Positions 1 through 64,000 of a stretch of 64,000 nucleotides of DNA are shown here, piece after piece; position 1 is the stretch's first letter, and each line of letters begins with the position of its first letter. A program made the translations under genes and the position numbers. The stretch covers positions 1,426,001 through 1,490,000 of the forward strand of contig NZ_OY776223.1 in assembly GCF_963675395.1 (NCBI RefSeq), written 5' to 3'. Source of the DNA: an uncultured Vibrio sp. GTDB taxonomy: Bacteria; Pseudomonadota; Gammaproteobacteria; Enterobacterales; Vibrionaceae. The notes under the pieces were generated by a model. The model did not search any database. It was not told where the DNA came from and saw only the letters and a program-made list of their open reading frames with translations.

Positions 1-1144
1 GCGTTGCAGGTAACGCACCCAAAATACCTAGCGCAATGAAGCTGATTGTGAATTGGATAATATTTAACAGATGAAGTTTGCTACGGTAACGGTAAGAACG
101 CACTTTACAACGATCCAACCACGGTAGTACAAACAGAACTGCAATTGATGCTCCCATCAGGATTACACCCAACAGTTTGTCTGGAACCGCACGCAAGATT
201 GCATAGAACGGTGTGAAGTACCATACAGGAGCAATGTGTGCAGGCGTCTTAAGCGGGTTTGCAGCTTCAAAGTTAGGCGGCTCTAGGAAGTACCCCCCCA
301 TTTCTGGGTTGAAGAACAACACGTAACAGAAGAAGAACAAGAAACCAGCTACACCAACCAAATCTTTTACCGTACCGTAAGGGTGGAACGGGATAGAATC
401 GATGATGTCGTATTTTTTCGAGTAGTAATCGTGGAACTTGAATTGCGTTTGGTAATCATCGCCCATTGTGCCTTTCGGCAGTTTAGTCTCGATACCGTCA
501 GGGTTGTTTGAGCCAACCTCGTGCAGTGCCAATACGTGAAGTACGATAAGCAGAAGCAGTACGATTGGTAGCGCAATAACGTGAAGAGCGAAGAAACGGT
601 TCAACGTTGCACCAGAGATGATGTAGTCACCACGGATCCAAAGTGTTAAATCATCGCCAATAACCGGAATTGCACCAAATAGAGAAATGATAACCTGCGC
701 ACCCCAGTATGACATTTGCCCCCATGGTAGTAGGTAACCCATGAACGCTTCAGCCATAAGAACTAAGAAGATCAACATACCGAAGATCCACAATAGTTCA
801 CGAGGCTTTTGGTAAGAGCCGTAGATAAGACCACGGAACATGTGCAGGTACACAACAACGAAGAATGCTGAAGCACCAGTAGAGTGCATATAGCGCAACA
901 ACCAGCCGTATTCAACATCACGCATGATGTATTCGATAGACGCAAACGCACCTTCACCAGAAGGAACGTAGTTCATCGTTAGCCAAATGCCGGTTAGGAT
1001 TTGGTTAACAAGAACCAACATCGCCAGAGAACCAAAAAGGTACCAAAAGTTGAAGTTCTTCGGCATTGGATATTCAGATAAATGCTTTTTATAAGCATTC
1101 ATGGCTGGAATACGTTTTTCTACCCAGTCTAACATTGCTTGCAT
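1..1144 (-). CDS. petB: Cytochrome b subunit of the bc1 complex (3' end beyond window)
   Basis: Membrane subunit of ubiquinol:cytochrome c oxidoreductase; it holds hemes bL and bH and oxidises quinol to drive proton transfer. The reading frame is open from an ATG at 1144 to the window edge, 381 codons, so the C-terminus is missing. Visible family signs are the start MQAMLDWVEKRIP, paired heme-ligand histidines in RYMHSTGA/VYLHMFRG and again in RFFALHVIALP/IVLHVLALHEVGSNN, and several hydrophobic segments. Its ATG overlaps the petA stop by one base (TAATG), so the two are translationally coupled, as expected for a petABC operon. Confidence 0.96.
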   Translation of the reverse strand, partial: MQAMLDWVEKRIPAMNAYKKHLSEYPMPKNFNFWYLFGSLAMLVLVNQILTGIWLTMNYVPSGEGAFASIEYIMRDVEYGWLLRYMHSTGASAFFVVVYLHMFRGLIYGSYQKPRELLWIFGMLIFLVLMAEAFMGYLLPWGQMSYWGAQVIISLFGAIPVIGDDLTLWIRGDYIISGATLNRFFALHVIALPIVLLLLIVLHVLALHEVGSNNPDGIETKLPKGTMGDDYQTQFKFHDYYSKKYDIIDSIPFHPYGTVKDLVGVAGFLFFFCYVLFFNPEMGGYFLEPPNFEAANPLKTPAHIAPVWYFTPFYAILRAVPDKLLGVILMGASIAVLFVLPWLDRCKVRSYRYRSKLHLLNIIQFTISFIALGILGALPAT

Positions 1145-1734
1145 TATGCATCCCCCTCATCAACACCGACAATGAGCTTCGTGTCGCTCAAATACATGTG
1201 CTTAGGAACGACAAGGTTCAGTGGTGCAGGTACACCCTGGAACACTCGCCCAGCCATATCAAATTTAGAGCCATGACAAGGACAGAAGAATCCAGATCTC
1301 ACTCCCTGAACCTGCTCTGAGAACGAGTCCGGTAGATAGGTAGGTGAACAGCCTAAGTGCGTACAGAAACCAACCGCAACGAAATACTCTTCCTTAATCG
1401 AGCGAAACTCGTTCTGAGCATATTCTGGTTGTTGCTCCATTTCTGATTGAGGATCACGGAGCTTATCGTTAATCGTCTTCAGATTGTCCAGTACGCTTTG
1501 AGTACGGCGGACAATCCATACAGGTTTACCCTGCCACTCAACACGAACCAATTGGCCTGGTTCGATTTTACTGATATCCACTTCCACCGGTGCACCCGCC
1601 GCTTTGGCTTTAGCACTCGGATTCCATGATTTGATAAAAGGCACGGCGACAGCGACTGCCCCTAACCCACCCACAACTGCCGTTGTAGCGGTTAGAAAAC
1701 GCCTGCGACCGTTATTTAAAGGCGCGTTGCTCAT
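1144..1734 (-). CDS. petA: Rieske iron-sulfur subunit of the bc1 complex
   Basis: 196-residue electron carrier that passes electrons from quinol to cytochrome c1. The N-terminus has a twin-arginine type signal anchor (GRRRFLTATT followed by a hydrophobic stretch to about residue 33), which fits Tat export of a folded 2Fe-2S protein. The cluster-binding boxes CTHLGC and CPCHGS are both intact near residues 123 and 151. It is the first gene of the operon and petB follows directly. The start at 1734 gives the full Tat signal. Confidence 0.97.
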   Translation of the reverse strand: MSNAPLNNGRRRFLTATTAVVGGLGAVAVAVPFIKSWNPSAKAKAAGAPVEVDISKIEPGQLVRVEWQGKPVWIVRRTQSVLDNLKTINDKLRDPQSEMEQQPEYAQNEFRSIKEEYFVAVGFCTHLGCSPTYLPDSFSEQVQGVRSGFFCPCHGSKFDMAGRVFQGVPAPLNLVVPKHMYLSDTKLIVGVDEGDA

Positions 1735-2194
1735 CCAAACATTCTCCCATTTGCTCCCTTGGATAGTTATTATTCCGCTTATAAGAGCATGGCTAACACA
1801 TAATGAATTTCGTTATATTTATTGGGAGGAAATGATAAAGAAAACCCTACTTTTTGACAAGATAAAGCTACCTTTTTGTAACATTTGTGAGGCAAATCGC
1901 CCGTGTCGTCACAAAAGCAGTAAAATAATAAATGTTTGATGTGATTTGTAACAAGAAAGCGAAAGGAAGCGACACGAAATAACGAGGTTTATCCCTTTTA
2001 TATCGGTTGTTTTCAGTCAATTAAGCTAGCAGAGGAAGAATTAAAACAAGCAGCTTAGTGGCAAAACTTATTAAAACTTTGTAGCACATAAAATTAAGAT
2101 AAAACTTAATAATGATTCAAAGAATTGTTGCGTGGATATTAAGGAAGACCTGAGGAAATAATATCGAATGAGGGTCGTGTTTTTTCAATCCAAT
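1735..2194. other. Gene-free region upstream of petA
   Basis: About 460 AT-rich bases between the petA start and the rpsI terminator. I see no credible gene. The part next to petA must hold the petABC promoter, but I cannot assign a clear -35/-10 pair. Confidence 0.5.
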
Positions 2195-2228
2195 AAAAAC
2201 AAAAAGCTCGGCATATAGCCGAGCTTTT
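2195..2228 (-). terminator. Rho-independent terminator of rplM-rpsI
   Basis: On the minus strand an 11-bp perfect stem (AAAAGCTCGGC / GCCGAGCTTTT) with a 5-nt loop is followed by a T-rich tail, about 50 nt past the rpsI stop. Confidence 0.9.
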
Positions 2229-2279
2229 GGTGCACAGTATCCAGAATAAATCTGGCAAGCATAATTTCCGAAAAGGAAA

Positions 2280-2672
2280 TTAACGCTTAGAGAACTGTGG
2301 ACGACGACGTGCTTTACGTAGACCAACTTTCTTACGTTCAACGCAACGTGCGTCACGAGTAACGTAGCCAGCTGCGCGTAGAGCAGGACGTAGAGACTCA
2401 TCGTATTCCATAAGCGCGCGAGTGATACCGTGACGGATAGCACCAGCTTGACCAGAAATACCGCCGCCTTTTACTGTTACGTAAAGGTCTAGCTTGTCAG
2501 TTAGTTCAACTAGCTCTAGAGGTTGTTGTACAACCATACGTGCTGTTGGACGACCGAAGTATTCGTCAAGGTTACGCTTGTTTACTACAATGTTACCGCT
2601 GCCTGGTTTGATGAAAACACGTGCAGCTGAGCTTTTGCGACGGCCAGTGCCGTAGTATTGATTCTCTGCCAT
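2280..2672 (-). CDS. rpsI: 30S ribosomal protein S9
   Basis: 130-residue small-subunit protein whose C-terminal tail reaches the P-site tRNA. The start [15 protein letters not shown] and the C-terminal RRRPQFSKR are those of the E. coli protein. An in-frame ATG 15 bases upstream (2687) would add five residues not usual in the family, so the start at 2672 is chosen. It lies 15 bases after rplM in the conserved L13-S9 operon. Confidence 0.97.
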
Positions 2673-2687
2673 TTTCGAAATCCCCAA

Positions 2688-3116
2688 TTAGATGTCTAGT
2701 ACTTGTGGTTGTTGAGCAACATGGTTGTGCTCAGCGCCCGCGTAAACTTTAAGCTTACGGTACATAGCACGGCCTAGAGGACCACGAGGAAGCATGCCTT
2801 TAACTGCAAGCTCAAGAGCCATCTCAGGTTTACGATCGATCAACTTTTCAAAAGTGATAGATTTTAGACCACCTGGGAATTCAGAGTGACGGTAGTACAC
2901 TTTGTTCTTAGCTTTGTTACCAGTTACAGCAACTTTCTCAGCGTTAACAACGATGATGTAATCACCAGTATCAACGTGAGGAGTGTATTCAGCTTTGTGT
3001 TTGCCACGTAGGCGAGATGCAATTTCACTTGCTAGACGGCCAAGAGTTTTACCTTCAGCGTCTACAACGTACCAGTCGCGTTTTACAGTTTCTGGTTTAG
3101 CAACGAAAGTTTTCAT
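2688..3116 (-). CDS. rplM: 50S ribosomal protein L13
   Basis: 142-residue early-assembly large-subunit protein, full length. Typical segments are [29 protein letters not shown] and [20 protein letters not shown]. First gene of the rplM-rpsI operon. In E. coli, L13 represses its own operon by binding the mRNA leader; a hairpin that could serve this role lies about 40 nt upstream. Confidence 0.97.
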
Positions 3117-3154
3117 GCTAATAATAACCCGTTAATTAAATTTTAAACTTTAAA

Positions 3155-3174
3155 GGAACACCCTTTGGTGCTCC
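3155..3174 (-). promoter_or_regulatory. Leader hairpin upstream of rplM (possible L13 autoregulatory site)
   Basis: On the minus strand GGAGCACC / GGTGTTCC form an 8-bp stem (one G-U) with a 4-nt loop, about 40 nt before the rplM ATG. It is not followed by a T run, so it is unlikely to be a terminator. Assignment as an L13 leader is by position only. Confidence 0.4.
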
Positions 3175-3366
3175 CACACTGTCTAAGAGCCCAGTCATCA
3201 CCCCTTCGAGTCGTTGGTACTCTCGACCTTCATTGTCGAAATAACTTCGATAATCAGGTCTGCAGTAACGGTGGGTCGCAGGATTATAGAGAAGACCGAA
3301 GAAAAAATCACCTTTTTTTGCGCCAAATCACTAATTTTTTCTTCAGTTTTTTTGAAACAAGTAGAT

Positions 3367-4470
3367 TTAAGCCAAATGCTCTCTTGCGAGATACTCATGA
3401 CTCTGCATCTCAGTCAACCGAGATAGACAGCGCTTAAACTCAAATTCAAGCTGGCCTTGAGTATATAAGCTATCCATCGGCACTTGCGCAGAAATAATCA
3501 GCTTAACATGTCGCTCGTAAAATTCATCGACCAGGGCAATAAAGCGTCGTGCAGCGTCGTCTATTTTACCACTCATCTGCTCTACATCGGCGAGCAATAC
3601 CGTGTGATAGATGCGTGAGAGTTCAATGTAATCGTTCTGGCTTCGGGTGGTTTGGCATAGCTGGGCAAAAGAAGCGTGCAATACACCGTCGCTGGCTTCG
3701 ATAACATCGATATTTCGATGGTTAATTTCTATCTGATGCGACACATGCTGGCGCTCACCTGTCAGTTGCTGGTAGTACTTATTCAGGTTGATTGTCGCCT
3801 GATCGTCAAGCGGATGATGATAGATCTCGGCCTGCTCCAGAGTTCGTAAGCGATAATCCACCCCGCTATCAACATTCAAAACATCGCATCGAGCCAGAAT
3901 CATATCGATTGCAGGCAAGAATCGCGCTCTCTGTAGACCATTACGATAGAGGTTTTGTGGCTCAATATTCGAAGTCGCGACCAAAACCATCTGACGCTTA
4001 AACATCTCCTGCAGTAACGTCGCCAGAATCATTGCATCGGTAATATCAGAGACAAAGAATTCATCAAAGCACACCACGTCCGCTTCTTTTTTGAACTTAT
4101 CAGCCACTTTTGATAGCGGGTTTTCAACATCGCCTAGTTGCCTCAGTTCATCGTGCACTCGATACATAAATCGATGAAAATGCACACGCATCTTTCTGTC
4201 TGTTGGCAACGCATCATAAAAAGCATCCATCAAGTAGGTTTTACCTCGCCCTACACCACCCCAAAAGTACAAACCTTTAGGTGGATCAGGCATTTCAACT
4301 TTTTTACCCATGAGCTTTTGCCATTTAGAAAGTTGAGGCGTTGGTGCAGACTGAAATTCAACAATAGCATGGTAGAGCTTATCTAAAGCAGTGACTGCTT
4401 GATGTTGGGCTTCATCACGCTGGAATCCATGTTCTGCTATATCTTTTTGATATTGTTCTAGTGGTGTCAT
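3367..4470 (-). CDS. zapE: Cell division AFG1-like ATPase ZapE
   Basis: 367-residue AAA-type ATPase of the AFG1/ZapE family, which in E. coli binds FtsZ and alters Z-ring stability under stress. Walker A is GGVGRGKT near residue 71 and the Walker B-like VVCFDEFF lies near residue 133; the sensor region VATSNIEPQNLYRNGLQR is also typical. Divergent from zapG, itself a division or envelope gene. It reads toward the rplM leader, leaving about 250 bases between them. Confidence 0.93.
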   Translation of the reverse strand: MTPLEQYQKDIAEHGFQRDEAQHQAVTALDKLYHAIVEFQSAPTPQLSKWQKLMGKKVEMPDPPKGLYFWGGVGRGKTYLMDAFYDALPTDRKMRVHFHRFMYRVHDELRQLGDVENPLSKVADKFKKEADVVCFDEFFVSDITDAMILATLLQEMFKRQMVLVATSNIEPQNLYRNGLQRARFLPAIDMILARCDVLNVDSGVDYRLRTLEQAEIYHHPLDDQATINLNKYYQQLTGERQHVSHQIEINHRNIDVIEASDGVLHASFAQLCQTTRSQNDYIELSRIYHTVLLADVEQMSGKIDDAARRFIALVDEFYERHVKLIISAQVPMDSLYTQGQLEFEFKRCLSRLTEMQSHEYLAREHLA

Positions 4471-4664
4471 CGCATTAAGTCGTTTTAGAGGTACAAGGAA
4501 AGTGTCACCTCGGGGGCAATGTCTGATTAGAGAGAATTAATGATCAGTCCCCGAAGACATACTGCTATTTTTCTTTATCGGCCGTTCAAGCCATAGTAAC
4601 ATGGACGAACACCGTGTGTAACTAAGCAGTAAAAGACTTGTTAAAACAAATATAAGGAGCAGTT

Positions 4665-5108
4665 ATGCCTTGGATTCATGCAATTGTGGGTTTGCTGGTC
4701 GGTACAATAGTAGGCGTAGTCATTAGCAGACTAACCACCCCTGAATACAAAAAACAGAAGTCTGTACAGAAAGAACTTGAGTCGGCGAAGTTTGAACTAG
4801 AACAACAACGCCAAGAGCTCGTTGACCACTTTGCCCAAACCGCAGAAATGCTGGATACCTTAGGTAAAGATTACACCAAGCTGTATCAGCATTTAGCGAA
4901 GACCTCTTCTGAACTTCTGCCTAATTTACCTGAACAAGATAATCCGTTTGATAAAAAGACGGCGATGGCTTCAGAGCAGATCAAAGAAGAACAGCCAAAT
5001 GTGAACGAGCAGCCTAAAGACTATGCTAATGGCGCAACTGGTCTTTTAAAGGATCAAGAGAAAGAAGTGATTACAGCACCTGAAGCGGTCACTGCCAAGG
5101 CATCATAA
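4665..5108 (+). CDS. zapG: ZapG/YhcB inner-membrane division and envelope protein
   Basis: 147-residue DUF1043 protein. One transmembrane helix at residues 3-22 (HAIVGLLVGTIVGVVISRL) is followed by a cytoplasmic coiled coil rich in E, Q and K (about residues 30-80) and a low-complexity tail. The conserved block FAQTAEMLDTLGKDYTKLYQ is characteristic. YhcB is linked in E. coli to cell division and envelope synthesis. Strong ribosome binding site AAGGAG upstream; followed by a terminator. Confidence 0.9.
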   Translation: MPWIHAIVGLLVGTIVGVVISRLTTPEYKKQKSVQKELESAKFELEQQRQELVDHFAQTAEMLDTLGKDYTKLYQHLAKTSSELLPNLPEQDNPFDKKTAMASEQIKEEQPNVNEQPKDYANGATGLLKDQEKEVITAPEAVTAKAS

Positions 5109-5129
5109 CCTCTCTTACCTCCCCTACTA

Positions 5130-5166
5130 GGTCGATACAAAACTCATTTTGTATCGACCGTTTTTG
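5130..5166 (+). terminator. Terminator after zapG
   Basis: GGTCGATACAAAA / TTTTGTATCGACC perfect 13-bp stem with a 4-nt loop, then GTTTTT. Confidence 0.92.
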
Positions 5167-5297
5167 AACTTTTCTTAAACCATCATCTCTAACTTACTTG
5201 TGAACTGCTACCCCTTTTGATTATCCCAACTAATCCCTATATTACTAACAGTTAGGATATTTCTTTTTGGCAGACATGTTTCAAGAGGAGTTATTGG

Positions 5298-6665
5298 ATG
5301 AAAAAACCACTGCTTGCACTGACCGTTCTTTCTCTAAGTTTGAGTTCTATCATCACGCCAATTCAGGCGACGGCAGCCCTGCCGCTTAGCATGGATGGTC
5401 AGCAATTACCTAGCCTCGCACCAATGCTGGAAAAAGTGACCCCGGCAGTAGTTAGCATTGCGGTAGAAGGCAAACAGGTGCAAACCAGCCGCATTCCAGA
5501 ACAGTTTCAGTTTTTCTTTGGCCCCGACTTCCCTACGGAGCAAACGCGGGAGCGTCCATTCCGCGGTCTAGGGTCTGGTGTCATCATTGATGCGAACAAA
5601 GGTCATATCGTAACGAATTATCACGTAATAAAAGGCGCGGATAAGATTCAAGTACGCTTGTATGACGGACGAGAATATGACGCAGAGTTAATCGGTGGCG
5701 ATGAAATGGCCGATGTAGCACTGCTTAAATTGGAAAAAGCTAAGAACCTAACGCAAATTAACATCGCAGACTCAGACAAACTGCGCGTGGGTGACTTTAC
5801 GGTTGCGATTGGTAACCCATTCGGTCTCGGTCAAACCGTCACTTCAGGTATTGTTTCCGCCCTTGGCCGAAGCGGCTTGAATGTTGAAAACTTCGAGAAC
5901 TTCATTCAAACCGATGCAGCGATTAACAGCGGCAACTCAGGTGGTGCACTGGTCAACTTAAATGGTGAACTGATCGGTATCAACACCGCAATTTTGGGTC
6001 CAAATGGCGGCAATGTAGGGATTGGCTTTGCGATTCCTTCTAACATGATGAAAAATCTGACCGAGCAAATCTTAGAGTTTGGTGAAGTGAAACGTGGCAT
6101 GTTGGGTGTTCAAGGTGGCGAAGTAACCTCGGAGCTAGCAGAAGCACTTGGCTACGAGTCTAGCAAAGGGGCATTTATTGGTCAGGTTGTTCCAGACAGC
6201 GCGGCTGATAAAGCTGGGTTAAAAGCTGGTGACATCATCGTGTCCGTAAATGACAAGTCTATCAATACCTTCTCTGAATTACGCGCAAAAGTCGCAACAC
6301 TGGGCGCAGGTAAAAAGATCACCCTAGGTGTTGTACGTGATGGTAAAGACAAAACTTTCGACGTCACGCTTGGCGAGTCAACCAACATCAAAGCGAAAGC
6401 GGAAACACTGCATGATGGCCTTAAAGGTGCTGAGTTAAGTAACACGAACCAGAGTGATTCAGTTCAAGGTGTGAAAGTAACCAGCGTTGTTGAAAACTCA
6501 CCAGCAGCACAATACCAGTTACAAGAAGGTGATATCATTATCGGTGTAAACCGTCAGCGTGTGAAAAATCTAGCTGAGCTTCGTGCCATTGTAGAGAAGC
6601 ACAAAGGCGTACTAGCACTCAATATTCAACGCGGCGATCGTACCATTTACCTGGTAATCCGATAG
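5298..6665 (+). CDS. degQ: Periplasmic Do-type serine endoprotease DegQ/DegP
   Basis: 455-residue HtrA-family protease that degrades or refolds misfolded envelope proteins. A Sec signal peptide (about residues 1-27, ending TAALP) is followed by the trypsin-like domain with catalytic His near 108 (TNYHV), Asp near 139 (ADVALL) and Ser near 214 (GNSGGA). Two PDZ domains follow (about 265-355 and 370-455). The length and absence of the long DegP Q-linker fit DegQ better than DegP. RBS AAGAGGAG. It sits just upstream of degS, as in E. coli, but has its own terminator. Confidence 0.93.
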   Translation: MKKPLLALTVLSLSLSSIITPIQATAALPLSMDGQQLPSLAPMLEKVTPAVVSIAVEGKQVQTSRIPEQFQFFFGPDFPTEQTRERPFRGLGSGVIIDANKGHIVTNYHVIKGADKIQVRLYDGREYDAELIGGDEMADVALLKLEKAKNLTQINIADSDKLRVGDFTVAIGNPFGLGQTVTSGIVSALGRSGLNVENFENFIQTDAAINSGNSGGALVNLNGELIGINTAILGPNGGNVGIGFAIPSNMMKNLTEQILEFGEVKRGMLGVQGGEVTSELAEALGYESSKGAFIGQVVPDSAADKAGLKAGDIIVSVNDKSINTFSELRAKVATLGAGKKITLGVVRDGKDKTFDVTLGESTNIKAKAETLHDGLKGAELSNTNQSDSVQGVKVTSVVENSPAAQYQLQEGDIIIGVNRQRVKNLAELRAIVEKHKGVLALNIQRGDRTIYLVIR

Positions 6666-6762
6666 CAATATTCGTCCAAAGATGAATAGGTAGAAGCGCG
6701 TTGGATACACGACATTCGGTGACAGAGCTCTAATACTTTGATGAACTTTTCATCGGACAATT

Positions 6763-6802
6763 AAAAGGACAGCACAATCACGTGCTGTCCTTTTGTTATT
6801 TT
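6763..6802 (+). terminator. Terminator between degQ and degS
   Basis: AAAAGGACAGCAC / GTGCTGTCCTTTT perfect stem with a 6-nt loop and a T-rich tail. Confidence 0.92.
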
Positions 6803-6862
6803 TCAATGTAATGCTATTCTTCATCTTCCGATGCCAGTTTGGCGTTCATACATGGAGAGGAT

Positions 6863-7927
6863 ATGCTTAGCTTTTTATTACGTTCTGTCTTTTTAGGCTT
6901 AGCAACCGCCGCCGTTGTCCTACTTGCAGTTCCATCTTTACGTAATAGCGTAATTCCGGCAGCACTTGATCCTCAACCAAGTAACATCACCTCTCTTGAG
7001 ATTTCTTTCAATCAAGCAGTAAGAAAAGCCGCTCCTGCCGTGGTAAATATTTACAGTCGCAAGTATGTAGAAAATGATCGCAACAAGCTTTCTACACAAG
7101 GGCTAGGCTCAGGTGTAATTGTCAGTGAGAAAGGCTACATCATTACCAACTACCATGTTGTCGCACAAGCAGACCAAATCGTTGTAGCGTTGCAAGATGG
7201 TAGAGCGGCCGCTGCGCAGCTTGTCGGTACAGACAAACGTACCGATATTGCCGTGTTGCGCGTTGAGGGTACGAACCTGCCCGTGATACCACTCAACTCA
7301 GAATACAAACCTCAAGTTGGAGATGTGGTACTGGCCATTGGCAACCCATACAACTTGGGACAAACCACGACCTTTGGCATTATCTCCGCAACTGGACGCT
7401 CCTCTATCAGCGATGGGCGCCAAGCCTTCATTCAAACTGACGCAGCGATCAACGAAGGTAACTCAGGAGGTGCACTGGTGAATACCCAGGGTGAGCTAGT
7501 CGGAATCAACACGGCTTCGTTCCAGCAAGCAACCGATTTAGAAACCTATGGAATTTCCTTCGCCATACCAGCACCACTTGCCAGTAAAATCATGCAAAAG
7601 ATCATTGCTGACGGCCGTGTGATTCGTGGTTATATCGGCATTGATGGTCAAGATATTAATGCCGTCACTGCTCGCTTGCTCGGTAATCAGCATATTGGAG
7701 GCATTGTTGTACTCGGTATCGACCCTAACGGTCCAGCAAGTGATGCTGGTTTCGAGAAACAAGACATTATTATTAGTATTGACGGCAATAAAGTTCAGGG
7801 ACGTCAAAGCGTGATGGATATCGTCACCGATTTACGTCCCGGCACAACGGTAGACGTAGGCATCATTCGGAAAGGTAAAGAGATCACGTTAAAAGTCACG
7901 ATTGCCGAAGATAAACAAGAAGCATAA
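6863..7927 (+). CDS. degS: Site-1 protease DegS, envelope-stress sensor
   Basis: Inner-membrane-anchored HtrA protease that senses C-termini of unassembled outer-membrane proteins through its PDZ domain and cuts RseA to release sigma-E. 354 residues from the ATG at 6863, which has GGAGAGG just upstream; an upstream ATG at 6839 lacks such a site. A transmembrane anchor (residues 4-24) precedes the protease domain with His98 (TNYHVV), Asp127 (TDIAVL) and Ser201 (GNSGGA), then one PDZ domain (about 255-345). Confidence 0.95.
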   Translation: MLSFLLRSVFLGLATAAVVLLAVPSLRNSVIPAALDPQPSNITSLEISFNQAVRKAAPAVVNIYSRKYVENDRNKLSTQGLGSGVIVSEKGYIITNYHVVAQADQIVVALQDGRAAAAQLVGTDKRTDIAVLRVEGTNLPVIPLNSEYKPQVGDVVLAIGNPYNLGQTTTFGIISATGRSSISDGRQAFIQTDAAINEGNSGGALVNTQGELVGINTASFQQATDLETYGISFAIPAPLASKIMQKIIADGRVIRGYIGIDGQDINAVTARLLGNQHIGGIVVLGIDPNGPASDAGFEKQDIIISIDGNKVQGRQSVMDIVTDLRPGTTVDVGIIRKGKEITLKVTIAEDKQEA

Positions 7928-7962
7928 AAAATCCCAGCTACAGGCTGGGATTTTTGTTTTTA
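7926..7962. terminator. Convergent terminator between degS and parC
   Basis: AATCCCAGC / GCTGGGATT stem with a 5-nt loop, flanked by A and T runs on either side, so it can serve both converging genes. Confidence 0.9.
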
Positions 7963-10245
7963 TTCGCTTTCGCTCGATTCTTCAGTGCAACTCGACTCAC
8001 CGAGATCAACTTCGATTCGTGTCACTCGTTGTAAGCCTCTTGGCAGCAGACTGCCTCGACGACCACGCTCACCACGGAAGTTATCCAAGTCGGTAGGCTT
8101 TAATCCCAGCTTACGCTTACCCGCATAAAGTGTCAGAGAAGCGCCCTGTGGCAAAGCCATCAGATGAGATAATACTTCTTCACGCTCTTTCGCTTTCGCC
8201 GCAGGAATGTTAATGATCTTATTCCCTTTACCTTTTGCCAATTGTGGCAGGTCTTTAATTGGGAACAACAACATACGTCCTTGGTTCGTAATCGCCAAGA
8301 TTTCATCAGAATCTAAATCTTCAACCTCTTTAGGCGTCATCACTTCTGAGTTCGCCGGTAAGGTCACCAGAGCTTTACCACTGCGGTTCTTCGACAATAA
8401 GTCAGAACCTTTACATACAAAGCCGTAACCCGCATCAGAGCCCACTAGCCATAGCTGCTCTTCTTCGCCCATAATAACCTGGCGAATGCTGCTACCAGGC
8501 GTGATGTTCAGGCGACCAGTAATTGGCTCACCCTGGCTACGCGCAGAAGGTAAAGAGTGCGACTCAAGCGAGTAGCTTCGCCCATCACTACCAAGGAACA
8601 CTGCTGGTTGGTTACTCTTACCTCGGGCATGCGCCAGGTATTTATCACCAGATTTGTAGTTTAAGCCTTCCGCTTCAACCTCGTGGCCTTTAGCATGGCG
8701 AATCCAGCCTTTTTCTGACAGAACAACCGTAATTGGTTCACTCGGTACCAGATCACGCTCCGTTAGCGCTCTCGCCTCCGCACGCTCAACCAGTGGAGAA
8801 CGACGATCGTCACCATATTTTTCTGCATCTGCTTTGATCTCTTTCTTCAGCAGCGTATTCAGACGACGCTCAGAACCTAATAGCTGCTCTAGCTTCTCAC
8901 GTTCTTTTTCTAGCTCTTCTTGCTCACCACGGATCTTCATCTCTTCCAGTTTGGCAAGATGGCGAAGTTTGGTATCCAGAATCGCGTCTGCTTGAATGTC
9001 AGTGATACCAAAGCGCGCCATCAGTACGGCTTTTGGATCGTCTTCAGTACGAATGATCTCAATCACTTCATCCAGGTTCAGGTAAGCAACCAACAAACCT
9101 TCTAAGATGTGCAAGCGAGCCATCACTTTGTCTAAGCGATGTTGCAAACGGCGACGAACCGTAGTGCGGCGGAACTCGATCCACTCCGACAGGATCTGAA
9201 CCAGACCTTTCACTTGAGGGCGGTTATCCAGACCAATCATGTTCAGGTTAACGCGGTAACTACGCTCAAGATCGGTGGAAGCAAACAAATGGCTCATCAA
9301 CAGATCACAATCGACTCGGCTAGAGCGAGGAACGATAACGATACGAGTTGGGTTTTCATGATCTGACTCATCACGAAGATCTTCGACCATTGGCAGCTTC
9401 TTAGCACGCATTTGGTTTGCGATCTGCTCAAGTAGCTTAGAGCCCGACACTTGATGCGGAATCGACGTGATGACGATTTCTGAACCTTCTTTATGCCAGA
9501 CAGCACGCATCTTGATACTGCCGCGTCCGTTACGATAGATCTTTTCGATTTCCGCCTGAGGTGAAATGATCTCAGCTTCCGTTGGGTAATCCGGGCCTTT
9601 CACGTACTGCATTACGTCCGGCAGTTCCGCTTTAGGGTTATCAATCAGATGGATTGTTGCGTCAGCTACCTCACGTACATTATGCGGAGGAATATCGGTC
9701 GCCATACCCACTGCAATACCCGTTACGCCATTAAGCAGGATATGAGGAAGACGTGCAGGCAGCATTTGTGGCTCTTTCATTGTGCCATCAAAGTTTGGCT
9801 GCCACTCAACCGTGCCTTGACCTAATTCACCCAATAATACTTCAGCAAACTTAGACAGCTTCGCTTCGGTATAACGCATCGCGGCAAAAGATTTTGGATC
9901 ATCCGGTGCCCCCCAGTTACCCTGACCATCAACCAGTGGGTAACGGTAAGAAAACGGCTGTGCCATCAATACCATCGCTTCGTAACACGCCGAATCGCCG
10001 TGCGGATGGTATTTACCCAGCACGTCACCCACGGTACGTGCTGATTTTTTGTATTTTGCTGATGCCGAGAGGCCTAGCTCCGACATTGCGTAGATGATAC
10101 GTCGTTGAACCGGCTTCAAACCATCGCCAATGTATGGCAATGCGCGGTCCATAATTACGTACATCGAGTAATTCAGATAAGCGTCTTCGGTGAACTTGCG
10201 CATTGGCAACTGTTCTACGCCATCGTAAGTAATTTCTGTAGACAT
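7960..10245 (-). CDS. parC: DNA topoisomerase IV subunit A
   Basis: 761-residue cleavage subunit of topoisomerase IV, which decatenates daughter chromosomes. The active-site tyrosine lies in [11 protein letters not shown] near residue 120. The quinolone-determining region reads [12 protein letters not shown], with the sensitive-type Ser and Glu residues unchanged. The run [19 protein letters not shown] and its closeness to parE separate it from gyrA. Three bases lie between the parE stop and the parC start, so they form one transcript. Confidence 0.97.
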
Positions 10246-10248
10246 TCG

Positions 10249-12129
10249 TTAAACCTCTGCCAAATCGCCGTTGTTTTGTAGCCAAGAGCGACGGTCATCT
10301 GCACGCTTCTTACCAAGCAACATGTCCATCATTTCCATGGTCGCCGCAGAGTCGTCAATGGTTAATTGCACCAGACGACGCGTATTCGGATCCATGGTGG
10401 TTTCACGCAGCTGTAATGGGTTCATCTCACCCAGACCTTTGAATCGCTGAACGTTGATTTTGGCTTTCTTCTTCGACAAGCGCTCTAGTACGCCATCTTT
10501 TTCATCGTCATCAAGCGCGTAGAACACTTCTTTACCGCAGTCGATTCGATACAGCGGTGGCATGGCGACATAGATATGGCCCGCTTCCACTAGTGCGCGG
10601 AAGTGACGAGTAAATAAGGCGCACAGCAGTGTCGCGATATGCAGACCATCCGAGTCCGCATCGGCAAGGATACAGATCTTACCGTAACGAAGTCCGTCGA
10701 GGTTGTCGTTGTCAGGGTCGATACCCAACGCAACGGAAATGTCGTGCACTTCTTGAGACGCCAGAACTTGGTCAGCAGACACTTCCCAGGTGTTCAAGAT
10801 CTTACCGCGAAGTGGCATCACTGCCTGGAACTCACGATCACGTGCTTGTTTTGCCGAGCCACCCGCCGAGTCACCCTCGACAAAGAAGATTTCGGTGCGG
10901 TTTAGGTCTTGCACAGAACAGTCGGTTAGCTTGCCTGGCAAGGCCGGGCCTGACGCAACTTTCTTACGTACGACTTTTTTGCTCGCACGCATACGACGGT
11001 GCGCGTTAGCGATACAAACTTCAGCTAATTGCTCTGCCAATTGTGGTTTTTCGTTCAGCCACAGGCTGAAAGCATCTTTCACCACACCAGAAACAAACGC
11101 AGCAGTCTGACGCGAAGAGAGACGCTCTTTGGTTTGACCGGCAAATTGTGGGTCTTGGATTTTCACCGACAGAACGTATGAACAACGGTCGAAGACGTCA
11201 TCGCCGGTCAGTTTGACACCACGCGGCAGCAAATTACGGAACTCACAGAACTCACGCATTGCGTCCAGCAAACCTTGGCGCAGGCCATTTACGTGTGTAC
11301 CGCCCTGAGCAGTAGGGATCAGGTTGACGTAACTTTCGGTGATCATCTCGCCGCCTTCTGGCTGCCAGATCACCGCCCAGTTTGCCGCTTCGGTTTCTGC
11401 AGAAAATTCACCAGTAAACGGTTCTTCAGGTAGAACCGTGTAACCTTTAACCCCTTCAACCAGATAGTCTTTGAGACCATCTTCATAGTGCCACTTGTAG
11501 TCTTTGTTATTTACTTTGTCTGTGAAAGTGATTTCTAAGCCCGGGCAAAGAACGGCTTTCGCACGCAGGTTATTGACCAAACGCGTCACAGAGAAGTTTG
11601 CCGAGTCAAAGTACTTCGCTTCTGGCCAGAAGTGTACACTGGTACCACGATTACGGCGGCCACATGTGCCGGTTACGGTTAGATCCGAAACTTTATCACC
11701 GTGCTCAAAGGCAATCTCATAGACCTGTCCATCGCGACGAACCGTCACTTCAACACGTTTAGACAACGCGTTTACTACTGAAATTCCTACCCCGTGAAGG
11801 CCACCGGAGAACTGGTAGTTTTTGTTCGAGAATTTACCACCCGCGTGAAGCTTACATAAAATCAGCTCGACACCAGAAACTTTCTCTTCTGGGTGGATAT
11901 CAACAGGCATGCCTCGACCATCATCGATCACTTCCAGTGATTGGTCAGCATGTAGGATGACTTGTACTTTAGAGGCATGTCCGGCTAGCGCTTCATCGAC
12001 ACTGTTATCGATAACTTCTTGGCCCAGGTGGTTCGGGCGCGCTGTATCCGTATACATCCCTGGTCGGCGACGTACTGGCTCTAAGCCATTCAGTACTTCA
12101 ATGGCCCCAGCATTATATTGTTCAGTCAT
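10249..12129 (-). CDS. parE: DNA topoisomerase IV subunit B
   Basis: 626-residue ATPase subunit. The GHKL ATP-binding motifs are visible (EVIDNSVDEALAG, VIDDGRGMPVD, GGLHGVGISVVNAL), followed by the transducer and the TOPRIM domain with EGDSAGGSAKQ and DADSDGLHI. Length matches the roughly 630-residue ParE rather than the ~800-residue GyrB. Upstream gene of the parE-parC pair. Confidence 0.97.
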   Translation of the reverse strand: MTEQYNAGAIEVLNGLEPVRRRPGMYTDTARPNHLGQEVIDNSVDEALAGHASKVQVILHADQSLEVIDDGRGMPVDIHPEEKVSGVELILCKLHAGGKFSNKNYQFSGGLHGVGISVVNALSKRVEVTVRRDGQVYEIAFEHGDKVSDLTVTGTCGRRNRGTSVHFWPEAKYFDSANFSVTRLVNNLRAKAVLCPGLEITFTDKVNNKDYKWHYEDGLKDYLVEGVKGYTVLPEEPFTGEFSAETEAANWAVIWQPEGGEMITESYVNLIPTAQGGTHVNGLRQGLLDAMREFCEFRNLLPRGVKLTGDDVFDRCSYVLSVKIQDPQFAGQTKERLSSRQTAAFVSGVVKDAFSLWLNEKPQLAEQLAEVCIANAHRRMRASKKVVRKKVASGPALPGKLTDCSVQDLNRTEIFFVEGDSAGGSAKQARDREFQAVMPLRGKILNTWEVSADQVLASQEVHDISVALGIDPDNDNLDGLRYGKICILADADSDGLHIATLLCALFTRHFRALVEAGHIYVAMPPLYRIDCGKEVFYALDDDEKDGVLERLSKKKAKINVQRFKGLGEMNPLQLRETTMDPNTRRLVQLTIDDSAATMEMMDMLLGKKRADDRRSWLQNNGDLAEV

Positions 12130-12380
12130 AATACGGAATTGTTCTCAAAGTTTATTTGTTACCTGCAAAACACAAGTCAGAATGCGTTTACTCAGGAAAC
12201 GAAAAAGCCACTCTGTTAGTATCTTTAAATGTTTGTAAATCTGATACATAACAAAGCAGCCAGAGTCTATGACCCTTAAGATCTTGCAGCAAAATATAGT
12301 CGGAAAGCAAACCGTCTATGTCAAGCAACGGTTGGATATCTCAGTAAAAACTATGAGCGTATTCCAATCGTTCCTATCAA

Positions 12381-12965
12381 TTACAGTTCTAGAAATTCGA
12401 TAATCTTTGCAGGATAACGCTCAAAGCCTACAAAACTGTGATCACCGCCTTGCTCTACTGTTTGCTTAGATTGTGCAAACTTATTTACCGCCTGGCGATA
12501 GTCTAGAACCTCGTCTTCGGTTTGCTGCAGTAACCAAAATGATTCTGGCGACGCGATGCTTTGTACATCAAGAGCTTTCAACTCGTCAATATGGCAAGTT
12601 TCAAGTGTATAAGTTTCATGCGTGTAAGGGTTAGTTTGTTCACCCAAATAATCGACTAACAACTCATAAGGTTTGACGGCCGGATTAACCACCACCGCTT
12701 TGAATCCAAATTGACTGTTCAACCAAATGGACATAAAGCCCCCTAACGAACTGCCTACTAATCCGATACGGTAGTCATTTTGATACTGCTCGACGATTTC
12801 CAATAGGAGTTGAGCGGCCAGCTGCGGAAAACATGGCAACTGCGGAATGATCACTTTGATGTCCGGACGATGCTGCTGACAATACTCTCTCATTAGATTC
12901 GCTTTCATTGAGAGTGGTGAGCTATTAAAACCGTGGATATACAATAATAGAGAAGGTTTCGTCAT
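12381..12965 (-). CDS. yqiA: YqiA-type esterase
   Basis: 194-residue alpha/beta hydrolase of the UPF0227/YqiA family. An oxyanion motif LYIHGFNSSPLSMK lies at the N-terminus and the nucleophile elbow GLVGSSLGGFMS is near residue 70; a C-terminal GGDHSFVGFE supplies the catalytic His. The E. coli protein cleaves short acyl esters; the natural substrate is unknown. It follows cpdA on the same strand but beyond a terminator. Confidence 0.88.
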   Translation of the reverse strand: MTKPSLLLYIHGFNSSPLSMKANLMREYCQQHRPDIKVIIPQLPCFPQLAAQLLLEIVEQYQNDYRIGLVGSSLGGFMSIWLNSQFGFKAVVVNPAVKPYELLVDYLGEQTNPYTHETYTLETCHIDELKALDVQSIASPESFWLLQQTEDEVLDYRQAVNKFAQSKQTVEQGGDHSFVGFERYPAKIIEFLEL

Positions 12966-12979
12966 AAGAGTCTCACATA

Positions 12980-13010
12980 AAAAGAAAGCCCGAACATCAT
13001 GTTCGGGCAG
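12980..13010 (-). terminator. Terminator after cpdA
   Basis: On the minus strand GCCCGAACAT / ATGTTCGGGC stem followed by TTTCTTTTT, immediately past the cpdA stop. Confidence 0.88.
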
Positions 13011-13012
13011 GG

Positions 13013-13819
13013 TTAGTATCCGTTCGAGGAGAAGTCGGGTTGGAACTGACCTTCTGGTAGTCGATTAACCTGGGTCGTAATCTCACCACTCGCATGCAGC
13101 TCCAATTCTCGCCAGCCAGGTGAAGTGGTATCTAACGCAAAATCATCTGAGTTAGGCTTGAATTGCACACACGTAGAAGGTGTCGCCATCACTCGAATGC
13201 CTTGATGAAGCACATTCATATCTTGGTGAACGTGCCCACACAAAATCCCTTTAACCCCCTCAAAACGCTCGACAATCTGCCAGAATGCTTCTGCATCTTT
13301 CAGAGTGTGTTGGTCTAACCACGCGCTCCCAACCAGAATTGGGTGGTGATGCAATAATACCAGCGTATAACGCTCAGGATACTCGGCTAATTTGTCTTCA
13401 AGCAATGTCAGTTGCTGATCGCTTAAACGACCGTGCGGAACGCCGACTACTTGAGAATCCAGCAGGATCACTTGCCACTTATCACCAAGCAACACATGTT
13501 CTGTGGCCTTGATCTGCTGTGATGGAAGTACACTGCCCATATTGGGTTTGTAGTCATGATTGCCCGGCAGCCAAAAACAATCTTTGTCGAGCGGGGCAAT
13601 ACCTGCTGCGAATCGTTGGTAAGATCCCGCACTGTGATCTTGCGAAATATCCCCGGTTGCTAAAATATAATCAAACTCCACTTTGCGGCGCAAAACCTCA
13701 TCAACCACAGCAGAAAAGCTGTCGGCCGTTTTTACGCTCAGCAAACTTCCCTCATCGGCGTCAAACAGATGAGTATCCGTGATTTGTAAAAGTTTGATGC
13801 TGTCACTAGATGGTTGCAA
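13013..13819 (-). CDS. cpdA: 3',5'-cyclic AMP phosphodiesterase CpdA
   Basis: 268-residue class III metallophosphoesterase that hydrolyses cAMP and so tunes CRP activity. Metal-binding motifs appear in order: ITDTHL, ATGDISQD, LPGNHD, LLHHHPI and CGHVHQD. The frame starts with TTG at 13819; no ATG or GTG fits better, so this start is plausible but not proven. Neighbours yqiB, nudF and yqiA match the enterobacterial cluster. Confidence 0.93.
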   Translation of the reverse strand: MQPSSDSIKLLQITDTHLFDADEGSLLSVKTADSFSAVVDEVLRRKVEFDYILATGDISQDHSAGSYQRFAAGIAPLDKDCFWLPGNHDYKPNMGSVLPSQQIKATEHVLLGDKWQVILLDSQVVGVPHGRLSDQQLTLLEDKLAEYPERYTLVLLHHHPILVGSAWLDQHTLKDAEAFWQIVERFEGVKGILCGHVHQDMNVLHQGIRVMATPSTCVQFKPNSDDFALDTTSPGWRELELHASGEITTQVNRLPEGQFQPDFSSNGY

Positions 13820-13865
13820 AATGAAAACCTGATTCGTCCACTATATTGTTATTTGTTATTTTCCT

Positions 13866-14324
13866 TTAGCGACGCGACGAGCAATTGAAGGCAAGTGGTG
13901 TTCTACTGATTCCACTTCTTAAACAAAACGTCAGCCATTCACCAAGGAACGTGTTTAGTTGATGCTTTTCATCTCGTTGCATCAATTTGTCGTTGGGATA
14001 ATCATATTTAGCTTTAATACGAGAGAAGTCTCCGCTTGAGCATACTTCCGCTACCCTCGCATCGTGGTAAAGCCTGACAGACATTGTCGGTAAAGGAAAC
14101 ACTGGTGTTTCATCACTCTGACATATCTCAACAACTGTGGTGTATTTTGTGACTTCATTCACGGTCAGTTGATAAACCATATGCGCAGCCTGATAGCAGC
14201 GCACGTCACCAACCTCGGCAGAGACAGGCAGCAAGGCATTTAATTTAGCGTAGTTGGTCTCATAGGTTCTCATTAGACCCGCTAAATCAACATGATATCG
14301 CTGTTTTTCAGCTATCTGTGCCAT
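13866..14324 (-). CDS. yqiB: YqiB, DUF1249 family protein
   Basis: 152-residue protein of unknown biochemical role, conserved between nudF and cpdA in gammaproteobacteria. Recognised by the MRTYETNYAKL N-terminal segment and LYHDARVAEVC. No membrane segment or signal peptide. Its ATG lies 3 bases after the nudF stop, so it is co-transcribed. Confidence 0.85.
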   Translation of the reverse strand: MAQIAEKQRYHVDLAGLMRTYETNYAKLNALLPVSAEVGDVRCYQAAHMVYQLTVNEVTKYTTVVEICQSDETPVFPLPTMSVRLYHDARVAEVCSSGDFSRIKAKYDYPNDKLMQRDEKHQLNTFLGEWLTFCLRSGISRTPLAFNCSSRR

Positions 14325-14327
14325 TAC

Positions 14328-14975
14328 TTACTCTCCACCGTTATTGGGGCTTGCCCATTGTGATTTCAACTCTAAATGGTTTAATTGCAACCACTGTACT
14401 GCGATAATTGAGGCAGCATTTTCAAGTTTTCCATCTTTCACCCATTGATATGCTTCTTCACGGCTGATGACGTGAACTCGAATATCTTCATCTTCATAGT
14501 CTAAACCATGAATGCCGTCTGCTTTAGAAGCATCGACTTCTCCGACAAAAATATCCAACTTTTCTGAGCACCCGCCCGAAGAGGGGTAGTATGAAGTCAC
14601 TGGTATAACACGACCTACATAAAGACCGGCTTCTTCGTGAGCTTCGCGGCGGATCACATCTTCAACGGACTCATCTCGATCAATCATGCCAGCAACAATT
14701 TCAAGCTGCCAAGGATGATCATGTTCTAATGCACCAACTCGTATTTGTTCGATGATAACAACCTGATCCTGTGTTGGATCATAAGGCAGCATCGCGGCAG
14801 CATGCCCGCGTTCGAACATTTCTCGCTCGACAACATCACTCCAGCCACCAGCAAAGAGCCGGTGTTTGAAACGGTACTTCACCATTTTGAAGAAGCCTTT
14901 AAACAAGGTCTCTTTCGAGATGATTTCCACATCTTGTGAAGTAAACTCGTCTTGTCGCTTGTCACACTGTTGCAT
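14328..14975 (-). CDS. nudF: ADP-ribose pyrophosphatase
   Basis: 215-residue Nudix hydrolase that splits ADP-ribose to AMP and ribose 5-phosphate. The Nudix box is present with the spacing G-x5-E-x7-REAHEEAGL near residues 100-120, and LEIVAGMID precedes it. RBS GAGGTG supports the ATG at 14975. First gene of a run nudF-yqiB-cpdA, divergent from tolC. Confidence 0.94.
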   Translation of the reverse strand: MQQCDKRQDEFTSQDVEIISKETLFKGFFKMVKYRFKHRLFAGGWSDVVEREMFERGHAAAMLPYDPTQDQVVIIEQIRVGALEHDHPWQLEIVAGMIDRDESVEDVIRREAHEEAGLYVGRVIPVTSYYPSSGGCSEKLDIFVGEVDASKADGIHGLDYEDEDIRVHVISREEAYQWVKDGKLENAASIIAVQWLQLNHLELKSQWASPNNGGE

Positions 14976-15204
14976 TCAACACCTCGCTGAGTGAATCTTG
15001 TAGTGTACTCATTGTTAATCACTTGCTCAAAGGACTTGGCTCAACTTTTTGTATAATAGTTATAATTTATTTTAAGTATTGTACAAATTTTTATTGCACA
15101 AATGGATAATTACGTGTAAAAAAATACAAAGTTTAGAGTAAATATCGTCCAAATTGAGTTAAACTACTGAGAATTAACCAATCTATTGACCGCGGGAATA
15201 GAAA

Positions 15205-16533
15205 ATGAAAAAATTGCTTCCACTTTTTATCAGTGTAGCGCTAGGTAGCATGAGCATATCGGCTTATGCGGACTCATTAGCTGACATCTACGACTTAGCA
15301 AAACAAAACGATCCACAATTGCTTAGCGTAGCAGCGCAGCGTGACCAAGCTTTCGAAGCAATTACCTCAAGCCGCAGTGCCCTTCTACCACAAATCAATT
15401 TAACAGCGGGTTACAATCTCACTCGTGGCGATCTTGAATATGATTCTAGCGCTATCAGCGATGGATCAAACGATGCAAATGATTTAACTGCAGGTATTAA
15501 CTTCTCTCAAGAGCTTTACAACCGCGCATCTTGGATCACGTTAGACACCGCAGAGAAAACAGCTCGTCAGGCCGACGCGACTTATGCTGCAACTCAACAA
15601 AGCTTGATCCTTCGTGTTTCACAAGCTTACTTTGAAGTACTGCGAGCTCAGGATAACCTTGTATTTGTTCGTGCTGAGAAAGCCGCTGTTGGCCGACAAC
15701 TTGAGCAAACCAAACAACGTTTTGAAGTGGGTCTATCTGCGATTACAGACGTTCATGATGCACAAGCTCAATACGATGCAGTACTTGCTGATGAAGTATT
15801 AGCAGAAAACGACCTTATCAACAGCTACGAATCACTACGTGAAATCACCGGTCAGGAACACAAAAACCTGGATGTGCTTGATACAGCTCGCTTCTCTGCA
15901 AGCCGCTCGGATAGCCCTGCTGAAGACCTAATTGAAATCGCAAAAGAGCAAAACTTAAGCCTACTGTCTTCTCGTATTTTACAAGACATCGCTCGTGACA
16001 ACATTTCGCTGGCAAGTTCCGGTCATCTGCCAACACTGTCGTTAGATGGCGGTTACAACTATGGCGATAAGTCTCATAGTGATCGTGATTACACTACCGA
16101 TAACTTCAATATCGGCGTTAATCTGGCACTGCCTTTATACACAGGCGGTAACGTGACTTCGAAAACTAAACAAGCTGAGTACGCTTATGTTGCTGCAAGT
16201 GAAGATCTCGAAGCCCAGTACCGCAGCGTAGTGAAAGATGTTCGCGCGCAAAACAACAACATCAACGCATCAATCGGTGCATTGAAAGCTTACGAGCAAT
16301 CCGTAGTTTCTGCTCGCTCTGCCCTAGAGGCGACAGAAGCAGGTTTTGATGTAGGTACTCGTACGATTGTTGACGTACTGGACGCGACTCGCCGTTTATA
16401 CGATGCAAACCGCAACCTATCTAATGCTCGTTACGACTACATCCTCAGTGGTCTGCAACTACGTCAGGCGGTAGGCACACTGAATGAGCAAGACATCCTA
16501 AATATCGATGCGGGTCTGAAAGCTGTAAACTAA
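15205..16533 (+). CDS. tolC: Outer-membrane channel TolC
   Basis: 442-residue outer-membrane exit duct used by RND and ABC efflux pumps and type I secretion. A Sec signal peptide (about residues 1-22, cleaved after AYA) precedes SLADIYDLAKQNDPQL. Two internal repeats of the OEP fold are visible, with helical QAYFEVLRAQDNL and GTRTIVDVLDATRRLYDANRNLSNARYDY in pieces. Divergent from nudF, as in E. coli, and followed by a strong terminator. Confidence 0.95.
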   Translation: MKKLLPLFISVALGSMSISAYADSLADIYDLAKQNDPQLLSVAAQRDQAFEAITSSRSALLPQINLTAGYNLTRGDLEYDSSAISDGSNDANDLTAGINFSQELYNRASWITLDTAEKTARQADATYAATQQSLILRVSQAYFEVLRAQDNLVFVRAEKAAVGRQLEQTKQRFEVGLSAITDVHDAQAQYDAVLADEVLAENDLINSYESLREITGQEHKNLDVLDTARFSASRSDSPAEDLIEIAKEQNLSLLSSRILQDIARDNISLASSGHLPTLSLDGGYNYGDKSHSDRDYTTDNFNIGVNLALPLYTGGNVTSKTKQAEYAYVAASEDLEAQYRSVVKDVRAQNNNINASIGALKAYEQSVVSARSALEATEAGFDVGTRTIVDVLDATRRLYDANRNLSNARYDYILSGLQLRQAVGTLNEQDILNIDAGLKAVN

Positions 16534-16551
16534 TCAGTAAACAAGACAAGC

Positions 16552-16590
16552 AAAACGCCAGTTGCTAAACAACAACTGGCGTTTTTTATT
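16552..16590 (+). terminator. Terminator after tolC
   Basis: AAAACGCCAGTTG / CAACTGGCGTTTT stem with an 8-nt loop and T tail. Confidence 0.93.
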
Positions 16591-16660
16591 GCCTGAAAAA
16601 CACAGTTTGAACCTGGCTATCGCTCAAGGGATCAAAAAAGGCCACCCACAGATAGCCTTT

Positions 16661-16789
16661 TGCTGAACAGCGACGAAAGAGCGTGATTCAGGATCTTCTA
16701 TACGAGAACTTTGCTATCAAAGGTATTTCTCTATCTTCTCAGCGCGCTGATTCTAGATTCCTAGTCTCGCTAAAGCTCGCAGGAATGAC
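16661..16789 (+). repeat. Interspersed ~130-bp palindromic repeat, copy A
   Basis: Shares with copy B (23429-23560) the left block GCGTGATTCAGGATCT and the right block AGATTCCTAGTCTCGCT, ending in GGAATGAC. The two ends are imperfect inverted repeats and the centre varies. It lies between the tolC terminator and the 3' end of hldE. It is noncoding and resembles a miniature element. Confidence 0.75.
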
Positions 16790-16823
16790 CCGATAATAAT
16801 AGTGAAAAACAGGCATTAACCCG

Positions 16824-18254
16824 TTAACCTTTGCCACCTTTAATCGCATTAATAATTTCACTGGTTGAACAACCATCTTCAAAGTTCAGTACGCGAACTT
16901 CACCGCCAGCAGCAATCACCTCTTTGCCACCTGCAATCTCTTCTGGTTTGTAGTCTCCGCCTTTCACCAATAAGCTTGGCAGCACTTCTGAGATCAAGCG
17001 TTGCGGTGTATCTTCACTAAATGGTACCACCCAATCAACCGCACCTAAGCCAGCCAATACCGCCATACGACGATCGGTTGGGTTTACCGGACGGCCAGGA
17101 CCTTTAAGACGCTTAACGGACTCGTCAGTATTCACAGCAACAATAAGACGATCGCCCAGTTCAGCGGCATGGTTTAAGTAAGACACATGACCTGCATGAA
17201 GAATGTCAAAACAGCCGTTGGTCATCACAACCTTCTCACCTTTAGCACGTGCTTTTTTCACCGCTTCGATCAGTGCTTTTTCTGAAATCACACCAAAGTC
17301 AGTATCTTTACTACCATGTACCGCTTCAGCTAGCTCAATTTCAGACAGGGTCGATGTCCCTAGTTTGCCAACCACAACACCTGCTGCTGCGTTCGCCAGC
17401 GCACATGCTTCTTCGAAAGATTTGCCCGCTGCGAATGAAGCCGCCAATACAGAAATAACCGTATCGCCAGCACCCGTTACGTCATACACTTCTTTTGCTT
17501 GTGTTGGCAGGTGGAACGGTTCCTGACCACGGCGGATCAAGGTCATACCATGTTCGCTACGGGTAACCAACAGTGCTTCAAAGTCAAATTCTTCCACGAG
17601 AGCGAGTGCTTTCTCCACCAGATCCTGATCCGATTTCACTTTGCCAACCACATCTTCAAACTCTTTCATGTTTGGCGTCAGAAGAGTCGCACCACGGTAA
17701 CGTTCAAAGTCTGCCCCTTTTGGATCGATAAACACAGGAACGTTAGCTGCACGTGCTTTCTGAATGTATTCCTGCACATGCTCAAGCGATCCTTTTGCGT
17801 AATCTGACATGATCACGGCTTTGACAGTTGGAAGAGCAGAATCCATGCGCGTAAGCACAGGTTCTGGATCTGTATTTTCGAACTTGTCTTCGAAGTCCAG
17901 ACGAAGCAACTGCTGACCGCGGCTCATTACACGTAACTTAGTGATCGTTGGGTACTCTGGCAGCGGCACAAAGTCACATTTTACTTTGAGCGAGCTTAGT
18001 TTTTCTGTCAGAACTTTTGCAGGTTCATCCATTCCTGTCAGACCAACAATGTGAGCGTGACCACCCAATGACGCGATGTTCATCGCAACGTTTGCAGCAC
18101 CGCCCGGACGCTCTTCATTGTTTTCTACTTTAACAACAGGGACTGGCGCTTCAGGTGAAATACGTCCAGTTGGGCCATACCAGTAACGATCTAGCATGAC
18201 ATCACCGATGATAAGCACACCAGCGCTGTTGTAATCAGGTAGAATTGGTTTCAT
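16824..18254 (-). CDS. hldE: Bifunctional heptose 7-phosphate kinase / heptose 1-phosphate adenylyltransferase
   Basis: 476-residue two-domain enzyme making ADP-heptose for the LPS inner core. The N-terminal ribokinase-like domain (about 1-320) has [10 protein letters not shown] and the anion hole VTGAGDTV. The C-terminal nucleotidyltransferase has [16 protein letters not shown] and [12 protein letters not shown]. The frame extends 13 codons further upstream, but the ATG at 18254 preceded by TTTGGAGA begins with the family start MKPILPDY. Downstream of glnE on the same strand. Confidence 0.96.
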
Positions 18255-18321
18255 TATTGGTCTCCAAAAATTAAATCGTGCAGAGTTTATCACAGCCCTT
18301 GTCGTGGCTAAATATTTCGCC

Positions 18322-21165
18322 TTAACTGAACCACTGATTCCATGCCTGCTTCACCCACTCTCTTTCAGCAACAAACTTATCTTCGACAACATCTGCATCT
18401 AAATTGAGTAGGTTTCGGTGATGTATCTCATTCCGCATTGAGGTGTAGGCGTTGATCAGTCGCATCGCTTGGTCTTCGTCCATTACCCCTTGCGCGATAA
18501 GCGTTTCAAAGATTCGCACGTTGTCACACCAACGCGTTAGTTTAGGTTTTGTATGGCTGTAGTTGAGCACCAAATACTGGGCAAGGAACTCGATGTCGGT
18601 AATTCCTCCAACATCTTGTTTAAGCATAAAGCGTCCTGCTTTTTTCCCGCCCAGATGATCGCGCATTTTCTCGCGCATCTCGACCACCGCTTTTTTGAGC
18701 GTCTCTTGGTCACGCGATTTACACAGAACGTCATGGCGAGTGTTATGGAAAGCGATAGCCAAAGGTTCGTCTCCATAGATCATTCGGGCACGAACCAAAG
18801 CTTGGTGTTCCCATGTCCACGCTTCCTGATGCTGATATTCGTCAAATGCGTCAGTAGGACTCACCAGTAAACCCGAGGCTCCAGACGGACGTAAGCGAGT
18901 GTCCACTTCGTACAGAATCCCTGATGCGGTGCGGGTTGAGAAAATATGGATAATGCGCTGTGCTAAACGAAGATAAAACTGGCGGCCATCGATTTCTTTC
19001 TTACCATCGGTGTATACGCTGACCGGACAGTCATGCATAAATACGATGTCCAAATCAGAGTTGTAACCCAACTCCCAGCCGCCAACTTTGCCATAGCCGA
19101 TCACCGCAAAGCCTCTGCCTTCACGGTCTTTCACATGGGTAGGCTCACCGTACTTTTCTGATACCTGCAACCAGGCCTGACCGACAACCGCTTCCACGAT
19201 GGCTTCTGCCAGATAAGTTAAGTGATCACTCACTTTCATCACAGGTAAAGCGCCAGCAATGTCTGCCGCAGCAATACGCAAAATACAAATTTGCTTGAAT
19301 TGGCGCAGTGCTTCCATCTGCTGTTCCATGTCGTCTTCTGGAATTCGCGCCAGATAGTCGCGCAACTCAACCCGGTAACTGTCTAAAGGAATTGGATTAT
19401 ACAGTTGTTGTGGGTCAATCAGTTCGTCAAGCAGGATTGGATAACGAGACAACTGCTCAGAAATCATCGGACTCGCAGTACACAGTCTCACGAGTTGCAC
19501 CAGTGCGGCCGGGTGTTCATCTAAAAGTTCTAAGTAAGTGGTTCGAGTACAGATTTTGTGCAACAAGTGCAGCACTCTTGGTAAACCAAATTGCGCATCC
19601 GGGTGCGCAAATACCACATCGAATACTTTAGGCATGAGTCTGGTAAGCACTTCTCGACCACGAGGCCCAAGTGTTTTCTTAGCGATATCTTGCTTAAACG
19701 CCATAATGCTTTTCGCGCAAGATGTAAAATCTTCCACCTGAATATCTTGTTCTAGGATATGTTCAATGACATCTTGCTTTTTCGCCATATCCCACAACTC
19801 GTGGAAATGACGCGCTACATTGCTGCCTTCGTCTTCATCATCATCACCAATCAGCGAATCGAACACCTGATGAACGTTAGCCATATGTTGCTGAGTCTGC
19901 GAGGCCAACTGTTCCCAAGTATCGCACTGCATTGCCGTCGCCAATTTCGTGCGATCTACATCGCAGTCTGGCAGTGTCTGAGTCTGCTTATCTGCCATGG
20001 CTTGCAGCAAGTTCTCTAATCGGCGTAAATATTTATATGCCTCTTCCAAGTTCTGAACTTCTTGCGACGTCAACAGAGCCAATTCTTCAATGCCTTGCAG
20101 GGTTTCCAGCAAACCTCGACTACGCAAAGAAGGCTCGCGTCCACCTCGGATCAGTTGGAATACCTGAGCAATAAACTCGATTTCGCGAATACCGCCAGCA
20201 CCAAGCTTGATGTTGTTATTCAAACCACGACGGCGTACTTCACTGCTGATCATCGATTTCATTCGGCGTAAGGACTGAATCGCACTAAAGTCGATGTAAC
20301 GTCGAAACACAAATGGACGCAGCATCTTGCGTAGCTCTTGGTACTGAGGATACATTTCACACCCCATTACACGTGCCTTGACCATTGCGTAGCGTTCCCA
20401 GTCCCGACCTTGTTCCTGATAATAGTCTTCCAGTGCCGCATAGCTCATTACCAGCGGGCCACTTTCTCCGAATGGACGTAAACGCATGTCAACACGATAG
20501 CAGAAACCATCGAAAGTTTGCTGGTCGAGAGCTTTAATAATTCGCTGACCAAGACGGGTAAAGAACTGCGCATTGGCAATGCTACGCCGAGTACCCTGAG
20601 TTTCGCCGTTTTCTGGATAGGTAAAAATAAGATCAATATCAGAAGAGAAGTTCAATTCACCGCCACCGAGCTTGCCCATACCAATGACTAACATCGGCTG
20701 TGCTTCACCTTCGGCATTAGTGGGCGTCCCCCACTCTTTACAACAGGCATGATATTGCCATTGGTAAGTTTCGAAGATCAGCGCCTCAGCCAGTTGAGAA
20801 AGGTGACTCAATGACTCTTCCAGTGTCCAGGCATTGAGGAAATCCTTCCACGCGATGTAAACCATCTCACGATTACGGAACTGACGTAATACACGATGAC
20901 CTGACATCTCATCCTCACACTCTGCCAATAGTGCCGCCAGTCTTGTTCGGTAGGATGCCTGTCGACTAGGTTCCGCCACCATTTCTGGCAAGTCCTGAGC
21001 GAGCTTTTCATCTCGATGAATGGTTTCAGTAATGAACTTACTCAGGCCAGAGACATAGTAAAATTGCTCTGCTAATTCACTTGGCCACAATTGAAAGTAA
21101 CCAGCTTGCTGAGCATTTTGAACGGCAGATTCAGCGACAGAAATCAACGACGGAGGCAACTGCAT
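18322..21165 (-). CDS. glnE: Bifunctional glutamine synthetase adenylyltransferase / deadenylase
   Basis: 947-residue enzyme that adds AMP to, or removes it from, glutamine synthetase in response to PII and glutamine. Two nucleotidyltransferase domains repeat the signature: [20 protein letters not shown] near residue 165 and [20 protein letters not shown] near 680, each followed by a helical domain. Full length, no frame break. glnE-hldE is an arrangement shared with E. coli. Confidence 0.96.
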
Positions 21166-21226
21166 TTTTCTTCCTTGTGAAAAGCACGATGAATGAGGTT
21201 TAAGTTATACCAGAGTTGACGCAAAT

Positions 21227-21259
21227 AAAAACGCCCACAAAAGGTTTGTGGGCGTTTAA
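21227..21259 (-). terminator. Terminator after the chemoreceptor gene
   Basis: ACGCCCACAAA / TTTGTGGGCGT stem on the minus strand followed by TTTTTA; separates the chemoreceptor from glnE. Confidence 0.9.
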
Positions 21260-21276
21260 TCATAAGCTGTAAATTC

Positions 21277-22533
21277 TTATACACTGAATGACTTAATTTT
21301 CTTGTCTAGCTCTTCAGCGTTGCTTTGCATTGTTTCAGACGTTTCCAATAGCTCGGTCACTACAATCACAGAAGCTTCCACCAGTTCTCTTACATTAGTT
21401 AAGTTTTGGCTCATTTCCTCTGCGACACTGCTTTGCTGGCCAGACGCCGTGGCAATTTGGAAGTTCATATCATTGATGTGTGTGACCTGGGTAACAATGC
21501 CGTCCAGTTCAGTGCCAGCATTCGAGACCAGTTCATTCCCTTCAGCGGCCTCAACCACGCTTTTTTCCATCAATTCCACGGCGGACTCTGCACTGGTTTG
21601 CAGTTGAGTAATCATTTCCTGAATTTCAATAGTAGCTTGTTGCGTCCGCTGCGCCAGGTTGCGAACTTCGTCTGCGACGACTGCAAAGCCTCGTCCAGCT
21701 TCACCCGCTCGCGCCGCTTCAATCGCAGCATTCAGGGCAAGCAAGTTGGTCTGTTCAGAAATCCCCTGAATGGTTCCCACGACACTGCCAATCGCTTCCA
21801 CACGCTCTTCAACCTGATTGACCGCCTGAGCAGAAGAGGCAATGTCGGTAGAAAGTTCACTCATTTTCGCGACGGTGCTCTGTAAGAATTGTTGGCCAGA
21901 AACCGCCTGGGAAGATGCTTGTCCCGTAAGAACTGATGCCTGATGCGCATGCTCTGCCACTGTTTGAACGGTAGAAGACATCTCACTCATCGCGGTGGCA
22001 AGCTGGTCTATCTCATTGAACTCTTCCTGAGCAGACTCTTTGGTTTCAGACATACTGATTGTCATCACTTCGGTCAAAGCCGATAACTCATCAGAAGCAT
22101 TGACTTGCATTTGGATCACGTCATGTAATTGGCGACGTGTTTTTTCCAGTTCTCGTGCCACATCTCCGTATTCGTCCTTGCAATCCATACCAAAGGGTAC
22201 CGATAAATTCTTGCTCGCCATCAGTTTTATTGCGTCATTCAGGTATTGAGTTTGACGCAGCATGACGCGTGCTGCCGCAAACAATAAAACAACAAAGACG
22301 ATGATGAGTAACGCAGTCTGCCATACAACCTGAGTGAGGTACGCCTCGTAATGCTGCTGAGCAACATCCACATTCTGAGTCGCATCCAACAATGAATCGT
22401 AAAACGTGTTGGCATCCCAAAGTTGCTTTGCCACAATCAAAATAGTACTGAAGACCATTAATATGACCATTTTTGGTACCAGTCGAATGTCGGATATGAC
22501 TCTTTCCCACGGCTTAAATGCCAGTTTTTCCAT
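21277..22533 (-). CDS. Methyl-accepting chemotaxis protein
   Basis: 418-residue chemoreceptor. Transmembrane segments at about residues 22-42 and 73-92 enclose only a ~30-residue periplasmic loop, so it lacks a large ligand-binding domain and may sense through the membrane or cytoplasm. A HAMP-like region follows, then the signalling domain with the hairpin tip [19 protein letters not shown] and [18 protein letters not shown]. No C-terminal CheR-tethering pentapeptide is seen (ends KIKSFSV). RBS GGAGAA. It lies between ygiF and glnE, which are adjacent in E. coli. Confidence 0.92.
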
Positions 22534-22600
22534 TGTCAGTTCTCCACCGAGTCTTATATAGTTTTTGTCATTCTGTTGCGCGAATTATTTCGAGATTTGT

Positions 22601-23374
22601 ATGAAAAACAACGATATCAAAGACAGCACCCGCCCAATGGGACTTTTGTCATTAGTCCTGTCCTTTTTGGCATTATTTGTGACCTCAGGCCTGTTATTTT
22701 TTTCGATCGATCGCGAAACCCGTCAAGTACTTATCGGTCTCGACTTCATAATCTGTAGTATTTTTATCTTACAACTCACTATTGATTTGATCCGCGCCAC
22801 AAATCGGTGGACGTTCCTTAAACTCCATTGGATAGATTTTATTGCCAGTATCCCAATGATCGAGCCATTACGCTTCGCTAGAATCTTTCATATTTTACGT
22901 ATGATACTGGTATTGCGCTCTTCAAGGTTCATTCTCCATCAACTCAAAGAGAACCGTCGAGAGACAACCGTCGCCTCCATCCTATTGTTGATGGTGATTT
23001 TAATTACTTTAGGCTCCAGCACGATGCTATTCATTGAAGCCAAAGATCCTGCAGCCAATATTCGCACAGGGGCTGACGCTTTATGGTGGGTGTTTGTCAC
23101 GATCTCCACCGTAGGGTATGGCGATCATTATCCGGTGACCAGTGGTGGTAAATTTCTGGCCGTGGTGATCATTGTCTGTGGCGTAGGGATCTTCGGTATG
23201 ATCTCAGGTTTAGTCACTTCCATCGTGACTGCGCCAAGCAAGCAGGAGGATCATCGTACCAAGCACGCAGAACGTATGTTGAGCAAACTCGTTGAACAGC
23301 AGGAAACGATCCTTACTCGGATAAATGAGCTTGAACTGCGACAACAAGAGCAACAGAGCCAAAAAGAAAAATAG
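22601..23374 (+). CDS. Voltage-gated-type potassium channel protein
   Basis: 257-residue ion channel with a six-helix layout. Helices S1-S4 occupy roughly residues 10-115 and include an arginine-bearing segment ARIFHILRMILVLRSSRFIL. The pore loop has the K+ selectivity filter TVGYGDHYP near residue 172, then S6 and a short coiled-coil tail rich in E and Q. The ATG at 22601 gives MKNNDIKD; an upstream TTG (22565) would add 12 residues and lies in the promoter region shared with the divergent chemoreceptor. Confidence 0.88.
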   Translation: MKNNDIKDSTRPMGLLSLVLSFLALFVTSGLLFFSIDRETRQVLIGLDFIICSIFILQLTIDLIRATNRWTFLKLHWIDFIASIPMIEPLRFARIFHILRMILVLRSSRFILHQLKENRRETTVASILLLMVILITLGSSTMLFIEAKDPAANIRTGADALWWVFVTISTVGYGDHYPVTSGGKFLAVVIIVCGVGIFGMISGLVTSIVTAPSKQEDHRTKHAERMLSKLVEQQETILTRINELELRQQEQQSQKEK

Positions 23375-23388
23375 GACCTCGTGGTTGA

Positions 23389-23420
23389 ATGCCGTTCGTT
23401 TAACAGCGAACGGCATTTTT
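23389..23420 (+). terminator. Terminator after the channel gene
   Basis: ATGCCGTTCG / CGAACGGCAT stem with an 8-nt loop, then TTTTT. Confidence 0.9.
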
Positions 23421-23428
23421 AAGCCCCT

Positions 23429-23560
23429 GTCATCCTGGACTGCGACGAAGGAGCGTGATTCAGGATCTAGTTGCCGAGTACTTTATGCCCAAAGTTATTT
23501 CATAACGGCTCAGTGCGCTGCTATTAGATTCCTAGTCTCGCTAGGGCTCGCTGGAATGAC
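23429..23560 (+). repeat. Interspersed ~130-bp palindromic repeat, copy B
   Basis: 132 bp from GTCATCCTGG to CTGGAATGAC; the ends are imperfect inverted repeats. Shares GGAGCGTGATTCAGGATCT and TTAGATTCCTAGTCTCGCT with copies A and C. It sits just past the channel-gene terminator and 32 bp from the ygiF stop. Confidence 0.8.
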
Positions 23561-23592
23561 GCAGATAAAAATCGTTTCAACGTTTAATGTCA

Positions 23593-25125
23593 TTATTCTC
23601 GCCAGTAAGGCTGTGTCTCAACGCTGATGGCTCGGGTTTGATCCATAGCATGTAGGATAGAGCGCTCTTGACGGTGCAGCCATCGTTCTAGCTGCTCTTT
23701 TTCGTCAGCTTGCAACATATCCACCAGCGGCAACAAATGATTCAGCATCAACAAATCATCGATACCATGAACTAGATCCGCCCATGGAAGACGGAAGCTA
23801 TTACGCTCGTCGCTGTTATACAGGCTCGCGAATCCGATTCCGGTGTAGAGATTGCGAAGTAAGCGATAACGCTGGTCAACATAATCCTGAGCAGACAACT
23901 CACGCTCGGCCGGGAACGCTTCCATCAACTCAGCCCAAGTACGGTCTAGTTGCGTCACTGAAAATGGCAAAATATTGCTCGCCATTTTTTCACGGGCTTT
24001 TTCATCCAAAAATGGCTGCCAGCCACGTGCAAGAATCCAACGGCTCAGGTCAAGCAACAAGCCTGTGTAACGCGCTGAACTTAACAGCTCTAGCACTTCT
24101 TCACGGCTTGGGAGTTCTTGCAGTTGCTGGGTTAGCTCCGAAACCAAGAACTTACGGGCATCAAGCTTACGCAGCACGTTTCCTTTGTCATCAAGCAACT
24201 CTTCAAGGTGTGCATGTTCGTCTAACCAGCCAAGCTCCTCTTCCAACCACTTTAGTTCCTGACGCAGAATGGCACTGGCTCGACGAGGTACGACGCCACC
24301 AAAAATGGTTAAAGTCTGACGGATAAAACGCAGCGCGTTACTGATTTCACGCAGTGCTTCAACACAATCACGCTCCGCATAGATTTGCTCATGGTAATGC
24401 CAGTGGGACAACGCGTGCTCTAATGAGTTGATCAGACAGTATTCCACGGTGTCTGTGCTCCTACTGTCTACCAAAGCCAGTGGTTTTACCTCATCGCCCG
24501 CGTAGCCAGTTGCCAGACGATAGCCCTTCGCCGCTTTGCTTAAATTACCCAAACGCATGCCCCCTTGCTCGCAGAAGCTACGTGCCAAGGTAAATAGAGC
24601 GTCGGTTTGGCCGGATTTGAGTTCAAGTTCAACTTCGCAAATCGGCTCTTGTCTCTCTTCTCCCTCTTCACCTTGAGCGATGACCTTGCCCTGATCAAAG
24701 GCAACTTCGACCTGGCTGCCATCAGGCATACCAATTAACCACTGCTCACGAGTGAAGTTAGTCGAAAATAATGGAGTGAGTTCAGACTGTAAGGTCTCGA
24801 CATCTTTGCCTGCAGGCCAGATGTCAGAAGGATGCAGAGTGAGATCGGGTTCATCGCTCGTATGCTCAGCATTGTATTCTGGTCTTTGGTGTAAACCAGC
24901 GACGACGCGTCCTGCGGTTTTCACTGTTTGAACAAAGACATCATCAAAACGGCGAATTCTTAAACCGATGTCATGCTTTCTTAACCATTTATCGGCAGTA
25001 TCAAAGTAGGTGTTACCCAAATCACGACAACTATGCTGAAGTACTTTTGTCTCAGAAATTTTTTCCTTTAAAGTTTCTGAAAATTCAGGAGAAACAAAAA
25101 ACTTCAGTTCTATTTCGGTTTCCAT
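23593..25125 (-). CDS. ygiF: Inorganic triphosphatase, CYTH-CHAD protein
   Basis: 510-residue protein with an N-terminal CYTH tunnel domain (METEIELKF, the ExExK signature; then LRIRRF and VEVAFDQGKV) that hydrolyses tripolyphosphate, and a C-terminal CHAD helical domain (about 220-500) with conserved histidines and arginines, likely binding polyphosphate. A start 19 codons upstream is possible, but the ATG at 25125 has AAAGG upstream and gives the family N-terminus. Genes for phosphate uptake follow on the other strand. Confidence 0.93.
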   Translation of the reverse strand: METEIELKFFVSPEFSETLKEKISETKVLQHSCRDLGNTYFDTADKWLRKHDIGLRIRRFDDVFVQTVKTAGRVVAGLHQRPEYNAEHTSDEPDLTLHPSDIWPAGKDVETLQSELTPLFSTNFTREQWLIGMPDGSQVEVAFDQGKVIAQGEEGEERQEPICEVELELKSGQTDALFTLARSFCEQGGMRLGNLSKAAKGYRLATGYAGDEVKPLALVDSRSTDTVEYCLINSLEHALSHWHYHEQIYAERDCVEALREISNALRFIRQTLTIFGGVVPRRASAILRQELKWLEEELGWLDEHAHLEELLDDKGNVLRKLDARKFLVSELTQQLQELPSREEVLELLSSARYTGLLLDLSRWILARGWQPFLDEKAREKMASNILPFSVTQLDRTWAELMEAFPAERELSAQDYVDQRYRLLRNLYTGIGFASLYNSDERNSFRLPWADLVHGIDDLLMLNHLLPLVDMLQADEKEQLERWLHRQERSILHAMDQTRAISVETQPYWRE

Positions 25126-25337
25126 ATCTATACCTTTCAAAGCAGATAGAAACAGGATATTGCGTATTTTCTTACACGGCAAGAGGGAAATATCACGCGA
25201 ATGATGATCTAAAACAGTTTTAAAGAGCGATTTAATGCGTTAACATGCGCGCCTTTATAGCCATCGTTCAACATTTCGCCAAGACTAAAGAAATGGTGTA
25301 TGTTTTTTTTAGGTTATAGTTATTAGGTTGAATGACC

Positions 25338-26018
25338 ATGCCAGTAAATACAATTATGGGGTTATTTGCAAAGTCCCCTATTAAGCCTTTGCAACGCCAC
25401 GTTGTGTGTGTCAACGAATGTTGTTCACACCTGGTGAAGTTCTTTGAAGTTTCTTCAAAGGGTGACTGGGAAAAAGCAGCAGAGATCCGTGCTCAAATTT
25501 CTCACCTTGAGAAAGAAGCGGATGTTCTGAAACGTGAAATCCGTCTAAAACTGCCTCGCGGTTTGTTTATGCCAGTAGACCGTACTGACATGCTTGAGCT
25601 TCTGACTCAACAAGACAAACTTGCTAACTTGGCGAAAGACATTGCTGGCCGTGTATATGGTCGTCAACTTGTCATTCCTGAGGCTCTCCAGCCAAATTTC
25701 CTCGCTTACGTTCAACGTTGTCTTGATGCGGCTAACCAGGCGCAAAAGGTAATTAATGAACTTGATGAATTATTAGAAACTGGCTTTAAAGGCCGTGAAG
25801 TAACACTCGTTGCTGAAATGATTCATCAGTTAGACGTCATCGAAGATGATACCGATGCTATGCAGATTGAACTTCGCCAACAACTGATGGCGATTGAATC
25901 TGACATGAACCCTATCGATGTCATGTTCCTGTATAAGATTCTTGAATGGGTAGGTGGTATTGCCGACCAAGCGCAGCGCGTAGGTGCTCGTTTGGAAGTC
26001 ATGCTATCTCGATCTTAA
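25338..26018 (+). CDS. TIGR00153/DUF47 protein, partner of Pit phosphate transport
   Basis: 226-residue helical protein of the PhoU-like DUF47 family, encoded directly before pit genes in many bacteria and thought to regulate the transporter. Recognised by MPVNTIMGLFAKSPIKPLQ. A second ATG six bases upstream (25332) is also possible; the chosen start matches the usual family N-terminus. Separated from pit by a hairpin with a T run at 26069-26095. Confidence 0.9.
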   Translation: MPVNTIMGLFAKSPIKPLQRHVVCVNECCSHLVKFFEVSSKGDWEKAAEIRAQISHLEKEADVLKREIRLKLPRGLFMPVDRTDMLELLTQQDKLANLAKDIAGRVYGRQLVIPEALQPNFLAYVQRCLDAANQAQKVINELDELLETGFKGREVTLVAEMIHQLDVIEDDTDAMQIELRQQLMAIESDMNPIDVMFLYKILEWVGGIADQAQRVGARLEVMLSRS

Positions 26019-26068
26019 AAACATAAGTTAACTACATAACGAAGAGCTTGATTAACACGTGTCATAAG

Positions 26069-26095
26069 GACGATGACGGTTTTCATCGTCTTTTT
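26069..26095 (+). terminator. Hairpin with T run between DUF47 gene and pit
   Basis: GACGATGA / TCATCGTC stem with a 6-nt loop, followed by TTTTT. May be a partial terminator setting the ratio of the two products. Confidence 0.75.
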
Positions 26096-26145
26096 GGCGC
26101 GCGTAAAATTTTGTTCCGCTTGTTATAAAACAACTAGGTATTACG

Positions 26146-27405
26146 ATGGATATCCTTGCGAACTACGGCACTGTCCTGATTATTGTTGCAGCGCTTTTTG
26201 GTTTCATGATGGCGATTGGTATTGGCGCGAATGACGTTGCTAATGCGATGGGTACGTCTGTAGGTTCAAAAGCGCTAACCGTAAAACAAGCCATCATCAT
26301 TGCGATGATCTTTGAATTTGCGGGCGCATATCTTGCTGGCGGTGAAGTAACCGACACTATCCGTAAAGGTGTTATTGAAACATCTCTATTTGCCCACCAG
26401 CCTGACGTCCTTGTCTACGGCATGATGTCAGCGCTACTTGCTGCGGGCACTTGGCTACTGCTTGCTTCCTACATGGGCTGGCCTGTATCAACCACTCACT
26501 CAATCATCGGTGCTATTATCGGTTTTGCGTGTGTATCTGTCGGTACAGAAGCGGTAGACTGGGGAAGTGTTCAGGGCATTGTCGGTAGTTGGATCATTAC
26601 ACCCGTTATCTCCGGCTTCTTTGCCTACGTGATCTTTGTCAGCGCACAACGCCTAATTTTTGATACAGAAAATCCGCTGTTTAATGCAAAACGCTTTGTG
26701 CCTGTCTACATGTTCATCACCACAATGGTGATTGCACTGGTTACCATCAAAAAAGGTCTTAAACACGTAGGCCTTCACCTGAGCAATGGTGAAGCTTGGA
26801 TGTGGGCGGCTGCGGTATCGGCAATTGTGATGGCTGGCGGTTACTTCTACATTCAGAAGAAATTTGCTAACCGCGAAGATGACCACAGTTTCTCTGGTGT
26901 TGAAGGCATCTTCAGTGTGCTAATGGTTATCACGGCTTGTGCGATGGCATTTGCACACGGTTCGAACGACGTAGCAAACGCGATTGGCCCTCTTTCTGCA
27001 GTCGTATCGACGGTTGAGCACATGGGTGAAATCACATCTAAAAGCACAATCGCATGGTGGATTCTTCCATTAGGTGGTATCGGTATCGTTGTGGGTCTTG
27101 CGACTCTAGGCCACAAAGTAATGGCAACCGTTGGTACAGGTATTACTGAACTAACACCAAGTCGTGGCTTTGCAGCGCAGTTAGCGACGGCATGTACGGT
27201 TGTTCTGGCGTCGGGTACTGGTCTACCAATTTCAACCACGCAAACGCTGGTTGGTGCGGTTCTGGGGGTAGGTTTTGCTCGCGGTATTGCAGCACTAAAC
27301 CTAGGTGTGGTTCGTAACATCGTTGCTTCATGGATTGTGACGCTACCCGCTGGCGCGCTATTGGCTGTGGTATTCTTCTACGGCATTCAAGCGATGTTTG
27401 CTTAA
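26146..27405 (+). CDS. pit: Low-affinity inorganic phosphate transporter
   Basis: 419-residue PiT-family carrier importing metal-phosphate with protons. About ten to eleven hydrophobic segments. The twin family signatures appear in both halves: GANDVANAMGTSVGSKAL near residue 27 and HGSNDVANAIGPLSAV near residue 271, and the paired PVSTTHSIIG / PISTTQTLVGAV. Pairs with the upstream DUF47 gene. Confidence 0.96.
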   Translation: MDILANYGTVLIIVAALFGFMMAIGIGANDVANAMGTSVGSKALTVKQAIIIAMIFEFAGAYLAGGEVTDTIRKGVIETSLFAHQPDVLVYGMMSALLAAGTWLLLASYMGWPVSTTHSIIGAIIGFACVSVGTEAVDWGSVQGIVGSWIITPVISGFFAYVIFVSAQRLIFDTENPLFNAKRFVPVYMFITTMVIALVTIKKGLKHVGLHLSNGEAWMWAAAVSAIVMAGGYFYIQKKFANREDDHSFSGVEGIFSVLMVITACAMAFAHGSNDVANAIGPLSAVVSTVEHMGEITSKSTIAWWILPLGGIGIVVGLATLGHKVMATVGTGITELTPSRGFAAQLATACTVVLASGTGLPISTTQTLVGAVLGVGFARGIAALNLGVVRNIVASWIVTLPAGALLAVVFFYGIQAMFA

Positions 27406-27461
27406 TTAAGACATCCGTCAATAGAATGTAAGCGCTTTGTCATTATTGACTCAAACGCACA

Positions 27462-27489
27462 GAAAGGGAGGCTTTGCCTCCCTTCTTTG
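27462..27489 (+). terminator. Terminator after pit
   Basis: GAAAGGGAGGC / GCCTCCCTTC stem with a 3-nt loop and TTTG tail. Confidence 0.85.
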
Positions 27490-27587
27490 TTGCACCGAAG
27501 TTTGAAACTGCATACTATTCGTCTAATTCCGGCTCCAATCATTCGGTGCCAACGCTGTATCCAAGAAAAATCGTTAAGGGATTTACT

Positions 27588-28199
27588 GTGAAAAAACTAA
27601 TCATCACGGTTTTGTTTACTTTGCTAGCAGCGCCAACGGCCCTAGCTGCAAACCGTTATATTTCTGATGACCTATTCACTTTTATGCACTCAGGTCCAAA
27701 CAACACTTACCGAATTATTGGTAGTGTTGACGCTGGCTCTCAAGTACAACTACTAAGCGCAAATAAAGAGAGTGGTTATACACAGATTCGTGATTCTCGT
27801 GGCCGTACTGGCTGGGTGCAAAGTAAATTTGTCACCAACGAAGAAAGCATGGCGATTCGCTTGCCTCGTATCGAGAAAGAGCTTGCCGAGGTGAAAGAAC
27901 AACTGGCCAATGCTCGTCAGACTTCTGACACGGAAAAAGCGGGTCTTGTGACTTCACTAGAAACGCGTAATCAACAAATCTCAGATCTTGAGAACAAATA
28001 CTCTGAGATCAGCGATCAACTGACTTCTGTTGAAACGGAAAACCGTGAGCTTCGCGCTAAGCTTGATACGCAAAAAGATGACATGCTGCTGAAGTACTTT
28101 ACCTACGGTGGTGGCGTTGCTGGCTTGGGTCTGCTGTTTGGTTTGGTGTTACCGCACCTAATGCCACGCAGGAAGCGCTCTCCAGCTGGCTGGGCATAA
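27588..28199 (+). CDS. SH3-domain envelope protein (TIGR04211, YgiM-like)
   Basis: 203-residue protein. A signal peptide (residues 1-20, ending ALA) precedes a bacterial SH3 domain (about 21-92; RYISDDLFTFMHSGPNNTYR, GWVQSKFV), a coiled coil (about 100-165) and a single C-terminal transmembrane helix before RRKRSP. The start is GTG at 27588 with AAGGGA upstream; the longer frame beginning at 27474 runs through the pit terminator and is rejected. E. coli ygiM lies beside cca, which is also nearby here. Confidence 0.88.
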   Translation: MKKLIITVLFTLLAAPTALAANRYISDDLFTFMHSGPNNTYRIIGSVDAGSQVQLLSANKESGYTQIRDSRGRTGWVQSKFVTNEESMAIRLPRIEKELAEVKEQLANARQTSDTEKAGLVTSLETRNQQISDLENKYSEISDQLTSVETENRELRAKLDTQKDDMLLKYFTYGGGVAGLGLLFGLVLPHLMPRRKRSPAGWA

Positions 28200-28221
28200 T
28201 CCCTCTCACAGAGTTGAATAC

Positions 28222-28252
28222 TAAAAAGGCCACATTGTTGTGGCCTTTTGCT
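28222..28252 (+). terminator. Terminator after the SH3-domain gene
   Basis: AAAAAGGCCACA / TGTGGCCTTTT stem with a short loop; A and T runs on both sides suit the convergent gspB as well. Confidence 0.9.
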
Positions 28253-28265
28253 TATTTGGAGTGAG

Positions 28266-28934
28266 TTAACCTTCCCACTCATACAGAGCCGGAATCCGGA
28301 TCTGCTCTCCCTGAAATTCAACGATCACCGCTTGTGGTTGGATCTCTTTCAGTGTGATCTGGCCATCCACCACTTCTCCTTGGTGATATTCCACATCATT
28401 AATCTTCACCCATCGGCGCTCGGCATCACTGGCGTACATGTGAGTTTGTAAGTTGAGCGCAGGAAGGCGACCTTGCCACCGCTGAGCATTCCCCTCCAAA
28501 TCATTGACGTACGCCGAACGCTGTGGCGTTGTTTCCTCACTTCGTCGGGACAATGCATTCTCAACCTTCATCGCCAAGTCCGGTGACAGTGACGATAAAT
28601 CGATATCATCCAAAGAGAAGTCTAACTCTTCATCACGAGCTTGATTTTGAGTCGCTGGAGATTCTGCATCTTGACTACTGCTCGCATATTCTTCCGGCTG
28701 TAAATACGTCCCTATATCATCGGATAACTCTGCACTGGGCCACTCTCTTGGTAGTGGTGACAATGGGTTAATTTCCGGGTAATTCAACACCTCAAATGGC
28801 TGCACCGCATCTGCGACAACCACTGGCGTTGCAGCTTGAGTTTTAAGAGGCTGCTTTTCCAGATACCAGACAGCGCCAACAGCAGAAATGCCAATAGGCA
28901 AAAGTAACAGGCTTGCATGCTTGGCAATAGACAT
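28266..28934 (-). CDS. gspB: General secretion pathway protein GspB (ExeB-like)
   Basis: 222-residue inner-membrane protein with an N-terminal transmembrane anchor (about residues 8-25), an acidic linker, and a conserved C-terminal periplasmic domain (LPALNLQTHMYASDAERRWVKI in pieces; IQPQAVIVEFQGEQIRIP). In Aeromonas, ExeA-ExeB carry the type II secretin through peptidoglycan for assembly. Its ATG overlaps the gspA stop (TAATG), so the pair is coupled. The main gsp operon is not in this window. Confidence 0.9.
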   Translation of the reverse strand: MSIAKHASLLLLPIGISAVGAVWYLEKQPLKTQAATPVVVADAVQPFEVLNYPEINPLSPLPREWPSAELSDDIGTYLQPEEYASSSQDAESPATQNQARDEELDFSLDDIDLSSLSPDLAMKVENALSRRSEETTPQRSAYVNDLEGNAQRWQGRLPALNLQTHMYASDAERRWVKINDVEYHQGEVVDGQITLKEIQPQAVIVEFQGEQIRIPALYEWEG

Positions 28935-30574
28935 TACACCTCCTCCTTATCTATGCTGACCAGAGTCGGCGCATTAGGCTGCACATTCTGTTGTAATCGC
29001 TCTAGCGTGCGCTGACCTGCTATACCGTCAACACCAATGCCTTGCCAGCGTTGAAAGAGTTCGACACGTTCTTTCAACTCAGAATCAAACATCGAGGTTC
29101 CCAAAGGCCGCTCACTGACCGCCTCAGCAAGCAGCTGATCTAACACTTCGATAGCCGGCCCTTGCATATCTAAGCGCAATGTTTCTTGAAGCGGTGATTG
29201 CCACAGCTCGATGATATTTCCCTGCCACATCGGTTTTAGCCAGGAAAGTGGTAATCGCAAGCGCTGCTCACCGTTAAGCACTTCAACTGTATCACCCCCT
29301 ACCGCGTAAAGAATCACATAGCCAATATCGCCTTGGTAATTCAGCTCTAAGATTACAGGTCTATTTTGCTTTACCAACAACGGCCATGTGGCCATTCTTC
29401 TTTCACAAATCATGGTCGATTGCGCCTCCGATAAACACAGGTTGTCGCGCACCGAAGCTCGGTAACCCCATAGTTTGTACAGATCGTTGATGGCAAGGTT
29501 TGATTGTTTTTGTGACAGCAATAACTCACGCTGCTCATTAGTGAGCTGATCGTTTATCACAACTGGCTCAACCGATTCAGGAGCACGGATAGAGACGGTC
29601 TCTTCCACAAACGCAGATAGAGGTTTCTCCGGCATATAATTAACGGCAATCCAACCGACACCGAGTGCAGCTGCCACACCCAATGCTGCGGTGCCCCAGG
29701 CAGGCCAGCTAAACTGACGACGAGCCTTCATCTGCTCAGGTTGGTTATCTTGCTGATAAATGTCTGCCTGAAATTGCATGACCTCTTCGCAGGCACGAGT
29801 AACCGTCTGCTTATCGACAACGGCACTGCCTTGGTGATGGCTCATATTCAAGGCCTTGTCACAAATAAGATTAATCAGCCGGGGAATACCATGACTGTAC
29901 TTAGCAATCTGTTTGGTCGAACTACGATTAAATAGCTGTTGATTTCCCCCAGCAGTATGCAGTCGGAACGCAATATAATCCTCGGTTTCTTTTTCATCCA
30001 AAGGCAGGAGATGATAACGTCCGGTAATTCGCTGGGCGAGCTGGCGTAGCTGGGTGGTTTGCAATAATCGTTGTAATTCTGGCTGGCCAACCAAAAGGAC
30101 TTTAAGCAGCTTTCTGGTGTCCGTTTCCAAGTTGGTCAACAAACGAAGTTGCTCCAAGACTTCAGCTGCAAGGTGTTGCGCTTCGTCGATAACAAGTAAC
30201 GTCTGCCAGCCAGCATTGTGGTTGTCTAGCAGATAATGATGAATCACTTGATTGAGCTGTTTAAGCGTCGCATCTTGCGGGTAAATGATGTTGAACTCAT
30301 CACAAATCGCCTCCAGAAGATCTCGAGTCGAAAAGGTTGGATTGAGGAGTAAACCCGCCTTGGTGGTCTCGTCTAGGTTGGCTAGCATAGCTTTTGCCAC
30401 GGTGGTTTTTCCTGTCCCAACTTCACCAGTCAACATGGCAAACCCGCCCCCATCACCTAGCCCGGCTTTAAGGTGCGTAATCGCTTCTTTATGACGTTGA
30501 CTCAGATACAAATAACGAGGGTTTGGAACAATCGAAAAAGGTTGCTCAACAAACCCGAAAAAGTCCTTATACAT
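28934..30574 (-). CDS. gspA: General secretion pathway ATPase GspA (ExeA-like)
   Basis: 546-residue membrane ATPase. The AAA domain begins MYKDFFGFVEQPFSI with Walker A GEVGTGKT near residue 50 and Walker B LLVIDEAQHL near 125. A transmembrane helix lies near residues 285-300. The periplasmic part ends in a peptidoglycan-binding domain (FQRWQGIGVDGIAGQRTLERL in pieces, about 500-530). ATG at 30574 has GGAG upstream; the in-frame extension to 30601 lacks support. Confidence 0.92.
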   Translation of the reverse strand: MYKDFFGFVEQPFSIVPNPRYLYLSQRHKEAITHLKAGLGDGGGFAMLTGEVGTGKTTVAKAMLANLDETTKAGLLLNPTFSTRDLLEAICDEFNIIYPQDATLKQLNQVIHHYLLDNHNAGWQTLLVIDEAQHLAAEVLEQLRLLTNLETDTRKLLKVLLVGQPELQRLLQTTQLRQLAQRITGRYHLLPLDEKETEDYIAFRLHTAGGNQQLFNRSSTKQIAKYSHGIPRLINLICDKALNMSHHQGSAVVDKQTVTRACEEVMQFQADIYQQDNQPEQMKARRQFSWPAWGTAALGVAAALGVGWIAVNYMPEKPLSAFVEETVSIRAPESVEPVVINDQLTNEQRELLLSQKQSNLAINDLYKLWGYRASVRDNLCLSEAQSTMICERRMATWPLLVKQNRPVILELNYQGDIGYVILYAVGGDTVEVLNGEQRLRLPLSWLKPMWQGNIIELWQSPLQETLRLDMQGPAIEVLDQLLAEAVSERPLGTSMFDSELKERVELFQRWQGIGVDGIAGQRTLERLQQNVQPNAPTLVSIDKEEV

Positions 30575-30700
30575 AGGATCTCCAGCTAACAAACCGCCCA
30601 CTTTGAATCAGATACCTGTGCATCCGCTGTTGGGAGTAAAGAAAAGTACCATTGCTTGCTACAATGTCCAACGACATATCAGTAAATTAAGAGGTTGTTC

Positions 30701-31921
30701 GTGCAAGTTTACTTAGTAGGTGGTGCAGTCCGGGATCAATTGCTCGGAATTGATCACTATGACAACGATTGGGTGGTGGTTGGCGCAACTCCCGAAATGA
30801 TGCTTTCTCAGGGGTATACTGCTGTAGGAAAAGATTTCCCGGTGTTTCTTCATCCGCAAAGCAAAGAGGAATATGCGCTAGCCCGAACGGAAAGAAAATC
30901 AGGCTCAGGTTACACCGGCTTTGAGTGCTTTTTCGATCAAAATGTCACCCTAGAAGAAGATTTGATTCGTCGTGACTTAACCATCAATGCCATGGCTATG
31001 GATGATCAAGGTAAGCTGTACGATCCTTACGGTGGTCAAAGCGACCTGAATGAACGACTTCTGCGCCACGTTTCTGATGCATTTATCGAAGATCCACTTC
31101 GAGTGCTACGTGTTGCGCGCTTTGCAGCCAAACTCGCACCATTGGGCTTCACAGTAGCAGATGAGACCATGCAACTGATGCGTGATATGTCTGCATCCGG
31201 GGAACTCGACACACTGACACCTGAACGCGTATGGCAGGAATGGCACAAATCTTTGTCTTCTCCTCGTCCCGATGTTTTTCTTTCTGTTCTGCGTGATTGC
31301 GGAGCACTGGCGGTTGTCCTGCCAGAAATTGACGCCCTGTTTGGCGTGCCTCAACCTGAGAAGTGGCATCCTGAAATTGATACTGGCATTCACACCTTAA
31401 TGGTTGCAGAACAAGCCGCGAAACTTAGCCCTTCCCTGCCAGTTCGCTTTGCTGCGCAAGTACATGATCTTGGCAAAGGCGTGACGCCAAAGAGTGAATG
31501 GCCAAGTCACAAGATGCACTGCCATACAGGCCTCAAGTTGATTAAAAAACTGTGTGAACGCGTCCGCGTACCGAATGAGTTTCGTGATTTAGCCTTAATG
31601 GTCTGCGAACAGCATTCCAACATTCACCGAGCAGCAGAGTTAAAACCGCAAACCATCATCAAAGTTCTCAACAAGTTTGATGTGTGGCGTAAAGCAGAGC
31701 GCTTACAAGATGTTTTGATTTGCTGTCAGGCCGACCATGCAGGTCGAAAAGGACTGGAAAACCAGCCTTATCCACAAGCAGAGATATTTACTCGCGCTTA
31801 TCAAGCCGCAGCTGCCGTAGATGTTCAGATCATCATTAAAGATGGATTTAAAGGGCCAGCGATTCGCGATGAGCAAGAAAAGCGACGGATTGAAGCGGTA
31901 AGAGTCGCGCTGAATAAGTGA
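30701..31921 (+). CDS. cca: CCA-adding tRNA nucleotidyltransferase
   Basis: 406-residue class II enzyme that builds or repairs the 3' CCA of tRNAs. The N-terminal catalytic core has [12 protein letters not shown], then DNDWVVVG with the metal-binding acidic pair, and [12 protein letters not shown]. The C-terminal HD domain (HDLGKG, about residue 255) can act as a phosphohydrolase. The start is GTG at 30701 with AAGAGG upstream; an in-frame TTG two codons earlier is less likely. Confidence 0.95.
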
Positions 31922-31960
31922 ACTGAGCTCAGGTTAATGAACAGAATTGTGCTCATGCCA

Positions 31961-32094
31961 GTTCATTCCAGCGAGCCTTAGTGAGACTAGGAATCTAATA
32001 TCAGCGTACTGGGAAGTTTGAGAAATGGCCTAAGCCACAAGAAACTCGGAGAGAAGATTCTGAATCACGCTCCTTCGTCGCTATTCAGAATGAC
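31961..32094 (-). repeat. Interspersed ~130-bp palindromic repeat, copy C
   Basis: 134 bp in the reverse orientation to copies A and B: TCATTCCAGCGAGCCTTAG at the left and TCACGCTCCTTCGTCGCTAT before the closing GAATGAC at the right. It lies 40 bp past the cca stop. Confidence 0.78.
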
Positions 32095-32149
32095 GTAGTG
32101 GTTTAGGTTTGCAGCTTGCGGTTAAGCAAGCTGCAAATCAGGCACTTTA

Positions 32150-32953
32150 TTAGGCACTAAGCAAAAAAGCAAAGAGACCCACACCCAAAATCATGCGGTA
32201 AATAACGAACGGCGTCATCCCCATACGTGAAATCATCTTCAAGAAGAAGAAAATACAGATATACGCACTCACAAACGAAGTGATAATTCCGGTGAGAAGG
32301 AAGCCAATATGAATCGGCTCACCACTGGTGACCAGCTTCATGCCTAGGTAGCTACCGGCAAGTGCAATGATCGGAATCGACATTAAGAATGAAAAACGTG
32401 CAGCCGCTTCACGAGTAAAGCCCAAGTAAAGTGCGGCCGTGATCGTCGCCCCAGAGCGAGACGTACCCGGGATCATCGCTAATGCTTGCGCGATACCGAT
32501 AAATACCGCCTTCTTCCAACCCGTTTGATATTCATCCGCATTTTGCTGAGCGTGCTTATCCGCCCACCACAACAACAAGCCAAACAGAATCGTCGTCGTT
32601 GCGATCACATAGGCACTGCGCAGGTACACTTCGATGATGTCTTTCATGAACAAGCCAAAGAAACAAGCCGGAATCGTAGCCAGTACGATCATCCAAGCCA
32701 GTTTGGCTTCTTTACCACGATCGCCCTTAAAGATGGAGGCAAACAGCGCCTGAAATAGCGTGATCACTTCGTGACGAAAATAGATAACCACGGCCATCAA
32801 GGTTCCGACGTGAACGGCGACATCAAATGCAAGACCTTGATCTTCCCAACCAAGAATAGCGGAAGGTAGGATCAAATGTGCGGAGCTGGAAATAGGCAAA
32901 AACTCCGTCAGACCCTGAATAAGAGCCAAAATAAAGGCTTCAAAATAACTCAT
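32150..32953 (-). CDS. uppP: Undecaprenyl-diphosphatase
   Basis: 267-residue membrane phosphatase of the BacA family that recycles the C55 lipid carrier for peptidoglycan and LPS sugars. Signature motifs are [15 protein letters not shown] near residue 14 and [10 protein letters not shown] near 170; about seven to eight transmembrane helices. Its absence in many enzymes changes bacitracin sensitivity. Placed beside folK-folB and plsY, like the bacA region of E. coli. Confidence 0.95.
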
Positions 32954-32968
32954 GTAAACAACTCAAAT

Positions 32969-33451
32969 TTAAAGTGAAAAAAAAACTGGCTTAAGAGAAT
33001 CAACTGGTTGCATCGCAAGCCAAACATCCGCGACCGTACGTCCATCACCAGGAATAACCAAATGTGGTTCGAGATCATACAAAGGCTTTGTGACAAAGGG
33101 ATATTTATAGATATCGCTGCGAGGTAATTCAGGCTTTTGCTTAGAAATGATCTCACCAAACAACACTATATCGAGATCCAGTGTTCGATCCTGATACTTT
33201 TGCGCGTTTTCTTCTCGCCCCCACTTAAATTCAATCTCACGGAGGCAATGACTCAACTCTTCTAATGATAAAGTTGTACGCAAAGCAATCACAAAGTTGT
33301 AGAAATTCTGGCTGCTGAAACCAATTGGTTCACATTCATATATCGGTGATACAAGAAGATCTTCTCCAAGCTGTTGCAGCTCTCTATAAGCAACCTTCGC
33401 ATGCTGCTCTCTGTCTATATTTGTACCGACACCGATATAAGCGGTGATCAT
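32969..33451 (-). CDS. folK: 6-hydroxymethyl-dihydropterin pyrophosphokinase
   Basis: 160-residue folate enzyme that transfers pyrophosphate from ATP to 6-hydroxymethyl-7,8-dihydropterin. Motifs: AYIGVGTNI at the start, SPIYECEPIG, and the signature DRTLDLDIVLFG near residue 95. The ATG overlaps the folB stop by ATGA, so folB-folK is a coupled pair catalysing consecutive folate steps. Confidence 0.93.
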   Translation of the reverse strand: MITAYIGVGTNIDREQHAKVAYRELQQLGEDLLVSPIYECEPIGFSSQNFYNFVIALRTTLSLEELSHCLREIEFKWGREENAQKYQDRTLDLDIVLFGEIISKQKPELPRSDIYKYPFVTKPLYDLEPHLVIPGDGRTVADVWLAMQPVDSLKPVFFSL

Positions 33452-33807
33452 GCCTGACCTCGCTCAATCACCACGCCTACAGCACGAGCTTGAGGAACCG
33501 CACCTGGTTTTGCCAAGCGGATTTTAATCCAAGGTACCGAGAAACGTTGCATGATCAACTCTGCGATTTCTTCCGCTACACGTTCTACCAATAAAAAACG
33601 GCCATTCTCTATGTGATTTAATACTGCTTCACTCACTTGTGAGTAATCTAATGCATCTTGAACATCATCACTTTTACCAGCAGGCTTATTGTCATGTGCC
33701 ATTTCGATATCAAGTACCAGCTTTTGTTTAATTTGCTGTTCCCAATCGTACACGCCAATCGTGGTGATCACTTCTAATTGTTCAATAAACACTTTATCCA
33801 GAGCCAT
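33448..33807 (-). CDS. folB: Dihydroneopterin aldolase
   Basis: 119-residue enzyme of folate synthesis that cleaves dihydroneopterin to 6-hydroxymethyl-dihydropterin. MALDKVFIEQLEVITTIGVYDWE is the family N-terminus (shown by positions 1-23), with LVERVAEEIAELI and IRLAKPGAVPQA later. An in-frame upstream extension to 33888 has no family support. First gene of folB-folK, divergent from plsY. Confidence 0.93.
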   Translation of the reverse strand: MALDKVFIEQLEVITTIGVYDWEQQIKQKLVLDIEMAHDNKPAGKSDDVQDALDYSQVSEAVLNHIENGRFLLVERVAEEIAELIMQRFSVPWIKIRLAKPGAVPQARAVGVVIERGQA

Positions 33808-34058
33808 CTTATGTCCTTCTATTTCAGAGGTCGGATACCCATTGAGGGTAATTTGATCGTAATATTCTATACCTAAGCCACTTATCATAAGGTGGCTAGA
33901 ACGTTGCTTAGGTATAAAAACTGCGAAACACCTTTATATACAGGAACTCACATAATGCAAGCTCCTTCGTAGAGAGTGTTTCTGCTAGCAGCAGATTCAC
34001 GCTATGATAGCAACTACGCTGGAACTGAGCATTAATTTCCAATCCATCAAGGACTTCT

Positions 34059-34670
34059 ATGGACGCACCGGCACTGATAATGACAATGGCCGCCTATTTA
34101 CTGGGTTCTATTTCCAGTGCGGTGTTAATTTGTCGTCTCTTAAAACTGCCAGACCCGCGTAAAGTTGGCTCCAATAATCCAGGCGCGACCAACGTACTAC
34201 GCATTGGTGGTAAAGGTGCAGCCATCTCTGTATTGCTGTGTGACATGCTTAAAGGCACCATTCCTGTATGGGGTGGCTACTTCCTAGGGATAAACCCAAT
34301 CATCCTTGGTGTTATTGCGATCGCCGCATGCCTTGGCCATATGTATCCTATTTTCTTCCATTTCAAAGGTGGAAAAGGCGTTGCCACCGCCCTGGGTGCT
34401 ATCGCGCCAATTGGGCTTGACCTTACCGCTTTAGTGATGCTGACCTGGCTCTGCGTGGCGATCATATTCCGCTATTCATCCCTTGCAGCACTGGTCACTG
34501 TCTTGCTGACGCCATTTTATACCTGGATGTTCAAGCCACAGTACACCTTACCCGTAGCGATGCTGTGTTGCCTGATTGTATTTAAACACCACCAGAACAT
34601 CCGACGCTTGTTAACCGGCGAAGAGCCCAAAATCGGCCAAAAGAATCTGACAGAAAAAAACTCGGCATAA
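34059..34670 (+). CDS. plsY: Glycerol-3-phosphate acyltransferase PlsY
   Basis: 203-residue membrane enzyme that acylates glycerol 3-phosphate from acyl-phosphate, the first step of phospholipid synthesis. Motifs [24 protein letters not shown] and [14 protein letters not shown] are intact; five or so transmembrane helices. Divergent from folB. Confidence 0.95.
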
Positions 34671-34686
34671 TGCCGAGTTTCTATTT
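34657..34686 (+). terminator. Terminator after plsY
   Basis: ACTCGGCAT / ATGCCGAGT stem spanning the plsY stop, with an A run before and TTTCT after; also usable by the convergent hydrolase gene. Confidence 0.85.
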
Positions 34687-34695
34687 AATGCAGCT

Positions 34696-35523
34696 TTAAG
34701 AGTAAACTTTATTTAAAAAGTTCAACAACATCTGATTGACGAATTCAGGCTGCTCAAGTGAGCTGATGTGACCCGCTTCTGGGATCTCAACCAGTTCACT
34801 GCCTGTGATGCAATCATTCATCAAATAAGATTCGAAAACTGGACGAGGTTTATCCTCACGACCAACGGCAATTAACGTCGGCAATGCAAACTTCTCCGAG
34901 TCTTCAATCACATCACGTCGACCAAAGACCATACGACCAATTCGCGCCACTTCAACAGCACGCTCACCTTGTAGAGCTCGTAAGTTTTGCTTAAATGATT
35001 CGATGAGATCTGGGTTGGTTTGCTCGACATTATTCGCAAAAAACAGAGGAGCAACCGATTCAACAATAGGCTCAGGTACCGATTGGACTTGATTGATGGT
35101 ATCAAGCATTGCAAAGTACTTTTTGTGTGTGACTTCTGGCTCCCAGCCGATAAAAGTATCCATCAACACCAGTGACTTCACGCGTTGCGGCGCTTGAGCA
35201 ACCAGCTCAGCTCCCCACATACCACCAACAGATAAACCAACTATCGAAAACACTTCGATTTGCAGATGATCCATCAATGCCAACATTTGTTGCGCATAAT
35301 CGACAAGTGAACGAGTCGATGCAGGCGCATTATCTGACTCACCATGCGCCCATAAATCTGGCACGATACAACGATAAAACTGACTCAGGACTTCAACCTG
35401 TGGTGCCCACATCTGGCTGTCCCACAAATAGCTGTGACCAAATAGCAGTACTGGCCCTTCACCTTTATCCAGGTACGCAAGTTGCTGACCTTCAATTTCA
35501 AACTTATTCATTGCTACATCCAT
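34696..35523 (-). CDS. Alpha/beta hydrolase
   Basis: 275-residue soluble alpha/beta-fold hydrolase. The oxyanion region LLFGHSYLWDSQMW is near residue 27, the nucleophile elbow VGLSVGGMWG near 95, and a C-terminal EAGHISSLEQP carries the catalytic His. The family includes esterases and lactonases; the substrate cannot be told. Either of two ATGs (35523 or 35511) could be used; AAGAAG precedes the first. Confidence 0.85.
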   Translation of the reverse strand: MDVAMNKFEIEGQQLAYLDKGEGPVLLFGHSYLWDSQMWAPQVEVLSQFYRCIVPDLWAHGESDNAPASTRSLVDYAQQMLALMDHLQIEVFSIVGLSVGGMWGAELVAQAPQRVKSLVLMDTFIGWEPEVTHKKYFAMLDTINQVQSVPEPIVESVAPLFFANNVEQTNPDLIESFKQNLRALQGERAVEVARIGRMVFGRRDVIEDSEKFALPTLIAVGREDKPRPVFESYLMNDCITGSELVEIPEAGHISSLEQPEFVNQMLLNFLNKVYS

Positions 35524-35576
35524 TACTTCTTTTCTATCCGATATTATCAGCTAGGCAAGCATATCGAGGTAATTGA

Positions 35577-35606
35577 GAAAACAAAGGCCTCTATGAATAG
35601 AGGCCT
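35577..35606 (-). terminator. Terminator after tsaD
   Basis: AGGCCTCTAT / ATAGAGGCCT stem on the minus strand followed by TTGTTTT. Confidence 0.88.
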
Positions 35607-35623
35607 GTACAAGAGAAATGCGC

Positions 35624-36640
35624 TTACGCAATCGGCATTAATTGATCGATCGGCCAACGAGGTCGAGCTTCAACTGACATATCCGATACTTCACCATTTT
35701 TCAGGCGCTGCATACCCGCATAAGCGATCATCGCGCCATTGTCGGTACAAAACTCTGTACGTGGGTAGTAAACTTCACCACCCACTTTCTTAGCCAGTTT
35801 TTCCAGTTCTGCCCGTAGGCGACGGTTAGCGCTCACACCACCTGCGATAACGATACGCTTCATACCAGTCTGATCCAAAGCACGCTTACACTTAATCGCC
35901 AGCGTCGCACAGACGGCTTCTTCAAATGCCAGCGCGATATCTGCACGCGTCTGTTCATCATCGCCATTTGCCGCAATGGTATTCGCGGTGAATGTCTTCA
36001 GACCTGAGAAGCTCATGTCCAGCCCCGGACGATCCGTCATTGGACGTGGGAACTTAAAGCGACCCGGTGTACCTTTCTCAGCCAGTTTAGAAAGCAGCGG
36101 ACCACCAGGGTAATCCAATCCCATCAGTTTTGCAGTTTTATCAAAAGCTTCTCCAGCGGCATCATCAATCGACTCGCCAAGGATTTGGTACTCACCAATA
36201 CCTTTGACTTCCACCATCATAGAGTGGCCACCAGATACCAACACCGCAACAAACGGGAACGGCGGCGGATTGTCTTCCAGCATTGGCGCAAGTAAGTGGC
36301 CTTCCATATGATGAACAGGCACCGCAGGCACCCCCCAAGCGTAAGCAACACTGCGGCCAATGGTTGCGCCAACCAACAACGCCCCAACCAAGCCAGGACC
36401 TGCGGTGTACGCCACACCATCGATGTCTTTTGACGTGAGGTTGGCTTCCTTTAATGCCTCTTTAATAAGAGGAATGGTTTTCTTCACATGGTCACGTGAA
36501 GCCAACTCAGGCACCACGCCACCGTAATCTGCGTGAAGTTTTACTTGGCTGTAAAGCTTGTGTGACAACAAACCCTTTTCATCGTCATAAATCGCGATGC
36601 CGGTCTCGTCACAAGAGGTTTCAATACCAATAATGCGCAT
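35624..36640 (-). CDS. tsaD: tRNA N6-adenosine threonylcarbamoyltransferase
   Basis: 338-residue Kae1/TsaD ATPase that, with TsaB and TsaE, transfers threonylcarbamoyl to A37 of ANN-decoding tRNAs. Start [14 protein letters not shown]; metal-binding HHMEGH near residue 110; ASNK-type fold motif GGPLLSK and [12 protein letters not shown]. An upstream in-frame extension to 36727 runs into the promoter region and is rejected. Divergent from rpsU, as in E. coli. Confidence 0.96.
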
Positions 36641-36869
36641 GGTTATCTCAGTATGCTTTCTATATAGAGGAAATTTGGGCGTCATATTACCTTGCCTTGG
36701 TGCTGCAAACAAATTTTGTACAGACAATAATCGATAAAAGGCTTTACAAAGCAGTTGTGATCGGATTAAAATTCCGCACCATTTTTGATCAGCTGGTAAG
36801 TGACCAAATAATTGTGATTTGGTCTGTTGAATGCCAGCATTAACGAATAACCCCTGAGGTGAAAGGCAT

Positions 36870-37085
36870 ATGCCAGTAGTTAAAGTACGTGAAAACGAAC
36901 CGTTCGACGTTGCTCTACGTCGTTTTAAGCGCTCTTGCGAAAAAGCAGGTATCCTTTCTGAAGTGCGTCGTCGTGAGCACTACGAAAAACCAACTACAGT
37001 TCGCAAACGCGCTAAAGCAGCAGCTCAAAAGCGTCACGCTAAGAAGCTAGCTCGCGAAAACGCTCGTCGCGTTCGCCTGTACTAA
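36870..37085 (+). CDS. rpsU: 30S ribosomal protein S21
   Basis: 71-residue basic protein needed for initiation-complex formation. [20 protein letters not shown] is the standard N-terminus and the C-terminus is rich in R and K. GAGGTGAAAGG upstream. First gene of the macromolecular-synthesis cluster rpsU-yqeY-dnaG-rpoD. Confidence 0.97.
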
Positions 37086-37113
37086 TAACTGAGCTCCATA
37101 GAGGATTTTAGTT

Positions 37114-37557
37114 ATGGCTCTGATTGATCAACTCAAAGAAGAGCAAAAATTAGCGATGAAAGCCAAGGACAAATTGCGCCTTGGTACTATTCGTTTAGCC
37201 TTAGCAGCAATTAAGCAACGTGAAGTGGACGAACAGATTACTCTGGGCGACGACGACATTATTGCCGTATTGACTAAGATGGTTAAACAACGTCGCGACT
37301 CTGTTACGCAGTATGAAGCAGCGGGTCGTCAAGATCTTGCTGATGCGGAGCAAGCAGAAATTACCGTTCTTGAGGACTTTATGCCTCAACCACTGACAGA
37401 CGATGAAGTTGCCACTCTTATCGAGAAAGCAATTGCAGAATCTGGCGCAGCTGGCATGCAAGACATGGGCAAAGTAATGGGCGCTTTGAAACCGCAGATT
37501 CAAGGGCGTGCAGATATGGGTAAAGTAAGCGGTTTAGTTCGCGCTAAATTGGCTTAA
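37114..37557 (+). CDS. yqeY: GatB/YqeY domain protein
   Basis: 147-residue protein with the YqeY fold related to the tRNA-binding tail of GatB. MALIDQLKEEQKLAMKAKDK at the start and GAAGMQDMGKVMGALKPQ near the end are typical. Role not established; it lies between rpsU and dnaG in many bacteria, here 28 bases after rpsU. Confidence 0.92.
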   Translation: MALIDQLKEEQKLAMKAKDKLRLGTIRLALAAIKQREVDEQITLGDDDIIAVLTKMVKQRRDSVTQYEAAGRQDLADAEQAEITVLEDFMPQPLTDDEVATLIEKAIAESGAAGMQDMGKVMGALKPQIQGRADMGKVSGLVRAKLA

Positions 37558-37575
37558 CGCCCCACCCAATTGCAG

Positions 37576-37612
37576 CAAGCCGTGCTATCCTTTGGAACGC
37601 ACGGCTTGTTTG
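37576..37612 (+). terminator. Hairpin between yqeY and dnaG (internal terminator)
   Basis: CAAGCCGTGC / GCACGGCTTG 10-bp stem with a 13-nt loop and TTTG tail. In E. coli a partial terminator between rpsU and dnaG keeps primase levels low; this hairpin has the matching position. Confidence 0.75.
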
Positions 37613-37700
37613 TATCTGAATGAAATAACTCAAAGTCGTACGCAAGCTTTCTCAGTAGTTCATTCACACCAATCATGATTTTTCTTTTTTGTTAGGTTTT

Positions 37701-39458
37701 ATGGCTGGACACATCCCACGCAGTTTTATCGATGACCTTCTAGCTCGGCTTGATATTGTCGATATCGTCGACGCACGCGTGAAACTTAAGAAAAAAGGCA
37801 AAAACTATGGCGCTTGTTGCCCATTCCACAACGAGAAAACCCCCTCTTTCAGCGTAAGCCAAGAAAAGCAGTTTTATCACTGTTTTGGTTGTGGTGCCCA
37901 TGGCAACGCTATCGACTTTATCATGGAGTTCGAACGTCTGGATTTTGTGGAAGCCATCGAAGAACTTGCCTCGTATTTAGGTCTGGATGTTCCACGTGAA
38001 CAACGTAGTGGTGGTGGGCAGTTTAAGTCTGGTCCGCAAGCAAGCAGCAGTGAAAAGCGTAACCTTTACGATCTAATGGGCAGTATCGCTCAATTCTATC
38101 GTAACCAGCTCAAACAACCAGCCAACAAAGTCGCCATTGAGTATCTAAAAGATCGCGGCTTATCTGGGGAAATTGTTCAGAAGTTTGGCATCGGGTACGT
38201 GGCTGACGAATGGGACTTAGTCCGTAAGAACTTCGGCCAGCAAAAAGACGCTCAAGACATGCTCGTGACGGGTGGCATGTTGATTGAAAACGACAAAGGT
38301 AACCGCTACGACCGATTCCGCGGCCGTGTGATGTTCCCGATTCGTGACCGTCGTGGTCGAGTGATTGGTTTTGGTGGCCGAGTGCTCGGCGATGGCACAC
38401 CGAAATACCTTAACTCACCGGAAACGCCTATCTTCCATAAAGGTAAAGAGCTTTACGGCCTTTATGAAGTGCTGCAGGCCTACCGAGAGCCAGCACAAAT
38501 TTTAGTGGTTGAAGGTTATATGGACGTTGTCGCTTTAGCGCAATATGGCGTCGATTACTCTGTCGCTTCATTAGGTACCTCCACCACTGGCGATCACATT
38601 CAAATGCTGTTTCGTCAAACTAACACGGTGGTGTGTTGCTACGATGGCGACCGAGCGGGTAAAGAAGCGGCCTGGCGAGCACTGGAAAACGCCCTTCAAT
38701 ATTTGAAAACTGGTAACACATTGAAATTTTTGTTCTTACCAGACGATGAAGATCCAGATAGCTATGTCCGCAAATATGGCAAAGCAGCACTCGAGCAACA
38801 AATTGAACAAGCGACACCACTGTCGAGCTACCTGTTTGATAACCTGATCGAATTACACCAGATAAACTTGGGCAATATTGAGGGTAAATCGGCACTCAGA
38901 GCTTATGCTAGTGCCTTGATAGACAAGATTCCTGATCCATACTTTCAGGAGCTGCTCGAAAAGCTGCTTGATGAACGCACAGGCTTTGATAACCACCTGC
39001 GCCAAGCACGTAAAAAAGTGAACGAAACTCGACCTCAGCCGCACAAAGAGATCAAACGAACTCCAATGCGTGAGGTTATTGCTCTACTTATTCAAAATCC
39101 GAGCTATGCTCAAATGGTACCGGATCTTTCCACAGTGAGAGATTTATCCATACCAGGCCTCAGTTTATTTGTAGATGTACTTGATAAATGCCAGGCGCAT
39201 CCCCATATAAACACAGGCCAATTATTAGAGCACTGGCGAAATAGCCAGAATGAGGCACTTCTGTCTCGTCTTGCGAGCTGGGATATCCCACTCGATGAAG
39301 ACAACCAAGAAGAAATATTTTTAGACTCACTGGACAAAATTATCGCCCAGTGCGTAGAAAAGCAAATTGAAAACCTGCAGGCCAAAGCAAGAAGTGTCGG
39401 TTTATCAGCCGAAGAGAAAAGGGAGCTGCTAGCACTTATGCTAGATTTAAAAGCGTAA
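37701..39458 (+). CDS. dnaG: DNA primase
   Basis: 585-residue primase. The N-terminal CHC2 zinc-binding domain (CCPFHNEKTPSF, YHCFGCGAHG, about residues 39-65) is followed by the TOPRIM catalytic core (VVEGYMDVVAL, CYDGDRAGKEAA) and a C-terminal helicase-binding domain. ATG at 37701 matches MAGHIPRSFID; a TTG four codons upstream is ignored. Confidence 0.97.
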   Translation: MAGHIPRSFIDDLLARLDIVDIVDARVKLKKKGKNYGACCPFHNEKTPSFSVSQEKQFYHCFGCGAHGNAIDFIMEFERLDFVEAIEELASYLGLDVPREQRSGGGQFKSGPQASSSEKRNLYDLMGSIAQFYRNQLKQPANKVAIEYLKDRGLSGEIVQKFGIGYVADEWDLVRKNFGQQKDAQDMLVTGGMLIENDKGNRYDRFRGRVMFPIRDRRGRVIGFGGRVLGDGTPKYLNSPETPIFHKGKELYGLYEVLQAYREPAQILVVEGYMDVVALAQYGVDYSVASLGTSTTGDHIQMLFRQTNTVVCCYDGDRAGKEAAWRALENALQYLKTGNTLKFLFLPDDEDPDSYVRKYGKAALEQQIEQATPLSSYLFDNLIELHQINLGNIEGKSALRAYASALIDKIPDPYFQELLEKLLDERTGFDNHLRQARKKVNETRPQPHKEIKRTPMREVIALLIQNPSYAQMVPDLSTVRDLSIPGLSLFVDVLDKCQAHPHINTGQLLEHWRNSQNEALLSRLASWDIPLDEDNQEEIFLDSLDKIIAQCVEKQIENLQAKARSVGLSAEEKRELLALMLDLKA

Positions 39459-39557
39459 CCCTGTTTAATTAGTCAGCATCAATTTAATTTGTTATAGTTA
39501 GTGGTTTGCATTTCGCATACTGATTCCTTCACCAGATTACGAAGTTGGATACCGTCT

Positions 39558-41429
39558 ATGGATCAAAATCCGCAGTCACAGCTAAAGTCACTTGTTATTA
39601 AAGGCAAGGAACAAGGCTATCTGACCTACGCCGAAGTAAATGACCACCTCCCTGCTGAAATCGTAGATTCAGAACAGGTAGAAGACATCATTCAGATGAT
39701 CAATGACATGGGCATTAAGGTAGTAGAAACTGCTCCTGATGCTGATGATTTAGCACTAAATGATGACACAAATATTACCGATGAAGATGCAGCTGAAGCT
39801 GCAGCCGCTGCACTTTCTAGCGTAGAAAGTGAAATTGGTCGTACTACAGATCCAGTACGTATGTACATGCGTGAAATGGGTACTGTTGAGCTACTGACCC
39901 GCGAAGGCGAAATCGACATCGCAAAACGCATTGAAGAAGGTATTAACCAAGTTCAATCATCGGTTGCTGAATACCCAGGAACGATTCCGTACATTCTTGA
40001 GCAATTTGATAAAGTTCAAGCAGAAGAGCTTCGCCTTACGGACCTAATTTCTGGCTTTGTCGACCCAGATGCAGACGATACCGCTGCACCGACAGCAACA
40101 CACATCGGTTCTGAGCTATCTGAATCTCAATTAGAAGATGAAGATAACACAGACGTTGATGATGATGAAGACGAAGACAAAGACGACGATTCAGATGATG
40201 ATTCTGAAGAAGATGTTGGTATCGACCCAGAACTGGCTCTGGAGAAGTTCAATCAGCTACGTAGTACATACCAAAATCTACAATTAGCGATTAACGAATA
40301 CGGCTACGAAAGCCCGAAAGCAACCGTCGCTAATGAAATGATGCTAGACGTATTCAAAGAATTCCGTCTAACACCAAAACAGTTCGATCACTTGGTGAAT
40401 GAGCTGCGTACTTCTATGGATCGCGTTCGTACGCAAGAGCGTTTGATCATGAAGTCAGTCGTTGAATACGGCAAAATGCCGAAGAAGTCTTTCATCGCTC
40501 TGTTCACTGGTAATGAATCAAGTGAAGCTTGGTTAGATGAAGTTCTGGCTTCTGACAAACCATACGCAGAGAAGATCAAACGTAACGAAGAAGAAATCCG
40601 TCGCTCAATCACTAAGCTAAAAATGATTGAAGAAGAAACTTCTTTGAGCGTACAAAATGTTAAAGACATCAGCCGTCGCATGTCTATCGGTGAAGCTAAA
40701 GCTCGCCGTGCGAAGAAAGAGATGGTTGAGGCGAACTTACGTCTGGTAATTTCTATCGCGAAGAAATACACCAACCGTGGTCTACAGTTCCTGGATCTCA
40801 TCCAAGAAGGTAACATCGGTTTGATGAAAGCGGTAGATAAGTTCGAATATCGTCGTGGTTACAAGTTCTCGACATACGCAACGTGGTGGATCCGTCAGGC
40901 AATCACTCGTTCAATCGCAGACCAAGCTCGTACGATTCGTATCCCGGTTCACATGATCGAAACGATCAACAAACTAAACCGTATCTCTCGTCAAATGCTA
41001 CAAGAGATGGGTCGTGAACCACTACCTGAAGAACTGGCAGAACGTATGCAGATGCCGGAAGACAAGATTCGTAAAGTGCTGAAAATCGCCAAAGAGCCAA
41101 TCTCAATGGAGACACCAATCGGTGACGACGAAGATTCGCATCTAGGAGATTTCATCGAAGATACGACGCTTGAACTACCACTAGACTCTGCAACAGCGAC
41201 AAGCTTGAAAGGCGCAACAAAAGACGTGCTTGCAGGTCTGACGCCGCGTGAAGCTAAAGTACTTCGCATGCGCTTTGGTATTGACATGAACACCGACCAC
41301 ACTCTAGAAGAGGTAGGTAAACAGTTCGACGTTACTCGTGAACGTATTCGTCAGATTGAAGCAAAAGCACTGCGTAAACTTCGTCACCCAAGCCGCTCAG
41401 AAACTCTGCGCAGCTTCCTAGACGAGTAA
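39558..41429 (+). CDS. rpoD: Primary RNA polymerase sigma factor (sigma-70)
   Basis: 623-residue housekeeping sigma. Region 1.1 starts [20 protein letters not shown]; region 1.2 has [16 protein letters not shown]; the nonconserved region contains a run of acidic residues (about 205-225). Region 2 shows [20 protein letters not shown] and [15 protein letters not shown]; region 4 shows [17 protein letters not shown]. An upstream frame extension to 39501 is rejected. Last gene of the rpsU cluster; accessory DNA begins right after its terminator. Confidence 0.97.
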
Positions 41430-41460
41430 GCCAGGCGCTCATAAGCGTTAAAAAATCCTA

Positions 41461-41490
41461 AAAAGGTGACCCTAGGTCACCTTTTTTATT
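41461..41490 (+). terminator. Terminator after rpoD
   Basis: AAAAGGTGACC / GGTCACCTTTT stem with a 3-nt loop and T run. Confidence 0.93.
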
Positions 41491-41584
41491 ATCCACTGTT
41501 CTAAGTGGATAAAAACTAAGCGCAATTAGCCATACTGGTATCTAGACACCTCGCAGCGCTTCCCCTATAATCGTTGACCTATCA

Positions 41585-41660
41585 GGCCCCTTAGCTCAGT
41601 GGTTAGAGCAGTCGACTCATAATCGATTGGTCCGCAGTTCAAGTCTGCGAGGGGCCACCA
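41585..41660 (+). tRNA. ileX: tRNA-Ile2 (anticodon CAU, read as lysidine-AU)
   Basis: 76-nt cloverleaf including encoded CCA. Acceptor GGCCCCT / AGGGGCC, D-arm GCTC/GAGC, anticodon stem GTCGA / TCGAT with loop CTCATAA (anticodon CAT), T-arm CGCAG TTCAAGT CTGCG. The body matches the E. coli ileX-type tRNA-Ile2 rather than elongator or initiator Met, although automatic annotation often calls it Met. Identity as Ile depends on TilS making lysidine. Its 3' 45 nt are the attachment core of the islands that follow. Confidence 0.93.
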
Positions 41661-41668
41661 TATTATAG

Positions 41669-41702
41669 AAGGCTCGTAGAGAAATCTACGGGCCTTTGTC
41701 TT
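41669..41702 (+). terminator. tRNA-Ile2 terminator
   Basis: AGGCTCGTAGA / TCTACGGGCCT stem (one G-U) with a GAAA tetraloop and T-rich tail, 9 nt after the tRNA. Copied at 47644-47677 and 50907-50942 together with the tRNA end. Confidence 0.88.
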
Positions 41703-41708
41703 TTCTGG

Positions 41709-41727
41709 TCCGGTCTATATCCGGTCC
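41709..41727 (+). repeat. S site 1
   Basis: TCCGGTCT-ATA-TCCGGTCC: direct 8-bp repeat at an 11-bp period, 48 bp past the tRNA. Candidate arm-type integrase or accessory-protein site. Confidence 0.7.
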
Positions 41728-42076
41728 CTTTTATCTAAACAATGACTACTTCCGGTAAGCTCTGGTCCATTCGGTCAGCCGAAACACGCCACGTAGTCAC
41801 CACAGAGTCACACTTCCTCTATCAGACCGATATCCACCATCAGAACCTTCTCTCGTCTGTACAACGCGAACCTCAGCCGATACATACCATTCAATACCAG
41901 AACCGAACCCCAGAAAAACTCCGCGCTGGAACAAACAAAAATATAACCAACATTCCGTTCCATTAGGTCCAGTTATTAATATAAATATAATTTAGATACC
42001 TAAATGGGGTTCTAGCTGAGATTACGCAGGAGACTCAGCACCGAAGATTAGGACAAGATGAATGTTGAATCATGAT

Positions 42077-42104
42077 GACCGATTACCCTCAGTGGTAATC
42101 GGTC
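42077..42104 (+). terminator. Conserved terminator-like hairpin in the left arm of island A
   Basis: GACCGATTACC / GGTAATCGGTC perfect 11-bp stem with loop CTCAGT and a TGTCTTTCTCTT tail. The island B copy keeps the stem with loop CTAAGT. No gene precedes it, so it may end an unannotated transcript. Confidence 0.6.
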
Positions 42105-42332
42105 TGTCTTTCTCTTAAGTGATTTAGGTCAGTAATCAGCGACACTCAACCACGGCACCAGAAACAGCAGCTAATCACGGGGCTGGTATTCATACTGGAA
42201 CCGGAAAAACCAACGGCACACTGGATTACAGCGCGGATCCTATAGCAATAGGACAGCAAAATCCCACGGCTAGAACCTCGGGGGAAACTCTGACCAGAAT
42301 CGGTGCTGAACTACCTACCAGACATACCTGAC

Positions 42333-42400
42333 AGGGTTGGAGGGGTTGATAGGGTTGAGTTCAATCTGATGGGGTTGTCGGGGTTTACAGGGTTGTTGAA
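42333..42400 (+). repeat. GGGTT iterons
   Basis: Six GGGTT(G/T) units in about 65 bp: AGGGTTGG, GGGGTTGAT, AGGGTTGAG, GGGGTTGTC, GGGGTTTAC, AGGGTTGTT. Two more follow at 42548-42560 (GGGTTGATGGGGTTAG). Function unknown; G-rich on the plus strand. Confidence 0.6.
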
Positions 42401-42468
42401 GTTAGCTCTGAGGGCACAAATGTATTCGGCGAGGGATACTACCCTATTAACCCTAGATTCCAACTCAA

Positions 42469-42487
42469 AGACCGGATAGAGACCGGA
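42469..42487 (-). repeat. S site 2
   Basis: On the minus strand TCCGGTCT-CTA-TCCGGTCT. Lies about 80 bp before R hairpin 1. Confidence 0.7.
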
Positions 42488-42567
42488 ACCACTGCACGAT
42501 CATGGTAATAGTCTTCGGTGTAATTCAGCAGAGTACCGGGGTCGCATGGGTTGATGGGGTTAGCGAG

Positions 42568-42605
42568 GGTCAGTCTGGTGTGACCGACCCAGCGATCTAG
42601 GATTT
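42568..42605 (-). repeat. R hairpin repeat 1, after the lipoprotein gene
   Basis: Part of a 41-bp motif found four times. On the minus strand CCTAGATCGCTGGGTC leads into the stem GGTCGGTC / GACTGACC with a 6-nt loop. It starts about 20 nt past the lipoprotein stop. There is no T run, so it is not a normal terminator. Confidence 0.75.
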
Positions 42606-42626
42606 GTGGTTGTGGGGGTGTGAGGT

Positions 42627-43319
42627 CTACATATTTACTGAAAAATCTGATCTGAAATGGTTCAGTACTTTGAATTTTATGGATGTATTGTCGTAGCCAA
42701 GAACTTCAATACGTGCGCCTTTGTAGTTGATAACATTTGACTTAGACATGTCGTACTCCACGTTGTTGGTAAAAGCATTTCGAGCGGAGCCATCAGAAAA
42801 CTCTCGATATGAAATATTTATCTTTTTACCCACAGAGCCATTGTAAATCAAAGTTTGTTGGAAAGACTGATTATCAGTAACAGTTCTGTCTTCAACCCTC
42901 AACTGTCCCGTGTAGCACGATGCAGATTGGTAAGAAACTGAAGTTACGCATACTTCATTAGCTTTTTTTGTATGTAGTGCGATTGGTGGATCGATCAGTC
43001 CGGCAGCATATCTAATGCTCTGGCCTTGAGTATTTGTCGCAGAAAAATAAGGAATGCCTTTGTAGTCTCCAATCCGAGCGTAAGAGCCCGGTGGAATATC
43101 ATAAGCTACGCCATCTACAAGATGAGCTAGTATGAGATATTCCATGGTTGTCGACTTGCCTTGATCTAGCATGTAATCGCCAACATAAGCTTCAACAACT
43201 TGGCCAATGGGTGGTTCAGAAAAGAAGTCTGTTTTAGCACTAGTGTTATAATTAATTGTCGAACAACCCGCCATAACAGAGACAGATAAAGTCAAAACGC
43301 CAATAGTAGATAATTTCAT
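42627..43319 (-). CDS. Putative lipoprotein of unknown function (island A)
   Basis: 230 residues. A lipoprotein signal peptide with lipobox VMAGC puts the acylated Cys at residue 19. The mature part is largely polar, with two further cysteines in EVCVTSVSYQSASCY near residue 125-135 that could form a disulfide. No known domain is recognised. It reads toward the tRNA, with R hairpin 1 at its 3' end. Surface or periplasmic location is inferred from the signal. Confidence 0.75.
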   Translation of the reverse strand: MKLSTIGVLTLSVSVMAGCSTINYNTSAKTDFFSEPPIGQVVEAYVGDYMLDQGKSTTMEYLILAHLVDGVAYDIPPGSYARIGDYKGIPYFSATNTQGQSIRYAAGLIDPPIALHTKKANEVCVTSVSYQSASCYTGQLRVEDRTVTDNQSFQQTLIYNGSVGKKINISYREFSDGSARNAFTNNVEYDMSKSNVINYKGARIEVLGYDNTSIKFKVLNHFRSDFSVNM

Positions 43320-43407
43320 TTTTCATCCCTAAACATAAATGATACCGATTTCAACATAAAATTAGACACATATTAACATCATGATATCTATAATCATGGA
43401 GTTTAAT

Positions 43408-43770
43408 ATGATCAAAGTTACAACTTTAGAAACCCTCTCAACCCTACCAATCACCACAACCCTACAAGAACAAGTCAACGCGTTACTCACCGAACCATTT
43501 CACGATGAAGCAGAAACCCAACAGGTATGGGATGAACTGCAATGTGAGCTCTGGTTTCTCACATCAAAATCCGAACTCTCTGCCGTCGTCGTCGACGATA
43601 TCGAAATGCTAAAACGAGCACTGACCTACACCGAATTCGAAGACGATATGGACTACGGAGCAGTGCTTACCCTGAGCATTGTCGAGGACTCTGGCAAGGG
43701 TATCTACCTACTGATGCCTAAGACACTGCTCACCGAATTACGCCAATACTTCTCCATCGAGAATGACTAA
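43408..43770 (+). CDS. Small acidic protein encoded just before the integrase
   Basis: 120 residues, no recognised domain, no signal peptide or membrane helix; acidic overall. The ATG at 43408 has GGAG at the right distance and gives MIKVTTLETL; an earlier ATG at 43381 lacks one. Its stop lies at the integrase ribosome binding site (TAAGGAGG), so the two are translated together. By position it could be a recombination directionality factor or integrase partner, but no helix-turn-helix is evident. Confidence 0.7.
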   Translation: MIKVTTLETLSTLPITTTLQEQVNALLTEPFHDEAETQQVWDELQCELWFLTSKSELSAVVVDDIEMLKRALTYTEFEDDMDYGAVLTLSIVEDSGKGIYLLMPKTLLTELRQYFSIEND

Positions 43771-43780
43771 GGAGGCAGTG

Positions 43781-44971
43781 ATGCAATCCCGAAAATTCAA
43801 ATTCAATAAGCGCCAACTCGACTCACTACCACCGACGCCGCTGTCGAGCAAAAGTAAGGAAACTGAATATACCGACGAGTTGTGTAGCGGGCTCAAGCTG
43901 ATAATTAACCGTCAGGGGAGGAAGCGTTTCCTCTTTAGGTACACCTATTTTTCGGTCAAAAAATCGATACAACTAGGTGAATATCCAGCGCTAGATATTG
44001 CCACTGCTCGCCAGATTGCCAATGACCATAAACGGGAAATTGCTCTAGGTAATGATCCCAAGGTTATTCGAGACGAAAAACGGAATGTACTATCGTTTCA
44101 GGAATTTGCGGAGCTGCACTACTTACCGTATGCAATGATGAACAAGCTCACTGCCAAAAGTGATGCAGGTAGTCTCAAGCTTCACTTCTATCCGAAGTGG
44201 GGCAAGAAACCTCTCACTGATATCGGTCAGCAGGACATTCAGAAATTGTTGGATGGCTTACTAGAAGGAAGAAAGCCTGCAACGGTGAACCGTCTACGCT
44301 CCTTAGTCCTTCGTATGTTCAGGCTCGCAATGGAATGGGGATTCGTGGACAAGAATCCCGGTCAGTACATCAGGAAGCTTAAGGAGAATAACGTCCGTCA
44401 ACGTTTCCTCTCACGGGCTGAGGTTTCAGCCTTCATCAAGGCATGTAACGAGGAACCGAATCGCACCCAATCTAACGCATTGAAATTTGCGCTACTTACA
44501 GGGATGCGAATCGGGGAAATTACCAGTTCGAAATGGGAGTGTCTTACCGTCGACGACGACGGCAATTGGAGCCTATTTCTACCACACACTAAGTCGGGAT
44601 TATCTAGAACAGTCCTGCTCAATCATCTAGCTAAGGAAGTGATCCATGATCAACGACGATTTCAACAACCTAAGAACCCCTATATCTTTGCCGGAGATGC
44701 CCCCGGTAGACCTATCGCTCATCCGAAGAAGGCTTTTGCTCGGATCAAGAAAGCTGCTGGTATTACAGACAACTTCCGAATTCATGATTTGAGGCACAGC
44801 TTCGCATCGATCCTCATAAACAGCGGAAATGCCACGCTCTATGATGTTCAGCATTTGCTGGGGCACCAGTCGCCACAAACCAGTACGAGGTATGCTCATT
44901 TGGCTTCGAGTAGGCTGAGAGAGGTTAGTGCTAATGTGGCTGAGTTGGTTGGAGATGTGAGTAAAGGCTGA
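43781..44971 (+). CDS. int: Tyrosine recombinase / island integrase
   Basis: 396-residue integrase of the tRNA-targeting P4-like type. The N-terminal DUF4102-like arm-binding region has GLKLIINRQGRKRFLFRY and QLGEYPALDIATARQ; the catalytic domain keeps Arg243 (TGMRIGE), His335-x-x-Arg338 (HDLRHSF), His near 361 (LGHQSPQTS) and the nucleophile Tyr371 (TRYAHL). All catalytic residues are intact, so the protein should be active. The ATG at 43781 has GGAGG five bases upstream; the frame runs back to 43763. A 19-bp motif inside its coding region (44547-44565) recurs at 48265-48283. Confidence 0.93.
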   Translation: MQSRKFKFNKRQLDSLPPTPLSSKSKETEYTDELCSGLKLIINRQGRKRFLFRYTYFSVKKSIQLGEYPALDIATARQIANDHKREIALGNDPKVIRDEKRNVLSFQEFAELHYLPYAMMNKLTAKSDAGSLKLHFYPKWGKKPLTDIGQQDIQKLLDGLLEGRKPATVNRLRSLVLRMFRLAMEWGFVDKNPGQYIRKLKENNVRQRFLSRAEVSAFIKACNEEPNRTQSNALKFALLTGMRIGEITSSKWECLTVDDDGNWSLFLPHTKSGLSRTVLLNHLAKEVIHDQRRFQQPKNPYIFAGDAPGRPIAHPKKAFARIKKAAGITDNFRIHDLRHSFASILINSGNATLYDVQHLLGHQSPQTSTRYAHLASSRLREVSANVAELVGDVSKG

Positions 44972-45179
44972 ACCGCGAGAGTTACTATTTTGTCTACCAA
45001 GCAACTATCCACACCATGTAGAGACTTAGTGAGAACGAAAAGAGCAATTTGTTGCTTATCTCTTATGTTACGGACTACACTTATTTTAGGGTCCAGTGTT
45101 TACTGCTTGGCTACTTATGGCTCATATTGTGTTTAATTCTTGACCTAAGAGTTGTTTTTTGAGATTGTACCTCAAAATA
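44972..45179. other. Spacer between integrase and the peptide gene
   Basis: About 200 noncoding bases before a terminator. Nothing recognisable; low GC compared with the integrase. Confidence 0.5.
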
Positions 45180-45206
45180 AACCCCCTTCAATGGGGGTTT
45201 TGCGTC
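45180..45206 (+). terminator. Terminator upstream of the peptide gene
   Basis: AACCCCC / GGGGGTT stem with a 6-nt loop and TTTTGCG tail; isolates the peptide gene from the integrase. Confidence 0.85.
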
Positions 45207-45292
45207 TATAAAATAAATGTTTTTATCTATATGTAGTGTTAGCACTGGAAGTTAAACTCAACATATTGTGTTCAGAGCAAAGAGGATAAGTT

Positions 45293-45493
45293 ATGGAAAA
45301 GATCAATTTTAAAGAGTTACACACTCAAGTTATTGGTTATGGCCCGCAAAAGCCTCAAGTGACTACTTCAAATTGTGACGCACATCTAATCCATGCTTTT
45401 TTCAATAATGCGCCTGCAAGTAGCTCGGTCTCTAACAATACAACACTAAAACAAAACTCGATGCTGAGTAACTCAACAGTTATGAGCTGCTAA
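45293..45493 (+). CDS. 66-residue peptide gene of unknown function
   Basis: Short gene with its own ribosome binding site (GAGGATAAGTT then ATG) and bracketed by two terminators (45180-45206 and 45524-45546), so it is a separate transcription unit. The N-terminal half is charged (MEKINFKELHTQVIGYGPQK); the C-terminal half is rich in Ser, Asn and Thr and ends in Cys, with one more Cys near residue 28. This leader/core-like split resembles precursor peptides, but no modifying enzyme of a known class is nearby. The SDH-type protease follows at once. Confidence 0.6.
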   Translation: MEKINFKELHTQVIGYGPQKPQVTTSNCDAHLIHAFFNNAPASSSVSNNTTLKQNSMLSNSTVMSC

Positions 45494-45523
45494 CTTGATA
45501 TATTCAAATTAGCCCATATTATA

Positions 45524-45546
45524 AACCCTGCCATGCAGGGTTTTTT
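45524..45546 (+). terminator. Terminator after the peptide gene
   Basis: ACCCTGC / GCAGGGT stem with loop CAT and a TTTTTT tail. The ATG inside its loop (45533) opens the frame of the next gene and is an unlikely start. Confidence 0.9.
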
Positions 45547-45565
45547 CATATCTGGAGGATATAGT

Positions 45566-46480
45566 TTGCCGAGCTTAAATGACGTAATTTCAGAAATTCA
45601 ACTAGGGATAGCCAACCAAGTACCGAACGCTCCTGACGCTGTTCGGTTACAAAAGATAGTAGACTTACAAGCTTTAACTACAAGAAATGTCATCTGCTAT
45701 TACTCGGGGTGGTTGAATGTCAATGGAGCATCTGTGCCAAACTTATCTATTGATGATATGGATAAAAATGGCTTTATGAATGCAGTTCAAGGCATGGACT
45801 GTTCTTTGGGACTAGATCTAATTTTACACACACCTGGTGGTTCTGTGACTGCTGCTGAATCTCTGGTTTACTACCTAAAGAAAAAGTTTGGTAACGACAT
45901 CCGAGTAATAATCCCACAAATGGCAATGTCTGCTGGGACAATGATTGCATGTTGTTCCAAAGAAATCGTGATGGGTAATCAGTCTTGTATTGGTCCTTTT
46001 GACCCGTCAGTAAGAAACGTTTCAGCTTTCGCTGTTTTTGATGAATTCATGAGAGCATCGGAAGATATAAAGGGCAATCCACATAACATTCCACTTTGGC
46101 AGACAATGGTAAGCAAGTATCCACCAGCATTTCTAGAGGAATGTGAGCGAGCAATCGAATTAGCAAATACCATTGTTCCCCAGTGGCTTAAAGATAACAT
46201 GCTATCTACCTTAGATACTGAAGAACAAAATTCCAGAATCGAAAAGCTCATTGGAGCGTTGAACAATCCTCATAAGACTAAAGAGCACTCGCGCCATATT
46301 CATCTAGAAGAGGCCGTTGAGCTTGGATTAACCATCGCTCAATTGGAAGATGACCAAGACCTTCAAGAGAAAGTGTTGACTCTTCACCACGCATACCTTG
46401 CTACATTAATGATGACAAATACATCTAAATTAATTGAGTCACACCACGGCAAGAAATTCATTCTCAGCTATCAAGTTTAG
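45566..46480 (+). CDS. SDH-family Clp-fold serine protease
   Basis: 304 residues. The fold is that of the ClpP/SppA/crotonase group: LDLILHTPGGSVTAAES near residue 85-100 and the nucleophile region IPQMAMSAGTMIACCS near residue 125, with GPFDPSVR after it. This matches the SDH protease family (Pfam PF01972). The likely start is TTG at 45566, which has GGAGG 7 bases upstream; the ATG at 45533 lies inside a terminator loop. No signal peptide, so it should act in the cytoplasm or at the membrane surface. Target unknown; the adjacent peptide is one candidate. Confidence 0.82.
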   Translation: MPSLNDVISEIQLGIANQVPNAPDAVRLQKIVDLQALTTRNVICYYSGWLNVNGASVPNLSIDDMDKNGFMNAVQGMDCSLGLDLILHTPGGSVTAAESLVYYLKKKFGNDIRVIIPQMAMSAGTMIACCSKEIVMGNQSCIGPFDPSVRNVSAFAVFDEFMRASEDIKGNPHNIPLWQTMVSKYPPAFLEECERAIELANTIVPQWLKDNMLSTLDTEEQNSRIEKLIGALNNPHKTKEHSRHIHLEEAVELGLTIAQLEDDQDLQEKVLTLHHAYLATLMMTNTSKLIESHHGKKFILSYQV

Positions 46481-46528
46481 AGAACAATTTCAGTTCAAAC
46501 TACTCATCATTAGCCATCTCGCCACAAT

Positions 46529-46569
46529 CTAAAATCCTAGATCGCTGGGTCGGTCACAACCGACTGGCC
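46529..46569 (+). repeat. R hairpin repeat 2, after the protease gene
   Basis: Inverted relative to copies 3 and 4 on the map, but like copies 1 and 4 it sits 3' of a cargo gene in the same sense. Stem GGTCGGTC / GACTGGCC; the change in the second arm keeps pairing through a G-U. Confidence 0.75.
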
Positions 46570-46649
46570 CTGTAATCTCGCTCTAAGGCTTATCCTGCCT
46601 AGAATCCTGCATGATGTAGTTCCAGTAACTTTGGCGACGGCGTCGTCTG

Positions 46650-46668
46650 TCCGGTCTCTATCCGGTCT
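46650..46668 (+). repeat. S site 3
   Basis: TCCGGTCT-CTA-TCCGGTCT; 81 bp from R hairpin 2. Confidence 0.7.
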
Positions 46669-46789
46669 TTAGCTGTGATTTTGGCTAGATACCGAGCTGG
46701 ACACGAACCCTAATGTAAATTTCCTATTTAGGTTTTCCGTCCAGTTTGCCGACGGTGCCGTCATTACGTCGACGACGTCGAGAAACCCA

Positions 46790-47254
46790 TCATGACTTCT
46801 GTACGAGCGCTAACAGCTCTGCTTTTAGCTGTTGGTATTCGTGGCCTAGTACGTGAAGGTAAATTGATGATTCGGACTTTTGGGCTAGACCTAAGTCTCT
46901 AACTATTGAGGCGCAAAACCCTAGGTTGTTAGCTGAACCTGAAGGATATAGGGATTTATAGACCTGACTTTTCCACGGACTATCACCTTGAGATTCGATC
47001 AACTGAAATAGTTCGTTAAGTGGAACCCAGTGTTTTGAATGCAATCCTGCCCCGCCACTTTGTCCGGCAATTCGAAAGTAGAGTTGGTTATCTTCGCTGT
47101 TTTGAGCAATCTCGTAGATCACCGTTCCTTGGGACTTTGCTCCTAGTTTTGGTGCTTCACCTGTTTTGAGAATGGTAGAGAATGGATTGTCTACTGATGT
47201 GGTTTTAGATGTATCAGCCTCTGCATTCTTCCTGCTGTTTTTGGGTTGGTTCAT
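46790..47254 (-). CDS. 154-residue protein of unknown function (island A)
   Basis: Well-placed ribosome binding site AAGGAG before the ATG at 47254. The first ~40 residues are polar and probably disordered; the rest looks globular (YFRIAGQSGGAGLHSKHWVP, then a helical C-terminus). No signal peptide, membrane helix or recognised domain. It is the last gene of island A and lies within the interval flanked by the inverted repeat arms. Function cannot be assigned. Confidence 0.7.
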   Translation of the reverse strand: MNQPKNSRKNAEADTSKTTSVDNPFSTILKTGEAPKLGAKSQGTVIYEIAQNSEDNQLYFRIAGQSGGAGLHSKHWVPLNELFQLIESQGDSPWKSQVYKSLYPSGSANNLGFCASIVRDLGLAQKSESSIYLHVLGHEYQQLKAELLALVQKS

Positions 47255-47590
47255 AGAAACTCCTTTATCTCATTAAGCTAGAAATAAGAAAGCCCCTACC
47301 GGACGAATCCAGTAATGGCTCTTACAATTCAATAATATAAATTCGTTTTGCTGCTTGTTACGCCTAGGAATTTTTTCCTGTCTTTTCCGGTACTGTTCCT
47401 GTCTTTCCACCCAACCTTAACCCCATTTCCTCGTCGGCGTCGTCGTACTAATCACGGCCAATAATTCCCGTCGTCGACGTCAGTAAAATCATGCGGGTAA
47501 TCAGGTGATGTGATTTTGCTGGTGGATTTAGGCGTGATTCGGGGCAGGGTTTCTATGTTGATTGTGCAGTGAGATTGTGTCAGACCTTCG
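47255..47590. other. Right end of island A, noncoding
   Basis: 336 bases before the second attachment core. GTC/GAC-rich palindromic clusters at 47431-47446 and 47469-47482 (CGTCGTCGACGTCA). No gene seen. Confidence 0.5.
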
Positions 47591-47927
47591 CTCATAATCG
47601 ATTGGTCCGCAGTTCAAGTCTGCGAGGGGCCACCATATTATAGAAGGCTCGTAGAGAAATCTACGGGCCTTTGTCTTTTCTGGTCCGGTCTATATCCGGT
47701 CCCTTTTCTCTAAACAATGACTACTTCCGGTAAGCTCTGGTCCATTCGGTCAGCCGAAACACGCCACGTAGTCACCACAGAGTCACACTTCCTCTATCAG
47801 ACCGATATCCACCATCAGAACCTTCTCTCGTCTGTACAACGCGAACCTCAGCCGATACATACCATTCAATACCAGAACCGAACCCCAGAAAAACTCCGCG
47901 CTGGAACCAACAAAAATATAACCAACA
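47591..47927 (+). repeat. Island left-end direct repeat, copy 2 (junction of islands A and B)
   Basis: Starts with the last 45 nt of tRNA-Ile2 including CCA, followed by the tRNA terminator and 290 bp as in copy 1. The 5' part of the tRNA is absent, so this is not a functional tRNA gene. Confidence 0.92.
47684..47702 (+). repeat. S site 4
   Basis: Identical to S site 1, at the same distance from the tRNA fragment. Confidence 0.7.
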
Positions 47928-48264
47928 TCCTGTCCATTAGCTGAAGTTATTAATATAGATATGGGATGGATAGCTAGTTCAGTGACGGGAAGGACACCCA
48001 TGATCCTAAAGCTCTCAGAACTAGCAAATCAGGAAAAACAGCATTCAATGATGACCGATTACCCTAAGTGGTAATCGGTCTGTCTTTCTCTAATGTAACT
48101 TGGACTAGTAATCAGCGACACTCAACCACGGCACCAGAAACAGCGGTTAATCACAGGACTGGTATTCATACTCAGAACGGAAAAACCAACGGCACACCGG
48201 ATTACAGCGCGAATCTGGTATGAGTTAGGGTGTCGAGTTGAGTTAGTCGAATCAGATGGAACAG
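47928..48264. other. Noncoding left arm of island B
   Basis: No gene. Contains the conserved hairpin 48053-48080 and the arm 48045-48222 shared with island A, then the inverted-repeat arm from 48275. Confidence 0.7.
48053..48080 (+). terminator. Conserved terminator-like hairpin in the left arm of island B
   Basis: Same 11-bp stem as at 42077-42104, loop CTAAGT, tail TGTCTTTCTC. Confidence 0.6.
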
Positions 48265-48283
48265 CCGTCGACGACGACGGCAA
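48265..48283. repeat. 19-bp motif shared with the integrase gene
   Basis: CCGTCGACGACGACGGCAA, identical to 44547-44565 inside the integrase coding region; its core is palindromic (CCGTCG...CGACGG). Confidence 0.6.
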
Positions 48284-48360
48284 ACTGGACGGAAAACCTA
48301 AATAGGAAATTTACATTAGGGTTCGTGTCCAGCTCGGTATCTACCTAAAATCACAGCTAA

Positions 48361-48379
48361 AGACCGGATGGAAACCGGA
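48361..48379 (-). repeat. S site 5
   Basis: Minus strand TCCGGTTT-CCA-TCCGGTCT; one base off in one half. 80 bp from R hairpin 3. Confidence 0.6.
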
Positions 48380-48459
48380 CCGACGACGCCGCCGGCAAAA
48401 TTACAGAAACTACATCATGCAGGAAGTTAAGCAGGATAAGCCTTAGAGCAAGATTACAG

Positions 48460-48500
48460 GGTCAGTCTGGTGTGACCGACCCAGCGATCTAGGATTTTAG
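48460..48500 (-). repeat. R hairpin repeat 3, upstream of gltS
   Basis: Same orientation as copy 4 (49963-50003), so the two form direct repeats flanking gltS. Unlike copies 1, 2 and 4 it does not follow a cargo gene. Confidence 0.75.
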
Positions 48501-48686
48501 ATTGATCAATGAAGAGCCATTCCATTCATCAGCACACGAGCCTAACGGCTATTTCCCTACTGAGAGTAAACTTCTAAACACAACCCGCCACAGTTCAAAT
48601 TCAGCAGAATGCAATTGGATGCCATGTAAACAAGTTACTATGATTAATAAATAAGTGCCTGCACATCACCCATGACAGGAGTAAGT

Positions 48687-49913
48687 ATGGATTTCATCGA
48701 TGGCGTGTTACAAGTCGAGTCTTTCTTGGCGGTTACTTTGGGGATCATCGTATTATTCCTCGGTAAACGTCTGACCCAGGCCAGTAAATTATTGAGAGAG
48801 TTTAGTATTCCTGAACCCGTTTCTGGCGGGATACTGGTGTCCGTGCTTTTTACTGTTCTCCACTATGTTACCCAAATCGATGTACAGTTTAACCTCGCAA
48901 CTCGTGATCTTTTACTGGTGTACTTCTTTACCACTATTGGTATCAACTCAAGCCTGCAAGATTTATTCAAAGGAGGGAAGCCCCTGCTCATTCTCCTCTC
49001 AGTTACCATCGGCTACATGCTGATACAAAACCTGACGGGAATTGGCATTGCATCTATGCTTGGACAACCAGAAGCCGTGGGATTGCTTAGTGGTACCGTC
49101 TCTTTAATTGGTGGTCACGGAACCGCAATTGCTTGGTCGCCAAGAATTGCAGAGCTTTTCGATCTTAACACTGCGATGGAAATTGGTATTGCCAGTGCAA
49201 CATTCGGCTTGATCCTAGCGAGTTTAATGGGTGGGCCGATTGCAAAGTACCTAATCAATAAACACAATCTTAAGCCAACTGAAGTCGAAGAGATGGACGT
49301 CGGTACTGCCCACGATGAACCGCAACCAGCCATCAACGCTTATGATTTCTTAGATGCGATGTTGGCTATTCACGTTTGTATCATTCTTGGTGCAGTGCTA
49401 AACGAGGGAGTCAGTAGCCTCGGCCTAGAACTGCCCCTATTTGTGACCTGTCTCTTTGCAGGTATTCTTATTTCAAACCTGATTCCCACGTCTTATCCTC
49501 GTTTAACTGGTACGCGCTGGCCTGCAAGGAAACCTGCTGTCGCACTGATTGCTGATATGGCATTAGGCGCATTTCTAGCCATGTCTTTGATGAGTATGCA
49601 GTTATGGGCGTTAGTCGATTTAGCGGGGCCAATCTTTATCATCCTTGGGGCGCAATTTTTGGTGGCTGTATGTATTGCGGTCTTTGTTGTGTTTCCACTC
49701 ATGGGCAAAAATTATGATGCCGCGGTGGTATGTTCTGGTTTCGGGGGGATCTCATTGGGCTCTACCCCAACCGCGATGGCGAACATGTCTGCCGTTGCAA
49801 AAAAATACGGTAACTCACATCAAGCATTTATCATTGTGCCGTTAGTGTGCGCTTTCTTCATCGACTTAGCGAATGCGTTGCTCATTCCCTATTTCATTAA
49901 CTGGATAAGTTAA
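48687..49913 (+). CDS. gltS: Sodium/glutamate symporter GltS
   Basis: 408-residue membrane carrier importing glutamate with sodium. Ten or more hydrophobic segments; the two re-entrant signatures SGTVSLIGGHGTAIAW near residue 130 and GFGGISLGSTPTAMANM near 355 match the GltS family. ATG at 48687 has CAGGAG upstream; an ATG five codons earlier lacks spacing. It sits in island B between direct copies of the R hairpin, which suggests it arrived as a unit. Confidence 0.93.
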   Translation: MDFIDGVLQVESFLAVTLGIIVLFLGKRLTQASKLLREFSIPEPVSGGILVSVLFTVLHYVTQIDVQFNLATRDLLLVYFFTTIGINSSLQDLFKGGKPLLILLSVTIGYMLIQNLTGIGIASMLGQPEAVGLLSGTVSLIGGHGTAIAWSPRIAELFDLNTAMEIGIASATFGLILASLMGGPIAKYLINKHNLKPTEVEEMDVGTAHDEPQPAINAYDFLDAMLAIHVCIILGAVLNEGVSSLGLELPLFVTCLFAGILISNLIPTSYPRLTGTRWPARKPAVALIADMALGAFLAMSLMSMQLWALVDLAGPIFIILGAQFLVAVCIAVFVVFPLMGKNYDAAVVCSGFGGISLGSTPTAMANMSAVAKKYGNSHQAFIIVPLVCAFFIDLANALLIPYFINWIS

Positions 49914-49962
49914 CTCTATCCGAAATGTTCAGTGCTTATAAGTCAACATTTGTTGTAGCAAA

Positions 49963-50003
49963 GGCCAGTCTGGTGTGACCGACCCAGCGATCTAGGATTT
50001 TAG
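49963..50003 (-). repeat. R hairpin repeat 4, after the outer-membrane protein gene
   Basis: Starts 9 nt past the stop of the barrel-protein gene (minus strand). Nearly identical to copy 3 over 41 bp, with one change in the stem that keeps a G-U pair. Confidence 0.75.
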
Positions 50004-50012
50004 TGAGTTGGG

Positions 50013-50567
50013 TTAGAAGTAGTAACGAGCACCAGCATAAAAGCCACGGATCGCAACTTCTACGTCATCAATTTCAGTATTTGCGCTTCGATAGCCAACA
50101 TTTAAGCTAATGCTTTCATTAATGTTATATCCACTCTCTACACCAAATTGATAGCCTGTCTCAGACTCTTCAACGTCGCTTGTCTTATCTTTCAGAGTCA
50201 TTTGACCTAGGCCAAATACACCCGCAATGTAAGCACCATTATCAAAAGTGTATTTTGGCTTAAGGTTAGCAAAAATCGCATGCCCATCTGCTTTCATCAT
50301 TCCTAAAAAATCGACCTCACCAAAAGTTCGGTATTCTACTTCGCCTGCAAGTTTAAATGACTCTTCGATCTTTGACTCATATCCAACAGCGGCATTAAAA
50401 CCAACGTCATTTGATTCCTCGATTGATACACCACTATTTTCTAGTTCCGTTTCATTCGCAAATGCCACATCAGCTCCTAAATAAAAGCCTGTTTTTGTTC
50501 CAGCCACTGCTGCACTACTGACGAAAAAAGACAACACTGCTAAAGAAAGTACATTTTTAGTTTTCAT
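50013..50567 (-). CDS. Outer-membrane beta-barrel protein (porin-like family)
   Basis: 184 residues. Signal peptide (about residues 1-22, cleaved after AVA) and then alternating amphipathic strands typical of an eight-stranded barrel, with the outer-membrane signature of a C-terminal aromatic (GARYYF). Aligns in style with OMP_b-brl small barrels. The extracellular loops are acidic. Cargo of island B; R hairpin 4 follows its stop. Role unknown. Confidence 0.82.
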   Translation of the reverse strand: MKTKNVLSLAVLSFFVSSAAVAGTKTGFYLGADVAFANETELENSGVSIEESNDVGFNAAVGYESKIEESFKLAGEVEYRTFGEVDFLGMMKADGHAIFANLKPKYTFDNGAYIAGVFGLGQMTLKDKTSDVEESETGYQFGVESGYNINESISLNVGYRSANTEIDDVEVAIRGFYAGARYYF

Positions 50568-50885
50568 TTTTATCTCTAAAATTTGCTAATTTTTTATAGC
50601 CACATCTAACCATGGCATTTTAATCAATAATTACAATAAATTATCGTGCGTCATAATATTCAAAACAGTACTTACAAGCCATGATTCAAATCACATCGAC
50701 TGGATCATATGCAAAAAGCCTCTTAATAAAATGCCTTCATCAAGAGGTATCGAGAGCGATCTCAGAAATCTCCTCACTGAAGAAGAAGCATTTGAAGAGA
50801 TATTTGCCTGAGGAAAAGATATTTGTCAGAGCAAGTAAACAATGTGTTCGAGATACGCGAGCTTCTTTGATGTGAGGTAAGCATC
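50568..50885. other. Noncoding right part of island B
   Basis: Contains the promoter side of the barrel gene and a short frame (50681-50875) without a ribosome binding site. Another frame reads PSSRGIESDLRNLLTEEEA to a stop at 50809 and could be the tail of a decayed gene, but nothing upstream supports it. Confidence 0.45.
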
Positions 50886-50966
50886 CAGTTCAAGTCTGCG
50901 AGGTGAGAAGGCTCGTAGAGAAATCTACGGGCCTTTCTCTTTTCTGGCTCGGTCTATATCCTGTCG
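50886..50966 (+). repeat. Degenerate third attachment copy (right boundary)
   Basis: CAGTTCAAGTCTGCGAGG (tRNA T-arm and start of the acceptor) joined, after loss of 14 bp, to the tRNA terminator and an S site with substitutions (50948-50966). Marks the outer edge of the array; the native sequence downstream of the tRNA resumes here. Confidence 0.8.
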
Positions 50967-51043
50967 TAAACATTACCAGGTAAGTACCTCACGCGTATTA
51001 CAAACACATGGGTAGTAATTGAGATACAGGCTGAAGTTACACA

Positions 51044-52177
51044 CTATTCATTCAGCAGGTTCAAAGCGGCATTAGGAATCAACCTAGCTTGAGCTAACAT
51101 AGATGATGAAGATTGTTGAAGAATTTTAGCTCGAGTCATTTCGGTTGTTTCTTTTGCGTAATCTGTATCCGTACGGTTTCCTTTCGATGCACTGATATTT
51201 TCATACATATTAGTTAAATTAGAGAGCATGCGATCAAATCGATTCTGAAGAGCCCCGACATCAGCTTGATGCCCATCCACATAATTCAAGGCAGAATCAA
51301 TGATAGAGACGGCTTCTTGAGCGCCTCCTATGCTTGTCACATCAATGTTCTCTACAATTGCCTTACGGCCGTTATCGAAGTTAAACTCTCTGGCCAGGCT
51401 CCCAGAAAAACAAACTTTCCCTTCTGCAACATCAGACCCAACAAACATTTGTAGTTCACCAGTACCGGATACCGACGCAGTAACAAACTCTTGCTGTCCA
51501 TTGATGTAAGTTGCAAGTTCTTCAATATCATCTCCAATTTTGGCTTCGATATTGATACTTACATCGTTTCCGGCTCTATCGGTAAAATCCATACCGAGCT
51601 CGTTAGCATCATCTTCGACAGTCCAACTTTCGTCTTTGGCTTCCTCTGCAATAAATATCGTTCCCCCCATCGATGAAGAGCTTGAACGCATATCCTTTAG
51701 TTCCAGTAGTATCGTTTCACTATTGGAACCAACTTGAAGCGCTTTCTTGCCATAGCTACCATCTAACAATCTCATCCCAGCAAAATTAGCAGAGCTAGCG
51801 ATACTATGCAGTTCTTCCTTTAAAGCTTGGACGTTTTTTTGAATTGCCTGCCTGTCAGCTATTGAGTTTGACCCATTAGCCGCTTGCAAGGAATGATCTC
51901 TCATATCCTTTAGAATACTAGATATTTCGCGCATAGATCCTTCAGCAGTCTGGACTATGGCCACTCCATCATTGACATTCTTAGCTGCAACATCGATTCC
52001 TCGACTTTGTACATGTAATCGATTCGCAATTTGTAATCCAGCAGCATCATCTTTAGCACTGTTTATCTTTTTTCCCGAAGAAAGTTTAAGTATTGATGAA
52101 TTATAATCATCAGAAGCATCAGCAATATGACGTCGTGTTGCTAACGCAGCGGTATTGTTGTGTAGGCTCAATGTCAC
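51044..52177 (-). CDS. Orphan flagellin
   Basis: 377-residue flagellin. N-terminal D0/D1 (about 1-140) contains TRRHIADASDDYNSSILKLS, SAKDDAAGLQIANRL and VQTAEGSMREISSILKDMRD; the C-terminal D1/D0 ends ILQQSSSSMLAQARLIPNAA. The variable middle differs from usual polar flagellins and includes a Cys (GKVCFSGSL), rare in these proteins. The start is GTG at 52177 with GGAGG upstream. No other flagellar gene is in the window, yet a sigma-28 promoter precedes it. Could be a minor filament subunit. Confidence 0.9.
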   Translation of the reverse strand: MTLSLHNNTAALATRRHIADASDDYNSSILKLSSGKKINSAKDDAAGLQIANRLHVQSRGIDVAAKNVNDGVAIVQTAEGSMREISSILKDMRDHSLQAANGSNSIADRQAIQKNVQALKEELHSIASSANFAGMRLLDGSYGKKALQVGSNSETILLELKDMRSSSSSMGGTIFIAEEAKDESWTVEDDANELGMDFTDRAGNDVSINIEAKIGDDIEELATYINGQQEFVTASVSGTGELQMFVGSDVAEGKVCFSGSLAREFNFDNGRKAIVENIDVTSIGGAQEAVSIIDSALNYVDGHQADVGALQNRFDRMLSNLTNMYENISASKGNRTDTDYAKETTEMTRAKILQQSSSSMLAQARLIPNAALNLLNE

Positions 52178-52236
52178 GCATAGCCCTCCTTTCCATTATT
52201 ACTGCCAAAAAATATGGAACTAAAGTCTCACTTTGT

Positions 52237-52263
52237 ATATCGACCAAAACCACCATCACTTTA
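52237..52263 (-). promoter_or_regulatory. Sigma-28 (FliA) promoter of the orphan flagellin
   Basis: On the minus strand TAAAGTGA, 11-nt spacer, GTCGATAT, close to TAAAGTTT-N11-GCCGATAA. It lies about 60 nt before the flagellin start. Confidence 0.8.
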
Positions 52264-52431
52264 GGGACTTTATGCATAATTAACTGAATATTTTACCTTT
52301 AACCCATTCACAAGGTAAATGTAATAGCAGTTCCTTAAAGACAGAAAGCCAACCGGTAACAAGGATGCACACTATTAGACGCTAAAATCTCATTGCCAAG
52401 ACACATTAGAAGAAGATCGAGTGATCAAACA

Positions 52432-52475
52432 TTGACGGCTTTTATAATTATGCTAGATTAGCCGTATAGACGTCC
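52432..52475 (+). promoter_or_regulatory. metQ promoter with a MetJ-like operator
   Basis: TTGACG, 16-nt spacer, TAGATT, then two adjacent 8-bp met boxes AGCCGTAT and AGACGTCC (52460-52475); the second matches the AGACGTCT consensus at 7 of 8 positions. Predicts repression by MetJ with S-adenosylmethionine. Confidence 0.6.
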
Positions 52476-52496
52476 AAAAAGATAAATGGAGTTATT

Positions 52497-53300
52497 ATGG
52501 AAAGTTTGCGTCAAATTAGACAGTTACCTATTGTTCTCATCGCAGCCCTAAGCTTAGTGGCCTGTGGGCAAAAAGAAGAATCAGTCATCAAGGTAGGTGC
52601 AACGGTTGGTCCTCATGCACAAGTTGTCGAAGCCGTTGCCAAAGAAGCAGAAAAACAAGGGCTAAAGGTCGAAGTGGTCGAGTTTTCCGATTACGTAACA
52701 CCAAACGCAGCATTAAGCGATGGCAGTATCGACATCAACAGCTATCAGCATCAGCCATTTCTGGATAACTATAACAGCAGTCACGATGGTCACCTGGTTT
52801 CTATTGGCCAATCGATTCTGATGCGTATGGGAATTTACTCAAACAAGTTCCGCTCTCTTGAAGAACTTCCGGAGAAGGCTCGCATCGCTATCCCTAATGA
52901 TCCAACCAACGGTGGTCGCGGTTTGCTTCTGCTTGCTGATTCGGGCCTAATTACGTTGAAACAAGGTGTCGGCCATAAAGCGGCATTGACCGACATAACT
53001 AAAAACCCGAAAGATTTTCAGTTTGTTGAAGTCGATGCAGCTCAACTGCCAAGAACGTTAGACGATGTGGATGCAGCAGCTATTACCATGAACTATGTGA
53101 TGTCGTCTGGACTTGATCCAAAGAAACAAGGGATCTATTTAGAATCGAAACAAGCACCTCTGGCGGTTATGGTTATTGCAACGCGCGAAGCAAATAAAAA
53201 CAAAGAAGAATACAAAAAGTTTGTTTCTATCTATCAGTCTCAGGAGATTCGTGACTATCTGGATAAAACTTTTAAGGGGACCATTGAGCCTGCGTTCTAA
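52497..53300 (+). CDS. metQ: Methionine-binding lipoprotein MetQ/NlpA family
   Basis: 267-residue periplasmic substrate-binding lipoprotein. Lipobox LVAC puts the acylated Cys at residue 23, followed by KVGATVGPHAQVVE, the family's binding region, and PNDPTNGGRGLLLL. RBS TGGAG. No metN or metI gene is adjacent, so it must serve a transporter encoded elsewhere or act alone like NlpA. The operator upstream supports methionine. Confidence 0.88.
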   Translation: MESLRQIRQLPIVLIAALSLVACGQKEESVIKVGATVGPHAQVVEAVAKEAEKQGLKVEVVEFSDYVTPNAALSDGSIDINSYQHQPFLDNYNSSHDGHLVSIGQSILMRMGIYSNKFRSLEELPEKARIAIPNDPTNGGRGLLLLADSGLITLKQGVGHKAALTDITKNPKDFQFVEVDAAQLPRTLDDVDAAAITMNYVMSSGLDPKKQGIYLESKQAPLAVMVIATREANKNKEEYKKFVSIYQSQEIRDYLDKTFKGTIEPAF

Positions 53301-53348
53301 CCTGTAAAATAAAATTTTCGCTAGAAGTTCAAGCAGCGTATTTGAGAA

Positions 53349-53380
53349 AGGCTCGTGGATACATCCATGAGCCTTTGTGC
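53349..53380 (+). terminator. Terminator after metQ
   Basis: AAAGGCTCGTGGAT / ATCCATGAGCCTTT stem with a short loop and TGTGCTTT tail. Confidence 0.85.
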
Positions 53381-53418
53381 TTTAAGCCCCACTCTCTGGG
53401 GGAATGCTCTGCAATAGA

Positions 53419-53709
53419 CTATATATTTTTAGCACTTTCACGGCGCTCTGCTTCTAGCCTTGACGCTAAGTAATTTTTCGTCGCTAATACCAAGTCAGGA
53501 CGATTAATCACCTTCCAGAGAAAGTATGGCGGGATAAAGAAAACAACAAAATATAACGACTCATGGAAAAAGATATCAGCAATAGAACCTTGATGCTCAA
53601 AAAGTGCAGTCAGGGCAAAAAGGTCCAATAATACCCCCAACACTCCGAAAACAACGCAGACCACAATCGCTAATCCTAAAAGCTCGCGTAAGAAATATTT
53701 GTATATCAC
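53419..53709 (-). CDS. Small inner-membrane protein of unknown function
   Basis: 96 residues with two hydrophobic segments (about 10-35 and 48-65) and a basic, charged C-terminal tail. Starts with GTG at 53709 (AAGGA about 9 bases upstream). No family recognised. Sits alone between metQ and the deaminase gene. Confidence 0.6.
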   Translation of the reverse strand: MIYKYFLRELLGLAIVVCVVFGVLGVLLDLFALTALFEHQGSIADIFFHESLYFVVFFIPPYFLWKVINRPDLVLATKNYLASRLEAERRESAKNI

Positions 53710-53936
53710 GGCACTAAATCCTTCTAGTAGTACGTCGTACCAAGATACTCCTCGAACTACTCAGTTAGCTTGATTACGGTCAACTTCTACTAGATACCAA
53801 TAAGAACTTAGTTTTATAAAAGGTAACTTCTACTAAACATTACAGCTATAAGAACCTGCCCTAGTCAATCATGTCGACTATGAACACACACAACAAGACA
53901 TCTACTCGGTTCCGTCATTCTCTCACGTAGAATAGA

Positions 53937-53970
53937 GAAAGCCGCTCACAAATTTGTGAGCGGCTTTCCT
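53937..53970 (-). terminator. Terminator after the amidohydrolase gene
   Basis: GAAAGCCGCTCACAAA / TTTGTGAGCGGCTTTC perfect 16-bp palindrome, with a TCTATTCT tail on the minus strand. Confidence 0.85.
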
Positions 53971-53987
53971 GTTTGGTCAGTCGACCA

Positions 53988-55346
53988 TTAACCACCAGAC
54001 AGCTCTGCCAGTCGCTTCGCAGCGCGGCTATGACGAGTCATCAAGTCCCGTAAATCCACGCCGATCACTTCACCATCATGCACACGCCACTGGCCTGCGA
54101 CCATGACTCGATCAGCCTGTTGCGCACCACATAGTAATAAGGCAGCCAACGGATCGTGACTCCCAGAGAAACGAATATCATCGAGCTTAAACATGGCTAT
54201 GTCAGCCTGATAACCGACGCTTAACTCCCCGATATCCTGTCGCCCCATCGCCAATGCCGAACCTTTCGTTGCCCAGCGCAGCGCATCAAAATGAGTGACT
54301 TTCGCCGAGCCATACTGCAAACGTTGCAGGTACATTGCCATGCGGACTTCCGCTATCATATTGGAGCCATCGTTTGAGGCTGAACCATCGACACCAAGAC
54401 CGACTTTCACACCGGCCTGTTCAAGCTCCAAGTTTTTACACATACCGGAAGCCAGCGTCATATTGGATGTTGGACAGTGACTGACCCCTACGCCCGCTTT
54501 ACCTAAGCGTAGAATCTCTTCAGAGTTAAAATGAATACCATGAGCCAGCCAGGTCCGCTCGTTTAACCAGCCAACATCTTCCAGATAATCGACCGGACGT
54601 AATCCAAACTGCTTGATGCAGAAGTTCTCTTCATCAATGGTTTCACACAAGTGGGTATGCACCATGACATTCTCATCTTTCGCGATTCGCGCCGTCTCTT
54701 TCATCAAGTCCGTGGTGACTGAAAATGGTGAGCACGGTGCCAAGGCAATTTGTATCATCGCACCATCATGGTCTTGGTGATATTCATTGATCAGCCGCTT
54801 GCTGTCATCAACGATAGCTTGTTCAGTTTGGATCGTGTGCCTTGGCGGTAAACCGCCCTGATCTTCACCCAAGCTCATTGAGCCACGAGTGAAAATAGCC
54901 CGCACACCAAGACTGTGTGCAGCTTCGACTTGCAGATCAATGGCATGTTCCAAACCGTTGGGCAGTAAGTAGTGATGATCTGAAGCGGTCGTACAGCCAG
55001 AGCGCATAAGCTCAACTAAAGCCAATTCGGTGGCGACACTCATCATTTCTTGGTCAAGGTTTGCCCACACCGGATAAAGACTTTTCAACCAGTGAAACAG
55101 CTCTTTATTCAGCGCATCGGGATAAGCACGTGTCAGAGTTTGGTAGAAGTGATGATGGGCATTGATCAGCCCTGGAGTAATAACGTGTTGGTTGGCGTTG
55201 ATCACCGAATCGACTTTGGTGTCAGGCGTTGCATTAAGAGCCACCAGCTCAACAATTTTATTTCCGCGAATCACCAGACCTCCGCGAGCGTCCTGCTCGT
55301 TGCCAGTGTAAATCGCGAGTGGATTCTTAATCCAGATTGTTTCCAT
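53988..55346 (-). CDS. 8-oxoguanine deaminase-type amidohydrolase
   Basis: 452-residue TRZ/ATZ-like metal-dependent hydrolase. HxH motif in LINAHHHFYQT near residue 62; further metal ligands in HTHLCET, LAHGIHF and GLGVDGSASNDGSN. The pattern MRSGCTTASDHHYL with GVGVSHCPTSNM fits the 8-oxoguanine deaminase subgroup, which makes urate; a related guanine- or aminohydrolase activity is possible. No purine transporter lies next to it. Confidence 0.8.
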   Translation of the reverse strand: METIWIKNPLAIYTGNEQDARGGLVIRGNKIVELVALNATPDTKVDSVINANQHVITPGLINAHHHFYQTLTRAYPDALNKELFHWLKSLYPVWANLDQEMMSVATELALVELMRSGCTTASDHHYLLPNGLEHAIDLQVEAAHSLGVRAIFTRGSMSLGEDQGGLPPRHTIQTEQAIVDDSKRLINEYHQDHDGAMIQIALAPCSPFSVTTDLMKETARIAKDENVMVHTHLCETIDEENFCIKQFGLRPVDYLEDVGWLNERTWLAHGIHFNSEEILRLGKAGVGVSHCPTSNMTLASGMCKNLELEQAGVKVGLGVDGSASNDGSNMIAEVRMAMYLQRLQYGSAKVTHFDALRWATKGSALAMGRQDIGELSVGYQADIAMFKLDDIRFSGSHDPLAALLLCGAQQADRVMVAGQWRVHDGEVIGVDLRDLMTRHSRAAKRLAELSGG

Positions 55347-55564
55347 TCATAAATATCCTTAGCCGTTTCAACCATTGCAGGGGAAGCGGACTTTTACCGA
55401 CATCTTCACAAGAGAAGATGTGAGTGATTTTAGTGGTTAGATATACCGGTATCACGGTATGTAAATAGCCCGAAAATGAGCCTTCACTACCATAGCATAA
55501 GCTAAAGTAAAGCGGACAAAATTTCCCCTACTCGTTCTTAACTCCACCTGCGCTGTTCAAAAAA

Positions 55565-55631
55565 CCGTCACTCTTTTGTCACCAAACACTCACTGTTTTG
55601 CCGCTGAACTGTCATCTGTAATTCCTACTAT
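55565..55631 (+). promoter_or_regulatory. Pho-box array and promoter of olsF
   Basis: Seven-base units at an exact 11-bp period: CCGTCAC (55565), TTGTCAC (55576), CACTCAC (55587), TTTGCCG (55598, weak) and CTGTCAT (55609), then 10 nt to a -10-like TACTAT (55626-55631). This is the architecture of PhoB-activated promoters, with no -35 needed. Confidence 0.72.
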
Positions 55632-55661
55632 CCAGTTAGCAACTTGCACGCAGAGGTAAAT

Positions 55662-57416
55662 ATGGATAGCACTACCCCTTTTCGTCTCCCTCGTAAAACG
55701 CCGTTTGGCATTGGTGAAAATGTCGCAGAGTGGGCGACTGGATTAAGCCGACTCGATAAGTTCTATGCACAAAGACCGGTTGATGCCGACATTCAAACCT
55801 TCTTACGCTTCACACTCTCGATTTTAGGTATAGACTACCGGATAGCTCATGGTTCCCTCGATGCCGTCCCTAAACAAGGCCCTACCGTTATTGTTGCCAA
55901 CCACCCTCTCGGTTGTGTCGAAGGCGTCATTCTGGCTGAATTACTGCTGATGGTTCGAGATGACATCCAAATCCTCGCGAATCAATACCTTAAAACCGTC
56001 CCGGAACTCGACCAGTTGTTTATTGGTGTCGATGTATTTGAAGGCAAAGACGCGGTCAAATCCAACATGAAAGCACTGCGCGCGGCGAACAGACACCTCG
56101 CTAATGGCGGATTACTGTTAGTTTTCCCGGCGGGTGAAGTTTCCCAACTGGTTGATAAAAAGCAGCAACGCCTAGAAGACAAAGAGTGGAGCCGCAGTGT
56201 CAGCACCTTAATTCGTAAAAACAAAGCGACCACCGTCCCCGTATTCATTAACGGGCAAAACTCTAAACGCTTTTACATGGCTGGTAAAATCCACCCATTA
56301 CTCAGAACATTAATGCTGGGCAGAGAGCTGCTTAATAAGAATGCTCAAACAATTGAACTATCGTTTGGCCAGGCGATTAAATTTAAAGAGCTGAATAACC
56401 TCAGCGATGATCAGGTGGTGAATTATTTGAGGCTCAATACCTACCTGCTTAACCGTGATTCAAGTACTAGTCAGCAAACCGCATCGACGGATGATTTACT
56501 TCCCATTGCGGCAGGGTTACCCACAAGCCAATTGCTCGACGAGCTGCACAACTTACCTCCAGAAGCCAAACTTCTTGAAAGTGGTGAGTTTGAGGTCTAC
56601 TGCACATCCGCTTATCAGATCCCATCTCTACTGCATGAAATTGGCCGACTACGTGAATACAACTTTCGTCAGGTGGGCGAAGGCACAGGGCAAGCGATCG
56701 ACATCGACCATTTCGATCACGATTACCTACACCTGTTTGTCTGGGATCGCGCCAACCAGTGTATGGTTGGTGCTTATCGTCTGGGGTTAGTGGATAAATT
56801 ACTGACTAAACATGGCGTTGAAGGCTTGTACTCTCGCACCCTATTTAACTATGACCAGCGTTTTCTCGATAAAATGGGGAAATCGATTGAGATGGGACGA
56901 TCGGTGATCGCGGAACAATACCAGAAAAGCATGAGTGCCCTGCTGCTGCTCTGGAAAGGGATAGCAACGTTCGTACATCGAAACCCAGACTACACTCATC
57001 TGTTTGGTCCGGTCAGCATCAGCAACGACTACAGCCAGACCGCTCGTCAGTTATTGGCTCAGTCGATGACACTGCATCACTACAACAACGCCTGTGCAGA
57101 GTATGTCACACCGTCCAATCCACTCCCCGAGACAAACCTAAATTGGAACACCAGCATGCTCACCGCCTTAGGTGACTTGCAGCTGCTGTCTCGTGTTATC
57201 GCTCGAATTGATGAAGGTAAAGGAGTTCCTGTTTTACTGCGTCAGTACTTAAGCTTAAACGGCAAACTGGTCTGCTTTAATGTTGATCCTGCCTTTAACA
57301 ACGCGTTAGACGGATTAATTATGGTGGACTTACGCGAAGTGCCAGAAAAGACGCTGGCACGTTACATGGGACAGGAAAATACGCGAGCGTATTTAGCACA
57401 ACACCTCGATAAATAA
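55662..57416 (+). CDS. olsF: Bifunctional ornithine-lipid synthase OlsF
   Basis: 584 residues in two acyltransferase parts. The N-terminal PlsC/OlsA-like domain (about 1-270) has the acceptor-site motif VANHPLGCVEG near residue 80 and VFPAGEV near 155. The C-terminal part (about 305-584) is OlsB-like and GNAT-related (EFEVYCTSAYQIPSLLHEIG in part; EMGRSVIAEQYQ). This order fits OlsF, which makes ornithine lipids, phosphorus-free membrane lipids. From memory, V. cholerae VC0489 is the counterpart and responds to phosphate limitation; the Pho boxes here agree. AGAGG before the ATG at 55662. Confidence 0.88.
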   Translation: MDSTTPFRLPRKTPFGIGENVAEWATGLSRLDKFYAQRPVDADIQTFLRFTLSILGIDYRIAHGSLDAVPKQGPTVIVANHPLGCVEGVILAELLLMVRDDIQILANQYLKTVPELDQLFIGVDVFEGKDAVKSNMKALRAANRHLANGGLLLVFPAGEVSQLVDKKQQRLEDKEWSRSVSTLIRKNKATTVPVFINGQNSKRFYMAGKIHPLLRTLMLGRELLNKNAQTIELSFGQAIKFKELNNLSDDQVVNYLRLNTYLLNRDSSTSQQTASTDDLLPIAAGLPTSQLLDELHNLPPEAKLLESGEFEVYCTSAYQIPSLLHEIGRLREYNFRQVGEGTGQAIDIDHFDHDYLHLFVWDRANQCMVGAYRLGLVDKLLTKHGVEGLYSRTLFNYDQRFLDKMGKSIEMGRSVIAEQYQKSMSALLLLWKGIATFVHRNPDYTHLFGPVSISNDYSQTARQLLAQSMTLHHYNNACAEYVTPSNPLPETNLNWNTSMLTALGDLQLLSRVIARIDEGKGVPVLLRQYLSLNGKLVCFNVDPAFNNALDGLIMVDLREVPEKTLARYMGQENTRAYLAQHLDK

Positions 57417-57995
57417 CTTACCAGAGAAATAGTGCATTGCTGATACAAGCAGTGCACTATCCTTTTAATTTGTAAGAAATATAACCTAAAGTTTCCGATA
57501 TTTCTGACATCAAAACCATTCACCCAACCAATAATTTGCTACGTGCTGATATTGAGCAATATATCTCGTTACAAAATTTCAAAAAAACCACAACCAGACG
57601 AAGATCACATTTATTACAATGGTTAAACGAAGACAAAATGTGATATTGATCGATCATAATATTTAATTCGATCCCAGAAATAAATTATAAGTGATTTTGA
57701 TCACGTTATATTTTCAATTCAAATTTGTAATAAGATCGATTTGATCACTAAGATTTTTATTGACAGATTTAAAATCCGCATTTTGTTATTAAGTTACATA
57801 TCAATAAATTGATCGCCATCACTTAAAAAATGCTTTTTATCTGAAGAAGTGCGGGTGTAGATCACGAAAAACCCGTTGTCAGTTCCAATTGGAAATTGTG
57901 TGATAAATTGATTGGGTACTAAGCAATCAAACAAGCGGTTTTGGCGAACCGTTTACGACAACAATATTCATCAGAACATCGAACGGGGAATTGTT
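57417..57995. other. Regulatory region upstream of mtlA
   Basis: Nearly 580 AT-rich bases without a gene. Contains CRP-like sites (57637-57658, 57687-57708 and a weaker one at 57730-57751) and a long leader before mtlA. In V. cholerae an antisense RNA, MtlS, overlaps the mtlA leader; I cannot place its ends here. Confidence 0.6.
57687..57708. promoter_or_regulatory. CRP-like site upstream of mtlA
   Basis: AGTGATTTTGATCACG core matches TGTGA-N6-TCACA with one change in each half. A second candidate TGTGATATTGATCGAT is at 57639. Confidence 0.7.
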
Positions 57996-59945
57996 ATGAT
58001 ATCACCAGATGCTAAGATCAAGATACAAAATTTTGGTCGCTTTCTGTCTAACATGGTAATGCCTAACATTGGCGCATTTATCGCGTGGGGCTTTATCACT
58101 GCACTATTCATCCCAACCGGATGGCTGCCAAATGAGACTTTGGCTTCCATGGTTGGTCCTATGATCACCTACTTACTGCCACTACTTATCGGTTACACCG
58201 GTGGTAAATTAGTCGGCGGCGATCGCGGTGCTGTAGTCGGCGCAATCACCACTATGGGCGTGATTGTCGGTACAGACATCCCTATGTTCATGGGAGCGAT
58301 GATCGTCGGTCCAATGGGCGGCTTGGCGATTAAAAAATTCGACAACTACATCGATGGTAAAGTGAAAAGTGGTTTTGAGATGTTGGTAAACAACTTCTCT
58401 GCAGGCATCATCGGTATGCTGTGTGCCATTCTTGCTTTCTTCCTGATTGGTCCTTTTGTAAAAGTACTCTCTGGTGCTTTGGCAGCAGGCGTAAACTTCC
58501 TTGTATCAGCGCACCTTCTACCACTGACTTCTATTTTTGTTGAGCCAGCGAAGATCCTGTTTCTGAATAACGCAATTAACCACGGCATCTTCTCACCATT
58601 AGGCATTCAACAAGCTTCAGAAACCGGTCAATCTATTTTCTTCCTTATTGAAGCAAACCCAGGTCCTGGTCTCGGTATTCTTCTAGCGTACATGGTGTTT
58701 GGTAAAGGTACCGCTCGTCAAACTGCGGGTGGTGCTTCTATCATCCACTTCTTTGGCGGTATTCATGAGATTTACTTCCCATACATTCTAATGAACCCAC
58801 GCCTCATCCTAGCGGCTATCGCAGGTGGTATGACAGGTGTATTCGTTCTGACTATGTTCAATGCAGGTATCGTTTCTCCAGCGTCTCCAGGCTCTATCTT
58901 CGCGGTACTATTGATGACGCAAAAAGGCGCGATCGTTGGGGTTCTGGCATCCATCATCTCAGCAGCAGGTGTCTCCTTCACCGTAGCCTCTCTATTGATG
59001 AAGACCCAAACGTCGACAGAAGAAGACGGTGATAAAGCAGCGCTAGAAAAAGCCACCTCACAAATGAAAGACATGAAATCTGCATCAAAAAACAATGCAG
59101 CGATAAACAGTGAAAGCAAAGGCGACGTAGACCTTGCGACAGTTCAAAGCATTATTGTCGCTTGTGATGCGGGTATGGGCTCAAGCGCAATGGGCGCGAG
59201 CATGCTACGCAAGAAAGTTCAGGACGCAGGTCTGAACATCCACGTCACTAACCTTGCTATTAACAACTTATCAGAGAGTGCAGATATCGTGATTACTCAT
59301 AAGGACTTGACGGATCGTGCACGTAAGCATGCTCCTAACGCACACCACATTTCACTGACTAACTTCCTAGACAGCGAAATGTACAATCAACTCGTCACCA
59401 AACTGCTAGCGGCGCAAACTTCATCTGCCAATGACGATCAGATGGTAAAAGTATCGGTTCTTGCAGCAAACGACGACAGTTTTGAACAACAGCAACCATC
59501 TGTATTCCAGATTCAACGTGAAAACATCCACTTAGGGTTAAGCGCGGCTAACAAAGAAGAAGCCATTCGCTTTGCGGGCAACAAGTTAGTTGAACTTGGC
59601 TATGCTGAACCAGAATACGTAGAGGCGATGTTTGATCGTGAAGCACTGGTTCCAACTTACCTTGGCGAATCTATCGCAGTGCCACACGGCACGATTGAAG
59701 CGAAAGATCGCGTTAAAAAGACTGGCATTGTTATCTGCCAATACCCATCGGGTATCCAATTTACTGAAGACGAAGACGATGTAGCGAAACTGGTTATCGG
59801 CATTGCCGCTAAAAATGATGAGCACATCCAAGTAATTACCACCATTACGAACGCGCTCGATGAGCCCGAAGCAATTGAGAAGCTAACCAGCACCACGGAT
59901 GTAGAAGAGATCCTCAACATCCTTGGCCGCGAACAAGCCGCTTAA
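57996..59945 (+). CDS. mtlA: Mannitol-specific PTS transporter EIICBA
   Basis: 649-residue permease that imports mannitol as mannitol 1-phosphate. The EIIC membrane domain (about 1-345) has GGIHEIYFPYILMNP; EIIB has the phosphorylated Cys near 390 (VACDAGMGSSAMGAS); EIIA has the active His near 564 (SIAVPHGT). All three domains are in one chain. ATG at 57996 has GGGGA upstream; a longer frame from 57912 is rejected. First gene of mtlADR. Confidence 0.96.
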   Translation: MISPDAKIKIQNFGRFLSNMVMPNIGAFIAWGFITALFIPTGWLPNETLASMVGPMITYLLPLLIGYTGGKLVGGDRGAVVGAITTMGVIVGTDIPMFMGAMIVGPMGGLAIKKFDNYIDGKVKSGFEMLVNNFSAGIIGMLCAILAFFLIGPFVKVLSGALAAGVNFLVSAHLLPLTSIFVEPAKILFLNNAINHGIFSPLGIQQASETGQSIFFLIEANPGPGLGILLAYMVFGKGTARQTAGGASIIHFFGGIHEIYFPYILMNPRLILAAIAGGMTGVFVLTMFNAGIVSPASPGSIFAVLLMTQKGAIVGVLASIISAAGVSFTVASLLMKTQTSTEEDGDKAALEKATSQMKDMKSASKNNAAINSESKGDVDLATVQSIIVACDAGMGSSAMGASMLRKKVQDAGLNIHVTNLAINNLSESADIVITHKDLTDRARKHAPNAHHISLTNFLDSEMYNQLVTKLLAAQTSSANDDQMVKVSVLAANDDSFEQQQPSVFQIQRENIHLGLSAANKEEAIRFAGNKLVELGYAEPEYVEAMFDREALVPTYLGESIAVPHGTIEAKDRVKKTGIVICQYPSGIQFTEDEDDVAKLVIGIAAKNDEHIQVITTITNALDEPEAIEKLTSTTDVEEILNILGREQAA

Positions 59946-60057
59946 TTACTTCACTTAATTTGCTCCTGAGCAAACCGAGGTCAGCTGTCACCCCCTATGC
60001 GGTTGGCCTCACCCTAGATTCGTTAGTCAATCTTTCAAACATTGGTAGGTAACAGTT

Positions 60058-61206
60058 ATGAAAAATGCAGTTCATTTTGGCGCAGGTAACATTGGTCGTG
60101 GTTTCATCGGTAAACTTTTAGCAGACGCAGACGTCGAGGTCACTTTCGCTGACGTTGATGCCCCGTTGGTAGATCAACTCAGTCATAAACAAGAATACAA
60201 AGTTAAAGTGGTGGGCACGGAGTGCCAAATCGACACCGTCACGCATGTCACCGCCGTTAACTCAGCAAGTGAAGACGTGATTGACCGCATCGTAAAAACC
60301 GATTTGGTGACCACCGCCGTGGGTCCAAACGTGCTGGACATCATTGCCAAAACCATTGCAACCGGCATCACTAAACGTTTCGAAGCTGGCAATGAAGCAC
60401 CACTGAACATCATCGCCTGTGAGAACATGGTTCGTGGCACTACTCATTTAAAAGGTGAAGTGTACAAACATCTCGATGCATCACTGCACGCAAAAGCCGA
60501 TGAGCTCGTTGGCTTCGTCGACTCTGCAGTAGACCGTATCGTGCCACCAGCAGAAGCAGCCAACGATGATCCACTGGAAGTGACGGTAGAAAGCTTTAGC
60601 GAGTGGATTGTTGACGAGCAGCAATTCAAAGGTGAAATCCCGGACATCGCAGGGATGGAAAAGACCGACAACCTGATGGCGTTTGTGGAACGTAAACTGT
60701 TCACCCTAAACACCGGTCACTGTATTACGGCCTACTTAGGCTGCTTGAAAGGACACCGCACCATTCGAGAAGCGATTGAAGATCCTGAGATTCAGGCAGA
60801 AGTAAAACAGGCAATGACCGAAAGTGGTGAAGTGCTGATTCGTCGTTATGGCTTCGACCGCCACATGCACAATGCCTACATCGAGAAGATTCTGGGCCGC
60901 TTTGCCAATCCATACTTAGTTGATGAAGTTGACCGAGTTGGGCGCCAACCTATCCGCAAATTAGGTGCAAATGATAGATTAGTGAAGCCATTACTCGGTA
61001 CAATTGAATATGGCACTGAAAATCAAACACTTTTAAAAGGGATTGCTGCTGCGTTGAAGTACACTAACGACACCGACCCGCAAGCCGTCGAATTACAAAC
61101 TTCATTAAAACAAGTCGGCGTGAAGAAAACGCTCGCAAAATACACTGGTCTTGCAGAGGACAGCGCTGAAGTGGCTCACATTGAGACACTCTACAACCAG
61201 CTGTAA
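60058..61206 (+). CDS. mtlD: Mannitol-1-phosphate 5-dehydrogenase
   Basis: 382-residue NAD-dependent enzyme converting mannitol 1-phosphate to fructose 6-phosphate. N-terminal Rossmann motif [13 protein letters not shown]; the catalytic region has [19 protein letters not shown]. Second gene of the mtl operon, 112 bases after mtlA. Confidence 0.96.
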
Positions 61207-61263
61207 TTAACTCAGGGGGGGCAATGCTCCCCTCATAATAACGATTGAACAACTACTCAGTAT

Positions 61264-61794
61264 ATGGCAGATAACATCAACGAAACCGAGATCATTGAAC
61301 GACTCAACAGCGCACCATCGGTACGGGGCTTCTTTATTGCCACAGTCGACGTCTTTAACGAGTCGATTGACGGCCTAATACAAAGAATCTTTCGTAAAGA
61401 TAACTTCGCTGTTCAGTCCGTTGTCGGCCCGCTACTACAAGACTCTGGCCCACTGGGTGATCTATCTGTTCGTCTAAAGTTACTGTTTGGTTTAGGTGTA
61501 TTACCCGACGATATTTACCACGATATTGAAGATATCATTAAGCTCAAAAACCAACTCAACAGCGACGCATCCGACTACGAGTTCACTGACCCAAACATTC
61601 TCGATCCGATCAAAAAACTGCATTTGGTGAAGAAAATGGGTATGGTGCAACTTGAAGTCAATGAACCAGACGACGACATCGATCTTGAGTTTTATCAGCT
61701 TCAGCTTCAGCGCCAACAACAAATCATCAAGTCGGGGCTTTCTCTTGCCATTGTCGAGATCTGTAATGAACTGGGCAAAGAAAGCCCTTTTTAA
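61264..61794 (+). CDS. mtlR: Mannitol operon repressor MtlR
   Basis: 176-residue all-helical MtlR-family protein, without a helix-turn-helix, that represses mtl expression. Typical segments SVRGFFIATVDVFNESIDGLI in part, VQSVVGPLLQDSGPLGDLS and LPDDIYHDIEDIIKLKN. Third gene of mtlADR, 57 bases after mtlD; a GC-rich hairpin (61215-61231) lies between them. Confidence 0.93.
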   Translation: MADNINETEIIERLNSAPSVRGFFIATVDVFNESIDGLIQRIFRKDNFAVQSVVGPLLQDSGPLGDLSVRLKLLFGLGVLPDDIYHDIEDIIKLKNQLNSDASDYEFTDPNILDPIKKLHLVKKMGMVQLEVNEPDDDIDLEFYQLQLQRQQQIIKSGLSLAIVEICNELGKESPF

Positions 61795-61885
61795 TTCTTA
61801 ACCTGTACTATCGCTATCTTTGTATCGTACTTGCTACCTTGAATTACCCGCCAGCTCCTAGATCTTGCGTCTTGTTTTGTCTAAA

Positions 61886-61904
61886 AATGTCGACTCTCGA
61901 CATT
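61886..61904. promoter_or_regulatory. Palindromic operator candidate 1 upstream of murQ
   Basis: AATGTCGA-CTC-TCGACATT, perfect 8-bp arms. Shares TCGACAT with the site at 62042-62070. A MurR (RpiR-type) site is a reasonable guess. Confidence 0.55.
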
Positions 61905-62041
61905 ATCACTCACTTATACCACCGTTCTCTCCCCGTCAAGTCCCCTATCAATAAGTAGCCAGACGACAACTAAAATAAATGAAACGACGTTTTACTTATG
62001 TGATAACACTCTCGAATCCAGACAATTTCAATTGTTGAACT

Positions 62042-62070
62042 TCGACATATATATATTATCAATATGTCGA
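62042..62070. promoter_or_regulatory. Palindromic operator candidate 2 upstream of murQ
   Basis: TCGACATAT and ATATGTCGA, perfect 9-bp arms 11 nt apart, enclosing a -10-like TATTAT (62054). Binding here would block the murQ promoter. Confidence 0.55.
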
Positions 62071-62088
62071 GTATCAACGGAGAGAGTT

Positions 62089-62991
62089 ATGAGTGAGTTG
62101 TCATCCACCATTAATAAAGAGCAAAACCCTGAGACAGAACAGCTGTCCGAGTTGCCTTTAATGGAAGTATTGGAATTACTCAATGCACACGATGCTAGCG
62201 TTGCAGTGTCGATCAATAAAGTGCTGCCAGAGGTCGCCAAAGCGGTTGAACTGATCGCAGCGCAGATCAGACAAGGCGGCCGTTTATTCTATGTTGGAGC
62301 CGGAACCAGCGGCCGACTTGGTGTTTTGGATTCGGCGGAATGTCCCCCTACATTCGGTACCGATCCTGCTTTAGTGCAGTCGATTATCGCAGGTGGCGTT
62401 GACGCTATGCTTGCTGCGGTGGAAGACATTGAAGACTGTACCGAGTCGGCCCCTGCCGAGCTTCAACAACGTCAACTGACTGCTCAAGATGTGGTTCTAG
62501 GGATCGCAGCAAGCGGTAGGACTCCCTTTGTTATCTCAGCAATGGATTACGCCAGACAAGTCGGAGCCAAAACGATAGCACTCAGTACCCGAGGGCCAGG
62601 ACTCATTTCACAACACGCAGATGTGTCTATTGCCCCAGATGTCGGTGCCGAGGTGCTCGCAGGATCAACACGAATGAAAAGCGGCTCGGCGCAAAAGATG
62701 TTGCTGGGAATGCTAAGTACCTCGGTCATGCTCCAACTGGGCAAAGTCCACGGCAACCTGATGGTGGACGTTAAAGCGAATAACCATAAGCTACGCATTA
62801 GAGCTCAACACATGGTGCAACAAATTTGTGAAGTGGGTGAGCTAACCGCCGCCAATCTGTTGGATGCGGTGGATTACAATGTCCGTGCAGCGGTTTTGCT
62901 GCACACGTTGGACACTTCACCTTCGAAAGCGCTTGCGCTTGCGGCGCAACCCTTCCAACCTCTGAAACAGCAGTTACTGCAAGGAAAATAG
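62089..62991 (+). CDS. murQ: N-acetylmuramic acid 6-phosphate etherase
   Basis: 300-residue lyase that splits MurNAc 6-phosphate into GlcNAc 6-phosphate and lactate for wall recycling. SIS fold with FYVGAGTSGRLGVLDSAECPPTFG (in parts) near residue 66-90, and AGSTRMKSGSAQKMLL. GGAGAGAG before the ATG at 62089; the frame extends to 62032 without support. One base separates its stop from the murP ATG. Confidence 0.95.
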   Translation: MSELSSTINKEQNPETEQLSELPLMEVLELLNAHDASVAVSINKVLPEVAKAVELIAAQIRQGGRLFYVGAGTSGRLGVLDSAECPPTFGTDPALVQSIIAGGVDAMLAAVEDIEDCTESAPAELQQRQLTAQDVVLGIAASGRTPFVISAMDYARQVGAKTIALSTRGPGLISQHADVSIAPDVGAEVLAGSTRMKSGSAQKMLLGMLSTSVMLQLGKVHGNLMVDVKANNHKLRIRAQHMVQQICEVGELTAANLLDAVDYNVRAAVLLHTLDTSPSKALALAAQPFQPLKQQLLQGK

Positions 62992-62992
62992 C

Positions 62993-64000
62993 ATGGCAAA
63001 TAAGATAGAACATCTGGAACTGATTGCCGATCAAATTGAGCAGCATATTGGCGGCTTTGATAATGTCGCGACTCTAACCAACTGCATGACACGTGTGCGT
63101 ATCGTGCTAAAAGACCGCTCTCTATTTGACATGGATGCACTACGTGACGTCGACGGTATTAAAGGTGTCGTCGATGCCGGAGAGCAATATCAGATCATCG
63201 TCGGCATGGGTACTGCGGCAAAAGTCGCAGGTGTGCTGAACAAACGAATGAAAGGCGCTGGTGTTGAAGAAGAATCGACGGATATCCCTGTCACACAGCC
63301 CTTCTCTATTCGTCGCTCACTCAACACCTTAGCTGCGATCTTTGTCCCGACGATTCCGGCTCTGATCGGTTGTGGTTTAATATTGGGGATGGTGAACATC
63401 TTCAAACTCGTTGCTCCGGATTTTGTCGCGGCAAACCCAGATATCTTCACGTTATTTACTGTTGTTGGCAAAGCTGTATTCGCCGTGCTTTCTGTCATGA
63501 TCGGTATGAATACCGCCAAAGAACTTCAAGCTTCTCCTGCGATTGGCGCGGTGATGGCTGCGGTATTGGCAGCGCCAGGCCTCGCCAATATCGAGTTATT
63601 TGGTAACGCGTTAGTACCGGGCGGCGGCGGCATGTTTGCTGTGCTGTTGGTCTGCGTCTTTTCTTCTAAATTTGAGCTTTGGTTCCGTAGCCACTGTAAA
63701 GAAAGTCTCGACCTTATCTTTACTCCAACCGTGACGATTTTGGTGTCGTCGGCAGTGGCTTTGTTCATCTTGCAACCTATCGCCCACGCGGTAAACGTGT
63801 GGCTAGGTAACTTGGTGTCGGTTGCACTACTTAACGAATCCGCAGGTTCGGTAGCCGTGGGCGGTGTTCTTGGTGGAGGCTTCCTATTCCTACTATTAAC
63901 GGGCTTACACCAAGGTCTTATCCCTATTCATGCACAAATCCTTGAAACATTTGGCCTCAACTACCTGTTCCCGATTTTAGCAATGGGTGGCATGGGACAA
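62993..64000 (+). CDS. murP: PTS N-acetylmuramic acid transporter EIIBC (3' end beyond window)
   Basis: First 336 codons of the permease that imports MurNAc as its 6-phosphate. The N-terminal EIIB domain has the phosphorylated Cys in LTNCMTRVRIVLKD (residue 28 or so); the EIIC domain begins near residue 105 with FVPTIPALIGCGLI. Directly coupled to murQ, which acts on its product; EIIA must come from another PTS protein. Confidence 0.92.
   Translation, partial: MANKIEHLELIADQIEQHIGGFDNVATLTNCMTRVRIVLKDRSLFDMDALRDVDGIKGVVDAGEQYQIIVGMGTAAKVAGVLNKRMKGAGVEEESTDIPVTQPFSIRRSLNTLAAIFVPTIPALIGCGLILGMVNIFKLVAPDFVAANPDIFTLFTVVGKAVFAVLSVMIGMNTAKELQASPAIGAVMAAVLAAPGLANIELFGNALVPGGGGMFAVLLVCVFSSKFELWFRSHCKESLDLIFTPTVTILVSSAVALFILQPIAHAVNVWLGNLVSVALLNESAGSVAVGGVLGGGFLFLLLTGLHQGLIPIHAQILETFGLNYLFPILAMGGMGQ

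Follow-up and report, generated by a model that had tools for sequence, protein, structure and literature searches.

VSP-2 of V. cholerae presumably lies at the tRNA gene beside rpoD, the same rpoD-tRNA neighbourhood as the Vibrio array described here (64,000 nt of contig NZ_OY776223.1, hereafter the window). PDE-like Vibrio elements (phage defence elements), VSP-2 included, have been described (PMC11481870), and the family represented by the array shares with these islands a single tyrosine integrase, a site at the 3' end of a tRNA gene, direct cores at the ends and defence cargo. Unlike them, it has an inner second site in inverted orientation, long homogenised arms and an integrase lying between inverted arms. 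A term search of the available text of PMC11481870 and PMC12595487 gave no occurrence of 'inverted' in the former or of 'invert' in the latter. In the literature searched, which comprised papers outside subscription, no tRNA islands were described as having inverted attachment arms of such length.

PICMI satellites are likewise small elements of Vibrionaceae that combine an integrase with functions in replication and defence, but they use a fis site and encode AlpA, and the terms 'inverted' and 'tRNA' are absent from the accessible part of their description (PMC10803314). A PICMI identity was rejected, as insertion is in a tRNA gene rather than fis and a Pfam scan of 29 proteins gave no AlpA family. 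Strand-biased circularizing integrative elements (SE) also occur in Vibrio and have a tyrosine recombinase and inverted end repeats; however, according to the available portion of PMC10214605, these repeats measure 13-19 bp and two recombinases are used. SE identity was dismissed as well, since element 1 of the array has one integrase and the arms reach about 1 kb in relatives.

Conventional Vibrio islands with the order int-xis?-orfR-p142-WYL-p88 carry a related integrase (27-29%) beside orfR (41-56%), p142 and WYL in eight of nine loci; xis? was matched in 6/9, p88 in 5/9 and a polymerase of the G101/G113 type with its partner in 2/9, and the ninth locus (G228) has orfR and a distant integrase only. 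In these islands, by contrast, the integrase adjoins orfR, and the longest inverted repeat in the nine stretches is 113 bp at 75%. The yeast 2-micron plasmid has two inverted recombination sites in identical long repeats and two unique regions, one of which holds the recombinase gene. The arrangement of intact relatives of the array resembles this plasmid, the window copy being worn: two inverted sites in near-identical long repeats are found in the relatives only, the window having a 230-bp relic. The elements differ from the yeast plasmid in being bacterial and tRNA-integrating, in encoding a polymerase and an ATPase and in the shorter second R arm; their amplification would be an inferred property.

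A tandem array at a CAT-anticodon tRNA gene

The features of the array are listed in Table 1. By its likeness to the E. coli sequence, the tRNA is probably tRNA-Ile2. Comparison of cores across junctions places the attachment core in its 3' 45 nt (41616-41660), and the tyrosine integrase is accompanied in the window by direct repeats of this tRNA end, as cores at 41616 and at 47591 and a remnant at 50886. In our reading, the array consists of two tandem members, now decayed, of a Vibrionaceae integrative-element family.

Table 1. Coordinates of the array features in the window
Feature	Position	Strand	Basis and remarks
tRNA gene, intact	41585..41660	+	ARAGORN; anticodon CAT, labelled Met; only intact tRNA gene found
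Element 1 left attachment arm L	41616..42612	+	Repeat search; 28-arm alignment
Cargo1 protein, 230 aa, function unknown	42627..43319	-	PHROG 1353
Small acidic protein beside integrase, provisional name 'xis?'	43411..43770	+	phrog_32947 3.7e-6
Tyrosine integrase, 402 aa, frame intact	43763..44971	+	Pfam PF00589 2.4e-27; PF13356 arm-binding domain
Cargo1 ORF, 66 aa, no family	45293..45493	+	Pfam/ORF search
Cargo1 ClpP-like SDH-type serine protease	45533..46480	+	PF01972 1.6e-18; phrog_11747
L' remnant (inverted arm, inner part alone)	46525..46754	-	92% inverted match to 48275-48504
orfR, 154 aa, beside distal R arm	46793..47254	-	phrog_28971 1.5e-17; last cargo2-module remnant
R arm (outer attachment arm), terminates at core	47255..47590	+	Comparison with relatives
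Element 2 left attachment arm L, tRNA half at 47591-47635	47591..48504	+	Repeat search; arm alignment
Element 2 cargo, sodium/glutamate symporter gltS	48672..49913	+	PF03616 8.6e-115
'rep', extra direct copy of arm's inner end	49961..50007	+	Repeat search
Element 2 cargo, outer-membrane beta-barrel protein	50013..50567	-	PF13505 1.2e-14
Worn tRNA 3' end and terminator, chromosomal end of array	50886..50966	+	Repeat search; core comparison

A preliminary description of this DNA had reported a second copy of 41616-41952 at 47591-47927, differing by two mismatches, which both the repeat search and direct reading of the sequence confirmed; the first 300 nt of the two copies (41616-41915 and 47591-47890) are identical. 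Such a match over 337 bp is far too unlikely to have arisen by chance. The worn copy said to close the array was also recovered, at 93% over 60 nt (50906-50965) with a partial tRNA core immediately before it. The general picture of tandem islands at one tRNA gene, differing in cargo and repeating a noncoding end, is supported by the sequence, the ORFs and the relatives. Tandem arrays of the same family exist elsewhere: G096 has two elements, and G233 has one with a decayed companion.

Weaker matching continues beyond the 337 bp (632 bp at 88% overall, including 42072-42239 versus 48048-48215 at 89%), and the tract is just the outer part of a noncoding attachment arm of ~0.9-1 kb. In element 1, this arm comprises the core, La (41661-41952), Lb (41953-42240), Lc (42241-42565) and the inner end 'rep' (42566-42612), and it is the most diverged Vibrio arm among the 28 aligned (76.6% to its nearest). 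Whole L arms of elements 1 and 2 are 74% alike, whereas the 337-bp stretch is 99% alike and therefore looks locally homogenised instead of reflecting a single recent tandem duplication. The key feature, which had gone unremarked, is that the inner part of the arm also lies, inverted, within element 1. The rest of L', core' and R', complete in relatives, is missing here together with the replication module and its polymerase. As the integrase, one L arm, the R arm and the direct cores are kept, element 1 might still excise.

Rfam at the gathering threshold recovered the tRNA alone in 41400-51100, with no other known RNA in the arms. A 28-mer of 'rep' occurs four times in genome G000, every time in this array (reversed control, 0). 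The idea that 'rep' is a genome-wide cassette site was rejected, since all occurrences of the 28-mer in the 18 genomes searched, 12 of which contained it, fell at these loci.

Inverted arms in intact relatives

Intact relatives have the layout tRNA-core-L-[cargo1 with integrase]-L'-core'-R'-[cargo2]-R-core-chromosome. The 'shared left end' of the preliminary description is accordingly an incomplete account: the long arm stands inverted at both ends of the integrase segment, and the tract is therefore an attachment or recombination arm. In a circular form, two attP sites (R-core-L) in inverted orientation would flank the integrase segment. The further direct core expected to close cargo2 is present, with a mirror-image R arm, in the flanks of G250, G113, G074 and G096. 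Linear-element telomere-like terminal repeats were considered and rejected, given that the R arm flanks both core' and the distal core and the L arm also flanks core'.

The inverted arms measure 1007 bp at 98.6% identity in G250, 968 bp at 98.6% in G074, 988 bp at 98.2% in G096 and 682 bp at 100% in G113. L arms within one element are 98.4-100% identical in five of the nine elements measured; R arms are identical over 149-194 nt in six of eight and 98.7% identical in G169, where their distance from each other equals that to the R arms of G193. The two R arms of G233 differ. In the 28-arm alignment, the nearest L arm is the element's own partner in 8/9 pairs, and the tandem elements of G096 have arms 98.6 and 100% alike within and 88% between elements. 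Partners are sisters in the arm tree in six of nine pairs (G250, G113, G074, G096a, G096b and P. proteolyticum). Contigs of the draft assemblies L028, L030, L033 and L035 stop inside arms, as would be expected of exact repeats. The T-stem allele ATGTG/CACAT was rejected as a mark of an earlier host genus, being present in 7/227 Vibrio genomes and 1/295 genomes of the order, itself a Vibrio.

A proposed two-attP model and its alternatives

These elements are probably two-attP integrative elements, which would integrate through one attP, invert cargo1 by means of Int, perhaps exchange cargo and replicate themselves. What the assemblies show is the layout, the partner genes, an exchangeable cargo1 and arms that match within each element. 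Integration would take place at the 3' half of the CAT-anticodon tRNA gene through the attP with the complete R arm (beside orfR), and the second attP, in inverted orientation, would remain within the element. The single integrase could then recombine attL (or attP1) with inverted attP2 and flip cargo1, which may also be swapped module for module between co-resident or incoming elements. The excised element would copy its own DNA with its own polymerase and ATPase. If the inverted sites act in this way, one tyrosine integrase would integrate the element, flip its cargo and exchange cassettes, which would constitute a bacterial cargo-swapping slot outside integrons. Against this model, the window itself retains just the 230-bp relic of the inverted arm, the L-arm partners of G233, G209 and G117 are not sisters in the tree, the R arms of G233 differ, and those of G169 are no closer to each other than to those of G193.

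Recombination-coupled amplification is known from yeast plasmids, and inversion during replication could amplify the element as in the yeast 2-micron circle; if true, this would be a possible case in bacteria. The fuller version, a tRNA-integrating 2-micron-like replicon in which the integrase turns one replication fork around with respect to the other, the polymerase and ATPase amplify the element and the inverted sites exchange defence cassettes, is tentative and rather doubtful.

Alternatively, these may be ordinary tRNA islands whose inverted arm is a passive, old inverted duplication homogenised by gene conversion, the integrase having no role in inversion. Gene conversion by itself can hold inverted repeats identical, and the partner arms of G233, G209 and G117 are non-sisters in the tree. 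The two L arms of G250 show only two differences in positions 46-989, against eight paired changes in the core T-stems, so that the history of the arms is in part separate from that of the cores, which also suits this explanation. We nevertheless consider it unlikely. A passive duplication is expected to decay fast, but the second site of intact elements retains its core together with an L and an R arm; several genera carry inverted L arms, and Photobacterium (P. proteolyticum) keeps both at 70% identity, from which two arms seem to be needed.

Another possibility is a phage satellite, in which the arms are packaging or replication signals and the inverted copy serves concatemer packaging by a helper phage. 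An own polymerase and ATPase, the lack of transfer genes among the proteins scanned, the defence cargo, marine Vibrio hosts like those of PICMI and the PHROG matches of orfR and the small protein agree with this reading. So does one of two V. alginolyticus plasmids that contain relics only, as an R-arm fragment and an inner-arm fragment accompanied by an integrase relic, the 18 kb read containing no complete element. This plasmid, which also has a terminase gene, holds 159 nt of R arm with 6 nt from the start of the core (94%) and continues through these 6 nt (CTCATA) into an unrelated gene, as if recombined there, a junction that favours the two-attP model. However, none of 50,697 phage records matched the arm DNA of element 2, nor did any match orfR or the small acidic protein by tblastn, and Pfam scans of part of the cargo revealed no capsid or terminase families. 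We therefore regard a satellite as quite unlikely, and a phage origin of the arms was rejected on the same element 2 result. The region 41585-44600 did match 523 phage records, the 20 listed aligning with the tRNA end of the query only (3-4% covered). Viral contigs gave eight loci, the best at 42% identity over a short stretch, and none belongs to this family. Among plasmid records, three matched small pieces (2-3% of the query), one through the protease gene alone, the other two being the V. alginolyticus plasmids, and the G074 polymerase found distant matches only (about 25%) in five.

Cargo modules and integrase orientation

Cargo2 encodes a polymerase-like protein related to family A in 9/9 elements; the elements also encode an ATPase, whose SF3 label comes from Pfam matches below the curated cut-off. 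orfR stands at the distal end of all nine mapped cargo2 modules; a flip of cargo2 is therefore unseen, except possibly in the decayed G209, which counts against the two-attP model. Homologues of orfR (E 1e-10 or better) were detected in 29/227 Vibrio genomes. Its AlphaFold model has a pLDDT of 85.7, and that of the small acidic protein is confident in one of five models (pLDDT 88; the rest 46-54). Identity of either protein with known excisionases was rejected, these models having no PDB match at E 0.001.

The integrase and the small acidic protein are constant in cargo1 (15/15 elements), and none of the 51 other cargo1 ORFs matched between the 15 elements, a count that leaves out the 538-aa ORF of G096a, the 233-aa ORF of G233 and the 66-aa ORF of the window on account of region borders or size. 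The two-attP model, if true, would explain this full turnover despite a constant integrase and arms. Comparison with the 14 other cargo1 slots gave no relative for the 230-aa protein of the window. Cargo1 includes defence-like genes elsewhere, namely a retron I-A/PtuAB set and SIR2, caspase-like and DpdB-like proteins. PADLOC, applied to selected cargo proteins, matched 5/10 and 4/10 of them in two sets at E up to 1e-5; a further set, at E up to 0.01, gave strong matches to PtuA, to an AriA/OLD-like protein and, for two cargo2 polymerases, to RTasPolA, and otherwise weak matches or none. PADLOC matched none of the three window cargo1 proteins tested, the protease included.

Relative to the tRNA, the integrase points the same way in 4 elements and the opposite way in 14, a comparison between species with one genome each. 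This count leaves out L029, L033, L034, L035, L037 and the second V. xiamenensis contig, where the tRNA side is ambiguous, and also G137 and G206, which have an inner arm and integrase relic only and would both read opposite. Two aspects weigh against the two-attP model here: the variation could stem from rare homologous recombination between arms, and a free switch should give equal halves, not 14 versus 4. In several elements, moreover, cargo1 genes lie on both sides of the integrase and point both ways, which does not fit the simplest module swap. Both orientations and the defence-like cargo1 would also suit a phase switch, in which inversion toggles defence genes through flank promoters and the second site is kept for this rather than for mobility, but with genes facing both ways and arms of one sequence, so that a flip meets the same arm promoter, such a switch is very unlikely.

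Layout of the intact elements

The repeated tract at the start of the window array had been described as a left end shared by both elements. Mapping of window pieces onto loci of relatives placed the left end of the window element on both sides of the integrase segment, in inverted orientation. These noncoding attachment arms (L and its inverted copy L') were recovered by self-comparison in the genomes of the first table. A layout with a second module past the inverted internal core (core') and a direct core closing the element was predicted beforehand and then found in the fetched flanks. It is set out for G250 in the second table and is repeated in G113 and G074, with two tandem instances in G096 (G096a and G096b). 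The R arm of the inner site, attP2, has approximately 150–194 nt in common with the distal R arm (approximately 336 nt), and orfR, a 154-aa ORF, adjoins the long distal arm. Junction sequences show that within one element the same R sequence precedes core' and the distal core, and that the next tandem element of G096 has a different R sequence before its cores. Literature searches found no element with an inverted-attachment-arm architecture, nor does one appear in passages of PMC12595487, PMC10803314, PMC11481870 and PMC10214605.

Inverted arm pairs and identity between L-arm partners
Genome	Inverted pair (bp)	Self-comparison identity (%)	L-arm partner identity (%)
G250	1007	98.6	98.4
G074	968	98.6	98.7
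G096	988	98.2	G096a 98.6; G096b 100
G113	682	100	100
G209 (same as a named MAG)	924	93	94.4
G117	861	90	90.4
G233, V. splendidus	654	95	93.1
P. proteolyticum	887	73	70.3

Coordinates of features
Sequence	Feature	Position
Window	Three repeats of ~130–140 bp, ~78–80% alike, two direct and one inverted	16663–16803, 23435–23575, 31963–32094
Window	Gene preceding the tRNA, presumably sigma factor RpoD from its translation	39501–41429
Window	Intact tRNA gene, anticodon CAT	41585–41660
Window	Element 1, L arm	41616–42612
Window	Element 1, integrase	43763–44971
Window	Inner part of arm, inverted	46525–46754
Window	Element 1, direct core	47591
Window	Third, worn copy	50886–50966
Window	Flagellin-like gene immediately past the array	51044–52177 (-)
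L134 (G250)	tRNA	792–867
L134 (G250)	L, followed by cargo1	823–1827
L134 (G250)	L'	5754–6695
L134 (G250)	core', with alternative T-stem allele	6716–6760
L134 (G250)	R'	from 6761
L134 (G250)	cargo2, then orfR
L134 (G250)	R	14008–14342
L134 (G250)	Closing core	14343–14387
L057 (G209)	orfR, broken by two stops	5537–5995
L031 (Salinivibrio)	Doubled inner arm, direct repeat, 215 bp, 98%	5183–5397 / 5540–5751
L182 (V. alginolyticus plasmid)	R arm followed by CTCATA, joined to other sequence	9033–9190

In G209, orfR adjoins the inverted core rather than the distal one, the sole such case among the mapped loci. Foreign sequence ending in GACTCATAATCG precedes cores of this element family in L141, L139, L057 and L030, which suggests that this tRNA gene also hosts other island families in tandem.

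The integrase lies in the same direction as the tRNA in the window, G233, G209 and G112, and opposite to it in G250, G113, G074, G096a, G096b, G117, G101, Salinivibrio (L031), V. xiamenensis (L030) and P. proteolyticum (L032), as do the remnants in G105, G187, G106 and G199; for G209, G112, G105, G106, L030 and L032 the tRNA side was deduced from the junction or arm rather than from an immediately adjoining intact tRNA.

Homogenisation of arms and decay of the window array

Nine elements in a 28-arm alignment have a pair of long L arms, and in eight of them the nearest L arm was the element's own partner, the exception being G117. Partners were sisters in the L-arm tree in six of the nine (not in G233, G209 and G117). 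Between the tandem elements of G096, L arms are 87.8–88.1% alike, with the outer 600 nt approximately 95% alike and a variable block beyond. Among eight elements compared for R arms, partners were 100% identical over 149–194 nt in G250, G113, G074, G096a, G096b and G193; those of G169 were 98.7% alike, its R arm being equally close to that of G193, and those of G233 differ. The L arms of G250 differ at two sites in positions 46–989, but its cores show eight paired changes in the T-stem of their tRNA half. The alternative T-stem allele of its inverted core, ATGTG/CACAT with compensatory changes, was found in 7/227 Vibrio genomes.

In the window, a repeat search bore out both the direct repeat of the preliminary description (300 nt of 41616–41915 matching 47591–47890) and, with junction comparison, the worn third copy. 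Read from the sequence, the repeat extends to 41952/47927 with two mismatches. This near identity had been ascribed to recent tandem integration or homogenisation. As the 337-bp identity is confined to the outer third of each arm, it is most simply explained by local conversion close to the tRNA. Element 1 retains its L arm, cargo1 including an intact integrase frame, a 230-bp L' relic, orfR, R and a direct core, and has lost the outer L', core', R' and polymerase module. Element 2 comprises L, gltS, an additional copy of the arm inner-end motif 'rep', an outer-membrane protein and the worn core. Copies of 'rep' (40–47 bp) lie at the cargo borders of the array. The second element of G233 shows similar decay, yet keeps the R arm and an integrase relic.

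Cargo, relatives and conventional islands

The 291-nt tract 3' of the core had matches in 4/61 relatives, full length only in its own genome. The window integrase matched 16/227 Vibrio genomes at E 1e-60 or better and 10/247 family-drawn genomes (3/13 genera) at E 1e-120 or better. A scan of named genomes with it retrieved 18 loci, four distant and 14 close, the latter from Vibrio, a Vibrionaceae MAG, Salinivibrio, Photobacterium and a Ferrimonas.

Cargo1, the segment between L and L', contained an intact or fragmented integrase and an adjacent small acidic protein (provisionally xis?) in all 15 elements, and none of its 51 other ORFs of at least 70 aa matched in another element's cargo1 (E 1e-5, 40% of length). 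These include PtuA and PtuB alongside a retron-type reverse transcriptase (G113), a SIR2 protein (G074), a caspase-like protein (G112), a DpdB-like protein (G209) and an AriA/OLD-like protein (G117). Cargo2, between R' and R, encodes a family A-related polymerase in 9/9 elements (tblastn), with PF00476 above cut-off in both proteins tested by Pfam. A P-loop ATPase related to a weakly SF3-like G074 protein is present in seven of the nine, and is replaced in G113 and G101 by another large protein common to both. A WYL regulator and p88 also recur.

In related conventional islands, int adjoins orfR, p142 and WYL in 8/9 loci examined, with xis? in six, p88 in five and a G101-type polymerase in two; no inverted repeat longer than 113 bp was detected in these nine loci. 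The inverted-arm family thus appears to have separated int-xis? from orfR, with int-xis? moved to a position between inverted arms. Conventional islands L153–L170 show the order int-xis?-orfR-p142-WYL(-p88), with no tRNA called beside the integrase, and G187 holds two copies of a conventional island.

Possible mechanism and plasmid relics

Alongside the observed layout, arm identity and conserved and variable parts, a mechanism may be proposed. Integration would proceed via attP1, recombination of the tRNA-side core with core' would invert cargo1, and modules might be exchanged between elements. The element-encoded polymerase and ATPase may support replication, and, by comparison with the 2-micron plasmid, amplification could be coupled to inversion.

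Pieces of the element were also found on two V. alginolyticus plasmids. NZ_CP054704.1, which carries a terminase gene, has 159 nt of R arm (94%) that continue through the opening 6 nt of the core (CTCATA) and then into other sequence. Given this junction, the one such end seen, recombination at the core start outside a tRNA gene is possible, and L182 9033–9190 is perhaps a secondary integration site marking the crossover point. In NZ_CP119336.1, the arm inner end adjoins a 21-residue integrase relic.
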